Shown here: positions 1 through 45,612 of the stretch, in pieces
Layout of the letters: every line of letters begins with the position of its first letter
Numbering within the stretch: the first letter of the stretch is position 1
Assembly (NCBI GenBank): GCA_036655895.1
Contig: JAVVPF010000004.1
Coordinates: 62,848-108,459, forward strand
Length of the DNA: 45,612 nt
Direction of reading: 5' to 3'
From: Cloacibacillus sp.
GTDB taxonomy: Bacteria; Synergistota; Synergistia; Synergistales; Synergistaceae
Translations under genes and position numbers: made by a program
The notes under the pieces: generated by a model
Told to the model about the DNA's origin: nothing
Databases searched by the model: none
Seen by the model: the letters and a program-made list of their open reading frames with translations, nothing else

Positions 1-90
1 TAAAAAAAAAAAAAAAAAAAAAACCCGGGCCCCCAAAAAACCAGCGGGGGGGCCGCCCCCCCCCCGGCCCCGGCCCCCCACGCCTCTGTA
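1..90. other. homopolymer-rich edge sequence
   Basis: A run of about 22 A is followed by runs of C, G and A with almost no mixed sequence. It resembles nothing else in the window. It is most likely a contig end or assembly artefact rather than biology, though a strong GC-rich structure downstream of the fucO stop cannot be excluded. Confidence 0.5.
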
Positions 91-104
91 AATTATTTTT
101 TAGT

Positions 105-1259
105 TTACATGGCCTTCTTATAGAGCTCCATTATCTCGTCTTTGTTCGTTTTGCGCGGGTTGCCCGGGGTGCAGACGTCGGCGAAGGCGGAATCCGTCAG
201 GAACTGCAAGTCCTCTTCTTTGACGCCAAGCTCCGAAAGCTTCTGCGGGATGTGGACGTCGAGCGCAAGCTGGCGCACAGCGTCGACCGCGGCTTTGCGG
301 TACTGCTCCGGACTCATTTCGTCTACGCCCGCGACGTGGAAGGCGCGCGCGATCTCGCGGAATTTTTCGCCTGTGTACTCGGCGTTGTATTCCATGATGA
401 AGGGCAGAAGCAGCGCGTTTGCTACGCCGTGCGGCGTGTCGTAGAAGGCGCCAAGAGGATGCGCCATTCCGTGGACGAGGCCGAGGCCGACGTTTGAGTA
501 GGCCATGCCGGTCACGTACTGGCCAAGGGCCATCTTCTCGCGCGCGGCGGCATCTCCGTCGTTTACCGCGGCGCGCAGGTTGTCCGCGATTATCTGGATG
601 GACTTTAAGCTGAACATGTCGGAGAGTTCCCATGCGCCCGGCGTGACATAGCCTTCGATGGCGTGCGTAAGCGCGTCCATGCCGGTGGCCGCGGCAAGCC
701 CCTTCGGCATCGAGCTCATCATGTCGGAGTCGACGACCGCTATCTGCGGGATGTCGTGCGGGTCTACGCAGACGAACTTGCGCTTTTTCTCTTCGTCTGT
801 GATGACGTAGTTGATGGTGGTCTCAGCCGCCGTACCGGCCGTTGTGGGCACGGCGAAGATAGGCACCGCCGGCTTTTTTGTGGGGGCGACGCCCTCAAGC
901 GAGCGGACGTCGGCGAACTCCGGGTTGTTTATGATGATGCCGGTGCCCTTTGCGGTATCCATCGAAGAGCCTCCGCCAATTGCTATGAGATAATCCGCGC
1001 CGGCCTTTTTGAAGGCGGCTACGCTGTCCTGCACGTTCTTTATCGTCGGGTTCTGCTTCAGCCCGTCAAAGACCTCGTATGGGAGGCCGGCCGCATCCAG
1101 CACGTCAAAGACACGCTTTGCCACGCCGAATTTTATAAGATCCTTGTCCGTTACGACGAGCGCCTTTTTGAAGCCGCGGCGCTTCACCTCATCCGGGATG
1201 TTTTTTACAGCTCCCGCTCCAAAATATGCCGTTGGGTTCCATACCATGCGATTTGCCAT
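105..1259 (-). CDS. fucO: iron-dependent lactaldehyde/1,2-propanediol oxidoreductase (FucO type)
   Basis: A 384-residue group III iron-containing alcohol dehydrogenase. The sequence tracks E. coli FucO closely from memory: the N-terminal MANRM start, the GGGSSMDTAKG nucleotide-binding loop (about residues 95-105), NNPEFADVRSLEG (111-123) and the metal region. The expected Fe ligands are all present: Asp195 and His199 in ATGMDALTHAIEGY, His263 in GLVHGMAHP, His277 in TPHGVAN. FucO reduces L-lactaldehyde to (S)-1,2-propanediol with NADH in anaerobic deoxysugar fermentation; relatives act on other small aldehydes, so the physiological substrate here is open. The ATG has a good ribosome site (AAAGGAG, about 1266-1272). 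It is transcribed alone, divergent from the cardiolipin synthase gene, with no fucose genes nearby; it may simply be a fermentative aldehyde sink. Confidence 0.88.
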   Translation of the reverse strand: MANRMVWNPTAYFGAGAVKNIPDEVKRRGFKKALVVTDKDLIKFGVAKRVFDVLDAAGLPYEVFDGLKQNPTIKNVQDSVAAFKKAGADYLIAIGGGSSMDTAKGTGIIINNPEFADVRSLEGVAPTKKPAVPIFAVPTTAGTAAETTINYVITDEEKKRKFVCVDPHDIPQIAVVDSDMMSSMPKGLAAATGMDALTHAIEGYVTPGAWELSDMFSLKSIQIIADNLRAAVNDGDAAAREKMALGQYVTGMAYSNVGLGLVHGMAHPLGAFYDTPHGVANALLLPFIMEYNAEYTGEKFREIARAFHVAGVDEMSPEQYRKAAVDAVRQLALDVHIPQKLSELGVKEEDLQFLTDSAFADVCTPGNPRKTNKDEIMELYKKAM

Positions 1260-1323
1260 TGTTATCTCTCCTTTATAAGTTTAGTTTTTGCCTTTCGTGC
1301 AATGATTCACTTATCTGTAATTA

Positions 1324-1351
1324 TTACTATAGTCCTTTGCGCGATTTTTTC
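1324..1351 (-). promoter_or_regulatory. putative sigma-70 type promoter of fucO
   Basis: On the minus strand TTGAAA (1346-1351) and TATAGT (1324-1329) are separated by 16 bp, about 65 bp upstream of the fucO start. Spacing and sequence fit a housekeeping promoter. Confidence 0.5.
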
Positions 1352-1403
1352 AAGCCCGCGCATACCGAAATTCACGCAGCAGTCGGCTTAGGCGCTCTTT
1401 CGT

Positions 1404-1430
1404 TTGACAGAGGAGAGCATCAAATATAAG
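1404..1430 (+). promoter_or_regulatory. possible promoter of the cls operon
   Basis: TTGACA at 1404-1409 is followed by TATAAG at 1425-1430. The 15-bp gap is short, so this is tentative. It lies about 40 bp upstream of the TTG start of the cardiolipin synthase gene. Confidence 0.3.
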
Positions 1431-1471
1431 ATTGACGGACTAAGGCGTATATAAAAGGATGGGATGATGTT

Positions 1472-3061
1472 TTGAATAAATTTGCGAAGTGGTTTCTCTG
1501 GGCGGTATTTGCGGCCTTTATGATAGGGCTCTTGCCCTCCATTGTTTCACTTGCGCAGGAGCTTTTCGTCTATACGGAAAAGGGCCTTGACGTAACGCCG
1601 CATTTCACAAAGATGACTGGCTCTTTCTGCCGCATCCTCAAAAGCTACGCCTGGCATTTTATAATCCTCTATTCGATGCTTGTAGCCGCCGTCATTTTCA
1701 TGGAGGGGCAGAACCCGGACAGGACCATCCTCTGGCTTCTCGTGCTCATCTTCGTGCCGGTGCTTGGATTTTTTATCTATCTCATCATGGGGCCGGATCT
1801 AAAGAGCATCACGAACCGCAGGCAGTTCCGCCCCGCGAAAAATTACGACTTCGACCATTCGCCGTTCCCCCAGCATAAGGAATCAGAGTTTTTGATAGGC
1901 CGACTGCTGCACGCGGCAAGCGGCGCCGACCTCTTGATGCGCAACCGCGTGAAAATACTGCTGAACGGCGACGAGACCTTCCCCGCCATTGAAGAGGCGC
2001 TCCGTCAGGCGCAAAGCTTCATCCACATGGAATTCTTCGTGGTGCGGGGAGACGCGCTCGGCGCCCGCATCGGCGCGCTGCTTAAGGAGGCCGCCGCCCG
2101 CGGCGTCAAGGTGCGCCTGCTTTACGACGCGGTCGGAAGCTGGGGGCTGAAGCCGGCCTTCGTGAAAGACCTCACGGCGGGCGGCGTAGAGTGCCGCGCC
2201 TTTCTGCCGGTGGCGCTTCCGCTTTTTCGGCGCAAGATGAACTTCCGCAACCACAGAAAAATACTCGTAGTAGATGACGCCGTGGGCTTCACGGGCGGCC
2301 TCAATATCGGAGAGGAGTACGAGGGAAAGGGTCATCTTGGCTTCTGGCGCGATACCTTCGTGCGGCTTGAAGGCGAGGCTGTGCCCGCGCTGCATAAGAT
2401 ATTCCTGCACGACTGGTGCGTACGCGACACCGGAGAACCGGTCGCCATCTGCGAGGAACTTGAACTTCTCGTAGACGGCCGTCCCATCGAACGCGACTAT
2501 TCCGACTTTCCAGTCGTCCCGCTTCAGGTTGTGGCAAGCGGCATCGACAGCGTGTGGCACTCCATCGCTAAGGGTTATTACGGCATGATCTCGCGCGCGC
2601 AGCGGCGCGTTTGGGTGACGACGCCCTACCTCGTCCCCGGGCCGGAGCTTATGGGAGCCTTCGTCGCATCATCGCTTGCCGGCGTAGACGTGCGCATCAT
2701 GATGCCTTCGACAAAAGACCATTTCCTCGTCTACTGGGGCAGCCGCAGCAACGTCGAACCGCTTCTGCGCGCCGGAGTCCGCGTCTTCATGTACAAAAAG
2801 GGCTTCATACACACGAAATCCGTGCTCTGCGACTCAAGCATAGCCTCAGTCGGCACCTGCAACATGGACGTGCGCAGCCTTGATATAAACTTTGAAGACC
2901 AGCTCTTCATCTACGACAAAAATATAGCGGAAGAGTTTGGACGCCAGTTTGAAAAAGATATGCTCGACGCCTGCGAGATAAAGCTTTCCGAATGGGAAAA
3001 GCGCCCTCTGTGGCAGAAGATACTTGAATCATTCGGCAGGCTCTATTCGGCGCAGATTTAA
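1472..3061 (+). CDS. cls: cardiolipin synthase (phospholipase D family)
   Basis: A 529-residue protein of the bacterial ClsA class, which condenses two phosphatidylglycerols into cardiolipin at the inner membrane. Three hydrophobic segments occupy about residues 7-29, 62-79 and 86-108. Two HKD phospholipase D motifs follow: HRKILVVD starting at His261, and HTKSVLCD starting at His447, each with the downstream GG/GT-x-N signature (GGLNIGEEY, GTCNMD). Length matches the family. The start is a TTG; AAAGGAT lies about 10 nt upstream and no in-frame ATG is available nearby. The stop overlaps the next ATG by one base (TAATG), so it is translationally coupled to the metallophosphoesterase gene. Confidence 0.9.
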   Translation: MNKFAKWFLWAVFAAFMIGLLPSIVSLAQELFVYTEKGLDVTPHFTKMTGSFCRILKSYAWHFIILYSMLVAAVIFMEGQNPDRTILWLLVLIFVPVLGFFIYLIMGPDLKSITNRRQFRPAKNYDFDHSPFPQHKESEFLIGRLLHAASGADLLMRNRVKILLNGDETFPAIEEALRQAQSFIHMEFFVVRGDALGARIGALLKEAAARGVKVRLLYDAVGSWGLKPAFVKDLTAGGVECRAFLPVALPLFRRKMNFRNHRKILVVDDAVGFTGGLNIGEEYEGKGHLGFWRDTFVRLEGEAVPALHKIFLHDWCVRDTGEPVAICEELELLVDGRPIERDYSDFPVVPLQVVASGIDSVWHSIAKGYYGMISRAQRRVWVTTPYLVPGPELMGAFVASSLAGVDVRIMMPSTKDHFLVYWGSRSNVEPLLRAGVRVFMYKKGFIHTKSVLCDSSIASVGTCNMDVRSLDINFEDQLFIYDKNIAEEFGRQFEKDMLDACEIKLSEWEKRPLWQKILESFGRLYSAQI

Positions 3062-4209
3062 TGACGGACAGGGTATTTGAACGGCGCTTTTCCGAACATT
3101 CAGCCTTCTGGCTCGTCTGCGGCGTCGTTCTCTGTTTCATCTATTTATATATATACAACAGGCTTGCCGCGGCGGACGCACGCGGCACGGCGGGCGTTGT
3201 CTGGATAATGGCCTGCGTCGCAATGACGGGGCTCTCCTACCTGGCACGGCGCACAAAGCGCCTGCGCAGCGCGGCTCTTCGCCGCTGGACGGACCGCGCA
3301 GGCAGCGTCTGGCTGTTATTTGTTCTATTTTCGTTTTTCCTCATGATCTTTTTCGACCTAGTAAACTACATGCTGGAGGCCGCGGCGCAGCCGGCCTCCG
3401 AAGCGGCGCTTGCGATGGCGGCGGCCGCGGCGGTCATTGCCTTCGGCATAAGAGAGGCCCACACGATACACAGCACCTACATGACGCTGCCCACCGACAA
3501 ACTGCCGAAGCATACGAAGCGGCTGCGCATCGTGCAGCTTACCGACCTGCATCTCGGCCCCTACACCGGCGTGAAACTGCTGGCGGCCGTCCTGCGGCGC
3601 GTCCGCGAAGCGCGCCCCGACATGGTGGTGGTCACGGGCGACGTGGCGGACGGCTGCCTTGAAGGGCGCGGCCGCGAAGCCTCAATGTTCCGCCGCATAC
3701 GTCCAAAGTACGGCTTTTTCGCCGTCACGGGCAACCACGATTACTACGACGACATCGACAAAGCCGTTGATTTCATGGAGCGTTCCGGTATGCGCGTGCT
3801 GCACAACGAATGGGTCGAGGCGGGCGGCCTCTGCGTCATCGGCGTAGACGACGCGGCCCACCTGCAAAAGGCGAAATGGGGGCTTTCTCGCTCCGAGACC
3901 GCCATCGTAAACGCGCGCTGCGAGCATGAGGGGCTTTTTACGCTCCTTCTGCGCCACCGCCCCGTCGTTGAAATAGGCACGGAGGGGATGTTCGACCTGC
4001 AGCTGTCGGGGCACACGCACGGCGGGCAGATGATACCCCTGCCCACCTCGCGGCTTCTCATTGCGGGCCATTCTCGCGGGCTTAAAAAACTCAAAAACGG
4101 CAGCACTCTCTACACAAGCAACGGCGCGGGCTACGTAGGGCCGCCCGTGCGCCTCATGGCGCCGCCGGAGGTCGTGGTTATCGACCTCGTGCAAAAGGAA
4201 AAGGAATAA
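3061..4209 (+). CDS. membrane-anchored metallophosphoesterase (YkuE-like)
   Basis: A 382-residue calcineurin-like phosphoesterase with an N-terminal membrane region: four hydrophobic stretches lie within about residues 14-135. The catalytic domain carries the full metal-binding set: DLH (Asp162, His164), GDVAD (Asp194), GNHD (Asn225, His226), a later RHRP, and GHTHGGQ (His318, His320). YkuE-type enzymes bind two metals and act on phosphoesters; several are linked to envelope lipids, for example UDP-diacylglucosamine hydrolysis, but the substrate here cannot be read from sequence. Coupling to cardiolipin synthase is consistent with a membrane-lipid role. Confidence 0.85.
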   Translation: MTDRVFERRFSEHSAFWLVCGVVLCFIYLYIYNRLAAADARGTAGVVWIMACVAMTGLSYLARRTKRLRSAALRRWTDRAGSVWLLFVLFSFFLMIFFDLVNYMLEAAAQPASEAALAMAAAAAVIAFGIREAHTIHSTYMTLPTDKLPKHTKRLRIVQLTDLHLGPYTGVKLLAAVLRRVREARPDMVVVTGDVADGCLEGRGREASMFRRIRPKYGFFAVTGNHDYYDDIDKAVDFMERSGMRVLHNEWVEAGGLCVIGVDDAAHLQKAKWGLSRSETAIVNARCEHEGLFTLLLRHRPVVEIGTEGMFDLQLSGHTHGGQMIPLPTSRLLIAGHSRGLKKLKNGSTLYTSNGAGYVGPPVRLMAPPEVVVIDLVQKEKE

Positions 4210-4211
4210 AA

Positions 4212-5453
4212 TTGGCGCGCCCGCGGAATTTCGACCAGGAAAAATTTGGCCGTCTAGACGGCCTTCTGCCTGAGGCAAAGGGCAAAATAAGCGCGCCGCG
4301 CGAAACACTGCCAAAGGAGCTGGACATCCCCGGCCTCCCGGATGGCGCGTGGACGGCGCGCGGCGTCTACCGCATGGAACGGCGCTTCGCCTACGGCAGA
4401 TACTACGGCAAGCGCCAGCTCGCCCCCCTGCGCAAAAGCGGAGAGACGCTTTCGCACTGGGGCGGCACGCCCGTTTCCGTATTTCTTGACACGGAGACGA
4501 CGGGGCTTTCCGGCGGCACAGGTACATACGCCTTTCTCATCGGGCTTGGCCTCTGCCATGAAGATTTTTTCAGCGTAGTCCAGCTCTTTCTTGCCGGCCC
4601 GGCGTGGGAACGCGCGTGGCTTGCCGCAATAGAGGACGAACTCCCCGCGGACTGCGGCCTCGTCACCTACAACGGGCGCGCCTTCGACCTGCCGCTGCTG
4701 CGCACGCGCTACACGCTCTCCCGCGCCGTGCCATCATGGAACACGGCGCCGCACATAGACCTGCTGACGCTTGCGCGCCACTTCTACAGAGAGCGGCTTT
4801 CCTCCTGCTCGCTTGGCTCCATAGAACGCAACGTGCTTGGGCTGAACCGAAGCGGAGAGGACGTCCCCGGAAGCGAGATCCCGTGGATGTACACTCAGTT
4901 CCTCCGCGACCAGGACGCGGCTCCGCTGCGCGGCATCTTCTACCACAACACGCTAGACATAGTATCGCTCGCCGCCTTGCAGCTTCAGGTAGCAGAGATG
5001 GCCTGCGGCCAGTGCTCCTGCGCCGCGGAGATGCTGCGCGCGGGCGACCTCTGGGCCGCAAAAGGCTTTTACGAAAAGGCGCGCGAACTGTGGCGCGCCG
5101 CGCTCGATTTCCCGCAGGACAGACATCTTGCGCTGCTGCGGCTCGCCGAGACAGAACGCGCCGCCGGCAACTACGAAGCAGCCCACGCCTGCTACGCGGA
5201 GGCGCTAGAGACCGACCGCCGCCCAGTCCCCACACTGGAGGCGATGGCAAAGCTCGAAGAGCACAAACTAAAACGCTGCGAAGAGGCCCTGGCCCACACT
5301 CGCGCCGCCCTCCGCTGGCTTGAAGGCCACCGCATATTCAAAGACAAACGCTGGCAAACCGACCGTGAAAACCTCCTCTACCGCGAAGAGCGCCTGATAA
5401 AAAAACTGGAAAAAGGCCGCTGCGAGACAGAGGCGCCCGATGAGGAAGAATAG
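4212..5453 (+). CDS. YprB-like ribonuclease H-fold exonuclease with TPR-like tail
   Basis: A 413-residue protein. Residues about 80-265 form a DEDD-type 3'-5' exonuclease-like fold: FLDTETTGLSGGTGTYAFLIGLG carries the first acidic pair (Asp93, Glu95), TYNGRAFDLPLLRTRY is the second motif, and YHNTLDIVSLAAL the third. The remainder, about 285-395, is helical and repeat-like (AGDLWAAKGFYEKARELW, AERAAGNYEAAHACYAEALE), resembling tetratricopeptide repeats. This is the B. subtilis YprB (ribonuclease_H_2) arrangement; the nucleic acid substrate is unknown. The start is TTG, two bases after the previous stop, with AAGGA overlapping that stop, so it is the third gene of the cls operon. Confidence 0.75.
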   Translation: MARPRNFDQEKFGRLDGLLPEAKGKISAPRETLPKELDIPGLPDGAWTARGVYRMERRFAYGRYYGKRQLAPLRKSGETLSHWGGTPVSVFLDTETTGLSGGTGTYAFLIGLGLCHEDFFSVVQLFLAGPAWERAWLAAIEDELPADCGLVTYNGRAFDLPLLRTRYTLSRAVPSWNTAPHIDLLTLARHFYRERLSSCSLGSIERNVLGLNRSGEDVPGSEIPWMYTQFLRDQDAAPLRGIFYHNTLDIVSLAALQLQVAEMACGQCSCAAEMLRAGDLWAAKGFYEKARELWRAALDFPQDRHLALLRLAETERAAGNYEAAHACYAEALETDRRPVPTLEAMAKLEEHKLKRCEEALAHTRAALRWLEGHRIFKDKRWQTDRENLLYREERLIKKLEKGRCETEAPDEEE

Positions 5454-5494
5454 TAGCGGCGGCGAAGCCCCAAACCTAACGTGAATAATAAAAT

Positions 5495-5544
5495 CCGCCC
5501 CGCGAACTGTCTGACTTTGGTTGGTCAAACAGTTCGCGGGGCGG
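5495..5544. terminator. long hairpin between convergent genes
   Basis: A perfect 16-bp inverted repeat (CCGCCCCGCGAACTGT at 5495-5510, complement at 5529-5544) lies between the convergent exonuclease and glycyl-radical genes. On the minus strand it is followed by an A/T-rich tract (ATTTTATTATT), so it probably ends the glycyl-radical operon; the plus-strand side has no T run. Confidence 0.6.
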
Positions 5545-5580
5545 CGTCAATAGCTGCTATGCTTCAGAAAAGCCTAAAAT

Positions 5581-7941
5581 CTAGAAGCCTTCCTGTGCGT
5601 TTCTTGCGATTATTTCTTCCTGCTGGTAGTTGTCAAGGTCTACGAAGTAATCGCTGTAGCCGGCTACACGGACGAGGAGGCCGCGGTAGTTGTCGGGGTT
5701 GGTCTGGGCGTCGCGGAGCGTTTCCTGGTCTACTACGTTGAACTGGATGTGGTGGCCGCCAAGCTTGAAGTAGGAGCGGATGAGGTTCTTTACTCCTTCT
5801 ATGCCTTCTTCGCCCGCAAGCACAGAGGGCAGGAAGCGCTGGTTGAGCAGCGTGCCGCCGGACTTTACCTGATCCATTTTGGCAAGCGACTTGACTACGG
5901 CGGTGGGGCCGTGGCGGTCTGCGCCGTGGCTCGGTGATGTGCCGTCAGACTCTGGCATTCCGCTGAAGCGTCCGTTCGGAGTGGCCGCCAGCTTCTGTCC
6001 GAAGTAGTTGTGGCAGGTGGTGGAGAGCATGTTCAGGTGGTAGGTGGGGCCTAAGATGCTGTGTTTGCCGTTTATCGTCTTGTAGAGGCTCTCGTATACC
6101 ATTCTCATTATGTCGTCGGCGTAGTCGTCGTCGTTGCCGAAGAAGGGGGTCTTGTTCCAGAGGGTGAGGCGCATCTCTTCGCAGCCTTCCCAGTTCTTCT
6201 TTATCGCGTCGACAATCTGTTCGAGCGTGTATCTGCCGTCGTCAAAAACGTGCTTCTTTATGGCGGAGAGGCTGTCTGTGATGGTGCCTATGCCGCAGCA
6301 CTGGATGTAGTCTGTGTTGTAGCGCGGGCCGCCGTTGTAGTAGTCTTTGCCGTTTTCAATGCAGTCGCGAATGACGCATGAGAGGAATGTGGCCGCCATT
6401 TTTGTGGCGTACTGGTAGCGCAGGTAGTTGTCTACTCCGACCTTTGTCTCTACCGCGTATTCCATCTGCTTCTCGAAGGCGTTGTAGAGGTCGTCGAAGG
6501 TTTTGAACTCTGAGAGTTCGCCGGTCTTGATGCTGACCTGTTTGCCCGTCAGGAGGTCTACGCCGTTTGAGAGCGTATATTCAAGGAGCTTGGGCACGTT
6601 GAGGTAGCCGTGGAGCAGGTAGGCCTCTTTGCCGGCGCAGCCTGTTTCGATGCAGCCTGAGTTTCCGCCTTCGCGTGCGTCTTCAAGCGTTTTGCCGGCG
6701 AGCATCTGTTCCTGGATGACCATGTCGCAGTTGAACATCGAGGGGTATCCCATGCCGTTGCGGAATACGCGGGCGGCGGCGCGGAGTACGCTGTCGGGCG
6801 TGCGTTCGCTCACCTGTACGTTGCCCTGCGGCTGGAGAAGGCGAAGTTCGTCGAATATCTCAAGGCAGATGTAGGTGACGTCGTTTGAGCCGTCGCGGCC
6901 GTCGCGCGTGAGGCCTGCCAGGTTGATGTTGGTGAAGTCGTTGTAGGTGCCGCTTTCTTTTGCCGTGACACCGACTTTCGGAGGCGCAGGGGTGTTGTTG
7001 ATTTTGATCCAAAGGCAGGAGAGCAGCTCTTTTGCCTCGTCGCGGGAAAGGGAGCCGGCTTTGGTCTCGGTCTCGTAGAAGCGGCCGAGGTGCTGGTCGA
7101 TGTGTCCGGGGTTCATGGCGTCCCATCCGTTGAGCTCTGTGATGGTGCCGAGGTGGACGAACCAGTACATCTGGACGGCCTCCCAGAAGGTGCGCGGCGC
7201 GTGGGCCGGTACCCAGCGGCAGACTTCGGCTATTTTGAGCAGCTCGGCGCGGCGCTTTTCGTCCGTGCATTCGGCCGCCATTTTTTCGGCAAGCTCCGCG
7301 TGACGCTCTGCGAAGATTATCATGGCGTCGCAGGAGATGTCCATGCCCTGAAGCTGTTCGTCTTTTGAGGTGGCTTCGGGGTCGTTTATGAAGTCAAGTT
7401 TCGCGCGGGCTTCCGCGATGTCTTTTTTGAGGTCGAGCATGCCTTTTTCATAGACGAGGCCGTCAAGCATGGTATGTCCAAGCGCGCGCTGCTCGCCAAA
7501 TTCGGTGAAGGTGCCCGCTTCGTAGAGATCGGTCCACTTCTTTGGCATACGCTCAAAGAGGCGGTCTCTCATGCAGCGGCCGCGCCAGTACGGCTCCACC
7601 TTTTCTTCGTAGACGTCCATGTCTTTGGGGTCTACCGTGTAGTTCTGCTGGGCGCGCGTGGTGAGCACCTCAAAGTCGTGGCGGCTGTGGCAGGTGAGTT
7701 CGGGGAAGGTGGATACCGCGCGGGGCTTGGGGCCGCGTTCCGCTACGATAAGCTCTTCAGGGCCGATGTAGATGGTCTTGTTTTCGCAAAGATATTTGAA
7801 GTTTGAGGCGCGGAGCACCGGCATAGGAAGCTTGCCCTCGTGCTGGCTGTAAAATTCCGTCTCAAGCACCGCTCTTTCAATGTCGATAGTCGGGTGGGTC
7901 TCGAAGCTCTCATCGCGCATTTTTTTGATTCTTTCGTTCAT
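5581..7941 (-). CDS. glycyl-radical dehydratase, trans-4-hydroxy-L-proline dehydratase (HypD)-like
   Basis: A 786-residue member of the pyruvate formate-lyase/glycyl-radical family. The catalytic loop is SGCIETGC with thiyl Cys430 and base Glu432; the C-terminal radical loop is RVAGYSDYF with Gly761. Spacing, length, the KEAYLLHGYLNVPK stretch after the cysteine, and GGTLLNQRF / GGHHIQFNVVDQ near the C-terminus all resemble HypD as I remember it. HypD uses a glycyl radical to dehydrate trans-4-hydroxyproline to pyrroline-5-carboxylate, which ProC reduces to proline. A ProC-like gene lies in the window but 36 kb away. Related lyases share most of this, so the substrate is probable, not proven. 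It is last in a regulator-activase-enzyme operon, 72 bp after the activase. Confidence 0.62.
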   Translation of the reverse strand: MNERIKKMRDESFETHPTIDIERAVLETEFYSQHEGKLPMPVLRASNFKYLCENKTIYIGPEELIVAERGPKPRAVSTFPELTCHSRHDFEVLTTRAQQNYTVDPKDMDVYEEKVEPYWRGRCMRDRLFERMPKKWTDLYEAGTFTEFGEQRALGHTMLDGLVYEKGMLDLKKDIAEARAKLDFINDPEATSKDEQLQGMDISCDAMIIFAERHAELAEKMAAECTDEKRRAELLKIAEVCRWVPAHAPRTFWEAVQMYWFVHLGTITELNGWDAMNPGHIDQHLGRFYETETKAGSLSRDEAKELLSCLWIKINNTPAPPKVGVTAKESGTYNDFTNINLAGLTRDGRDGSNDVTYICLEIFDELRLLQPQGNVQVSERTPDSVLRAAARVFRNGMGYPSMFNCDMVIQEQMLAGKTLEDAREGGNSGCIETGCAGKEAYLLHGYLNVPKLLEYTLSNGVDLLTGKQVSIKTGELSEFKTFDDLYNAFEKQMEYAVETKVGVDNYLRYQYATKMAATFLSCVIRDCIENGKDYYNGGPRYNTDYIQCCGIGTITDSLSAIKKHVFDDGRYTLEQIVDAIKKNWEGCEEMRLTLWNKTPFFGNDDDYADDIMRMVYESLYKTINGKHSILGPTYHLNMLSTTCHNYFGQKLAATPNGRFSGMPESDGTSPSHGADRHGPTAVVKSLAKMDQVKSGGTLLNQRFLPSVLAGEEGIEGVKNLIRSYFKLGGHHIQFNVVDQETLRDAQTNPDNYRGLLVRVAGYSDYFVDLDNYQQEEIIARNAQEGF

Positions 7942-8013
7942 CTCTAATTGCCTCCCGTTTTATGATGTAATAGTTTATCTGTTTCTGTATGGCGTCGCGT
8001 AAACGGCGGGAAG

Positions 8014-8919
8014 CTAACCGCCGATATGTACTTTTAGTCCGTAGCCCTCAAGGATGGCCGCCGCGTGCCGCGTCTGGTTCTCTGTCGGCGGAAGAAGCTC
8101 TTCGAGTTTGTACTCCATGTGCCAGCGGTCGTGCTTGCCTTTTGCTACGGTGTGGTAGGGCAGGATGTTTACGGCGGTTATGCCGGAAAGCGGACGCACG
8201 AATTTGCCAAGCGCGTGCATGTTTTCGTCGCCGCTGTTTAGCCCGGGCATGAACGGAACGCGGATGTTTATCTTTGCGCCCGCTTCGGCGATCGCCGCCA
8301 GGTTCTCAAGGATGACGACGTTGTCCACTCCGGTGTATTCTTTGTGTTTTTCCGGGTCCATGTGCTTTATGTCGTAAAGGTAGAGCTCTGCGCGTTTGAC
8401 GGAGTCCATTATGATGCTTTTCTGGACGAAGCCGCAGGTATCAAGCGCTCTGTGGAAGCCGGCCGCGCCGCAGGAGTCAAGCGCGTCAAAGAGGAACTCG
8501 GGCTGCATGAAGGGTTCGCCGCCTGAGAAGGTTACTCCCCCGCCATCGCGGAAAAATATCTCATCTTTGTGAAGCTGTTCCATGAGCTGCTCCACAGTGT
8601 AGGGGCGCCCGCATATTTCGCGCGCTTCAGCAGGGCAGGCGTCGCAGCAGGCGCCGCAGCCGTTGCAGAGGGCGTCGTCTGTGACGAGTGCGCCGCCCGT
8701 CACAGAGACGGCGCCGTTTGGACAGGCTTTGACGCAGGAACCGCAGGCGATGCAGCGTTCGGCGCGAAAGAGCACCACGGGCATTACCGACTGGCTCTCC
8801 GGGTTATGGCACCACTGGCAGACGAGCGGGCAGCCTTTTAAATGCACCGTGGTGCGCGTGCCCGGCCCGTCGTGTATGGAATATCTTTTGATGTCGAAAA
8901 TAACGCCTTTTTTACTCAA
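8014..8919 (-). CDS. glycyl-radical enzyme activase (radical SAM, ferredoxin insert)
   Basis: About 301 residues. It has the radical-SAM cluster CxxxCxxC (KGCPLVCQWCHNPES) near the N-terminus, an inserted two-cluster ferredoxin domain (CIACGSCVKACP and CNGCGACCDACP), then the GGGVTFSGGEP loop that binds S-adenosylmethionine. It would install the radical on Gly761 of the enzyme encoded just downstream. I place the start at the TTG at 8919 (protein begins LSKKGVIF), because AGAGGAGA lies about 10 nt upstream inside the regulator gene; an upstream ATG-like extension adds a basic, non-conserved leader. The start overlaps the regulator's stop by 8 bp, which indicates coupling. Confidence 0.88.
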   Translation of the reverse strand: MSKKGVIFDIKRYSIHDGPGTRTTVHLKGCPLVCQWCHNPESQSVMPVVLFRAERCIACGSCVKACPNGAVSVTGGALVTDDALCNGCGACCDACPAEAREICGRPYTVEQLMEQLHKDEIFFRDGGGVTFSGGEPFMQPEFLFDALDSCGAAGFHRALDTCGFVQKSIIMDSVKRAELYLYDIKHMDPEKHKEYTGVDNVVILENLAAIAEAGAKINIRVPFMPGLNSGDENMHALGKFVRPLSGITAVNILPYHTVAKGKHDRWHMEYKLEELLPPTENQTRHAAAILEGYGLKVHIGG

Positions 8920-9631
8920 CAGAAACAGTCTCCTCTTCCGACGATATGTCAAGGTCTAGATGCTTTGCGAAATAATATTTGCGTATGAAGCGTTCCTGGA
9001 CCGCGAAGGACCAGTGAACGTCGCGGACGTAGTCGGCGGCGCCGTTGAAGTCGTGCGCGCGCATAAGTTCTATGATGATGTTGTGCTCGTCGAGCGAATG
9101 AAGCTCCCATTCTTTTACAAATGATTTGTTGCGCGGAAAATCGTAGAGACGTTCTTTGTGGATTTTTATCGAATGGGTCATCTCAGGGTTGTCCGCTAAG
9201 TCAAGATAGACGTTGTGAAATTTCAGATTGGTGTCGTAGAACAGCGTAAAATTATTCTGGTCCAGCGCCTTGCGCATCTGCTGGTTATATTTTTCCATAA
9301 GTTCCGCATCGGGGTCGCGAAAACGCACGGCGACCAGCACGAGCACGGCAGATTCAAGCGCGCCCAGCATCTCGTAGATGTTGCGGATCTTTTCGAGGGA
9401 AAGGGCGTTTACGACGACGCCGCGCCTTGGGAAGATGGTGATGAATCCCTCCGACTCTAGCTGGAAAAGCGCGTCGCGAAGAGGCGTGCGGCTCATTCCA
9501 AGCTCGCGGCTGATGTCGTTCAGGTTGAGGAACGAGCCGGGGCGTATCTTCCCCTCGTTCATCTGGATACGAAGATAATCGTAAACCTGTTCTCTGAGCG
9601 ATTTTAATGTAAAATGCGATTCACACGTCAT
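8912..9631 (-). CDS. GntR-family (FadR/FCD class) transcriptional regulator
   Basis: A 239-residue regulator. Residues about 6-70 form a winged helix (SLREQVYDYLRIQMNEGKI, then DISRELGMSRTPLRDALFQLESEGFI, ending in RRGVVV). The C-terminal two-thirds is helical and fits an FCD ligand domain (ALESAVLVLVAVRF, FHNVYLDLADNP, LDEHNIIIELMRAHD). Such proteins sense small carboxylic or amino acids. I prefer the ATG at 9631 over one 18 bp upstream because GAGGGGA sits 7 nt before it. As first gene of the activase/HypD-like operon it probably controls that operon in response to its substrate; no operator could be assigned with confidence. Confidence 0.85.
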   Translation of the reverse strand: MTCESHFTLKSLREQVYDYLRIQMNEGKIRPGSFLNLNDISRELGMSRTPLRDALFQLESEGFITIFPRRGVVVNALSLEKIRNIYEMLGALESAVLVLVAVRFRDPDAELMEKYNQQMRKALDQNNFTLFYDTNLKFHNVYLDLADNPEMTHSIKIHKERLYDFPRNKSFVKEWELHSLDEHNIIIELMRAHDFNGAADYVRDVHWSFAVQERFIRKYYFAKHLDLDISSEEETVSVE

Positions 9632-9655
9632 TCTATATTCCCCTCTCATGAAATA

Positions 9656-9683
9656 ATTGTAGCACAGATATATCAGATTGCAA
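9656..9683 (-). promoter_or_regulatory. promoter of the regulator/activase/HypD-like operon
   Basis: On the minus strand TTGCAA (9678-9683) and TACAAT (9656-9661) are 16 bp apart, about 25 bp upstream of the regulator's ATG. The rest of the roughly 350-bp divergent region to 9979 is very A/T-rich and holds no convincing gene. Confidence 0.55.
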
Positions 9684-9979
9684 ATAAATTTTTAAAATAT
9701 TTTCAATATAAAATCTTGGCATTTTGAATAATCCCGTCATTACAAGTTCAACTGCCTTTTCGCTTTATATTATCGTGATATTTTTCTATTTATTTCAGCA
9801 TGTTTATTTAATAATCTTCCAGCGCCTTATATTATATTACAGCTTACTTCAGTTGTGGGAAATTTTGGTTATTATCAGGGATTACAGCTTTACAAAAAAA
9901 GGTTATACTATGCCAATACAACTGAATTTCTGCAAATTATCACAGCGGCAGAGACCTATGAGTGAAAGGGGAAACCTTA

Positions 9980-11116
9980 ATGAAAATTAAAACATTCAAG
10001 CTCGAAAGATTATTCGCCCGCTACTCGGCAATGGCAAAGTATATGCTGAGCCAGTCTTCATGCGAGGGCATCACAATGAACGAGGTCCTTGAGATGGCGG
10101 ACCCTGAGTGTCTGGCGCTTTGGGACAATCTCAGCCTCGGCTACACAAGGCCGCAGGGCTTTCCGCTGCTGCGCGAAGCGATAGCCGCGCGGTACCACTC
10201 AATACGTCCCTCCGACATCCTTGAGCTGACGCCCGAAGAGGGCATTTTCATCTTTATGAACAATATGCTGGATCAGGGCGACGAGGTGATCGTCATGCAC
10301 CCGACGCTGCCGTCGCTTTATGAGCTTCCGCGTGCGCTGGGATGCAAGGTGATCAAGTGGCCTCTTGAAGTGACTAGCTGGGGCTGGCGCCTTGACGTGA
10401 ATTTCCTTGCGGACAACCTTTCGCCGAAGACAAAGCTTATCGTCATGAACGTGCCGAACAACCCCACGGGATATATCCCGGTGCGCACCGAGATGGACAG
10501 GATACTGAACCTCGCTGACAGAAACGGCACGTGGATATTCAACGAAGAGACTTACCGCGGCATGGAGCACGACCCGGCGGCGGTGCTGCCGTCGATAGCC
10601 GACATTTATCCGCGCGGCGTAGCGGTGGGCGGCCTCAATAAATATGGACTTCCCGGCACGCGCATGGGATGGCTCATTTCAAAGAACCGCCAGATGATAG
10701 AAGAGTGCGCGGGATACAAGGACTACACGACGCTCTGCAACAACGCCCCCGGCGAGGTGCTGGCCACGATAGCGATGCGCAACGCGCCCGACCTGCTGCA
10801 GCGCAACCACAAGATCGTGCTGGAAAACCTCAATATAGCGGAGGGCTTCTTCAAGAAGAACCGCGACCTCTTCCAGTGGATACAGCCAAATGGAGGCGCC
10901 ACCGCCTTCCCGCGTCTTCTGCCGCCGTTTGACGTGACGGAGATGTGCGAAAAGGCTATGACGGAAAAAGAACTTCTGATAATAGGCGAACGCGCCTTCG
11001 GCCTCGACACGAACCATTTCCGCGTTGGCTTGGGCCGCCGCGACTTCAGCAAGGCGCTTGCCGTCTTTGCGGAGATAGTCGACGAGATGCGCGAAAAAAA
11101 GGAAAAATCCATATAG
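9980..11116 (+). CDS. PLP-dependent aminotransferase, class I/II fold
   Basis: A 378-residue fold-type I aminotransferase. Visible landmarks are NVPNNPTG (substrate/cofactor loop), FNEETYRGME in place of the usual D-x-Y strand, and the Schiff-base lysine Lys221 in GGLNKYGLPGTRMGW followed by the phosphate-binding arginine. The closest architecture I recall is the capreomycidine-synthase/aspartate-aminotransferase-like group often annotated only as aminotransferase; substrate unknown. I use the ATG at 9980 rather than the GTG at 9962 because AAAGGGGA lies 7 nt before it. It is followed after 120 bp by a second aminotransferase on the same strand. That gap holds a small GC-rich hairpin (about 11168-11188) without a T run. 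Confidence 0.8.
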   Translation: MKIKTFKLERLFARYSAMAKYMLSQSSCEGITMNEVLEMADPECLALWDNLSLGYTRPQGFPLLREAIAARYHSIRPSDILELTPEEGIFIFMNNMLDQGDEVIVMHPTLPSLYELPRALGCKVIKWPLEVTSWGWRLDVNFLADNLSPKTKLIVMNVPNNPTGYIPVRTEMDRILNLADRNGTWIFNEETYRGMEHDPAAVLPSIADIYPRGVAVGGLNKYGLPGTRMGWLISKNRQMIEECAGYKDYTTLCNNAPGEVLATIAMRNAPDLLQRNHKIVLENLNIAEGFFKKNRDLFQWIQPNGGATAFPRLLPPFDVTEMCEKAMTEKELLIIGERAFGLDTNHFRVGLGRRDFSKALAVFAEIVDEMREKKEKSI

Positions 11117-11237
11117 GGCCGGCACGCGGTCTCGTATTTTTTTCACATAAGACTTTTGAGAGGCATAAGGCGCGGCGTCTGCCGCGCCCGCGTCTTAGCA
11201 GGAGATACAGCTTTAATAATCCAAGGAGTGATGCATC

Positions 11238-12401
11238 ATGCGCTATTCAGACAGAATTTTAACTACGCCTTCTTCGTTTATACGCGATATTTTGAAGGTG
11301 ACACAGGACCCGACGGTCATCTCTTTCGCGGGCGGCCTGCCAAACCCCATCTCTTTCCCCGAAGAGGCGCTTAAAGAGTCCGCCTGCCGTATTATTGATG
11401 AAAACGGAGGGAAGGTTTTTCAATATTCGACAACGGAGGGGCTTCTGCCGCTTCGCCAGTATATCGCCGACAAGTACAACAAAAATTTCGGCCTGAATAT
11501 CAAGACGGACGACGTGCTTATCACAACAGGTTCCCAGCAGGCGCTCGACCTCATAGCTAAAGTGCTGCTCAACAAGGGCGACCGCCTGATCATCGAGGAG
11601 CCGGGCTACCTTGGCGCAATACAGGCTTTTTGCATGTTCGAGCCGGAGTTCCTCCCCGTGACGCTGGAAGAGGACGGCCTTGACCTTGAAAAATTAGAGG
11701 ATGCTCTGAAACAAGAGCGCGTAAAATTCGCCTACGTCGTGCCGAACTTCCAGAACCCCTCGGGCCTCACCTACTCGAAGGAGCGCCGCGAAAAAATATG
11801 CGCGCTATTTGAAAAATACGACACCGTGCTCGTTGAGGACGACCCGTACGGGGAACTGCGCTTCAAAGGCACACATCTGCCTTATATAGGCGCGGGCAAG
11901 CTGGCGCACAGCGTCGTTCTCGGCACCTTCTCAAAGACTGTGACGCCGGGGATGCGGCTTGGCTACATCATCACGCAGGACGGCGAGCTTATGCACCATC
12001 TTGTCACGGCAAAACAATCCAGCGACCTGCATTCAAACATTTTCGCGCAGTACCTGATAGAGGACTACCTGGCGCACAACGAATACCAGAGCCACGTGGA
12101 AAAGATAACAAAGCTCTACCGCACGCAGGCCGACGCGATGCTCGCCGCGATGAAGGAATTTTTCCCTGACAACGTCAAGTTCACAGAGCCGGAGGGCGGC
12201 ATGTTCATCTGGGTGACGCTTCCCGAAGGCGTCTCGTCGCTTGATATATTCCACAAGGCTATGGAGAAAAAAGTGGCCTTCGTACCGGGAGACCCCTTCT
12301 ACGCAAACAAGCATGACGTCAACACCTTTAGGCTCAACTACACGAACTCGACCCCCGAAGTTATCCGCGAGGGAATTAAGAGGCTAGCCGAGGTCCTGTA
12401 G
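11238..12401 (+). CDS. PLP-dependent aminotransferase, 2-aminoadipate/aromatic (LysN-like) group
   Basis: A 387-residue enzyme of the LysN/MocR-like subgroup: ISFAGGLPNPISFPE near the N-terminus, QYSTTEGLLPLRQYIA, ITTGSQQALDLI, PNFQNPSGLTYS, EDDPYGELRF and the catalytic Lys233 in GTFSKTVTPGMRLGY. The C-terminus has EPEGGMFIWVTLPEG and FRLNYTN. Family members transaminate 2-aminoadipate, aromatic or branched-chain amino acids with 2-oxoglutarate, which suits amino-acid fermentation. AAGGAG lies 9 nt before the ATG. A strong terminator follows. Confidence 0.85.
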   Translation: MRYSDRILTTPSSFIRDILKVTQDPTVISFAGGLPNPISFPEEALKESACRIIDENGGKVFQYSTTEGLLPLRQYIADKYNKNFGLNIKTDDVLITTGSQQALDLIAKVLLNKGDRLIIEEPGYLGAIQAFCMFEPEFLPVTLEEDGLDLEKLEDALKQERVKFAYVVPNFQNPSGLTYSKERREKICALFEKYDTVLVEDDPYGELRFKGTHLPYIGAGKLAHSVVLGTFSKTVTPGMRLGYIITQDGELMHHLVTAKQSSDLHSNIFAQYLIEDYLAHNEYQSHVEKITKLYRTQADAMLAAMKEFFPDNVKFTEPEGGMFIWVTLPEGVSSLDIFHKAMEKKVAFVPGDPFYANKHDVNTFRLNYTNSTPEVIREGIKRLAEVL

Positions 12402-12431
12402 GGACGAACCACCAAAGAGGCCGCCCCATCT

Positions 12432-12486
12432 AAATAAAAAATCCCGTTCCAGCAGACGCGCGTCGATTGGAACGGGACTTTTTTTA
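12432..12486. terminator. bidirectional rho-independent terminator
   Basis: A 10-bp stem TCCCGTTCCA (12442-12451) / TGGAACGGGA (12468-12477) is followed by seven T (12479-12485) and preceded by an A-rich run, so it can serve both the aminotransferase gene (plus) and the convergent lar genes (minus). Confidence 0.9.
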
Positions 12487-12526
12487 TATCGGACAACGCG
12501 CGCGGCGCAGGCTGGCACGCGACGCG

Positions 12527-13321
12527 CTAGTCAGTCTCGCCCAGCATCGCCCTTACGCAGTTTGCCCATTCAAAATCTTTTTTGCCCATGCCATAGCCTA
12601 TCTTTGCAATTTTTATGACTGGCATCGGCGCAAAAGCCGCTACAAAATGTTTTAGGAGCGCGGCCCCCGTCGGCGTGCAGAGCTCGCCGCGCAGAGCGCC
12701 GCCGTATATGGGCACGCCGCGCAGTATCTGCGCCGTGGCGGGAGCCGGCACCGGCAGCACGCCGTGCGCGCAGTGAACGTGGCCGCTTCCTACATGGATG
12801 GGCGAGGCAATTATCCGCTCAGGCGCTATCTCACTCAGCAGCAGGGATACTCCAACGATGTCGGCTATTGCGTCCATCGCGCCCACCTCGTGGAAATGCA
12901 CCTCGGCTACGGGCCTGCCGTGTACAAGACTCTCAGCGCAGGCGATAAGGGAATAGACGGACAGCACGTCGGAGCGCACCGCCTCCGGCAGCTCAAGGTG
13001 CGAGATAAGATGTTCTATCTCGTGCATCCCCGCGTGTTCGTGCGCGTGGCTATGCGCGTCGTGGTGATGGTGATGATGGTGGTGGTGGTGGTGACAGGAG
13101 GCGTCGGCGCTTTCTTCCTCCGCGCCGCCTACCGTGACGGTGACATGAGTTCCCGTTATGCCGCATTTTACGCATGGCGCGGCCGATATTGCAACGCCCG
13201 GAATGCCAAGCGCGTTCATTTTTTCAATAAATGTTTCAGGGGCCGGGTGCAGCTCAAGCAGCGCCGCCATGAGCATGTCGCCCGCGGCGCCCATGCCGCA
13301 GTCAATGTAAAGCGTCTTCAT
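12527..13321 (-). CDS. larC: LarC N-terminal half only (nickel-pincer cofactor nickel insertion), His-rich
   Basis: A 264-residue protein matching the LarC1 domain: LYIDCGMGAAGDMLMAALLEL at the N-terminus, VHFHEVGAMDAIADIVG, HVGSGHVHCAHGVLPVPAPAT and ending GYGMGKKDFEWANCVRAMLGE. A run of 11 histidines plus HSHAHEH (about residues 77-95) probably binds or stores nickel. LarC inserts nickel into the pyridinium-dithiocarboxylate precursor using CTP. In most genomes LarC is about 400 residues, or LarC1 plus LarC2 joined by frameshifting. Here the gene stops at the domain boundary and the 125 bp downstream holds only a terminator, so LarC2 is missing locally. It starts 2 bp after larB. Confidence 0.82.
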   Translation of the reverse strand: MKTLYIDCGMGAAGDMLMAALLELHPAPETFIEKMNALGIPGVAISAAPCVKCGITGTHVTVTVGGAEEESADASCHHHHHHHHHHHDAHSHAHEHAGMHEIEHLISHLELPEAVRSDVLSVYSLIACAESLVHGRPVAEVHFHEVGAMDAIADIVGVSLLLSEIAPERIIASPIHVGSGHVHCAHGVLPVPAPATAQILRGVPIYGGALRGELCTPTGAALLKHFVAAFAPMPVIKIAKIGYGMGKKDFEWANCVRAMLGETD

Positions 13322-13323
13322 TA

Positions 13324-14079
13324 TTATTTCACTCCAATGTGGTTTATCATGCCGGCAAGGTAGCCGGCGCCGAAGCCGTTGTCAATGTTCACGACGGAGA
13401 CGCCGCTTGCGCATGAGTTGAGCATGGAAAGCAGCGCGGAAAGCCCTCCGAAGGAGGCGCCGTATCCTACGCTGGTTGGAACGGCTATGACGGGGCAGTC
13501 CGCAAGCCCGCCTACTACGCTTGCAAGCGCGCCTTCCATGCCCGCTATGGCGATTATGGCGGAGGCGCTCATGATGTCGTCGTTGTGCGCAAGCAGCCTG
13601 TGGATGCCTGCAACTCCTACGTCGTAAAGGCGAGTCACTTCGTTTCCCAAAGCTTCCGCCGTAAGCGCCGCCTCCTCCGCTACGGGAATGTCGCTTGTGC
13701 CGCCAGTGGCTACGACGATTTTCCCTCTGCCGTCAGGGATTGGCATTTCGCCCGCGACGCCTATTCTGCCCACCTCGTAATAGCGCAGCGGCGATGAGCG
13801 CCCCACAACGGCCGCGGCCTCTTCGCTCATGCGCGTTATGAGGACGGTTTTTTGTCCATCCGCGAGCATCGCGGCCGTTATCTCCGCTATCTGCTCCGGC
13901 CTTTTGCCAGCGCCGTAGATCACCTCCGCCGCGCCCTGCCTAAGCGCCCTGTGGCGGTCGAGCTTTGCAAAGCCCAGGTCCTCAAAGGGCTCCGTTTTGA
14001 GTTTCAGCATCACCTCGTCCACAGTGGCGGAGCCTGTGGAAAGCTTCTCCAGCATTTCCCTTATCTCTTTTTTATCCAT
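13324..14079 (-). CDS. larB: LarB, pyridinium-3,5-biscarboxylate synthase (nickel-pincer cofactor)
   Basis: A 251-residue protein with the PurE-like C-terminal domain of LarB: VATGGTSDIPVAEEAALTAE, then VGVAGIHRLL, IIAIAGMEGALASVVGGL and PTSVGYGASFGGLSALLSMLNSCASGVSVVNIDNGFGAGYLAG. The N-terminal part has GFAKLDRHRALRQGAAEVIYGAGKRPEQI. LarB carboxylates and hydrolyses nicotinic acid adenine dinucleotide in the first step of the cofactor used by lactate racemase LarA and related epimerases. No larA or larE is in the window. A GGAGG lies 13 nt upstream, somewhat far. The 97-bp gap after cbiO and tight linkage to larC suggest one operon. Confidence 0.88.
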   Translation of the reverse strand: MDKKEIREMLEKLSTGSATVDEVMLKLKTEPFEDLGFAKLDRHRALRQGAAEVIYGAGKRPEQIAEITAAMLADGQKTVLITRMSEEAAAVVGRSSPLRYYEVGRIGVAGEMPIPDGRGKIVVATGGTSDIPVAEEAALTAEALGNEVTRLYDVGVAGIHRLLAHNDDIMSASAIIAIAGMEGALASVVGGLADCPVIAVPTSVGYGASFGGLSALLSMLNSCASGVSVVNIDNGFGAGYLAGMINHIGVK

Positions 14080-14176
14080 CCCCGTAGCCTAACCTCCACA
14101 TCCTAAAAACCTTGTTGTAACTGCTATAACGTGACTTTCTCAAATTTATCAAATTTCCGGCGCCGACTTGCGCATA

Positions 14177-14884
14177 TCAGGCGCCTATCGCCTCTACGCC
14201 GCATTCTTCCATCAGCGCCGCGTCGCGCAAAAGTTCTTTCGACGGGCCGTCGGCAAATACCCGCCCCTCTTTCAGCAGTATGGAACGCTCGCACAGCTCC
14301 TCCGCAAAAGCGAGGTCGTGCGTCGCTATCAGCTTTGTGTGAGGCAGACCGCGCAGAACGTTTATGAGGTTGCGCCGCGCCCTCGGGTCGAGAAAAGCGG
14401 TCGGCTCGTCAAAGAGCGTCACCTGCGGCTCCATTGCCAGAACCGAAGCAAGCGCCGCCATGCGTTTTTCTCCGCCGGACATCTTAAGCGCCGTCTTTTT
14501 CGCCAGATGCTCTATCTTTAGCAGCGAAAGCACCTCGCCAACACGCATTTTGACCTCGTCCTCGCAAAGCCCCATGTTGCGCGGGCCAAAGGCGATGTCG
14601 TCGTATATCGAGGCCATGAAAAGCTGGTCGTCTGGGTTTTGAAAGACGACGCCGGCCCTTGCGCGCACCTCGGCCACAGTGGCCTTCGTGAGGCGCACGC
14701 CGCCTATGACCGCCGTCCCTGACGATGGCAGCACCCCAACAAGCGCCATGATGAGCGAGGTCTTCCCCGCGCCGTTGGCTCCTATGAGAGCTGCGTTCTC
14801 ACCGTCCGCGATCCGCAGGCTTATATCAGCCACGCCCTTAGTCCCATCAGGATAGGCTGCGGAGAATTGTTCTATTTCAAGCAT
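14177..14884 (-). CDS. cbiO: energy-coupling factor ATPase, CbiO/LarO-like (cobalt or nickel)
   Basis: A 235-residue ABC ATPase: Walker A GANGAGKT (residues 35-42), Q-loop FQNPDDQLF (81-89), signature MSGGEKRMA (135-143), Walker B VTLFDEPTAFLDP (155-167) and switch His189. The Q-loop and length are typical of ECF A-components. I use the ATG at 14884, one base into the cbiQ stop (TGATG) with GGAGG 8 nt upstream. Placement before larB/larC suggests nickel, as in the LarMNQO transporter. No S component (CbiM/LarMN) is encoded next to it. Confidence 0.88.
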   Translation of the reverse strand: MLEIEQFSAAYPDGTKGVADISLRIADGENAALIGANGAGKTSLIMALVGVLPSSGTAVIGGVRLTKATVAEVRARAGVVFQNPDDQLFMASIYDDIAFGPRNMGLCEDEVKMRVGEVLSLLKIEHLAKKTALKMSGGEKRMAALASVLAMEPQVTLFDEPTAFLDPRARRNLINVLRGLPHTKLIATHDLAFAEELCERSILLKEGRVFADGPSKELLRDAALMEECGVEAIGA

Positions 14885-15681
14885 CAAAAGAGCCTCCCAA
14901 TGAGCACAGGTACATTTACAAAACGAAAAAAAAGCGACGAAGCGCAGACGGCTACGAGAAATAAAAGGTCACGCACCGAAAGTGGGCGCGCCTGCATCCC
15001 GCCTGCCGCCGCAGGGTAGCCGCGACAGCGCATCGCCTGATAGACGCGTTCCGCGCGGTCAAAGCTCCTGATGAGCAGCTGCCCCGCAAAGCTGCCCATG
15101 TCTTTCATCTCAATGCCGCGCTTATTTTTGCCGCGCAGCGAATAGGCCGTATACATCGAAAATGCCTCCGCCGCAAGCGCCCCGACATAACGGTAGGTCA
15201 TCTCAAAAAGCGAAATAAATACAGAAGGCAGCCGCATGGCGCGAAGCTCGCGCGTAAGCTCCGTAAACGGCGTGACAGCGACAAGCACTAGGACAGCGGA
15301 GACGCAAAGCAGCGTGCGGAATACAATGGCGGCAAAAGAAAGCCAGCCCGCGCTCACCGTGACAGCACCTACTGTAAACGCGGCGGAAACGTCGAAAAAG
15401 ACATTCGACACGCCGGCAAAAAGACAGAAAGGCAGCGCTGTGAGCGTCCTCTTGAATATCATAGAGCACGGGACTCCAGCAAACGACGACGCGGCGACGG
15501 GATAGAGCACAAACGGCGCAAGAGCCGAAAGTTCATAGCGGCCGAAGGAAACGACGAGAATGATGTAAAAGAGCGTGGCCGCGATCTTCACAGCCGGGTG
15601 CAGCCGGTGTATGGGAGAATCGCCGCCTGAGGCCTGTTCCAATGAATATATCTCATATATGCTGCTGCGCAGATCCGACAT
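14884..15681 (-). CDS. cbiQ: energy-coupling factor transmembrane protein, CbiQ/LarQ-like
   Basis: A 265-residue membrane protein with several hydrophobic helices (ATLFYIILVVSF, ALAPFVLYPVAAS, LPFCLFAGVSNVFF, LLCVSAVLVLVAVTPF, LLFLVAVCASSLFF). The cytoplasmic coupling motifs of ECF T-components are visible: MRLPSVFISLFEMTYRYV and SFDRAERVYQAMRCRGY (A-R-G-like coupling helices). I choose the ATG at 15681 because AAGGAGGG lies 6 nt upstream; a 14-codon extension upstream is cysteine/arginine-rich and unconserved-looking. It is the first gene of the cbiQ-cbiO-larB-larC operon. Confidence 0.85.
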   Translation of the reverse strand: MSDLRSSIYEIYSLEQASGGDSPIHRLHPAVKIAATLFYIILVVSFGRYELSALAPFVLYPVAASSFAGVPCSMIFKRTLTALPFCLFAGVSNVFFDVSAAFTVGAVTVSAGWLSFAAIVFRTLLCVSAVLVLVAVTPFTELTRELRAMRLPSVFISLFEMTYRYVGALAAEAFSMYTAYSLRGKNKRGIEMKDMGSFAGQLLIRSFDRAERVYQAMRCRGYPAAAGGMQARPLSVRDLLFLVAVCASSLFFRFVNVPVLIGRLF

Positions 15682-16137
15682 TTTTTCCCTCCTTCGACAA
15701 ACGAAAGCCAGCACTGCGCACAAGCGAGCGCAAGAGGCGTTCGTTCAAAGGCCGCCTTCGTGGCAGCCGCCGTTTCAAAAGTCCAGTTTACGATAATGAT
15801 ATGAAAATACGCCGAAAAGCCGCTTCTGCGGCAGAGAGCCCTTCGTAGGACATCCTCCGGAAGTTTGTAAATTATGCCACAGACCGCCCGCCAAAAGCCG
15901 GCGAAAAAGAGGCAGCGGCATCATAATCCCACACGCCGCCGGATTATTCTAAGCTTTTATGGGAAATTTTGCTACCCCTTAGCAAATAAATGTTATTCGT
16001 CTGTAATATTGGTATAATAAATAATTCTTGACCCGCGCGGATCGCGACGCCGCACAAACAACCGATTTACAGCTCGATATAATACGATATGATATAAAAA
16101 CACACAGAGTCACCAACTACAGCCGGGAGATGATGAG
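15682..16137. other. intergenic region, no convincing gene
   Basis: This 456-bp stretch separates the lar/cbi operon (minus) from a small membrane protein gene (plus). I searched the minus strand for a degraded S-component gene and found none. A plus-strand TATAAT lies at 16013-16018 with a weak -35. At 16037-16048 the 12 bases GCGGATCGCGAC match the end of the CRISPR repeat, but the rest of the repeat is not preserved. Confidence 0.5.
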
Positions 16138-16386
16138 ATGCAGAATAAAGAAGAAGTGTACGAGAATGCTGCTTCCTCACGCCATCCCAACGCAGATATT
16201 CTTGAAGAAATATATGGGGTAAAAGGAAGCCCCGGCTCATGGCAATATCGCATCACCTTAGTATTGGCTTATGTAAGAGCATTTTTTAGGATCCTTGAGG
16301 GTATATGCGGTTTGATAATATGGTTGTTTTTTTCGGCGATTGTATTGTTTTTCCTGTGGATGTTATTTTATGTATGTGTTATGTAA
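16138..16386 (+). CDS. small membrane protein of unknown function
   Basis: An 82-residue protein with a hydrophilic N-terminal third (MQNKEEVYENAASSRHPNADILEEIYG) and a C-terminal hydrophobic region that could span the membrane twice (ITLVLAYVRAFFRILEGICGLIIWLFF, IVLFFLWMLFYVCVM). GGGAGA lies about 8 nt before the ATG. I do not recognise a family. It sits 25 bp from the old end of the CRISPR array and on the opposite strand to array transcription. It could be a small toxin-like or regulatory membrane protein; that is speculation from size alone. Confidence 0.5.
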   Translation: MQNKEEVYENAASSRHPNADILEEIYGVKGSPGSWQYRITLVLAYVRAFFRILEGICGLIIWLFFSAIVLFFLWMLFYVCVM

Positions 16387-16410
16387 CAACAAAAACTAAC
16401 ACTATATTTA

Positions 16411-19400
16411 ATTTTAATCCACGCAGTCCTTGCGGATCGCGATGATAGAGGTTCGCAGCCTCTATGCCATTCATGAAATTTTAATCCACGCGGTCCTTGC
16501 GGATCGCGACGTAGATAAAAATGGCCGGCGTATATTCGAGGGCATTTTAATCCACGCGGTCCTTGCGGATCGCGACGGCCAGATGCCTCGCGAATGGTGA
16601 CGCTGGCCTTATTTTAATCCACGCGGTCCTTGCGGATCGCGACTAAATGCCATAAGTACAAACAAAATGGGTATGAGATTTTAATCCACGCGGTCCTTGC
16701 GGATCGCGACGAGTGACCAAGCTGGAGAAAGAACGCTATGGTACGATTTTAATCCACGCGGTCCTTGCGGATCGCGACTAGATATATATTTACCTTGATA
16801 AAGGATTGTATATTTTAATCCACGCGGTCCTTGCGGATCGCGACGCAAGAAATATCTGCCAGTCCGCTTGGAGCTTGCTTCATTTTAATCCACGCGGTCC
16901 TTGCGGATCGCGACTGGTTGCCAGTCTCTCTAGGGGGATAATCATTATGTTTTTAATCCACGCGGTCCTTGCGGATCGCGACGTTTTCGCAGGTGGGGGT
17001 GATTGGATGAGCATAACTTTTTAATCCACGCGGTCCTTGCGGATCGCGACATAACTGCACTGCGCCATTTACCTTTGGCGATAGATTTTTAATCCACGCG
17101 GTCCTTGCGGATCGCGACCCGATACGGGTTAAATCTGCAAAGAATGGATATTTTTTTAATCCACGCGGTCCTTGCGGATCGCGACACATGCCGAACTTGC
17201 CGCCCTGCAAGTCGCAAACTTTTTAATCCACGCGGTCCTTGCGGATCGCGACGCGACACTTTCCACGATCCCGTCCGTAGGGTAACCTTTTAATCCACGC
17301 GGTCCTTGCGGATCGCGACGATGGCGCATGCAAGCGCAATGCTGAACGAGAGCGCTTTTAATCCACGCGGTCCTTGCGGATCGCGACGCCGTCCGGGGTG
17401 AATAAACCGGAAATAGCACAACTTTTAATCCACGCGGTCCTTGCGGATCGCGACTTGCCCTCCAGTTCATGCTAGACACAAGCCTCTCACTTTTAATCCA
17501 CGCGGTCCTTGTGGATCGCGACCCTCACCTACGGTGCAAAGAAATACGCTGAGCGCCTTTTAATCCACGCGGTCCTTGCGGATCGCGACATGTCCGCTAC
17601 AGACATAGCCGCAAGACTGGCGGCTTTTAATCCACGCGGTCCTTGCGGATCGCGACTTACCGGGGATTGTTTTGAGGTCTTTGTCAAGGGACTTTTAATC
17701 CACGCGGTCCTTGCGGATCGCGACCGTGGGAGTTGCGTGGTTTTTCTATAAGTCCGGTCTTTTAATCCACGCGGTCCTTGCGGATCGCGACTAAAGAATG
17801 GGAGAGCAAGCAGCGTTAGACATGCCTTTTAATCCACGCGGTCCTTGCGGATCGCGACCTCTTTTTCCGTCATCATACGTATGAAACGATTGCTTTTAAT
17901 CCACGCGGTCCTTGCGGATCGCGACCTGCCGTCCCAGCCCCGGACTCAAACCTCCCACAACTTTTAATCCACGCGGTCCTTGCGGATCGCGACGGCATAA
18001 AGGCGGTGGTATCGTGAAAGAGAAAATACTTTTAATCCACGCGGTCCTTGCGGATCGCGACCCTGTGCAGGAAATAGTAATCGTTGGCGATAACCTTTTA
18101 ATCCACGCGGTCCTTGCGGATCGCGACCCCCCGCCTACTGGATACGCAACGCCCAAATAGCTTTTAATCCACGCGGTCCTTGCGGATCGCGACGCGAGCT
18201 ACCGATCACCGAGGGTAGCAACGTCCTCCTTTTAATCCACGCGGTCCTTGCGGATCGCGACTCCATTGTGCTGTCTGTTAGCCTACTTTATGTATCTTTT
18301 AATCCACGCGGTCCTTGCGGATCGCGACGTGATGTTCATCTCGTTTTTGTCGGCAGTAAGCTTCTTTTAATCCACGCGGTCCTTGCGGATCGCGACTGCC
18401 TTGCAATGTTGCTGTGCCCACGGGTACTACCTTTTAATCCACGCGGTCCTTGCGGATCGCGACGTATTGACGGATGGTGGCAGTCGGGCGGCGTCCAAGC
18501 TTTTAATCCACGCGGTCCTTGCGGATCGCGACTTTTGCTCCAGCCGCGTCCGTCGTCGTACTGGCCTTTTAATCCACGCGGTCCTTGCGGATCGCGACTA
18601 TTTGCCTACATTAGTGTCATGTGCTGCGTTATCTTTTAATCCACGCGGTCCTTGCGGATCGCGACTTTAATCACATACTTATGCAGCGGATTTGCGCATC
18701 TTTTAATCCACGCGGTCCTTGCGGATCGCGACGAGTCCTTTTGAGCTTTTAAAAGTGTTATAAATGCTTTTAATCCACGCGGTCCTTGCGGATCGCGACA
18801 AATCCTCATCATATTTATGAGTATACAAGTCTTCTTTTAATCCACGCGGTCCTTGCGGATCGCGACGCAAGAGCACCTGGCCATGCAGTGATAACCGTGA
18901 CCTTTTAATCCACGCGGTCCTTGCGGATCGCGACCGAGCCACTTGAAGAAGCTCATTATCAACAGCAATCTTTTAATCCACGCGGTCCTTGCGGATCGCG
19001 ACGCGCTGCTGAAGCTTTAGCTCAACAACAGGTACAACTTTTAATCCACGCGGTCCTTGCGGATCGCGACAAAAATAAATACTCAATTTGCCGACGCGGA
19101 CGCCTTTTAATCCACGCGGTCCTTGCGGATCGCGACAATGGACTGAACGAACATGGGAAACTGGCAGCTGCTTTTAATCCACGCGGTCCTTGCGGATCGC
19201 GACCAATAATGCAAACGGGCGGTATATTAAATGGGCCCTTTTAATCCACGCGGTCCTTGCGGATCGCGACGCGGAGCAAATGCACGCTCTCGGTCAAGGG
19301 CTGGCTTTTAATCCACGCGGTCCTTGCGGATCGCGACGCTAGCAATTCAAGAAACCGCCATTTCGATTTACTTTTAATCCACGCGGTCCTTGCGGATCGC

Positions 19401-21217
19401 GACTCAATTTCTATCCATTCAGAAACAAGATTTCTATCTTTTAATCCACGCGGTCCTTGCGGATCGCGACTTCACCGTGGTACTGCGTGAGAAATGCGGC
19501 CACCTTTTAATCCACGCGGTCCTTGCGGATCGCGACGCAGTCGTATCCGTGATTCACGCTGATGATGAATGCTTTTAATCCACGCGGTCCTTGCGGATCG
19601 CGACTACCTTCGGCAACCACGTTGCCATAGTCGAGGAAGCTTTTAATCCACGCGGTCCTTGCGGATCGCGACATTGACAGGCGCCACCCCCGCGGTTCCA
19701 AATAGGCCTTTTAATCCACGCGGTCCTTGCGGATCGCGACATTCCCACCCTCCGCAGTATCTCGCTCTCGCGCGCTTTTAATCCACGCGGTCCTTGCGGA
19801 TCGCGACTGTGAGGAAGGTATAAACAATGGACTCATTGCTCTTTTAATCCACGCGGTCCTTGCGGATCGCGACCAAAAAACGGCCAGCGCAACAGCAAAA
19901 TCAGCTTCCTTTTAATCCACGCGGTCCTTGCGGATCGCGACGGCATCAAGAAGTCCGTCTGTTTCGATGTCGAACTTTTAATCCACGCGGTCCTTGCGGA
20001 TCGCGACACTTCCAGTCGGCCTCAGTCAGCTGCTCACAGATACTTTTAATCCACGCGGTCCTTGCGGATCGCGACGCCATAAGCGTCAGTCATCATCCTG
20101 CGGTCAATCTTTTAATCCACGCGGTCCTTGCGGATCGCGACGCCGCTCCATCATCCAGTAGATTGCCCATTGGTGACCTTTTAATCCACGCGGTCCTTGC
20201 GGATCGCGACGAAATGGGCCAGCCGCTTCTACAAACTCATGGTACTTTTAATCCACGCGGTCCTTGCGGATCGCGACCCTGTTTTTGAGTATGAGGATGC
20301 CGCTTACATTGCTTTTAATCCACGCGGTCCTTGCGGATCGCGACAGATGTCGCGGACGTAGTAGACCCGCTGGAATTTACTTTTAATCCACGCGGTCCTT
20401 GCGGATCGCGACCAATGCAAATACAGCGGTGGGGCGAGTGCGTGCGCTTTTAATCCACGCGGTCCTTGCGGATCGCGACGTGCAGTGCTTCGGCATGGGA
20501 AATATCGTAAAGCTTTTAATCCACGCGGTCCTTGCGGATCGCGACCAACTTTTCGCAGTTATCGCATATCATACCGCACTTTTAATCCACGCGGTCCTTG
20601 CGGATCGCGACATAAAACGATTACGGTCTGCAAGGTCGGAGATGCTTTTAATCCACGCGGTCCTTGCGGATCGCGACGAACCTGCTCACAGATGAGATTG
20701 CAGAACTTTGGCTTTTAATCCACGCGGTCCTTGCGGATCGCGACCAGCTCGTACATCTTAAAGGAATGCTTTGCACCGCTTTTAATCCACGCGGTCCTTG
20801 CGGATCGCGACCATGGGAGCCTCACACGTGTCCAGATATCCCAGACTTTTAATCCACGCGGTCCTTGCGGATCGCGACGTTTGGCCGCCCTAGGCAAACA
20901 GCAGGGCCAATACCTTTTAATCCACGCGGTCCTTGCGGATCGCGACATAATTCGTCCGGGCATATTGCAGGCCCGTGCGCTTTTAATCCACGCGGTCCTT
21001 GCGGATCGCGACAGCCTCCGAATGCTTTTTCCCACATTTCGATGTTCTTTTAATCCACGCGGTCCTTGCGGATCGCGACGGGCAGTTCAGAAGGTGCCAT
21101 GTCCTCTTCATTGCACTTTTAATCCACGCGGTCCTTGCGGATCGCGACGGCACAGGCCGGTGAGATAAATAAAATCGCAACACCCTTTTAATCCACGCGG
21201 TCCTTGCGGATCGCGAC
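16411..21217 (-). CRISPR. type I-C CRISPR array, 72 repeats and 71 spacers
   Basis: I counted 72 copies of a 33-bp repeat with spacers of about 33-36 bp. Read on the minus strand the repeat begins GTCGCGATCCGCAAGGACC and ends GCGTGGATTAAAA plus one variable base; this is the I-C form, with a CGCG-x-TCC / GGA-x-CGCG stem closed by a GCAA tetraloop and a GTGGATTAAAA handle. Transcription is leftward, away from cas2: the copy at 16411-16443 is the degenerate trailer end (CGCAG for CGCGG, last base of the plus-strand unit C to T) and copies near 21217 are uniform. The variable last base is T in the 8 oldest repeats, A in the next 5 and G in the remaining 59. The repeat at 17490-17522 has one further private change. 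ORFs across the array are artefacts. Confidence 0.98.
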
Positions 21218-21382
21218 TGTTCTATCTTTTCTCTTAGGAATTGCAACAGCTAATCGGATGTCACGCGCGCACCATCCGATTAGCGTTCCCAAAATTCATA
21301 AAATTTTAGCATTTTTGTGTTTTGCTTAGTTATAGCCTTATCTGCGGAGTTATAAGGTTTTTATGTGAGCTTCTGGTTCGCG
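21218..21382 (-). promoter_or_regulatory. CRISPR leader and probable array promoter
   Basis: This 165-bp A/T-rich stretch lies between cas2 and the newest repeat. On the minus strand an extended -10 (TGCTAAAAT, hexamer at 21303-21308) could start pre-crRNA near 21296. Downstream is a perfect 12-bp inverted repeat, GCTAATCGGATG (21249-21260) and its complement (21273-21284), which would form a hairpin in the leader RNA. A second small palindrome CCTTAT/ATAAGG is at 21336-21357. Confidence 0.65.
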
Positions 21383-21673
21383 CTACAGGATATGCACTCC
21401 TTCGGGATCGAAGGTCTGCTTAGCTCCGATATGTTCTACTCGTTTTTTCCAATTATTCCCCAATTGATAATACCGCAGGCTGTCCGTTTCCGTGTCTATT
21501 ATCTTTTCCAATTTATGGCACAGTTCAAGTCTTTGGGCCTGATCAACAAGACATTCAAAGACAGAGTTCTGAACCCTTTGGCCGTAATCTTCACAGATTT
21601 TAGCAACTCGCCTAAGCCGCTTACGGCCATCTGCAGTTTGCGTGTTGACATCATATGTTATCAGCAACAACAT
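21383..21673 (-). CDS. cas2: Cas2, CRISPR adaptation protein
   Basis: A 96-residue Cas2 of the I-C form: MLLLITYDVNTQTADGRKRLRRVAKICEDYG carries the conserved Asp8, followed by QNSVFECLVDQAQRLELCHKL. It forms the dimer that bridges two Cas1 dimers to integrate new spacers. GAGGA lies 9 nt before the ATG; the gap to cas1 is 12 bp. It is the last gene of the cas operon and abuts the leader. Confidence 0.96.
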   Translation of the reverse strand: MLLLITYDVNTQTADGRKRLRRVAKICEDYGQRVQNSVFECLVDQAQRLELCHKLEKIIDTETDSLRYYQLGNNWKKRVEHIGAKQTFDPEGVHIL

Positions 21674-21685
21674 TTTATCATATCC

Positions 21686-22717
21686 TCATTTCCAATGAAA
21701 AGGCGGATATCCGTCAAGGTCGCCGCGAAGGTAGGCTGAAAATAACATCGCCTGCGTATGGTACATCAAGCCTAACGGAATTTTTTCGTTGAGGAATGGA
21801 TGGATCAGTTCGTCCCTTTTGCGTTCCTGATAATTTTTCAAAATCTCCTTGCGGCAGGCGTCATCCATTGTAACGCCGCCGGTCTCCGCTCGCGTAAAGT
21901 TCCCGGGTTTTACCTGTTTTCTGTTGATAAGGCTCAACACAAGCCGATCCGCTATCATGGGGCGGAACTCCTCTATGATGTCTAAGGCAAGGCTCGGCCG
22001 CCCAGGCCTGTCCGCATGAAGAAAACCCACGGCCGGATCCAGCCCAACACCCTCAAGAGCAGAAGCAATGTCATGTGTGATTACAGTATATATGAATGAG
22101 AGCATAGCATTAACATTATCCATTGGCGGCCGACGGCTTCGTCCATGAAAATTAAAATGATCTTTTCTAGCCACGATAAGATCGTCAAAAACGGCGAAAT
22201 AGCTCCTCGCGGCATCTCCTTCGATGCCTCTTACCGTCTCGAGCGGAAGCCAAGTTTTCAGGTGTGTAAGGACTTCGCCGAGGTTTACAATGGCCTTCTG
22301 CAGCCTTGCCGCGCCGGAGCTGCCAGGGTATTCCCGAAGCGCCCGTGATAATACCGTCCGGCAGTTTGCAATTTTTGCCGCGACGAAACGTCGCGCAATC
22401 TCAGCTCTTTGTTTTTCGTCATCGGCAATCCTGTATTGCTTGCGCCTAACAAGGACATTGCCGGAGACGCCGCCATTTACTCTAGCGAGAAATTTGCCGT
22501 TTTCCGTAAAGAAGGAGACACCGACACCGTTTTCTCCACACATTCCAAGAAGAGCCGGCGAACACATGACATTGCCAAAGCATAAAATATTAGACTGGTT
22601 GTGGATCGGAAAACGCTGCTTCAGCTCTTTATCGACGTAGACGGCTATCGTCTCTCCTTCTTTGCACAGATAAGATCCCTGTGTGAGAATGTAAAGACTG
22701 TTTTGTAGTTTTTTCAT
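21686..22717 (-). CDS. cas1: Cas1, CRISPR integrase (type I-C)
   Basis: A 343-residue Cas1. The metal-binding residues are visible in their usual contexts: the glutamate in RGIEGDAARSYFAVFDDL, the histidine in VGFLHADRPGRPSLALD and the aspartate in LALDIIEEFRP. N-terminal NSLYILTQGSYLCKEGETIAV and SPALLGMCGENGVGVSFF match the I-C subgroup. It shares one base with the cas4 stop (TAATG) and has a GAGGGGGG ribosome site. Cas4-Cas1-Cas2 would select and trim spacers carrying the correct PAM. Confidence 0.97.
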   Translation of the reverse strand: MKKLQNSLYILTQGSYLCKEGETIAVYVDKELKQRFPIHNQSNILCFGNVMCSPALLGMCGENGVGVSFFTENGKFLARVNGGVSGNVLVRRKQYRIADDEKQRAEIARRFVAAKIANCRTVLSRALREYPGSSGAARLQKAIVNLGEVLTHLKTWLPLETVRGIEGDAARSYFAVFDDLIVARKDHFNFHGRSRRPPMDNVNAMLSFIYTVITHDIASALEGVGLDPAVGFLHADRPGRPSLALDIIEEFRPMIADRLVLSLINRKQVKPGNFTRAETGGVTMDDACRKEILKNYQERKRDELIHPFLNEKIPLGLMYHTQAMLFSAYLRGDLDGYPPFHWK

Positions 22718-23388
22718 TACAGGCCCCCCTCGTCAGATTCACAGAAAAAGCTCTCAAAATATTGGTTGGCGTCTATTCTTTTGATCGCTTTGGGCATACA
22801 GATATCATACAGAGAGCAGCCTTTGCATTTTTTGTCATACCTGGGGGGTGGCGTTTTACCTTCCGCTAGAAATTTATGTACGGATTCCGCCGTCTCCACT
22901 GTCTGTTCTCTGAGGCAATAATCGAACGTTATCTCCTGCCGGCGCCTACTTTCTCCCCAGTAGATAGCCCCCATGTCGATTTGCGTTTTCAGCATCTCTT
23001 CAAGGCACATACATTGTGCGCAGAGCTGGATCATATACGGAAGCTCCTCATGCGTACTTCCGCGCTTGTATTCGACAGGGTACGGGACCCAGAGCCCCTC
23101 CGCGCCGGGGATAACGATTCCAGAATCGGCGGACCGGTGAAATTCTACAATATCTGAAGTCCCGGAAAGCCCGAGGGCAAAGGAGTGCAAACGAAGCGAC
23201 ATTCTGATTTTAAGATCTCTTCGGTTTTCGGCAGACTCTGAATGAGCCCTTTCGTGCATTATCTCTCCGTCTACAGTGGCTGCATTTTCATCCCAATGCT
23301 GTTCTATGCCTATAAGGGCGGCACGTCTTTTACAAAAAGTGTAATGCTGAAGCAGCGAAATGGAGACAAGTTCTTCTTCGTCATACAT
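22717..23388 (-). CDS. cas4: Cas4, CRISPR adaptation nuclease (4Fe-4S)
   Basis: A 223-residue RecB-family exonuclease. The N-terminal cluster cysteine is in LLQHYTFCKRRAALIGIEQHW, the nuclease histidine in DGEIMHERAH, the QhXXY-type core includes YPVEYKRG, and the three C-terminal cysteines are in KKCKGCSLYDICMP. Cas4 ensures spacers are taken next to a PAM and inserted in the right orientation. GGAGGG lies 8 nt before the ATG; 33 bp separate it from cas3. Confidence 0.96.
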   Translation of the reverse strand: MYDEEELVSISLLQHYTFCKRRAALIGIEQHWDENAATVDGEIMHERAHSESAENRRDLKIRMSLRLHSFALGLSGTSDIVEFHRSADSGIVIPGAEGLWVPYPVEYKRGSTHEELPYMIQLCAQCMCLEEMLKTQIDMGAIYWGESRRRQEITFDYCLREQTVETAESVHKFLAEGKTPPPRYDKKCKGCSLYDICMPKAIKRIDANQYFESFFCESDEGGL

Positions 23389-23421
23389 TTTTATTTCCCT
23401 CCACGCGTGAGTTAAGCCGTC

Positions 23422-25698
23422 TTAAATGAAGGCTCCGCCTGCCATGTCGATCCTCCTATTGTCTAACACACCTGCCATGTAACCTATAAACTTATCATAC
23501 CTATAGGGCCAGAAGAATATATCAGGATGGCTCTTTAACTTTTCCACTCCCAATTTTGAGGCAGAACGACAAAAAATCTGCACGCTATATTCCTGAAGCT
23601 CCCTCCAGTCTACAGGTTCATGGTTTTCAAGCCGTTCTTTAAGCTGAGCGTCAACGATAACGGTAACAGTCTGCGTGTCAATTACTTTGAACTTCTCTTC
23701 GACTGTTTTAAATTCAAGCGCTCCCTCATGTTTGACAAGATCATTTTCCAAACTTGCCGTTTGGTTCAACTCGTTCAGTTCACGCCTCAATGCGTCTGTG
23801 CACATCTTTGAAAGATCTGCATTTTCTTCGCATAGATTTTCATTTTTAGAAAAGAGTTCCATCAATATTTGTGAAGATGTGTCGAAGCTGGGATGGCGTT
23901 TGAGCAGTCCGTCAAAATTGAGCTCTATTGTCCAGACGGTCGAATCAGTGTATTCTTGCTCGTCGTTTCGCCGTATCCGTCCTGCAAGCTGCAGCAGGTT
24001 GACCAAGCCGGCAGCCTCTCTAACGCCAGTTCTGAAAGAAAAGTTGACGCCGGCCTCAACACAGGAGGTCGCGACCAGCGTCCAGTTCGTGTCTTTTTTA
24101 TCATTGAGGCGGTCTTTTATTTTATCCACCAAATGTTCTCTGTCGACAGGAGCGAGCGCCGTCGAGATATGTTCCACGGCATCCGCGCCACACCGTTCCT
24201 TCAACATCTGCGCGATGACTGCGGCGGATTGGACAGTGTTGAGAATGACTAATCTGGGGCCTTCCAAAGAGAGCAGCCAGTCACACAGCTCTTCTTCTTT
24301 CATTTTTCCCCTCATACAGCGATAACGTATACGGCGCTTTTCTGCGTTATAAAGCCCCCTGCGAAAATCCTCGGGCAGTAAAGAGGGGATATCGGGCTGC
24401 CCTTCGTCTATCTCCTTCAGTTTCCATAATTTATAAAGGGAACCGGAAGCAAGTATAAAATGGCAATTCCATATACTGGAATATTCTTTGATCCATTTCC
24501 ATGCAAGCGGCCACAATTTTATGGGAAGCGCCGTATGGGCCTCATCAATAAAGACGCTGCTGTTTGTAAGCTCATGAAGTTTGCGAAGCGCGGAAGGCGA
24601 CGCCGCGGCCATCGTTTCAAAAAACTGAACAGCGGTAGTCACCACTATTGGAGCGCGCCACAGCACTGAGAGCTTTCTGCTGTTTTCGTCTTCAAATTCA
24701 GCCTTATGGTGTATGGCGCTGACTACACGCTTCATCTCCGCTTCACTTTCACCCGGCAGGCGAAGAGCTTCCCTCAAAATGTCGACTGTTTGGTTTAGTA
24801 TGTTGGTAAAGGGCAGAACGATAAAAAGATGCCGAAGGTTCCTATCCGCCGCCGTTTTAAGCTGACAGGCCGCTAACGCGGTAGTTTTTCCCGTTCCCAC
24901 TGGGCTGTCGCAGAAGGTGATTTCGTGGTCTGTATCCGCACTACGGCAATGTACATACATTTGGTTTCTATTTTCATTTCTTTCAGAGTGCTTCGTCCCC
25001 GGAGATTGAAGTGACGCGATATACCGATCAAGCGCCTCAAGTCTTTCTCTAGCGCGCAGGGGAGGAAATTCCTTTTCCTCCAAATCGTTATAATTTACCG
25101 CCGTATCCGAGTGATCCGCGTCCACAAGACACGAGAACAAGAGACGCATCGTCACGGGAAGCTTGACTTCATCTTCGCAACGCTGTTTTAGAATATTTTT
25201 TCGCTCTCTTTGCAACGCGGTGTCGTGGAAGGTGAGATATTGTTCAAGGTTGCGTTCGCTGTCGGCACAGCTATTTTCATCTTCAGAACGATATTTAAGA
25301 TCCTGCGCCGTAGGCATGGCAGGCAAGTTGGGCAGCCCTTTATGATGAGCATATATCATAAGGGCGCTTAAGGGAGCTTTTTTCTGCGTCATGTAAAGTG
25401 CGCCCGCATCCCAATGTTTTATAGGCAGGCTCCTTGCAGCACGACGTCCATTAAGAACATCCTGATTTAAAGCATTCAGTTTTCCTAAATCATGAAATTC
25501 AGCGGCAAGCATAAGCCGTGCGGTCATAAACTTGTAGCGCGGCCGCTCCCCTTTCACCGGCTTTATTGCGAGAGCAAAGCGTGAGCATCGCTCACAGACA
25601 TTGAGGACATGGACGCAATAGTCCTGAGCAGGAATATCCTGCTCAGGACGCGCGCTGTGCGCAAGAAAGGTGCTTACTGGGCAATCAGGTCCGTGCAT
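23422..25698 (-). CDS. cas3: Cas3 nuclease-helicase (type I-C)
   Basis: A 758-residue Cas3. The N-terminal HD nuclease has FHDLGKLNALNQDVLNG, HWDAGALY and IYAHHKGLPNLP (about residues 67-125). The helicase has Walker A SPVGTGKTTALA, DEAH box VFIDEAHTALP, motif III ASGSLYKLW, GVNFSFRTGVREAAGLVNLLQLAGRIRRN (motifs V-VI). It is recruited by target-bound Cascade to nick and degrade the foreign DNA. The start overlaps the end of cas7 by 25 bp and uses AAGGA 9 nt upstream. Its position between cas7 and cas4 differs from the common I-C order, where cas3 comes first. Confidence 0.96.
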   Translation of the reverse strand: MHGPDCPVSTFLAHSARPEQDIPAQDYCVHVLNVCERCSRFALAIKPVKGERPRYKFMTARLMLAAEFHDLGKLNALNQDVLNGRRAARSLPIKHWDAGALYMTQKKAPLSALMIYAHHKGLPNLPAMPTAQDLKYRSEDENSCADSERNLEQYLTFHDTALQRERKNILKQRCEDEVKLPVTMRLLFSCLVDADHSDTAVNYNDLEEKEFPPLRARERLEALDRYIASLQSPGTKHSERNENRNQMYVHCRSADTDHEITFCDSPVGTGKTTALAACQLKTAADRNLRHLFIVLPFTNILNQTVDILREALRLPGESEAEMKRVVSAIHHKAEFEDENSRKLSVLWRAPIVVTTAVQFFETMAAASPSALRKLHELTNSSVFIDEAHTALPIKLWPLAWKWIKEYSSIWNCHFILASGSLYKLWKLKEIDEGQPDIPSLLPEDFRRGLYNAEKRRIRYRCMRGKMKEEELCDWLLSLEGPRLVILNTVQSAAVIAQMLKERCGADAVEHISTALAPVDREHLVDKIKDRLNDKKDTNWTLVATSCVEAGVNFSFRTGVREAAGLVNLLQLAGRIRRNDEQEYTDSTVWTIELNFDGLLKRHPSFDTSSQILMELFSKNENLCEENADLSKMCTDALRRELNELNQTASLENDLVKHEGALEFKTVEEKFKVIDTQTVTVIVDAQLKERLENHEPVDWRELQEYSVQIFCRSASKLGVEKLKSHPDIFFWPYRYDKFIGYMAGVLDNRRIDMAGGAFI

Positions 25699-26522
25699 GT
25701 GACTTTATCCTTCAGCTCTGAAGGCAGTCCAGCAGCAAGTTCGTAATCTGTAAGCGCCGAAGAGGGCGCGGCGATATCACCCTTTCTTTTCGGCGTAAGG
25801 GCATCAATAAGCGCAAAGTCGGAACAGCTGCCAAGCGGGTTTTTATGTTCGCAGAACCACGCCTGACGCACCTCCACAAATGGACGTATGGCGGAACGAT
25901 TGTGCGAATAGGCGTAAGGGATAAGCGCCTTCATCACCTCAATATCCATCGCCGTGCATCCAGATTTATGCGCACAGTTTGGATTGACAAAAAACGGCAT
26001 GACATAGAGGCCGTGAGTCACTATTTTATAGGCCATTGGAGCCATTCCCTGATTTTTACCCTCCTGGACGCCCGCCTTATTTGTGTTCGTCTGCGCCTCA
26101 TACTGGATCGGAGAGAGGGAGATGCCCATGCCGAACTGAACGACGCCGGTTTTGATGCTGGCTTTGTCCATATTATCCTCAAGGAAGGTATTTCCAAAAA
26201 TTCTGCCGTCCCAGTATTTATCCTTAAAAGAACCGTCAGCGATTTCCTTTTGTATCTCTTTTCTGTTGCGGCCCCTGGACTCAAGGATCATAAACTTCTC
26301 GTCCTCAAGCTTCAGCTTTGCCTTCATATAATTCCAGACTGGCCCCTCTTTATCCTCGACAAGATCGCGGAGCTTCCTCTTAAAAGAGACAGGGGAGATC
26401 TCCCCGCGTCCGTCATACCGCCTGCGTGGGGCGCCATCCACATCAGGATCTCCATTGGGATTTGAATTTATTACCTCCAGCACTAAAAGTCCGGTAACGC
26501 GGTTGAGAAATTCACTACTCAT
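25674..26522 (-). CDS. cas7: Cas7 (Csd2), Cascade backbone subunit
   Basis: A 282-residue Cas7 of type I-C, the crRNA-binding filament subunit. LLVLEVINSNPNGDPDVDGAPRR is the family's N-terminal signature; KRKLRDLVEDKEGP, YWDGRIFGNTF and GVVQFGMGISLSPI follow. I start at the ATG at 26522, giving MSSEFLNRVTG, because GGGAGGA lies 7 nt upstream; an in-frame extension of 24 basic residues is upstream and not family-like. It overlaps the cas8c stop by 8 bp. Confidence 0.96.
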   Translation of the reverse strand: MSSEFLNRVTGLLVLEVINSNPNGDPDVDGAPRRRYDGRGEISPVSFKRKLRDLVEDKEGPVWNYMKAKLKLEDEKFMILESRGRNRKEIQKEIADGSFKDKYWDGRIFGNTFLEDNMDKASIKTGVVQFGMGISLSPIQYEAQTNTNKAGVQEGKNQGMAPMAYKIVTHGLYVMPFFVNPNCAHKSGCTAMDIEVMKALIPYAYSHNRSAIRPFVEVRQAWFCEHKNPLGSCSDFALIDALTPKRKGDIAAPSSALTDYELAAGLPSELKDKVTCTDLIAQ

Positions 26523-26979
26523 TTTCCAGTCCTCCCTTTGATATGTTTGCTTCCAGATTGACCTGCGGATCTGACGTGTCGTTTTCTTTTTCACTCTTTA
26601 CTGAGCAGCCTGCCATGTATCCTAAATAGAGCTGTGCCGTCTCCTCCGGATTCAGACGGCTGGTGGGAAGAGAATCATAATCCAATTCTTTACTTATTGT
26701 GTTAAACTGCCGGTCCAACCAGCGGCTGAGCCGCCAGTCTTCGTCCTGGTCTGTTTTACTCCATGTCAGGTATGGCCTGATACGCTGCCCCAGCGTACCT
26801 ATGACCTCCCTCGGATGAAGCTCCGCTTCGGCAAGCATGGCGTTTCCCACCAGCTGCATGGGCACATTAACGGTCTTTGATCTAGCGTCCTTGGGCGTCC
26901 TAATATATTTGCAGTACTGATACTGAAGACTGTCCGCCAACGCCAGAAGCGTCCCTATCTTAAATATTGAACTGTTCAT
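26515..26979 (-). CDS. cas11c: Cas11c from internal start within cas8c
   Basis: Within cas8c an in-frame ATG at 26979 is preceded by a near-perfect Shine-Dalgarno, AAGGAGG at 26985-26991, 5 nt away. Translation from it would give a separate 154-residue, mostly helical protein (MNSSIFKIGTLLALADSLQ onward) sharing the cas8c stop. Type I-C is known to make its small subunit Cas11c from such an internal start, and this is the right part of the gene. Cas11 lines the Cascade belly and stabilises the R-loop. Confidence 0.75.
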   Translation of the reverse strand: MNSSIFKIGTLLALADSLQYQYCKYIRTPKDARSKTVNVPMQLVGNAMLAEAELHPREVIGTLGQRIRPYLTWSKTDQDEDWRLSRWLDRQFNTISKELDYDSLPTSRLNPEETAQLYLGYMAGCSVKSEKENDTSDPQVNLEANISKGGLENE

Positions 26980-28767
26980 GTAATCCTCCTTTTTACAGCC
27001 AAGCTTGTAAAGAAGCAGCGCAAGAATGGCCGGATTTGCTATCTTGTCTCCGCCCTTTTTTCCGGAGAGTATGACGCCTCGGTGCATCGATTCTCCCAAA
27101 TGCGCAAAAAAGGGCGCAGTGTTTGACATAAAAATTGAAAGCAGATTGTTCAGGTATCCCGTCTCTTTTTCTTTGAGCAGCAGGACAAGCCCCTCAAGTG
27201 GGTCTACCCTCTTCGACGGAGAATATTCTGTGCCATTCTGACGCCACACCTTATTTGCGTACAGAGCGAATTCTTTGGGGAAAATGGCTCTCATGTGCGA
27301 TATTACCACCTCGCCTTTGCTGTCGCCCCAGTCCCGCATTACAAGCAGTTTATCCGGGAGGTTTTTGCAGGCCGCCGTCCATTCCTCGGCTGCGTGCATA
27401 AACTGTTCGGCGGAAAAGTTGGTGTAATAAACGACCTTAGTGCGCGCCTTGTCCATTTTTTTGATCGCGAATATAAGTATCTCTATCTCAGAGATACTTC
27501 GGCAGCGTCCCTGCAGCGTCTCTATCACCTGTTTTGAGAGTTCTTCAAAGGTGGCTCGATCTGTCTCAAAATCGTTGCCCGTCATCGCGGCGGTGGTAGG
27601 CGACGCATCAAACGACATAACTTCGTCATATTCATCTTCGTCTACCACCTCTTTGGGAATAAGGCGAGGATAAGCAAAGAGGAGTTCTTTGTCGCCCATG
27701 ACGTCCCACGTTTTTCCCTTGAGGTCATCCTGAGAGAGCGACTCCAAAGCAAGTTTAGCGCTGCGGCGGCTCTCGTCCCCCATTGGAAATGACTCATAAT
27801 CGGCTACCCCGTAACGCAGCTGGCACGGGGCCTCCTTCACCATTGAACGAAGGATAACATCACCGAGCACCGGCACTCTTACGCTGGGCATTTTTTCATT
27901 CATCTTATACGCAGGATTATTGAAGGCGTCCCGCGCCTTGGGCAGCTCGTCCGCTTCCGGCGCCTTTGAAGCCGCGAGCAGGCGGCGGTTGATCCAGCCT
28001 ACGGTATTTCGATGCGCAACAGAGTTGCCCTCCGGGCCGTAGTCCATAATATCCAGATAGACCATCTCACTGGGAATGGTTGAGCTGATCGGTTTCGTCA
28101 AAAATAATAACGGCGAATAGAACTCCCAGTCTTCGAAGCTCTCGATTCTTGACAGTGCAAAAGTAAAGACCGCGTCCATGAATTGTTCCGCATTTATTTT
28201 TTCGATGCGTTCATGCAGCGTGCAATAACTGGAACATCTGCCCTCAGCATCTTCTGGCTTGATTTGCTGCCAAAGATTTGCGGCGGTATCCTTGATACAT
28301 TTTTTGACCTTGGCAGTTACCTTTTCACGGTATTGCGGCATCGCAGCATCCGCGCCTGATGGCGCGTTATATATAGCCTGACGAAGAGACTGGGCGTCGA
28401 AGGTCGTTTTAAATTTTTGCAGCAAATATTTTGGACGCTGTTTTTCTGGGATCGTATTCAGCATTGCGTTTTCTTCAGGGAACCGGGCCAGTATATATCC
28501 TCTAATAAATTCGTTGATCTCCAACGGGACGCTGGGCGGCAGATTGAACCCCGGGAACGAAAATCCGTTTGATTCTTCATATTTTCTCAGACCGGCGGCG
28601 TTTTCTGCCTTTATTCGAGTGATGCCGTCAACGCAGGGCGACCCGACGCAGAGCGTGATTTTATACAGGTCGCCCTTTGCCATCGGTTTCAGCCTCTGAT
28701 CCCACTCCTGCGTTGCGATGTTTTTGAACGCCGGATTGACTCCGGCTGGATAAAGTTCATTGAGCAT
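26515..28767 (-). CDS. cas8c: Cas8c (Csd1), large Cascade subunit
   Basis: A 750-residue Cas8c, the subunit that reads the PAM in type I-C Cascade. Family landmarks include a short N-terminus with YPAGVNPAFKNIATQEWDQR, WRQNGTEYSPSKRVDPLEGLVLLL, and the C-terminal helical region YKLGCKKEDYMNSSIFKIGTLLALADSLQ. As I recall, most Csd1 proteins are about 570-620 residues, so this one is unusually long. I start at the ATG at 28767 (MLNELYPAG), with GAGAAGG 8 nt upstream; a GTG 9 bp further up is possible. It overlaps the end of cas5 by 11 bp. Confidence 0.92.
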   Translation of the reverse strand: MLNELYPAGVNPAFKNIATQEWDQRLKPMAKGDLYKITLCVGSPCVDGITRIKAENAAGLRKYEESNGFSFPGFNLPPSVPLEINEFIRGYILARFPEENAMLNTIPEKQRPKYLLQKFKTTFDAQSLRQAIYNAPSGADAAMPQYREKVTAKVKKCIKDTAANLWQQIKPEDAEGRCSSYCTLHERIEKINAEQFMDAVFTFALSRIESFEDWEFYSPLLFLTKPISSTIPSEMVYLDIMDYGPEGNSVAHRNTVGWINRRLLAASKAPEADELPKARDAFNNPAYKMNEKMPSVRVPVLGDVILRSMVKEAPCQLRYGVADYESFPMGDESRRSAKLALESLSQDDLKGKTWDVMGDKELLFAYPRLIPKEVVDEDEYDEVMSFDASPTTAAMTGNDFETDRATFEELSKQVIETLQGRCRSISEIEILIFAIKKMDKARTKVVYYTNFSAEQFMHAAEEWTAACKNLPDKLLVMRDWGDSKGEVVISHMRAIFPKEFALYANKVWRQNGTEYSPSKRVDPLEGLVLLLKEKETGYLNNLLSIFMSNTAPFFAHLGESMHRGVILSGKKGGDKIANPAILALLLYKLGCKKEDYMNSSIFKIGTLLALADSLQYQYCKYIRTPKDARSKTVNVPMQLVGNAMLAEAELHPREVIGTLGQRIRPYLTWSKTDQDEDWRLSRWLDRQFNTISKELDYDSLPTSRLNPEETAQLYLGYMAGCSVKSEKENDTSDPQVNLEANISKGGLENE

Positions 28768-29431
28768 AGCTGTCACCTTCTCGCTGTGGATAACTTAGTG
28801 CTCCCTCTTTGATCGGGACGTTCTGAGCAAAGCAGAAACGCGGCTGCGAATCAAATCCGTCGGGAAAAACTTCCATAAGAAGGCTGGGAATGACCATATT
28901 GATATCGCGGCAGCGATGAGTCTCACTCCGCAACGGCCCCAGATAGTCCGGCGCAAATTCGTTCCACCCAAGCGATGGCATCCGATATAACTGGCCTCTC
29001 TTCAGCCTGCGTTCAAATATCGCTTTGTAAGCGTGTCCGGGCGACGTCGTATTGGCGTCCCATTGCTTTGCCTTGTCCGTCATTTTTTCCCTGCCGCAAG
29101 CTAGAGGGCGCGCCTCGGCGTACAATTTATAACAGACGTCGACAAGAATGGTCGCCAGCAGCTGATAGTTTGAGCCGCTGGATATTGCGCTGGAATGTCT
29201 CAGCGGGCCGCCATAGTTGGTAATGTAATTTTCAAACCTAATTGGCGAGCATATTTCGACCCTCTGCGGTATAATGGTTACAGCAGGCCCCCAATTTATT
29301 GATTCGAATATTCCGCGCACCGCAGACGCAGTAGGGACAGTGTAGCTGACAGGAACATCTCCCGTGTCAGGGCGCGTAAACATAGCACAGGGGCCGCTGA
29401 TTTCGCAAGAGATCTCGTAGATTTTTTGCAT
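28757..29431 (-). CDS. cas5c: Cas5c (Cas5d), crRNA-processing Cascade subunit
   Basis: A 224-residue Cas5 of type I-C. YEISCEISGPCAMFTRPDTGDVPVSYTVPTASAVRGIFESINW is the N-terminal ferredoxin-like fold with the glycine-rich region further on; YKAIFERRLKRGQLYRMPSLGWNEFAPDYLGP is the typical C-terminal stretch. In I-C there is no Cas6: this protein cuts the pre-crRNA below the repeat stem and stays on the 5' handle. It is the first gene of the operon, with AAGGAGG 10 nt before the ATG. Confidence 0.95.
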   Translation of the reverse strand: MQKIYEISCEISGPCAMFTRPDTGDVPVSYTVPTASAVRGIFESINWGPAVTIIPQRVEICSPIRFENYITNYGGPLRHSSAISSGSNYQLLATILVDVCYKLYAEARPLACGREKMTDKAKQWDANTTSPGHAYKAIFERRLKRGQLYRMPSLGWNEFAPDYLGPLRSETHRCRDINMVIPSLLMEVFPDGFDSQPRFCFAQNVPIKEGALSYPQREGDSYAQ

Positions 29432-29516
29432 TGTGTAAATGCCTCCTTTCTACATATTATTTATTTTTTAAAGGCAAGACGACGGGGGCTCCTGCCTTCA
29501 AAAAATGATTCGTTGA

Positions 29517-29556
29517 TTGACGAGGTCAATATAACACAAGAACGGCTCCTCGTCAA
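29517..29556 (-). promoter_or_regulatory. cas operon promoter with flanking inverted repeat
   Basis: On the minus strand TTGACG (29551-29556) and TATATT (29528-29533) are exactly 17 bp apart, placing the start near 29521, about 90 bp upstream of cas5. A 9-bp inverted repeat, TTGACGAGG at 29517-29525 and its complement at 29548-29556, covers the -35 and the start site. It could bind a repressor or fold in DNA. Confidence 0.7.
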
Positions 29557-29583
29557 TAAGATTAATAAACTTCAACATTATAT
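29550..29583 (-). promoter_or_regulatory. predicted protospacer of the crRNA-like RNA at the cas promoter
   Basis: On the minus strand from 29583 the first 14 nt (ATATAATGTTGAAG) are identical to the first 14 nt after the degenerate repeat at 29714. A 34-nt protospacer would end at 29550 and cover the whole -35 box of the cas promoter. The 5' flank is GTC, one base from the usual I-C PAM TTC. Beyond the seed the two stretches stay alike only with gaps (both contain TAAGATT on the plus strand), as expected for partial pairing that binds without cleavage. Confidence 0.65.
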
Positions 29584-29636
29584 GACTATTATAATTTAAT
29601 TATCTTTAATGTTGTAGGACCTTATAAATACCGCAT

Positions 29637-29778
29637 TTTAAATGAAGAGCGCGCACCTACAATAGTAGGCGCGCGCTCTTCATTTAAGATTTAATACATC
29701 TTCAACATTATATATTTTAATCCACGCAGTCCATACGGGCCGCGACAGCGAAGTTTCTATTGGCCTGTCCCTCGCATC
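29637..29778 (-). ncRNA. putative CreR-type crRNA-like RNA (degenerate repeat, guide, hairpin)
   Basis: A -10 TATAAT (29785-29790, minus) would start transcription near 29778. The RNA would then contain a degenerate I-C repeat (29746 to 29714), a guide of about 28-34 nt, and a long hairpin (arms 29640-29660 and 29665-29685, one mismatch, AATA loop). The repeat keeps GTCGCG at one end and GCGTGGATTAAAAT at the other; its middle differs but the stem still pairs (a mismatch has become G-C and its neighbour a mismatch). Its CGCAG variant and terminal T match the oldest array repeat. A single repeat suffices for Cas5c to free the 5' end. The hairpin has no long U tract, so the 3' end is uncertain. 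Role inferred from the matching site in the cas promoter. Confidence 0.65.
29714..29746 (-). repeat. orphan degenerate CRISPR repeat
   Basis: A 33-bp copy matching the array repeat at 27 of 33 positions, with the differences concentrated in the loop side of the stem. It lies 8.5 kb from the array, upstream of cas5, in the same orientation as the array. No second repeat follows at spacer distance. Confidence 0.9.
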
Positions 29779-29882
29779 CGCTGTATTATAATACATAGAC
29801 GTTATTTGAAAAGACATTTACACGCTGCACTATTTGGAGTTTTGCAATTCTGTTGCTGCGGGAACAATGCTAAAGACAAATC

Positions 29883-29910
29883 GCGGCGCTCATTGAGCGC
29901 CGCTTGTTTA
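29883..29910. terminator. terminator downstream of the dual glycyl-radical operon
   Basis: GCGGCGCT (29883-29890) pairs with AGCGCCGC (29896-29903), followed on the plus strand by TTGTTTATT. It lies about 40 bp past the activase stop and on the minus strand is followed by a U-rich stretch. The rest of 29790-29940 holds no convincing gene; a short TTG-start frame across the hairpin was rejected. Confidence 0.6.
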
Positions 29911-29940
29911 TTACTCCATTATACCCAACTCAACGCCTTC

Positions 29941-30867
29941 CTACACCCTCTCCCCGTTCACCTTCACCTCTACTCCGGACAATTTTTTGAATAGCTGCGC
30001 TTTTTGGCGCATGTGGTGGGCCTCGGGGGTCTTTACGTCGGGCAGGAGGTAGGTTTTTTCGAGGCGTTTGTAGGTTTCGGCGCCTAGTTTGTGATATGCC
30101 AGAAATTCCATGAAGCGCAGTTTTTTTATGCCTTTTACTATTTCGGCAAGCTCCGCGATATCTTCGTCCGCGTCGTTTATTCCTGGGATGAGCGGGGTGC
30201 GCGTCACAATGCCTATGTTATTTTTGGAGGCGTCCGCGCGGCGGATGTTTTCTAAAATAAGGCCGTTGCCTATGCCTGTCAGTTCTTTGTGGCGGGCGTT
30301 GTTTGGGTGTTTGATGTCAACGTGCAGAAGCGACAGAAGCGGCAGAAGCGGTTCTATCTCGCTCCACGGCGCGTGAAAGCTGCTTTCCATCGCGCAGTCG
30401 ATGCCGCGTTTTGCGCAGCCTTCAAAGACTTCGCGCACGAAGGCGCTCTGCATAAGCGGCTCACCGCCGCTTATTGTGACGCCGCCGCCTGAGTGGAAGT
30501 AAAAAAGCTCGTCTTTTGCTATTTCGCGCACGGCCTCGTCCGCCGTCATCTGAAAACCGTATCCGGCGACCGCGGCCGACGGACAAATTTTGACGCATTC
30601 AAGGCAGCCGACGCACTTCGCAGCGTCAATTTCAGGGCGTCCGCCGCGCATCGTTATAGCCGCGCGTGCGCAGCTTTGCGCGCATTTGCCGCAGCCGGTG
30701 CATTTGTCACGGTTTATGCCTCGCTCCGGCTCCACGCGCTGAGACTCCGGCGTCGAGCACCAGAGGCAGCGCAGCGGGCAGCCCTTCAGGAAGAGGACGG
30801 TGCGAAGACCGTCCCCGTCGTATATTGAGCTTTTTTCTATTCTTAGGACGCTTCCCTTTGACGCCAT
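29941..30867 (-). CDS. glycyl-radical enzyme activase with ferredoxin insert
   Basis: A 308-residue radical-SAM activase: N-terminal RIEKSSIYDGDGLRTVLFLKGCPLRCLWCSTPES with the CxxxCxxC cluster, a two-cluster ferredoxin insert (CTGCGKCAQSCARAA and CVGCLECVKICPSAA), then HSGGGVTISGGEPLMQ. The SAM-binding and C-terminal strands (LHVDIKHPNN, RTPLIPGINDADEDI, FLAYHKLGAETY) are complete. It begins 4 bp after the stop of the glycyl-radical gene at 30872 and has almost no ribosome site of its own (AAGG only 2 nt away), so it probably depends on coupling. It most likely activates that enzyme. Confidence 0.88.
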   Translation of the reverse strand: MASKGSVLRIEKSSIYDGDGLRTVLFLKGCPLRCLWCSTPESQRVEPERGINRDKCTGCGKCAQSCARAAITMRGGRPEIDAAKCVGCLECVKICPSAAVAGYGFQMTADEAVREIAKDELFYFHSGGGVTISGGEPLMQSAFVREVFEGCAKRGIDCAMESSFHAPWSEIEPLLPLLSLLHVDIKHPNNARHKELTGIGNGLILENIRRADASKNNIGIVTRTPLIPGINDADEDIAELAEIVKGIKKLRFMEFLAYHKLGAETYKRLEKTYLLPDVKTPEAHHMRQKAQLFKKLSGVEVKVNGERV

Positions 30868-30871
30868 CGCC

Positions 30872-33277
30872 TTAGCCGCAGCTGACGCAGTTGTCGTGCT
30901 GGACGGTCCTCGCTATTATGTCATCCTGCACCTCTTTGCCAAGCTCTACGAAGAAGGCAGTGTAGCCGGCGACGCGGACGAGGAGATTTCTGTATTCTTC
31001 CGGGCGCGCCTGAGCCTCAAGCAGTTTCTTCTGGTCTACGACGTTGAACTGCACGTGATAGACGCCAAGCGAGCAGAGGCTTTTGAGCATCGCCATTACC
31101 TGACGAATGCCGTTTTCGTTGTTTATCATCTCCGGGTCGAGCTTCATGTTAAGAAGCGTGCCCTGCACAAAGCGGTCGTGCGGGATGTTGGCCACCGATT
31201 TCAGCACAGCGGTGGGGCCGTTGAGGTCCGTGCCGCCGCTTGGGCTTACGCCGTCGGCGAGCGGCTTTCCAGCGCGGCGTCCCGACGGGAGCGCCCCAAC
31301 TTCGACGCCAAATGGGGTGTTGCCGGAGACTGGCAGGATGCCTGGGGTCATGACGCCGAATTTGCTCCTGTAGCTTTCTATCTCGTCCGCAATATAGGAG
31401 AAGAGCTCCGCCGCAAGGCCGTCGACGGCTGTGTCGTCGTTGCCGAATTTCGGCGCTTCACAGCAGGCTTTGAGCACTTCGGGGGAGTCCTCGAAATCGC
31501 AGGAGAGCGCGTTCAGAAGGCCCGCCATCGTGACGCTCTTCGTATCGTAGACGAGATGTTTTATCGCGGCCACGCTGTTTATGAGGTCAGATACGCCGAT
31601 GCAGATTATGCCGTTTCCGGTGTTGTATTTCGCACCGCCCCAGGCGTAGTCTTTCGCGTTTTCGATACATTCTTCGAAGCTTACAGAGAGCGCGGGCACG
31701 GGGCGTTCAAGGCATATTTCGTCGATGATGTGGCTTGCCTTGACGACGACCTTTATCACGTAATGGAGCTGCGCTTTGAGCGCCGCCATAAAGTCTTCAA
31801 ATGTTCCAAAGCTCGTGGGGTCGCCCGTCTGCGCGCCAGCCAGTTTTCCGCTCTTTCTGCATTTTCCGTTAAGCAGCACAAATTCTACGACGCTGCCGAG
31901 GTTTATGTCCGCAAGCGCCGAATATCCGCGCACTTTTCCTGCGAGGTTCGTCTCGACGCAGCCGCCGGGGTTCCAGTCAAGCGCCTCGCGGATGGGGATG
32001 CCCTTGTTCATCAGCATACGGATGCCAACCTCGTCGTTGTGGAAGGCGGGGAAGCCCGTTCCCATCGCCATGAGTTCTACTATCTTGCGCAGGAAGGAGT
32101 TGGGGTTCTTGGCCATGTTGTAGCGCACGGAAAGCGAGGGCTGGTAAAGCTGCGTATCCATCGTGGCCTGAAGTATCATGTATGAAAGGTCGTTTACCGC
32201 GTCTCGTCCCATCTTGTCTACGCCGCCGGCGCAGAGGTTCTGGAACATCGGGTATCCAGAGGCGTATTCCGCGGACTTTTCATCCTGGAAGAGGCACGGC
32301 TCGGAGAATTTTACCCAGAGGCAGCCGAAAAGTTCCTGCGCCTGTTCTGGCGTAAGGCGTCCCGCCGCTACGTCCGCCTTGTAAAACGGATAGAGGTACT
32401 GGTCCATGCGCCCCGGATTGTAGGCGGCGGCGTTCTGTTCCATGAATATGCATATCTGATAGAAATAGAATGACTGCATCGCCTCGCGGAAGGTGCGCGC
32501 AGGGTAGGCTGGCACGCGGCGGCATATCCGCGCTATTTCGCGAAGCTCCGCTCTGCGCGCGGCCACGGGTTCCGCCGCGGCAAGTCTGTCGGCTTCAGCG
32601 GCGTAGCGTTCGGCAAGCGTCTCCATGCCTTCGCAGACGACAAGCAGCGCGTCAAGATAGACCTCTTTTTCGTAGTCTCCTGGAATGGTGGCGTCCAGCT
32701 TCGCTTTGCGATCAAGTATCCTCTTGCGCAGGCCTTCCACGCCGTTGTTGATGAACCATTCGTAGCCCGCCGTCACCTCGCCCCAGCCGCGCACGGCCTT
32801 TTTGTCGATGTAGAGCGCTCCGTTGTCGCGAAGCGCCGCCACGTCCTGCGGGATGCGCGCAAGCCACTCTTCGTAGTTGGAACGCCCCTTCCAATAGGGA
32901 CGGATTATCTCTTCAAAGTCTTTTTTATCCTCGGGCAGCAGTTTGAACTTGTCGTAGCTGCGCGTATTTATAGTTTCAAGCTCGCGGTCGAGCACCGACC
33001 AGCAGACGTCCGCGGAAAGTATGCCGCCGCGTATCTTGCTGCCGGCGTTTCCAACGATCAGCTCGTCGTCCCATATTTTGACGCTCTTTTCGCGGCACTG
33101 CTTCAGGAAGGCCTTCGCCTTGCGCGTGACGAGGTTCTCCCCCTGAGTTTCTACAAAGCTCTGCGTCAGCAGCTTCGCGTCCTCAAGGTCTATTTCGGGA
33201 TAGGTCTCAAAGACTTTCGCCTTTAGCCTGTTTATGCGTTCCATGTATTTCGGGCTTTTTTCTTCCATATTTTCCAT
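30872..33277 (-). CDS. glycyl-radical enzyme, substrate unassigned (GGCVETN type)
   Basis: A protein of about 801 residues in the pyruvate formate-lyase/glycyl-radical family. The active-site loop is NPGGCVETNLAGKVRGYS with Cys440 and Glu442; the radical loop is RVAGYTAFF with Gly771. The Glu two residues after the Cys is the feature of lyases and dehydratases rather than true pyruvate formate-lyase. The asparagine after GCVET and the following text do not match choline, glycerol, isethionate or hydroxyproline enzymes as I remember them. The protein ends NCVSCG, an unusual CxxC tail beyond the radical domain. GGGAGG precedes the start; GTG (33280) and ATG (33277) are both possible. It follows another glycyl-radical gene after about 14 bp. 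Confidence 0.82.
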   Translation of the reverse strand: MENMEEKSPKYMERINRLKAKVFETYPEIDLEDAKLLTQSFVETQGENLVTRKAKAFLKQCREKSVKIWDDELIVGNAGSKIRGGILSADVCWSVLDRELETINTRSYDKFKLLPEDKKDFEEIIRPYWKGRSNYEEWLARIPQDVAALRDNGALYIDKKAVRGWGEVTAGYEWFINNGVEGLRKRILDRKAKLDATIPGDYEKEVYLDALLVVCEGMETLAERYAAEADRLAAAEPVAARRAELREIARICRRVPAYPARTFREAMQSFYFYQICIFMEQNAAAYNPGRMDQYLYPFYKADVAAGRLTPEQAQELFGCLWVKFSEPCLFQDEKSAEYASGYPMFQNLCAGGVDKMGRDAVNDLSYMILQATMDTQLYQPSLSVRYNMAKNPNSFLRKIVELMAMGTGFPAFHNDEVGIRMLMNKGIPIREALDWNPGGCVETNLAGKVRGYSALADINLGSVVEFVLLNGKCRKSGKLAGAQTGDPTSFGTFEDFMAALKAQLHYVIKVVVKASHIIDEICLERPVPALSVSFEECIENAKDYAWGGAKYNTGNGIICIGVSDLINSVAAIKHLVYDTKSVTMAGLLNALSCDFEDSPEVLKACCEAPKFGNDDTAVDGLAAELFSYIADEIESYRSKFGVMTPGILPVSGNTPFGVEVGALPSGRRAGKPLADGVSPSGGTDLNGPTAVLKSVANIPHDRFVQGTLLNMKLDPEMINNENGIRQVMAMLKSLCSLGVYHVQFNVVDQKKLLEAQARPEEYRNLLVRVAGYTAFFVELGKEVQDDIIARTVQHDNCVSCG

Positions 33278-33291
33278 CACAGTCAGCCTCC

Positions 33292-35670
33292 CTAGTTCAT
33301 CTCTTCGTATTCTGTTCTTGAAATTATCTCGTTCTGAGTGTTTTCGTTGAGCTCCGCGAAATAGGCGCTGTAGCCTGCGACGCGAACGATGAGGTCTCTG
33401 TGCTCCTCGGGGCGGCTCTGCGCCTCACGAAGATCTTCGGACGAGACTATGTTGAATTGTATATGATGGCCGCCCAAATCGCACCATGTGCGCACGTAAT
33501 CCGCGAGGATGGCGGCGGAGTTTGGTGCGGACAGAAGCGACGGCGAGAATTTCTGATTATAAAGGACGCCCTGGAGCACCTCCATGTGGTCTATCTTGCT
33601 CATGGAAAGCACAGCCGCGGTAGGGCCGTTTGTGTCGCGTCCGCCAGCCGGAGAGGCTCCGTCCGAGAAGGGAATGGCCGCCTCTCTTCCGTCGGGCGTG
33701 GCTCCAGTCAGCTCGCCGAAATAGACGTGCGTAGAGACTGAATGCAGCTCCGGTATGTAGAAGCCTCCGCGCATACAGGGATACTGCGTCACTTCGCGGC
33801 AGAAGATATGCGACGCGTCCCGCGCAAGCAGGTCTGCGTAATCGTCGTCGTTGCCGAACTTTGGCGCGGCTTCGCAGAGTTTTTTAACGGCCTCCGCTCC
33901 CGCGAAATTATTTTTGAGCGCGGCAAGCATCGCCTTGGGGCCGACGCTTTCGTCGTCAAAGACGGTCTTTCTCACGGCGGCCATCGCGTCCGCAAGCGAG
34001 GCCAGGCCTACTCCGAAGATGCCGGAGAAGTTGTAACGGACGCCGCCCGCCTGGCGCGTTACGCCAGTCGCGATGCAGTCGTCCAGCATCGCGGAGGTGA
34101 AGGGTTCCGGCGCGTGCGAGGCGTGCGCCCCGTCTATTAGGTCATAGGCGCGTACTATAAGCTCGACGAAGTGCGCCACCTGTTTTTCAAAGGCGCCAAA
34201 CAACCCGTCGAAATCCTTGAAATCTTCAAGGCGTCCCGTATGCGGCCCAACCTGCTTTCCGCTCTCGGGGTCCGCGCCGTCGTTCAAAGCAAGCAGGAAT
34301 GCCTTGGGCAGGTTCACGTAGCCGCCGTTTGAGCGCGAGTCGCAGGCGCCCTCTATGTCCGACTCCACGCAGTTCATGCAGTAGCCGCGCGCCTCTTCGA
34401 GAGTAGCGCCGCGGATGAGGTGTTTTGGGATGATGCAGTTGTCGTTCATCACCGCCGGATAGCCGAGCCCCAGCTTTATCGTCTCGCAGGCCTTGATGAG
34501 CGCGCCCTGGTCGACCTTGTTGTGGTAGCGGAACGAAAGCGACGGCTGCGGAACGCGCGCGATGCCCGCCGCCTCCATGACGAGCTGCGTAAGCTCGTTG
34601 CAGACGTCCTCGCCGCGCGGCCCCTGACCGCCCAGCGTTATATTCTGAAATAGCGGAAAACCGGCGAAGGTGCGCGTCGTCACTGAATCCATCAGCTTTA
34701 TTATCGCAGTGCATTTTATCCATATATGCGCGAGAAGCTCCACAGCCTCTTCATCAGTGAGGACGCCGTCTTCTTTGTCCTTTTTATAGAACGGATACAT
34801 ATACTGGTCAAAACGCCCCAGCAGCATGGCGTGCGGGTCCGCTTCTATCTGAGTGACGACATAGATGAGCCATACGCTTTGCAGCGCCTCGCGGAAACTG
34901 CGCGCGGGATGCTCGGGCACGCGGCGCAGCATAGCCGCAATGTCGGCAAGCTCCGTGCGGCGCTTGTCGTCCGCACATTCGGCGGCGAGCTTTTCCGCCT
35001 CGTCCGCGTAACGATGCGCAAAGGCGATGACCGCTTCGCATGAGATCTTAGCCGCGCGCCAGAAATCCACCTTCGCGCCGTCCGCCGCGCAGGCGGGACG
35101 GAACGTGGAAAGCTTTGCGTCAGCCTCTTCAATGATGCCGCGAAGCCCCTTTTCAAGCAGCTTTTTATTGTTTATCGCAATATTGCCGTGCGCCGTTCCC
35201 TGCGCGCCCACCGTGATCATGTGGTCGGCGATGGCCTCTTTCGTCTCATCGGAAACGAGGCCGTTGGTCACTGAGTCAAGCGAAGCGTCCTGCCAGCCCT
35301 CGAGGCACTTGCGCAGTATCTCCTTATTTTCATCTGTAAGCCCTATTGAGTCCGCGGGACGGTTTGCGAAATTGTCGAGGTCCGCCAGAATCCAGCGCGC
35401 GCCAAGCTCAGGGCAGGCGATGGGCGAACGCGGCTTAGGCGAATTGTGCCCGACGAAAAGCTCCTGCTCGTCGATGAAGAGCGTCATATTTTCGAGCACA
35501 TGACGCAGCGTATAGGCGCGTTTCAAAACAGGCGGTTCCGCTGCCCAGAGCTTGTAGGCCTCTGTGACAAGCAGAGCGCGTTCCGGCAAAAGCTCCGTCG
35601 GGCGCTCCGTTATCATTCTCTTTTTCATGCCGGAAATACGTGATATGGTTTCTTCTCTGCTGGCTCTCAT
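33292..35670 (-). CDS. glycyl-radical enzyme, substrate unassigned (NCVESD type)
   Basis: A 792-residue glycyl-radical enzyme. The active-site loop is GYCMNCVESDIEGACDSRSNGGYVN with Cys434 and Glu436; the radical loop is RVAGYSAYF with Gly766. LLGRFDQYMYPFYKKD carries the conserved aspartate of the dehydratase branch, and GVLYNQKFSPSLL and GGHHIQFNIV are close to HypD-like members, but the asparagine before the catalytic cysteine and aspartate at the end of VESD are unusual. The function is not assigned. I start at the ATG at 35670 because GGGAGGA lies 6 nt upstream, 15 bp into the upstream frame. It follows the short activase by 14 bp. Confidence 0.82.
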   Translation of the reverse strand: MRASREETISRISGMKKRMITERPTELLPERALLVTEAYKLWAAEPPVLKRAYTLRHVLENMTLFIDEQELFVGHNSPKPRSPIACPELGARWILADLDNFANRPADSIGLTDENKEILRKCLEGWQDASLDSVTNGLVSDETKEAIADHMITVGAQGTAHGNIAINNKKLLEKGLRGIIEEADAKLSTFRPACAADGAKVDFWRAAKISCEAVIAFAHRYADEAEKLAAECADDKRRTELADIAAMLRRVPEHPARSFREALQSVWLIYVVTQIEADPHAMLLGRFDQYMYPFYKKDKEDGVLTDEEAVELLAHIWIKCTAIIKLMDSVTTRTFAGFPLFQNITLGGQGPRGEDVCNELTQLVMEAAGIARVPQPSLSFRYHNKVDQGALIKACETIKLGLGYPAVMNDNCIIPKHLIRGATLEEARGYCMNCVESDIEGACDSRSNGGYVNLPKAFLLALNDGADPESGKQVGPHTGRLEDFKDFDGLFGAFEKQVAHFVELIVRAYDLIDGAHASHAPEPFTSAMLDDCIATGVTRQAGGVRYNFSGIFGVGLASLADAMAAVRKTVFDDESVGPKAMLAALKNNFAGAEAVKKLCEAAPKFGNDDDYADLLARDASHIFCREVTQYPCMRGGFYIPELHSVSTHVYFGELTGATPDGREAAIPFSDGASPAGGRDTNGPTAAVLSMSKIDHMEVLQGVLYNQKFSPSLLSAPNSAAILADYVRTWCDLGGHHIQFNIVSSEDLREAQSRPEEHRDLIVRVAGYSAYFAELNENTQNEIISRTEYEEMN

Positions 35671-35684
35671 GCTGCATCCTCCCA

Positions 35685-36449
35685 CTATTTTTGTTCAATT
35701 ATATTAAGGTCGTATTTTTTTAGGATAGTTACCGCGTCGTTGTACTGAGCGTCGCTTGGGGGCAGCGTGTCGGCGAGCGCGTAGTTCCTGCCCAGCTCCT
35801 CATAAAGCCCGACGCCGAGGCGGTGATAACGCAATATTTCAACCGACGCGCCGGGACGCGCAGCCGCTGCGAAGGCACCAAGGCGTTCAAGCTCCTCCTT
35901 CGCGTCATTGCACCCTGGCACAAGCGGAAAACGAAGCAGCGCCGCGGCGTCGCTCTTCAAAATATATTCCGCGCCGCTCAGTATCCCCTCGTTGTCAAAC
36001 CCAGTCAGCTTTTTATGAAGCGACGGGTCCATCGCCTTTATGTCCAACTGGATGAGGTCGGCCTTTTGCGCGACGCGCTTTAAGTCAGCGAGCGGCGCGC
36101 AGAGGCAGCTTTCTATAGCCGTGTGCACGTAATGCGCGCGGCATATATCAAGAAACTCAGCGGCAAATTCAGGCTGAGAGAAGACCTCTCCGCCTGACAG
36201 CGTAATACCGCCGCCAGAGCGCCGCCAAAACGGAGCGTCGCGACTCACCTTTGAAAAAAGTTCGTCCGCAGAGACGACGCTTCCAAAGACCTTCCCACTT
36301 TTTGATTTTTCTATTTCAAAACTTTGAGATTGAGGGCTGCAGCACCAGAGGCACCGCATGGGGCAGCCTTTGAGGAATACCGTGGTCCTTATGCCCGGCC
36401 CGTCGTGGACGGCATATCGAGCAATATTAAAGATCAACCCTTCCGCCAT
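35685..36449 (-). CDS. short glycyl-radical enzyme activase without ferredoxin insert
   Basis: A 254-residue radical-SAM activase. LIFNIARYAVHDGPGIRTTVFLKGCPMRCLWCCSPQS contains the CxxxCxxC cluster; after only about 45 residues it goes into SGGGITLSGGEVFSQPEF. The two extra 4Fe-4S motifs found in most activases of non-PFL enzymes, and in the other two activases here, are absent, so it resembles PflA in layout. GGEVF replaces the more usual GGEP. I start at the ATG at 36449 because GAGGGA lies just upstream; the longer frame starting at 36488 would run through the operator and the leader. It is the first gene of the dual glycyl-radical operon. Confidence 0.85.
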   Translation of the reverse strand: MAEGLIFNIARYAVHDGPGIRTTVFLKGCPMRCLWCCSPQSQSFEIEKSKSGKVFGSVVSADELFSKVSRDAPFWRRSGGGITLSGGEVFSQPEFAAEFLDICRAHYVHTAIESCLCAPLADLKRVAQKADLIQLDIKAMDPSLHKKLTGFDNEGILSGAEYILKSDAAALLRFPLVPGCNDAKEELERLGAFAAAARPGASVEILRYHRLGVGLYEELGRNYALADTLPPSDAQYNDAVTILKKYDLNIIEQK

Positions 36450-36470
36450 TAGCTTCCCTCTTTTCTTTTT

Positions 36471-36493
36471 TGGTAGTACCATAGGCACTACCA
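36471..36493. promoter_or_regulatory. GntR operator at the dual glycyl-radical operon
   Basis: A 23-bp site containing the perfect palindrome TGGTAGTACCA (36471-36481) plus a second half-site CACTACCA. On the minus strand it ends CCTATGGTACTACCA, and 18 of 23 positions are identical to the site at 37766-37788. It lies about 9 bp after the predicted transcription start, a repressor position. Confidence 0.75.
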
Positions 36494-36508
36494 GCGTTTT
36501 ATAAAATC

Positions 36509-36536
36509 ATTATAAAACAATCGTTTGGATTGTCAA
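36509..36536 (-). promoter_or_regulatory. consensus promoter of the dual glycyl-radical operon
   Basis: On the minus strand a perfect TTGACA (36531-36536) and perfect TATAAT (36509-36514) are 16 bp apart. A promoter this strong usually needs tight repression, consistent with the adjoining operator. The start would be near 36502, about 50 bp upstream of the activase ATG. Confidence 0.85.
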
Positions 36537-36655
36537 GCAATAACGACAAGAAGAAAAAGCGTAAACGGGCCGTCTGTGTATGACCTTAAACCGCCTTTTC
36601 AGCACGGAAGGCCGGGTCGTGCCTCGACGCCGCGCGCAGGGAGCAAAAAAGAATC

Positions 36656-36720
36656 AAAAAAGCTGCCGCGCGGCTGCGAAATGCGCTTGTCAAAACGCCT
36701 TTGCGCCCGAATGCGGCAGC
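36656..36720 (-). terminator. terminator of the GntR regulator gene
   Basis: On the minus strand GCTGCCGC (36713-36720) pairs with GCGGCAGC (36662-36669) around a structured loop and is followed by six T. It lies about 33 bp past the regulator's stop and separates it from the operon downstream. Confidence 0.7.
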
Positions 36721-36752
36721 TCATAAAACAAATGGAGGCTGTGGCCTGCGGC

Positions 36753-37526
36753 CTACTCTTTTACCATAGACCAATAGGGGCTGGAAATTGCCTTGATCAT
36801 CTCGGGATGTTTTTTTATCATCACCTGGACAGACTCAAGCATGTGCCTCTGCAAAGTATCTCCGGCCAGTGCGGAATTTTTATCCTCAATGGCCTTTATT
36901 ATGACCGCGTGGTCGGACTGAAGCTTCTGCATCCAGCCCGCTTCGTGCATAAGGTTTGGGTGGACCAGCATGTTGTTGCGCTCGACGAGGCTGTTGATGC
37001 TTTCGTTGAGGCGCGAAAGAATCGGATTGTGCGCCGCCTCTGTGACGAGGTTGTGAAGGAGCGCCTCCCACTTTCCGTTCTGCGTAAGCTCCTCCGGCGT
37101 GCCGTACGGGCAGGCGGCAAAATTCTCGTAGCATTCATGCAGTTTTACGATATCCTCGTCCGTCCTGCGCTGCGCTGCAAGGCGCGCCGCCGGCACGGAG
37201 ATTATCGTCCTCACCTCAAGCTGATACGACACAAAATCCGCCGGCAGCATTTGCAGGCTCTGAAGGGAGTCCAGCATCCCAAATTCCTTGAGGCTCCTTA
37301 TGAAGATGCCCTGACGTTCGCGCACCTCGATGATGCCCTCCGCCGCAAGAGAGATGACCGCTTCGCGCAGAACGTTTCTGCTCACGCTGAGCATCTGAGC
37401 CAGCTCCCTCTCCGAGGGGAGCTTGTCGCCCTCTTTAAGAGTGTTGGAATCTATCAGTTCGCGCAGTTTTTCCAGAACGATCGTCTTTTTGCTATCTTTT
37501 TTCTCCGCAGCGTTGATATTGAACAT
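36753..37526 (-). CDS. GntR-family (FadR/FCD class) regulator of the dual glycyl-radical regulon
   Basis: A 257-residue regulator. The winged helix spans about residues 16-80: VLEKLRELIDSNTLKEGDKLPSERELAQMLSVSRNVLREAVISLAAEGIIEVRERQGIFI. The FCD-type helical domain follows (EVRTIISVPAARLAAQRRTDEDI, WEALLHNLVTEAAHNPILSRLNESI, DHAVIIKAIEDKNSALAGDTLQRHMLESV) with the histidines that commonly bind a metal and a carboxylate ligand. Neighbouring operators of the TGGTNNTACCA kind fit a GntR/FadR site. It is monocistronic, lying between the two promoters that share its probable operator, so it likely represses both and itself. The ribosome site (GGGGGG) is only moderate. Confidence 0.87.
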   Translation of the reverse strand: MFNINAAEKKDSKKTIVLEKLRELIDSNTLKEGDKLPSERELAQMLSVSRNVLREAVISLAAEGIIEVRERQGIFIRSLKEFGMLDSLQSLQMLPADFVSYQLEVRTIISVPAARLAAQRRTDEDIVKLHECYENFAACPYGTPEELTQNGKWEALLHNLVTEAAHNPILSRLNESINSLVERNNMLVHPNLMHEAGWMQKLQSDHAVIIKAIEDKNSALAGDTLQRHMLESVQVMIKKHPEMIKAISSPYWSMVKE

Positions 37527-37628
37527 GGCGCCCCCCGCTCATCCCGTTTCAGGGAAAGATTATCCGCTAATTTTTTCCAGTAAAGCATAATTGTTGCCAT
37601 ATAAGTATAGCTGAATTTTAAAAACAAG

Positions 37629-37643
37629 CCAGTGGCAATACCA
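37629..37643. promoter_or_regulatory. possible autoregulatory operator upstream of the GntR gene
   Basis: On the minus strand TGGTATTGCCACTGG matches the corresponding part of the site at 36471-36493 at 12 of 15 positions. It lies about 105 bp upstream of the regulator's ATG, next to TTGTTT, a possible -35. Confidence 0.45.
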
Positions 37644-37726
37644 GTAGGTTTATATCACTTTTAAATAAGAATGTCACCTCTGTCTATATAAATAAATTGT
37701 ACAGTTTCAACTCAAAATTTAAATAC

Positions 37727-37755
37727 TTGACGTCCGTTGAATCAGATGCTATATT
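37727..37755 (+). promoter_or_regulatory. promoter of the saccharopine-dehydrogenase-like gene
   Basis: TTGACG (37727-37732) and TATATT (37750-37755) are 17 bp apart, with the start expected near 37762, about 100 bp upstream of the ATG. Confidence 0.75.
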
Positions 37756-37765
37756 CTATCCACGC

Positions 37766-37788
37766 TGGCTGAACCTATGGTACTACCA
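37766..37788. promoter_or_regulatory. GntR operator at the saccharopine-dehydrogenase-like gene
   Basis: The last 15 bases, CCTATGGTACTACCA, and the first three are identical to the minus-strand site at the dual glycyl-radical operon (18 of 23 in all). It contains the palindrome TGGTACTACCA at 37778-37788 and starts about 4 bp after the predicted transcription start. Confidence 0.75.
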
Positions 37789-37864
37789 AATTTCAGCAAA
37801 AGGTATACAGCGTATCCATAAAGCTCTGTATTTATAATCTATTACTCAAATAGGGGGAGTTCAC

Positions 37865-39043
37865 ATGGCATCAAAGAAAAAGGCACTACAGATCGGCGCG
37901 GGTATGGTAGGACGCTGCATCATCCATGATATGATCAGCGATTTTGATTTCGTTGTACTGGATATGAGCGAGGACAATCTTGCGGAGGCAAGACGTCTTT
38001 TCCCGGGAGTCCAGACTGTACAGGGTTCCGCCACCGATAAGGAACTTATTGCTAAACTTTCTGAGGACTGCGACATCATCACAGCGGCAATGCCCGGCAC
38101 CGTTGGCTACAAAGTGACGCAGATCGCTATGGAGCTTGGAAAGAAACTTGCCAACGTCTCCAGCATGCACGGCCGCGCTGACGCCCCCTTCCATGAGATC
38201 GGACTGGAAACGGGCGGACTTGGCATTTCCATGATAGGCTTCGAGCCCGGAATGAGCAACTTCTTCGGCGGCCGCGGCTACTACAAGCTCGACAAATGCG
38301 AAGAGATGTACGTATATGTCGGCGGCGGTCTTCCCGTTGATCCGCGCCCCCCGTTCAACTACTTCACAACATGGTCGATCTCTGACAACCTCAACCAGTT
38401 CAACCAGCCCACAACAGTTGTGCGCGAAGGCAAAGAGATGGTCATCCCCGCGCTCAGCGAAGTTATGGACTTTGCAATAGAAGATTTCAAGCACCTTGAG
38501 TGCTTCACCAGCAACGGACTGGGCAGCCTCTTCCGCAGCTTCCACGACGTGCCCGAGATGGCGGCCTACACCGTACGCTGGCCCGGACTCGCCGCGCAGA
38601 TGCGCCTCCTCAACGAGCTGAACCTCTTCGACAAGGAAGAGAGAATGCTCGGCAAAGTGAAGCAGGTCCCCCGCGACATCCTCATCGACGTATTCTCAAA
38701 GGCCTATGAGCGTCAGCCCGGCGAAGTCGACATGTCTGTCATGAAGATCGTCGTAAAGGGCATCAAAGACGGCGACCGCGTCACCTACACATGGGAGATC
38801 GCGCAGAAAGAGATCCCCGAGACCGGTTACACCTCAATGGCATGGACGACGGCCTGCACCTGCGGAATATTCGCGCGCGCGATGGTCGAAGGCAAGCTGA
38901 CCGGCAAGGGAATGCTCTCCGCAGAGCATCTTGCGAAGGATGACGAGTTCTACAACTGGGTCATGGCGGAGCAGGCAAAGCGCGGCATTTTCTACAAAGA
39001 AAAGGTCGAAGTCGAAAAGAACGTAGCTCTCTGGGAAAAATAG
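37865..39043 (+). CDS. saccharopine/lysine-dehydrogenase-like oxidoreductase
   Basis: A 392-residue Rossmann protein of the saccharopine dehydrogenase superfamily. ALQIGAGMVGR gives the GxGxxG loop (residues 11-16), DFVVLDMSEDNL the acidic end of strand 2 that favours NAD(H), and DIITAAMPGTVGYKVTQIAMELGKKLANVS the following motif. The second half (GFEPGMSNFFGGRGYY, VRWPGLAAQMRLLNELNLF) matches lysine 6-dehydrogenase and carboxynorspermidine-dehydrogenase-like members. These oxidise or reductively aminate at an amino-acid imine; the exact substrate is open. GGGGGAG lies 5 nt before the ATG. It shares an operator with the dual glycyl-radical operon, so its substrate is probably made or used by those enzymes. 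Confidence 0.75.
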   Translation: MASKKKALQIGAGMVGRCIIHDMISDFDFVVLDMSEDNLAEARRLFPGVQTVQGSATDKELIAKLSEDCDIITAAMPGTVGYKVTQIAMELGKKLANVSSMHGRADAPFHEIGLETGGLGISMIGFEPGMSNFFGGRGYYKLDKCEEMYVYVGGGLPVDPRPPFNYFTTWSISDNLNQFNQPTTVVREGKEMVIPALSEVMDFAIEDFKHLECFTSNGLGSLFRSFHDVPEMAAYTVRWPGLAAQMRLLNELNLFDKEERMLGKVKQVPRDILIDVFSKAYERQPGEVDMSVMKIVVKGIKDGDRVTYTWEIAQKEIPETGYTSMAWTTACTCGIFARAMVEGKLTGKGMLSAEHLAKDDEFYNWVMAEQAKRGIFYKEKVEVEKNVALWEK

Positions 39044-39053
39044 AATAAACGAC

Positions 39054-39092
39054 GCGCAGACGGGAAGAGGCAACTTCTCGTCTGCGCTTTGT
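39054..39092 (+). terminator. rho-independent terminator
   Basis: GCGCAGACG (39054-39062) pairs with CGTCTGCGC (39079-39087), the stem continuing through GAAG/CTTC, followed by TTTGTT. It ends the dehydrogenase-like gene; the A/T-rich 39093-39240 should hold the next promoter, but no clear -35/-10 pair was found. Confidence 0.75.
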
Positions 39093-39256
39093 TAATAAAG
39101 CAGTAACGTTTGCGTCTCTACTATATCACATTATTAATAATGTAAGTGTAATAAATTGTAACTTCTGTCCCTGGTAATTGTTTTACAAATTATTTACTGA
39201 AATGCGTAGGAACATCTTTTCTTTTCTTCTTCAAAAATCTAGGAGGTCTGAACGGC

Positions 39257-40750
39257 ATGGATGCAACTGTAGCAAAGCAGATAGAAGCAGCACTGGAGTA
39301 CGTGGCATGGACGGTATTATGGAATAAATATTTTGCGATAATGTTCCTTTTGCTCGGCCTTTATCTTACTATCGGAACTCGTTTTTTTCAGATCAGAAGG
39401 TTCGGAGACATTTTTTCAAACACACTCGGCGGACTTTTCCGTAAAAAAGATCCAAACGCAAAGGTAAGCAAGGTTTCATCATTCGGCGCATTCGCCACAG
39501 CTCTTGGCGGAACGGTCGGCAACGGCAACATCGCGGGCGTAGCAAGCGCTATCGCGATCGGCGGCCCCGGCGCTCTCTTTTGGATGTGGATGGCGGCAGT
39601 CGTCGGCATGGTTACGAAGATGAGCGAAATAATCCTGGCTCAGCAGTACAAACAGCGTTATGAAGACGGCACCTCCTACGGCAGCGCCGCCTTCTATATA
39701 CAGAAGGCTCTCATCGAAGGCAAGGGCTGGAAATGGTGCAAGATACTCTCAGGACTCTTCACAGCCACGATGATAGGCTCCTTCTATTTCGCGCCTGGCC
39801 CCTACACGATAGTCGAAGCTTTGCAGAGCGCCTTTAAGCTCTCCGGCACCGCGGCGATCTGCTGCGCCATCGCCTACACGGGCGTATGCTACATAATCGT
39901 CCTCGGAGGCATCCCGCGCATCGTAAAGTTCGCAGAAAGCGCGGTCCCCGCAATGGTGCTCGCCTATCTCGCAGCCGGACTTTTCATCATCTTCAAAAAT
40001 ATCCCGGAAACGATCATCGCGATAAAATCCATCTTCTACTATGCCTTTAACCCATACGCGGCAATCGGCGGATTTGCTGGAGTCACGGTCATGAAGGTAG
40101 TGCAGGTCGGCGTCGCAAGAAGCGTTTACAGCAACGAAGCCGGCTGGGGCAGCTCGCCCATCATCCACGCGGCGGTTGACGTAGACCATCCCGGACGTCA
40201 GGGACTTTGGGGCGCGATGGAAGTATTCATGGACACGATGGTCGTCTGCACGGTGACGGGGCTCATGGTCATCATCACAGGCGCGTGGCAAACGGGACGC
40301 GGCGGCGCGGGCTCTGTCGGCGAAGCTCTTGGAATGGCCTTCGGCGGATACGCTCCCCACATGCTCGCCTTCTTCATGATAATCTTCTCGCTGACGACGA
40401 CTACGGGCTGGTTCTCATATCTTGAATCGCTCATCGTCTACTGCGTCTCCAAAAAGTCGCACGAGGAGCGCATGAAGTATGTGAAGTTTGTCCGCTACAC
40501 CGGCCCGCTGGTACCCCTCTGCGTCTCCATGTTCTTCTTCTATCACGGAACGGTTCCTTCGGTGGTGTGGATGATGCTCGACATACAGTCAGCTCTTCCC
40601 GTCTACGTAAACGTGATAGCGCTGACGCTGCTTTCGCCGATCATCTTCAAGCTTGTACGCGAATTTGAAACGAACTATCTTGACCCTGAAAAGACCGCCC
40701 GCAAGGCTGCGAAACTTTCAGGCGCCAAAGACGCGCTGCCGGAAGAATAG
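39257..40750 (+). CDS. sodium:alanine (amino acid) symporter, AGCS family
   Basis: A 497-residue polytopic membrane protein. The family signatures are clear: FGAFATALGGTVGNGNIAGVASAIAIGGPGALFWMWMAAVVGM in the first third and RSVYSNEAGWGSSPIIHAA in the middle, with TTTGWFSYLESLIVY near the end; about ten hydrophobic helices are visible. AGCS carriers take up alanine, glycine or similar small amino acids with Na+. AGGAGG lies about 10 nt before the ATG. It heads a same-strand group with a PpnP-like protein, dipeptidase, MFS transporter and ProC-like reductase. Confidence 0.9.
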   Translation: MDATVAKQIEAALEYVAWTVLWNKYFAIMFLLLGLYLTIGTRFFQIRRFGDIFSNTLGGLFRKKDPNAKVSKVSSFGAFATALGGTVGNGNIAGVASAIAIGGPGALFWMWMAAVVGMVTKMSEIILAQQYKQRYEDGTSYGSAAFYIQKALIEGKGWKWCKILSGLFTATMIGSFYFAPGPYTIVEALQSAFKLSGTAAICCAIAYTGVCYIIVLGGIPRIVKFAESAVPAMVLAYLAAGLFIIFKNIPETIIAIKSIFYYAFNPYAAIGGFAGVTVMKVVQVGVARSVYSNEAGWGSSPIIHAAVDVDHPGRQGLWGAMEVFMDTMVVCTVTGLMVIITGAWQTGRGGAGSVGEALGMAFGGYAPHMLAFFMIIFSLTTTTGWFSYLESLIVYCVSKKSHEERMKYVKFVRYTGPLVPLCVSMFFFYHGTVPSVVWMMLDIQSALPVYVNVIALTLLSPIIFKLVREFETNYLDPEKTARKAAKLSGAKDALPEE

Positions 40751-40781
40751 GCGAAGAATTTTAAGAAAATATAATTTCAAT

Positions 40782-40811
40782 GGGGAGAGGATTTTTCTTC
40801 TCCTCATTTTT
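40782..40811 (+). terminator. weak terminator or attenuator after the symporter gene
   Basis: GGGGAGAGG (40782-40790) pairs with CTTCTCCTC (40797-40805) using two G-T pairs, followed by ATTTTT. Its position just before the next ribosome site suggests it reduces rather than blocks read-through. Confidence 0.5.
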
Positions 40812-40827
40812 GCAAAGGAGAATGACT

Positions 40828-41142
40828 ATGAGTGAGTTTGTTAAATCTGTTGACGTAAAGACGCTGGTTAATATTTATTGTGAGGGCAAGGTGCAGAGCC
40901 GCACTCTGAGATACCCCGACGGCAGGCTCCAGACGCTGGGCGTATATCTTCCTGGCGAGTTTGAGTTCCATTCGGACGGCGCGGAAACCGTCGTCATGAC
41001 GGCGGGCGCGGTCGAAGTATTTTTCCCGCAGGAGAACTGCTGGCGTCTTGTGAAGACCGGCGAATCCTACGACGTTCCAGAAAACACAGTATTTAAGGTG
41101 CGCTGCTCCGAAATATCGGAATACGTCTGCGATTTCCTGTAG
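40828..41142 (+). CDS. ppnP: PpnP-like pyrimidine/purine nucleoside phosphorylase
   Basis: A 104-residue single-domain cupin of the PpnP (YaiE, DUF1255) family: TLGVYLPGEFEFHSDGAETVVMTAGAVEVFFP and the following GESYDVPENTVFKVRCSEISEYVCDFL match the family along its length. PpnP phosphorolyses a range of nucleosides. The start is the ATG at 40828, 7 nt after AAGGAG; an ATG at 40822 would leave a 1-nt gap. It is 6 bp upstream of the dipeptidase gene. What a nucleoside phosphorylase does in an amino-acid cluster is not obvious. Confidence 0.8.
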   Translation: MSEFVKSVDVKTLVNIYCEGKVQSRTLRYPDGRLQTLGVYLPGEFEFHSDGAETVVMTAGAVEVFFPQENCWRLVKTGESYDVPENTVFKVRCSEISEYVCDFL

Positions 41143-41148
41143 AAAAAA

Positions 41149-42555
41149 ATGGACGCCAAACTGGACAGACTGGTAAAGTCATATCTTCCGAAGCTGGTTC
41201 AATGCGTCTGCGAAAGCACGCAGATAGCTAGCCTCTATAAAGAGGACGCAAGCGGCTTTCCCTACGGGCTTGAAATAGCGCGCGCCGCCGACCACGCGAT
41301 GGGCTGCGCGCAACACTTAGGCTTTACCGTGCGCGACCTTGACGGCAAAGTCTGCTGGGCCGAGTACGGAGAGGGCGACGAATACGTGGCGGCGATGGGC
41401 CATCTCGACGTCGTACCCCCGGGAGAGGGCTGGGTCTTCGATCCTTTCTGCGGCCAGGTGAAGAACGGCTACATTCTGGGCCGCGGCACGCAGGACGACA
41501 AAGGGCCGCTTTTTTCAACGCTCTTTGCCTTGAAGGCGGTGGCTGAGCTTGGCGTCCCCCTTTCAAAGAGGGTGCGTATAATTTTCGGCATGGACGAGGA
41601 AAGCGGCAAGATGCGCGACGTCGCGGCCTATCTCGCGTCGGAAAAGCCGCCCCTCTACGCCTTTACGCCGGACGGGGCCTACCCCGTCGTCAACACCGAA
41701 AAGGGAACTATAAAGTTCAAAGGCCGCGCCAGCTTTTCAGACGGAACCGAGGCGCCGCTTCGGCTAGAGAGCGTCTCGGGTGGAGAATCCCTTGGCTCCG
41801 TTCCCGCGCACGCGGAGGCGGTGCTTGTTGGCGCGCGCTCCGCGCTTGACGCGGCGGCGGCCATTCTTGCCAAGGCGGCGCGCACAAAGGGCTGGGAAAT
41901 CTCGCTGCGTTCAGAAGAGGGGCGCCTCACTCTTGCAGTCGCCGGCAAAGCGGCACACGCGACGCTTCCGTCACTTGGGGCAAACGCCGCGGGCAGGCTC
42001 CTTGTTCTGCTTAACAAAGCGAAGCTTGAAGGCGAAGCGGGCGCTTTCATCGAATTTCTCGCCACAAAGTTCGGCGTTGAGTCCGACGGCGCCTCTTTAG
42101 GCATCAAGGCCTCGCATCTGCACTGCGGCAACATCACGGTGAACCTCGCCATGATCGAGGGCGACGCCTCCGGCATGACCGTCACCTGCGGCATATACAT
42201 CCCCGCGGAGACCATTACCTTCGACCAGGTGCGCACCGTCATGTGCGATAATTTTACGCAGGCCGGCGCGAGCTTTGAACCGTTCGCCGAGACCGCGCCT
42301 ATGTACTACTCGCCGAACCATCCGCTCATAAAGACGCTCCAGGCGGGCTATTCCAACGCCACGGGCAAAGAGGCGACGCTGGTCAGCATGTGCGGCGGCA
42401 CGTATTCAAAGAGAATGCCGAACATGGTCCCCTACGGCGCCACCTTTGACGACGAGGACGACCGCGCGCACGGCGCGAACGAACGTCTGCTCATAACAAA
42501 CCTGATGGAGAGCACGCGGCTCATGGCCTACGCCATCTGGGAAATGGCAAAATGA
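41149..42555 (+). CDS. M20-family metallodipeptidase (PepV-like)
   Basis: A 468-residue di-zinc peptidase of family M20. Ligands and catalytic residues are in place: His85-x-Asp87 in AMGHLDVVPPGEGW, Asp116 in RGTQDDKGP, Glu150/Glu151 in FGMDEESGK, Asp in AFTPDGAYPVVNTEKG and the C-terminal histidine in DDRAHGANERL. The lid domain lies at about residues 190-340. PepV-type enzymes release amino acids from dipeptides, often with an N-terminal beta-Ala or D-residue. There is no clear Shine-Dalgarno in the 6-bp gap after ppnP, so translation is likely coupled. It overlaps the next gene by 4 bp (ATGA). Confidence 0.88.
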   Translation: MDAKLDRLVKSYLPKLVQCVCESTQIASLYKEDASGFPYGLEIARAADHAMGCAQHLGFTVRDLDGKVCWAEYGEGDEYVAAMGHLDVVPPGEGWVFDPFCGQVKNGYILGRGTQDDKGPLFSTLFALKAVAELGVPLSKRVRIIFGMDEESGKMRDVAAYLASEKPPLYAFTPDGAYPVVNTEKGTIKFKGRASFSDGTEAPLRLESVSGGESLGSVPAHAEAVLVGARSALDAAAAILAKAARTKGWEISLRSEEGRLTLAVAGKAAHATLPSLGANAAGRLLVLLNKAKLEGEAGAFIEFLATKFGVESDGASLGIKASHLHCGNITVNLAMIEGDASGMTVTCGIYIPAETITFDQVRTVMCDNFTQAGASFEPFAETAPMYYSPNHPLIKTLQAGYSNATGKEATLVSMCGGTYSKRMPNMVPYGATFDDEDDRAHGANERLLITNLMESTRLMAYAIWEMAK

Positions 42556-43730
42556 CGGACAACTTCGGAGATATCCGAAGAGCTTATAAATATATACTGA
42601 TATTTTTCCTCATCACCTTCATTAGCGCCTCTTTGGAGAGCGGCTACTACTTTCTGCTGCCGTACCTTGAAGGCAGCGGGATAGCGGCGGGGCTTCTTGG
42701 AGGCGCTGCGATGGGGGTCTGTTACGGCGTCTCTTTCGTCATCCGTCCGTTTATACCTGCGGTGGAACAGAGGATCGGGGACGAATGGATGCTGCGCTGC
42801 GGCTATATCTGCTTTTTTATAAGCGCCGCAGGCGTGGCAGCCGCCGCTGTTTCGATAAATCAGGTTATTTTTTGGCGGGGGCTTGCGGGCCTAGGGCTGA
42901 GCATGGTGGGCGTCTCGCTCACCGCCTATGAGAGAGAATTTATACCGGAGCACATAAGGGGCTACAGCATCGCGCTCATCACCACCGCGTACAGCCTGCC
43001 GTCGCTCGTCGTCGTGCCTCCGATGGAATATTTGATAGGACACGGCTTTTTTAAGACATATATCTTCTTTTTCCCGCTTCTCGTAGCAGTTGGCTTTTGG
43101 GCGGTTCTGAGGCTGCCCGGCATAAAAGGCGGCGGCGCGCAGGAAAATGAGGAAAAGGCGCTCTCCTACGCCGCGCTGCTCAAAGAGCCGAAGATACAGC
43201 TTTTTGCGCTCTCCGCCGCGCTCTTTGCCCTGACGGACGCGGGCCAGCTCACGTTCGTCCAACTGGCGAAGGAGATAGGGATGGCCGCCTCATATTTTTT
43301 CAGCGTATCTGCGGCTACGGCGCTCATCTTCAGGATCTTCTGCGGACGGCTGATAGACCTGCTTCCGCGAAAGATATGCGCCTCGGGCGCATGCGCTCTT
43401 ACGGCGGCTATGATGTTTACGATGACATTCGCCTCTACGCCAGCCGCGCTTATGATATGCGGCTTCCTCTTCGGCGTTGGGATGGGCTTCGGCTACCCCG
43501 CCTTTATGTGCATGACGCTTGATTTGGGCGGCAGAAAAAACGTGACGCGGCTTGCGGTCATATTCGGCCTCATCTATTCGGGACTTTTCTTCCTTACGCC
43601 GGTGGCGATGGAATTTTTGATAAAGCTGACCGGCGGCGCAGGGCCCGCCTACAGGCTCTTATATTTATCGGTGTTCGTAATATCCTCAGCACTCGTTCCA
43701 GTGAGCGCGAGGGTTTATAGATCAAATTAA
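42552..43730 (+). CDS. major facilitator superfamily transporter
   Basis: A 392-residue protein with about 12 hydrophobic helices in the MFS two-bundle layout and a central basic/charged loop (KGGGAQENEEKALSYAALLKEPK, about residues 195-217). The loop after helix 2 (IRPFIPAVEQRIGDEWMLRCGY) takes the place of the G-x-x-x-D-R MFS motif. The substrate cannot be read from sequence; placement between a dipeptidase and a ProC-like reductase suggests a peptide or amino-acid-derived compound, either imported or exported. It is translationally coupled to the dipeptidase gene. Confidence 0.8.
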   Translation: MTDNFGDIRRAYKYILIFFLITFISASLESGYYFLLPYLEGSGIAAGLLGGAAMGVCYGVSFVIRPFIPAVEQRIGDEWMLRCGYICFFISAAGVAAAAVSINQVIFWRGLAGLGLSMVGVSLTAYEREFIPEHIRGYSIALITTAYSLPSLVVVPPMEYLIGHGFFKTYIFFFPLLVAVGFWAVLRLPGIKGGGAQENEEKALSYAALLKEPKIQLFALSAALFALTDAGQLTFVQLAKEIGMAASYFFSVSAATALIFRIFCGRLIDLLPRKICASGACALTAAMMFTMTFASTPAALMICGFLFGVGMGFGYPAFMCMTLDLGGRKNVTRLAVIFGLIYSGLFFLTPVAMEFLIKLTGGAGPAYRLLYLSVFVISSALVPVSARVYRSN

Positions 43731-43754
43731 AATCTAAAAACAGGAGTGGTTATT

Positions 43755-44573
43755 ATGAAGATAGGATTCATGGGTTCAGGCGCCATCGCGGAGATTTTGA
43801 GCCAGAAGATCACGGCAAGCGGAGCCGCCAAGGCGAAAGATATTTTCCTCTATGACGTAAGCACGGAACGTCTTGCCTATATGAACGAGAAGTACGGCCT
43901 TTCGACCTGCGCGAAGCCGGGCGACATGGTTGCGGCGGCGGATTATGTCTTTATGTGCGTCCGCTCTGACAACGCCATCGAAATGGCGCGCACACTGTCC
44001 GCCTACGACTTCTCCGGCAAGGCGATAGTCTCGATTTCCTCCGGCATTCCCATGGCGCTCTATGAGAAGAACGTCCCGGGAGCCGCGGTAGCGCGCGCGC
44101 TGCCGAACCCGCCCAGCCGCATCGGACACGGCGTCGTAGCCGTCGCCTTCAACAACAAAATATCCGACGCCCAGAAGGCCGACCTCATGACGATCTTTGA
44201 GAGCATGGGCGTCTGCGTCGCGCTCGGCGAAGACAAGATCAACGCCATCACCTCTCTCACAGGCCCGGCGCCCGTCTACGCCTTCTTCCAGGGCATCGTG
44301 GAATCCGCGCTGCTTCTTGGCATAGACCACAAGAACGCCGCTAAGATGGCCTTCGGCACAATCGAAGGATGCCTCAAAGTCTGGGAGAACAACAAGGACA
44401 ACATCGGCGGCCTGCTTGCAGAGACAAGCACCCCCGGCGGCATCTCCGTGCGCCAGCTCTACAACCTCGAGCAGAACGCCTTCAAAGCGACGGTCAAGGA
44501 ATGCTACGAAGAGGGCTTCCTCAGAACAAAGGCCTACAGCGACAGCATCTCGCAGATGCTTAACGAAGAGTAG
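43755..44573 (+). CDS. proC: pyrroline-5-carboxylate reductase-like protein
   Basis: A 272-residue ProC-family protein. MKIGFMGSGAIAEILSQKI is the nucleotide loop; ALPNPPSRIGHGVVAV matches the M-P-N-x-P motif; SLTGPAPVYAFFQGIVESALLLGI and LLAETSTPGGISVRQLYNLEQNAFKATVKECYEEG give the dimerisation/substrate domain with the P5CR signature. ProC reduces 1-pyrroline-5-carboxylate to proline; related proteins reduce piperideine-carboxylates. In this window a HypD-like enzyme could make its substrate. I start at the ATG at 43755, 8 nt after AGGAG; the GTG at 43746 is unlikely. Confidence 0.85.
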   Translation: MKIGFMGSGAIAEILSQKITASGAAKAKDIFLYDVSTERLAYMNEKYGLSTCAKPGDMVAAADYVFMCVRSDNAIEMARTLSAYDFSGKAIVSISSGIPMALYEKNVPGAAVARALPNPPSRIGHGVVAVAFNNKISDAQKADLMTIFESMGVCVALGEDKINAITSLTGPAPVYAFFQGIVESALLLGIDHKNAAKMAFGTIEGCLKVWENNKDNIGGLLAETSTPGGISVRQLYNLEQNAFKATVKECYEEGFLRTKAYSDSISQMLNEE

Positions 44574-44597
44574 TTCTTCCCGCCATTTGCAGCAATT

Positions 44598-44650
44598 AAA
44601 AAAGCTCCCGAGCTCCGCGCGTCAACCGCGCGAGCTTCGGGAGCTTTTTG
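44598..44650 (+). terminator. rho-independent terminator of the symporter-proC group
   Basis: AAGCTCCCGAGCTC and GCGCG pair with CGCGCGAGCTTCGGGAGCTT, ending in a run of T (44645-44649) and starting with a run of A, so it may also work in the other direction. Confidence 0.88.
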
Positions 44651-44805
44651 CGCCGCCCGCGCAAAAATGCCGTGCGGTTACGGTTGTGAATAGAAGTAAA
44701 GGATGATAAAATAGACACGTCGTCAGCAATCAGTATTATTACCTATTTTATAATTTATGCTTCGACAAATTTATCCTATTCGCTTTATTTGGAGGTTTTA
44801 TTTTT

Positions 44806-45030
44806 ATGTCTAACGAAGATAAGGTGCATTTTACTCTTTTGATGATCGTTTCCGTGATAGTGATGATGGTCAACGTCCAGACGCTCTCGACAGCGAACCG
44901 CAGGGGCCTCTCCTCTATCGACTCGGCCTTCAGCGGATACCTCTCATCGACCGCGCAGAAATGGTCTGACGCCTCTATCAACCAGACCGTACAGGAAGAA
45001 CTGGAGATAGTTCAGGAACTACCCCAATAA
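44806..45030 (+). CDS. small membrane-anchored or exported protein, unknown
   Basis: A 74-residue protein: a short charged start (MSNEDK), a hydrophobic stretch VHFTLLMIVSVIVMMVNVQTL (about residues 7-27) and a polar tail rich in Ser, Gln and Glu. This fits a signal anchor with a small extracytoplasmic tail. GGAGG lies 10 nt upstream and a TATAAT at 44749-44754 may be its -10. It is not a family I recognise. Its last 12 bp overlap the convergent ABC ATPase gene. Confidence 0.6.
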   Translation: MSNEDKVHFTLLMIVSVIVMMVNVQTLSTANRRGLSSIDSAFSGYLSSTAQKWSDASINQTVQEELEIVQELPQ

Positions 45031-45612
45031 CGGCATCACCGCATGCTCCGGCGCCGTGAGGGAGACGCTCTCTCCCTCGCGGAATTGTGCCGCGGTCTTT
45101 TTCGCAGTCTCCGCGCGTATCACAGAATAGACGTCGTTTCCGCCTTCGCGGGACGGCGTCACGTTTATCACCGCAGAAAAAAGATCCTCGTGTATCTCTG
45201 ATATCTCTCCTCTTATGATATTCAAACCATATTCATGGCCGTGTTCGATGACGAAATTATGCGCGCGCACGCCTATATACCGCGTCTCTTGCGGCGCCGT
45301 CCCGTCATATCTGAAATCGGCGCCCCAGTCCAGCGCGCGCAGCAGGCCGTCTGCACGCGGTTCTACGCGCGAATAGTTCTTGCAGCCAGAAAGAATGGCC
45401 GAGGCTATCGTTGTCGGACGCTCAAAAAATTCCTTTACGCAGCGCACCTGCTCCGAACGCCCTTCGTTTATCACGCATACCTTGTCGCATAGCCTGTAGA
45501 CCTCGTCGCGGTTGTGCGAGACAAAGAGCGTAGTGCCCGAAAACTCGCGCAAAAGCCGCGAGAGGCGTATCTCGAGCTTCCATCTGAGAAAGCTGTCCAG
45601 CGCGGAAAGCGG
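45019..45612 (-). CDS. ABC transporter ATPase, molybdate (ModC)-like, 3' part only
   Basis: The gene enters from beyond the right edge, so the 5' part is missing. The visible 197 residues begin at the D-loop (PLSALDSFLRWKLEIRL), continue with the H-loop TTLFVSHNRDEVYRLCDKVCVINEGR, and end in a C-terminal domain (ETRYIGVRAHNFVIEHG onward) of the Mop/TOBE-like kind found in ModC. This suggests molybdate or tungstate uptake, or another oxyanion importer. The other transporter genes should lie to the right. Confidence 0.75.
   Translation of the reverse strand, partial: PLSALDSFLRWKLEIRLSRLLREFSGTTLFVSHNRDEVYRLCDKVCVINEGRSEQVRCVKEFFERPTTIASAILSGCKNYSRVEPRADGLLRALDWGADFRYDGTAPQETRYIGVRAHNFVIEHGHEYGLNIIRGEISEIHEDLFSAVINVTPSREGGNDVYSVIRAETAKKTAAQFREGESVSLTAPEHAVMPLLG

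Follow-up and report, generated by a model that had tools for sequence, protein, structure and literature searches.

A solitary CRISPR repeat in front of a divergent type I-C cas operon, predicted to encode a CreR-type autorepressor RNA

Type I CRISPR-Cas operons may be controlled by the very effector that they encode. For a divergent type I-C operon of Cloacibacillus sp. (Synergistaceae), sequence comparison indicates that the minus strand from 29812 to 29638 very probably encodes a CreR-type, crRNA-like RNA that would autorepress the adjacent cas genes. All positions refer to the window, the whole stretch of 45,612 nt that was analyzed (GCA_036655895.1, contig JAVVPF010000004.1, 62,848-108,459), which stems from a genome of 2.9 Mb.

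A divergent type I-C locus carries a solitary repeat outside its array

The operon runs in the order cas5c-cas8c-cas7-cas3-cas4-cas1-cas2 and is followed by an array of 71 repeats with the consensus GTCGCGATCCGCAAGGACCGCGTGGATTAAAAG (Table 1). The presence of Cas5c, Cas7c, Cas8c and Cas3, the lack of Cas6 and repeats with an 11-nt handle place the system in type I-C. Because Cas5 and Cas7 match the I-C models with scores below the NCBIfam cut-offs and Cas8c is recognized by PADLOC only, with Cas1 scoring above its cut-off, it is a divergent member of this subtype. The cas promoter is kept as TTGACA-17-TATACT in two relatives, G014 and G015, which belong to another genus of the same family and encode Cas5 and Cas7 proteins about 70% and 80% identical to those of the window.

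Table 1. Features of the type I-C locus and of the candidate regulatory RNA (window positions)
Feature	Positions	Strand	Remarks
CRISPR array	16479..21217	-	71 repeats; source of competing crRNAs
cas2	21383..21673	-	assigned by position and size
cas1c	21686..22717	-	above NCBIfam I-C cut-off
cas4	22717..23388	-	fifth gene of the operon
cas3 (HD and helicase)	23422..25698	-	fourth gene of the operon
cas7c	25674..26594	-	I-C model match below NCBIfam cut-off
cas8c	26515..28776	-	PADLOC Cas8c, 1.1e-146; no match in NCBIfam
cas5c	28757..29431	-	heads the operon; presumably the processing nuclease and a subunit of Cascade
cas promoter	29528..29556	-	TTGACG (29556-29551), 17-nt spacer, TATATT (29533-29528); 10/12 consensus matches
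target site 2	29550..29586	-	GTC PAM (29586-29584) and protospacer (29583-29550); covers the -35 box
target site 1	29584..29620	-	GTC PAM (29620-29618) and protospacer (29617-29584); guide positions 2-16 pair only with G-U wobble
23-bp hairpin	29638..29687	-	overlaps 3' part of guide; -41.9 kcal/mol, z -13; no clean T tract
guide (psi-spacer)	29680..29713	-	seed (29713-29700) matches cas promoter at 14/14
degenerate solitary CRISPR repeat (psi-repeat)	29714..29746	-	GTCGCGGCCCGTATGGACTGCGTGGATTAAAAT; upstream of the operon; stem of array repeat kept
putative sigma-70 promoter of solitary-repeat RNA	29785..29812	-	TTTTCA (29812), 16 nt, TATAAT (29790-29785); 10/12, consensus hit only

Other elements were seen around the operon. 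At the promoter of the window, a 9-bp inverted repeat (TTGACGAGG..CCTCGTCAA, 29519-29556), whose left arm falls on the -35 box and which is absent in the relatives, is a possible protein operator. In all three genomes, inverted repeats with hairpin potential separate the cas promoter from the ribosome-binding site of cas5 (29430-29520 in the window; equivalents in L040 and L041), and of these folds that of the window alone beats shuffles. The region 29941-35685 holds an activase (29941-30867), a PFL2-family glycyl-radical enzyme (30872-33280) and a second gene similar in size to the latter (33292-35685).

A first reading of this DNA, made from the letters alone (the sequence-only reading), had pointed to a degenerate repeat upstream of cas5 with a likely promoter of its own. 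The repeat is indeed present and keeps the stem of the array repeats, and the promoter was recovered as a consensus hit. In every array repeat and solitary repeat that we folded, the base of the stem lies 11 nt from the 3' end, so that the geometry of the solitary repeat fits processing by Cas5c. Cleavage by the type I-C nuclease Cas5d leaves an 11-nt 5' handle (PMC5965380), and the handle predicted here would comprise the last 11 nt of the solitary repeat (29724-29714, TGGATTAAAAT). As described for CreR genes, this is a degenerate repeat outside the array and near cas, with its processing signals retained. No comparable promoter was found in front of the solitary repeat of G014 and G015, which may rely on read-through transcription. 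The hairpin that overlaps the guide in the window is a possible terminator or 3' stabilizer; strong hairpins, unrelated in sequence, also lie 3' of the guide in the two relatives, and since these are not followed by a T tract, a role in termination is uncertain. Searching the window against Rfam gave no match.

The exact guide match in the cas promoter is unique in the genome

Immediately after the repeat, 14 nt (minus strand 29713-29700, ATATAATGTTGAAG) are identical to minus-strand 29583-29570 in the cas promoter. They occupy guide positions 1-14, so that the match sets in precisely where the repeat gives way to the guide. Both this identity and a protospacer running from 29583 across the -35 box (29551-29556) had been claimed in the sequence-only reading; the former proved to be the only such pair in the genome, and the latter extends to 29550 as envisaged. 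The 14-mer occurs at these two places only, within the window as well as, at zero mismatches, in the 2.9-Mb genome. Based on base composition, its chance expectation in the intergenic region is about 1e-5, and about 1e-7 if the GTC flank is included. Among 1433 GTC-preceded sites in the window, one matches the seed (positions 1-5 and 7-11) in full and the runner-up reaches 7/10. The best region-wide 20-nt matches in the three genomes score 16, 17 and 18, compared to a shuffle mean of about 12.3, and were equaled by 1/2000, 0/2000 and 0/2000 shuffles, respectively. Shuffles, the ranking of GTC sites in the window, genome-wide uniqueness and the base-composition expectation led us to reject a chance match. 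Other genomic targets were likewise rejected: an exact PAM-plus-seed site is found once in each genome (that of the window, G014 and G015), before cas5, and is exclusive to cas.

The guide is partly complementary to the cas promoter with the seed included, as CreR guides are, matching at 14/14 positions in the window and at 10/10 seed positions in G014 and G015. A full-length match between guide and cas promoter was found neither in the window nor in G014 or G015. The earlier claim that homology fades after the seed holds in register; it does not hold once 1-nt gaps are admitted, as only then is the window guide homologous to the promoter beyond position 14 (2/3000 shuffles as good). In the G014 and G015 guides, distal homology to the promoter is not significant. 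The distal homology in the window could be explained by a guide that was copied from the promoter and later acquired small indels.

GTC is the PAM of this type I-C lineage

The published consensus PAM of type I-C systems is TTC (PMC6546366, PMC7913775), and the GTC flank of the target had initially been counted as a fault. This objection was abandoned once prophage protospacers turned up with GTC. Spacers of the arrays yielded 21 protospacer matches, mostly in prophages of the two relatives, with the flanks GTC (11), GTT (3), GTA (2), GGG (2), GCC (1), CTT (1) and ATC (1); these matches are not all independent, some of them representing the same spacer at homologous places and both GTA cases being contig ends of one genome. 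Spacers of the G014 array find targets in a prophage region of that genome (L104), in its homologous counterpart in G015 (L105) and at a few further positions. Among the GTC matches, those of spacer 17 (in G014) and spacer 31 (in G015) span the full length (34/34). The array of the window's genome has a single protospacer match, located on its own phage contig C54 (L106) and showing GTC and 33/34 identical positions. No spacer target match was obtained in the phage collection. Given that 11 of the 21 matches carry GTC, we take it as the cognate PAM. The TTC motif is typical of type I-C though not strictly defining, and the divergent lineage represented by L104-L106 and the window array uses GTC instead, a PAM variant within I-C. 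All six target sites in the three genomes (6/6) are flanked by GTC, and the proposed target thus bears the PAM of the effector, as in known CreR systems.

Self-targeting spacers with a GTC PAM and near-perfect or perfect matches were observed at L106:5557-5589 (own contig C54) and L104:10401-10434 (G014 prophage). Both places lie in or over tape-measure genes, one on a phage-like contig and the other in a prophage, each belonging to the genome that carries the spacer, which suggests anti-CRISPRs, low cas expression or, for C54, a phage contig binned with its host.

Guide and target have changed together in a second lineage

In the relatives G014 and G015, about 335 nt separate cas5 from a solitary repeat upstream of it (GTCGCGAATCCAGGTTCGCGTGGATTGAAAT and GTCGCGAATTTAAGCTCGCGTGGATTGAAAT, respectively), which is followed by the guide CTATGTTTTTTATATGGAATATAGTGAG. 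Their cas promoter contains two GTC-flanked sites; site 2 reads CTATGATTTTTATTTG(G/T)AAT, and site 1 is similar. Compared to the window, the guide differs at 4/10 seed positions. When guides were swapped between lineages, each matched site 2 of its own lineage at 10/10 seed positions and that of the other lineage at 6/10. The G014/G015 guide pairs with its own cas promoter at positions 1-5 and 7-11 and mismatches at position 6, where a mismatch is to be expected, since every sixth base stays unpaired in type I Cascade (PMC8501985). G014 and G015 share the handle and guide positions 1-28 at 100% identity; their two target sites are 87% and 96% identical, compared to 57-83% for other segments.

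Covariation of guide and target in related genomes had been named in advance as a check on the proposal. The match is kept in both relatives, with guide and target altered together, and the joint maintenance expected of a CreR is therefore seen in two lineages with different guide/target pairs. Such natural covariation is strong evidence for selection on seed pairing. Moreover, the genes neighboring the window's operon are not found beside cas in G014 and G015, nor does any homologue of the glycyl-radical enzyme genes lie there, indicating that the linkage of repeat, target and operon has persisted although their genomic surroundings differ. Along with the cognate GTC PAM, the covariation supports, at the level of sequence, the original assignment of the element as a CreR for a type I-C system.

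A second GTC-flanked site lies about one protospacer length upstream

In all three genomes, site 1 is located upstream of site 2 at a distance of 34-37 bp, about one protospacer length. Site 1 of the window reaches 15/16 when matches and wobble pairs are counted, a measure by which no other GTC site of the window except site 2 exceeds 11/16, and may be a decayed copy; in G014 and G015, site 1 is a true tandem seed match (9/10). The target region is rich in A and T, in keeping with an UP element, and in the two relatives the 34-nt protospacer of site 2 stops 2 bp short of the -35 box. Two Cascades could occupy these tandem protospacers, of which one is strong and the other weak or wobble-paired; the RNA would then be a Cas5c-processed I-C CreR with a two-site operator. 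We give this arrangement a little less than an even chance. If true, the two-site operator could render repression cooperative and cas induction switch-like.

The module was found in three genomes from two genera

The combination of solitary repeat and guide was found in three genomes belonging to two genera and forming two independent lineages. Homologous operons with about 55% Cas5 identity (G009, G036, G030 and Olsenella; loci L042, L043, L008 and L022) lack the solitary repeat. Scanning 16 further loci of the phylum with Cas5 homologues (L121-L136) gave no second case, a weak negative, because a cut-off of 66% identity failed to recover the solitary repeats already known from G014 and G015, and six of the 16 loci gave no array. 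IMG/VR contained neither a Cas7 relative nor the repeat-plus-guide pattern, and plasmids contained distant Cas5c proteins only (<60% identity). A possible mini-array was seen at L127:13244-13341, where one spacer is flanked by two solitary repeat copies with 94% and 69% identity to the array repeat; its vicinity gave no promoter match.

Proposed autorepression and alternative readings

From the arrangement of these elements, we infer that the RNA is transcribed and processed, directs binding and repression without cutting, and acts as a sensor. Cas5c would trim the transcript at the hairpin of the solitary repeat, leaving the 11-nt 5' handle and the guide, and the trimmed RNA would join Cas8c and Cas7 in Cascade. 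The complex would then bind the cas promoter at the strong GTC site overlapping the -35 box and probably also at the weaker tandem site directly upstream. Pairing of the seed (positions 1-14 in the window) should be enough for binding; repression by CreA needs no more than pairing at positions 1-5 and 7-11, and creA genes with a single repeat and a terminator are known (PMC8501985). As the distal part of the guide is out of register, the R-loop would presumably not be completed and Cas3 should not cut. Bound Cascade would block RNA polymerase, steric hindrance being the simplest reading, and keep expression of cas5-8c-7-3-4-1-2 low. Levels of cas expression would rise whenever Cascade runs short, is engaged by crRNAs from the array or is inactivated by anti-CRISPRs, the latter two routes of release being carried over by analogy from published CreRs (PMC12737573, PMC13131331), as is the relief by crRNA shortage that the sequence-only reading had proposed.

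The gapped distal homology of the window guide, which looks as if copied from the promoter, would also suit a relic of a decayed array or of a former self-targeting spacer acquired from the cas promoter, its match having no present function. A relic would be expected to drift; instead, two diverged lineages have preserved handle, seed, PAM and target as a set, with guide and target changing in concert, and the invariance of handle and guide positions 1-28 between G014 and G015 stands against 57-83% identity in the non-target flanks. We regard this explanation as very unlikely. Even less probable, in our estimate, is that the shared 14-mer serves as operator of a conventional protein repressor or activator of both transcripts and lies next to the repeat incidentally. 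Its copies in the window do reside in promoter-like DNA, and the 9-bp inverted repeats TTGACGAGG..CCTCGTCAA suggest that some such operator may exist as well, but the element is not palindromic, and a protein operator does not explain the start at the repeat/guide junction, the orientation of the guide, the cognate PAM in 3/3 genomes or the skipped position 6 in G014 and G015.

A different kind of alternative accepts RNA-guided binding of Cascade at the cas promoter and assigns another outcome to it, either activation or toxin control in the manner of CreTA or CrePA. Site 1 lies well upstream of the -35 box, a position that activators also use. Known CreR and CreA RNAs repress, however, site 2 of the window overlaps the -35 box, and the exact seed-plus-PAM site is unique and precedes cas, with no toxin-type target. 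We consider this outcome the least probable of the three, and autorepression of the cas operon remains our preferred reading.

Comparison with known systems

Type I-C is among the commonest CRISPR subtypes. If the proposal is true, RNA-guided cas autorepression extends to this subtype, in a family apparently without earlier description; it would also predict how anti-CRISPRs against I-C Cascade raise cas expression, and the tandem sites offer a direct test of cooperative RNA-guided repression. CreRs, cas-regulating RNAs, were reported by Liu et al., 2023 (Cell Host Microbe 31:1481), and according to reviews they have been demonstrated for subtypes I-B, I-E and V-A (PMC13131331, PMC12737573). 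The candidate shares with them a solitary degenerate repeat and guide beside cas and partial complementarity to the cas promoter at a cognate PAM, and it is predicted to employ its own effector. It differs from the demonstrated CreRs in belonging to type I-C, in its predicted processing by Cas5c without Cas6, and in its GTC PAM and two tandem promoter sites. Judged by these reviews, type I-C appears to be new as a CreR subtype, though the survey of Liu et al., 2023 may include predicted I-C cases.

A structural parallel within type I is the single-repeat CreA of the CreTA module from Haloarcula hispanica (I-B; PMC8501985), which likewise has one degenerate repeat, a seed at positions 1-5 and 7-11 and a hairpin or terminator in place of the second repeat. 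CreA represses a toxin RNA encoded next to it, whereas the sole exact PAM-plus-seed site in each of our genomes precedes cas5 and no toxin was seen. Among class 2 systems, tracr-L mediates autorepression of type II-A Cas9, as described in PMC11417352, and resembles the candidate in directing the effector to its own promoter by means of a partly matching guide; this repression is relieved by anti-CRISPRs according to work cited in PMC13131331. The guide of tracr-L, however, is tracrRNA-derived and of unrelated origin. Racr RNAs, as presented in PMC10651486, are phage-encoded solitary repeats and likewise mimic a CRISPR repeat. Whereas Racrs are phage-borne inhibitors of CRISPR-Cas, the repeat described here is host-encoded, lies beside cas and has a guide that is maintained.

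Follow-up and report, generated by a model that had tools for sequence, protein, structure and literature searches.

A double-palindrome operator and a predicted GntR regulon around two glycyl radical enzymes in Cloacibacillus

Genes, promoters and operators of the locus

The window analysed here is a 45,612-nucleotide stretch of a Cloacibacillus sp. genome (contig JAVVPF010000004.1) in which a regulatory gene lies between two divergently transcribed gene sets. The regulator is a GntR-family protein of 257 residues (36753-37526, minus strand) that consists of an N-terminal GntR helix-turn-helix domain (PF00392, 72.5 bits) and a C-terminal FCD effector domain (PF07729, 66.9 bits), the arrangement of the FadR subfamily; the closest named model, LldR, matches it with 117.6 bits, far under the cut-off of 311. 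Four genes on the minus strand encode two glycyl radical enzymes (GREs) and their radical SAM activating enzymes, namely activase A, which lacks a Fer4 insert (35685-36449), GRE-A, a 797-residue member of an orphan clade (33292-35685), GRE-B (802 residues, 30872-33280) and activase B, which has Fer4 domains (29941-30867). On the plus strand, sdh (37865-39043) encodes a saccharopine-/lysine-dehydrogenase-like NAD(P) oxidoreductase of 392 residues with matches to PF16653 (133.4 bits, C-terminal) and to the NADP domain PF03435 (30.5 bits) and no NCBIfam equivalog above cut-off. A strong intrinsic terminator with a 14-bp stem (39054-39087, plus strand) lies 3' of sdh, so this gene may be transcribed mostly alone. 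It is followed on the same strand by genes for an AGCS sodium:amino-acid symporter (39257-40750), a Ppnp-like small protein (40780-41142), a PepV-like M20 dipeptidase (41149-42555), an MFS transporter (42552-43730) and a ProC-like reductase of the pyrroline-5-carboxylate reductase family (43746-44573), which scores 144.6 bits, under the equivalog cut-off of 196.75. This agcS-ppnp-pepV-mfs-proC order is much alike in three relatives (G015, G028 and G019). Elsewhere the window (17287-29431) carries a CRISPR-Cas locus of Type I-C, whose long array has the repeat CTTTTAATCCACGCGGTCCTTGCGGATCGCGAC and whose Cas8c matches one PADLOC model only and no Pfam or NCBIfam model.

A preliminary description of this DNA had placed nearly the same 23-bp site just past two strong divergent promoters, and both the promoters and the sites are borne out. 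The sigma-70 promoter of the GRE operon (36509-36536, minus strand) reads TTGACA-16-TATAAT and scores 12/12, and that of sdh (37727-37755, plus strand) reads TTGACG-17-TATATT with a TG 5' of the -10 hexamer and scores 10/12. Operator 1 (36471-36493, minus strand) lies 16 nt past the -10 hexamer, ahead of the GRE-operon start codon, while operator 2 (37766-37788, plus strand) lies 10 nt past the -10 hexamer of the sdh promoter. Set in one register, the 23-mers TGGTAGTACCATAGGCACTACCA (36471-36493, plus strand) and TGGTAGTACCATAGGTTCAGCCA (37766-37788, minus strand) agree at 19 positions, one more than the 18 of 23 previously counted. Exact copies of CCTATGGTACTACCA are located at 36471-36485 (minus strand) and 37774-37788 (plus strand), and with up to three mismatches this 15-mer has two matches in the window against 0.24 expected. 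The listed GTG start of activase A at 36488 falls within operator 1. A GGGAAG sequence precedes the ATG at 36449, which is the likely start codon, and operator 1 would therefore sit in the 5' leader.

Each operator is composed of two 11-bp FadR-type palindromes at 12-bp spacing, one being TGGTANTACCA and the other a weaker copy. Written out in full, one site is TGGTAGTACCA-T-AGGCACTACCA; the other, read on the opposite strand, is TGGTAGTACCA-T-AGGTTCAGCCA. The TGGTASTACCA core at both promoters, which is kept in relatives, fits the TKGT-3 nt-ACMA consensus of the FadR subfamily (Suvorova et al. 2015, PMC4494728), a subfamily for which weaker boxes beside a main site are also on record (PMC4494728). 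A third, weaker site, TGGTATTGCCACTGGCTTGTTTT, is found upstream of the GntR gene (operator 3, 37621-37643, minus strand), where the preliminary description had seen one, although it matches the CCTATGGTACTACCA-type 15-mer at 11 rather than 12 of 15 positions. Operator 3 is a putative, probable site of autoregulation of the GntR gene.

Conservation and genome-wide occurrence of the operator

Orthologs of the regulator, the GREs and Sdh were gathered from related genomes and searched for TGGTANTACCA-like sites. We then scored the window with a matrix built from 16 sites of seven other Synergistia genomes, none of them from the genome under study. Operator 2 (30.7 bits) and operator 1 (26.4 bits) took the top two ranks; in 60 simulated windows the top score had a mean of 11.1 (sd 2.1) and reached 18.2 at most. 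Operator 3 came third with 15.6 bits, a score that alone is not significant against this window-wide null. Support for it as a putative site comes from its position and from its recurrence across genomes, its core TGGTATTGCC being found before gntR in G015, G028 and G024. Six genomes with the cluster that were absent from the matrix served as a held-out test, for which the 95% null level was 15.9. Five of the six carry a site above this level where their GRE operon begins (G039, 20.7; G060, 22.9; G061, 22.9; G165, 16.5; G173, 18.8), and G049, at 13.0, stays below it. The eight genomes that built or tested the matrix are related, and owing to this shared ancestry their sites are not fully independent trials. 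At nearly all sites compared across genomes, the operator comes shortly after a promoter that resembles TTGACA/TATAAT.

The genome-wide search for TGGTASTACCA suggested earlier returned two exact places only in the 2.9-Mb genome, operators 1 and 2. The reversed control of the motif occurs three times, which means that the 11-mer alone is not rare and that the 23-mer and its conservation carry the weight. That the 11-mer is no rarity beside its control is what speaks for a chance likeness of the two promoter regions, an explanation to which we give next to no credence and which we rejected on the scores from a matrix trained on other genomes only and on the held-out genomes.

A pattern scan of the genome for the double motif, covering up to two mismatches at 12-bp spacing only, yielded a single further good match, on contig C9 (TGGTAGTACCTAAGGTTCATCCA); a two-mismatch site at position 117801 of contig C1 was dropped, as it is located inside a coding gene. 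The C9 operator lies 13 nt past a TTGACT-17-TATATT promoter and before oppBCDFA, which encodes an oligopeptide ABC transporter. The five opp genes are 77-87% identical to those of an opp operon in G015 that is positioned between sdh and gntR and has an operator of its own, and orthologs of the C9 genes carry the operator in two relatives. In the whole-genome pattern scan the site did not turn up broadly ahead of unrelated genes, the outcome that the preliminary description had named as counting against the regulon, and the opp operon fits as an unexpected member. The members listed in the preliminary description stand, but the list was incomplete without this operon on another contig. A GTATAC palindrome follows shortly 3' of the operator at the promoters of sdh and of opp (37803-37808 in the window; about 8590 in L187; 523 and 7239 in L092; 9904 in L093; 432 in L094) and is absent at the GRE promoters.

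With the regulator as query the genome gives 12 matches (E<=0.001), and half sites are alike within the FadR subfamily (PMC4494728), so the operators might belong to another FCD-type GntR paralog or serve several. We consider this very improbable, since 12 of the 13 genomes with GRE-A have an ortholog of the regulator close to the GRE cluster, often in divergent orientation and with the operator in between, and gntR itself has a matching site upstream. The earlier view that a common operator joins the regulator gene and the GRE operon to sdh holds, with the same layout in relatives. Taken together, the operator and its regulon are almost certainly real, and the predicted regulon comprises the GntR gene, the activase-GRE-A-GRE-B-activase operon, sdh and the oligopeptide transporter.

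Sequence relationships of GRE-A and GRE-B

Orthologs of GRE-A (E<=1e-200) are encoded in 13 of 180 Synergistia genomes and, in all 13, adjacent to GRE-B; G024 has GRE-B alone, with operators. A scan of named bacterial genomes for GRE-A revealed one close relative, a Synergistaceae MAG. In the tree GRE-A is sister to the glycerol/propanediol dehydratases, with best identities of 41% to glycerol dehydratase 1r8w and 39% to propanediol dehydratase 9rco, and it keeps the catalytic Cys, Glu and Gly residues while the substrate residues of these enzymes are replaced. In glycerol dehydratase, His164, His281, Ser282 and Asp447 are the residues that ligate the substrate. Of the four, only His281 is kept in GRE-A orthologs; the equivalents of His164, Ser282 and Asp447 are Asn, Ala and Asn/His in all of them, and we rejected an assignment as glycerol dehydratase. 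By these sequence comparisons GRE-A is an uncharacterised clade that no characterised group takes in.

The preliminary description had called both GREs orphans, which is upheld for GRE-A but not for GRE-B. GRE-B is 62.9% identical to PDB entry 8id1, titled N-methyl-cis-4-hydroxy-L-proline dehydratase, a level of identity (63%) that does not fix the substrate in the glycyl radical enzyme superfamily, and 48.7% identical to 8iof, an N-methyl-cis-4-hydroxy-D-proline enzyme. In the tree it joins 8id1 before 8iof (support about 1.0), and the catalytic Cys-x-Glu and glycyl radical loops are present (Cys441, Glu443 and Gly772). We mapped the contact residues of the hydroxyproline dehydratase HypD (PMC7077986) onto GRE-B; at these columns, which derive from HypD rather than from 8id1, GRE-B equals 8id1 in all but one, the exception being a Ser to Ala change in the column of HypD Ser334. 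In GRE-B, 8id1 and 8iof alike, Glu occupies the column of HypD His160. A substrate of the N-methyl-4-hydroxyproline class is somewhat more likely than not. Predicted models of the two GREs had pLDDT values of 47 and 52, with shallow alignments and unreadable pockets; Foldseek supplied the titles of the closest entries only, and closeness was judged from sequence.

HypD itself was rejected as an identity for either enzyme because the equivalents of its essential Asp278, Asp339 and His160 are replaced in both; the NCBIfam HypD model scores the two at 585.6 and 596 against a cut-off of 1100. A true HypD is encoded in the window at 5581-7941, with an FCD-GntR gene of its own.

The genome also encodes a GRE-B paralog on contig C7 (L189:1914-7955) that is 68% identical to GRE-B and 63.6% identical to 8id1. 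It is neighboured by an activase, a ProC-family gene, a DcuC-type transporter and an HbpS-like protein, the cluster further holds another regulator-like gene and an aminoacyl-tRNA editing domain protein, and a scan of this cluster for the regulon operator found none. As the paralog is equally close to 8id1, GRE-B or the paralog may have another substrate. This equal distance of two paralogs and the Ser to Ala change in GRE-B are consistent with the same regulon and operator serving another cyclic hydroxy amino acid, such as free cis-4-hydroxy-L-proline, a hydroxyproline betaine or a hydroxypipecolate, GRE-B having drifted from the activity of 8id1. The identity of GRE-B and 8id1 at all other mapped contact columns and the Glu that they share with 8iof at the His160 column argue against such a drift, and we regard it as rather unlikely, though the strongest of the alternatives.

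Five MttB-family proteins are encoded in the genome, and in G025 a URO-D-type methyltransferase and RACo are encoded between the regulator and a TRAP transporter. Proline betaine is among the quaternary amines that members of the MttB family demethylate (PMC8604678). These proteins hint, short of proof, at methylated substrates, and they would also suit methylated precursors of another cyclic substrate; within the regulon in the window we found no methylation gene. Contigs C6, C8, C18 and C35 encode four members of PF09338, the family of glycine/proline/betaine-type reductases, such that Stickland-type reductases could use a proline-like product.

A predicted regulon for methylated hydroxyproline use

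From the computed operators and promoters, their conservation, the gene content and the family of GRE-B, the explanation that we favour, with confidence moderately above even, is that of FCD-GntR operators governing a regulon for the uptake and breakdown of N-methylated 4-hydroxyproline. The FCD-domain GntR repressor encoded between operators 1 and 2 would bind both, and the position of the sites suggests that two dimers on one operator would cover the transcription start. In the absence of inducer, which may be the substrate or a product, the activase A-GRE-A-GRE-B-activase B operon would be silenced, as would sdh, with some read-through to agcS-ppnp-pepV-mfs-proC, the distant oppBCDFA and, weakly, the regulator's own gene. 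The protein families point to a route in which N-methylated 4-hydroxyproline, free or peptide-borne, would be imported and GRE-B would eliminate water to yield an iminium of the N-methyl-pyrroline-5-carboxylate type, to be reduced by the ProC-like enzyme (or by Sdh, or by OCD-type enzymes in some relatives), while GRE-A would act on a related substrate, for example another stereoisomer or methylation state. We infer the order of these steps, as well as the inducer. One regulator probably exerts joint control over two oxygen-sensitive GREs, the gene of an imine-handling enzyme and a distant peptide transporter, perhaps to let an anaerobe feed on an unusual methylated hydroxyproline.

The importer differs among genomes, being of the Opp type in G000, G015 and G028, of the TRAP type in G008, G024, G025, G039, G049, G061 and G173 and of the branched-chain ABC type in G060 and G165, and an EamA exporter gene is often near the cluster. 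ProC-family genes are found both in the sdh operon and in the cluster of the GRE-B paralog. A gene of the OCD/mu-crystallin family, which takes in pyrroline-2-carboxylate reductases, adjoins the G061 cluster and, in G019, the sdh operon. The recurrence of enzymes of the ProC, Sdh or OCD type in these gene neighbourhoods makes the imine-type chemistry that had been suggested likely.

The preliminary description had further suggested an amino acid or amine as substrate of the GREs, with a product that passes through Sdh; in a strong form of this proposal the substrate would be lysine-like and the passage through Sdh obligatory. In its favour are the operator, which precedes sdh in all four genomes that have the sdh operon beside the GRE module (G000, G015, G028 and G019), and the nearest solved structure of Sdh, PH1688 (3abi). 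These four are, however, only 4 of the 13 genomes with GRE-A, and in most of the 13 GRE-A, GRE-B and the operator occur without the sdh operon, so that Sdh would be an accessory member, and an obligatory passage of the radical product through it is borne out only in part. Moreover, GRE-B belongs to a hydroxyproline-type family, and a second sdh-agcS pair on contig C5 (L104:9353-12385; 72% and 66% identical, the pair being present also in G028) is apart from any GRE and had no operator that we could find. We therefore judge the lysine-like substrate unlikely, well below another cyclic hydroxy amino acid, and retain of the proposal the operator in common. As the enzyme that reduces the product, the ProC-like protein encoded at 43746-44573 deserves at least equal weight with Sdh.

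GREs open up hard anaerobic reactions, and many are without a known substrate; where a conserved operator connects an orphan GRE with defined transporters, imine-reducing enzymes and a second GRE whose family is known, the orphan's possible substrates shrink to a short, testable list. If correct, the favoured explanation would show how amino-acid-fermenting Synergistia switch on the use of methylated hydroxyprolines. We put forward tentatively, a little short of even confidence, that GRE-A is a new kind of GRE with an undescribed substrate and reaction, that it and an N-methyl-hydroxyproline dehydratase, both under one repressor, act in series or in parallel, and that the pair together with Sdh, ProC or OCD enzymes forms a new anaerobic route for methylated hydroxyprolines.

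In its combination of a GntR helix-turn-helix with an FCD domain and of TGGT-3 nt-ACCA sites, and in having these sites at promoters both of catabolic genes and of the regulator's own gene, the system resembles FadR-subfamily repressors such as LldR, PdhR and GlcC (PMC4494728), but here the second box is a near-full palindrome at 12-bp spacing that is conserved across genera. HypR of Streptomyces coelicolor, a FadR-subfamily repressor of L-hydroxyproline catabolism, is likewise an FCD-type GntR protein that represses catabolism of a hydroxyproline-type amino acid, repression in our case being a prediction; it differs in its DNA motif and in serving an aerobic pathway (epimerase and D-hydroxyproline dehydrogenase) that has no glycyl radical enzymes (PMC6608401). 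Among the enzymes, HypD is also a GRE eliminase, and the nearest solved relatives of GRE-A, the B12-independent glycerol and propanediol dehydratases (1r8w and 9rco), have the Cys-x-Glu and Gly loops in common with it. The enzymes of Intestinibacter bartlettii (8id1) and Clostridium sp. FS41 (8iof) fall in the same clade as GRE-B, which, unlike them, is encoded together with a second GRE and a second activase under a FadR-type operator.
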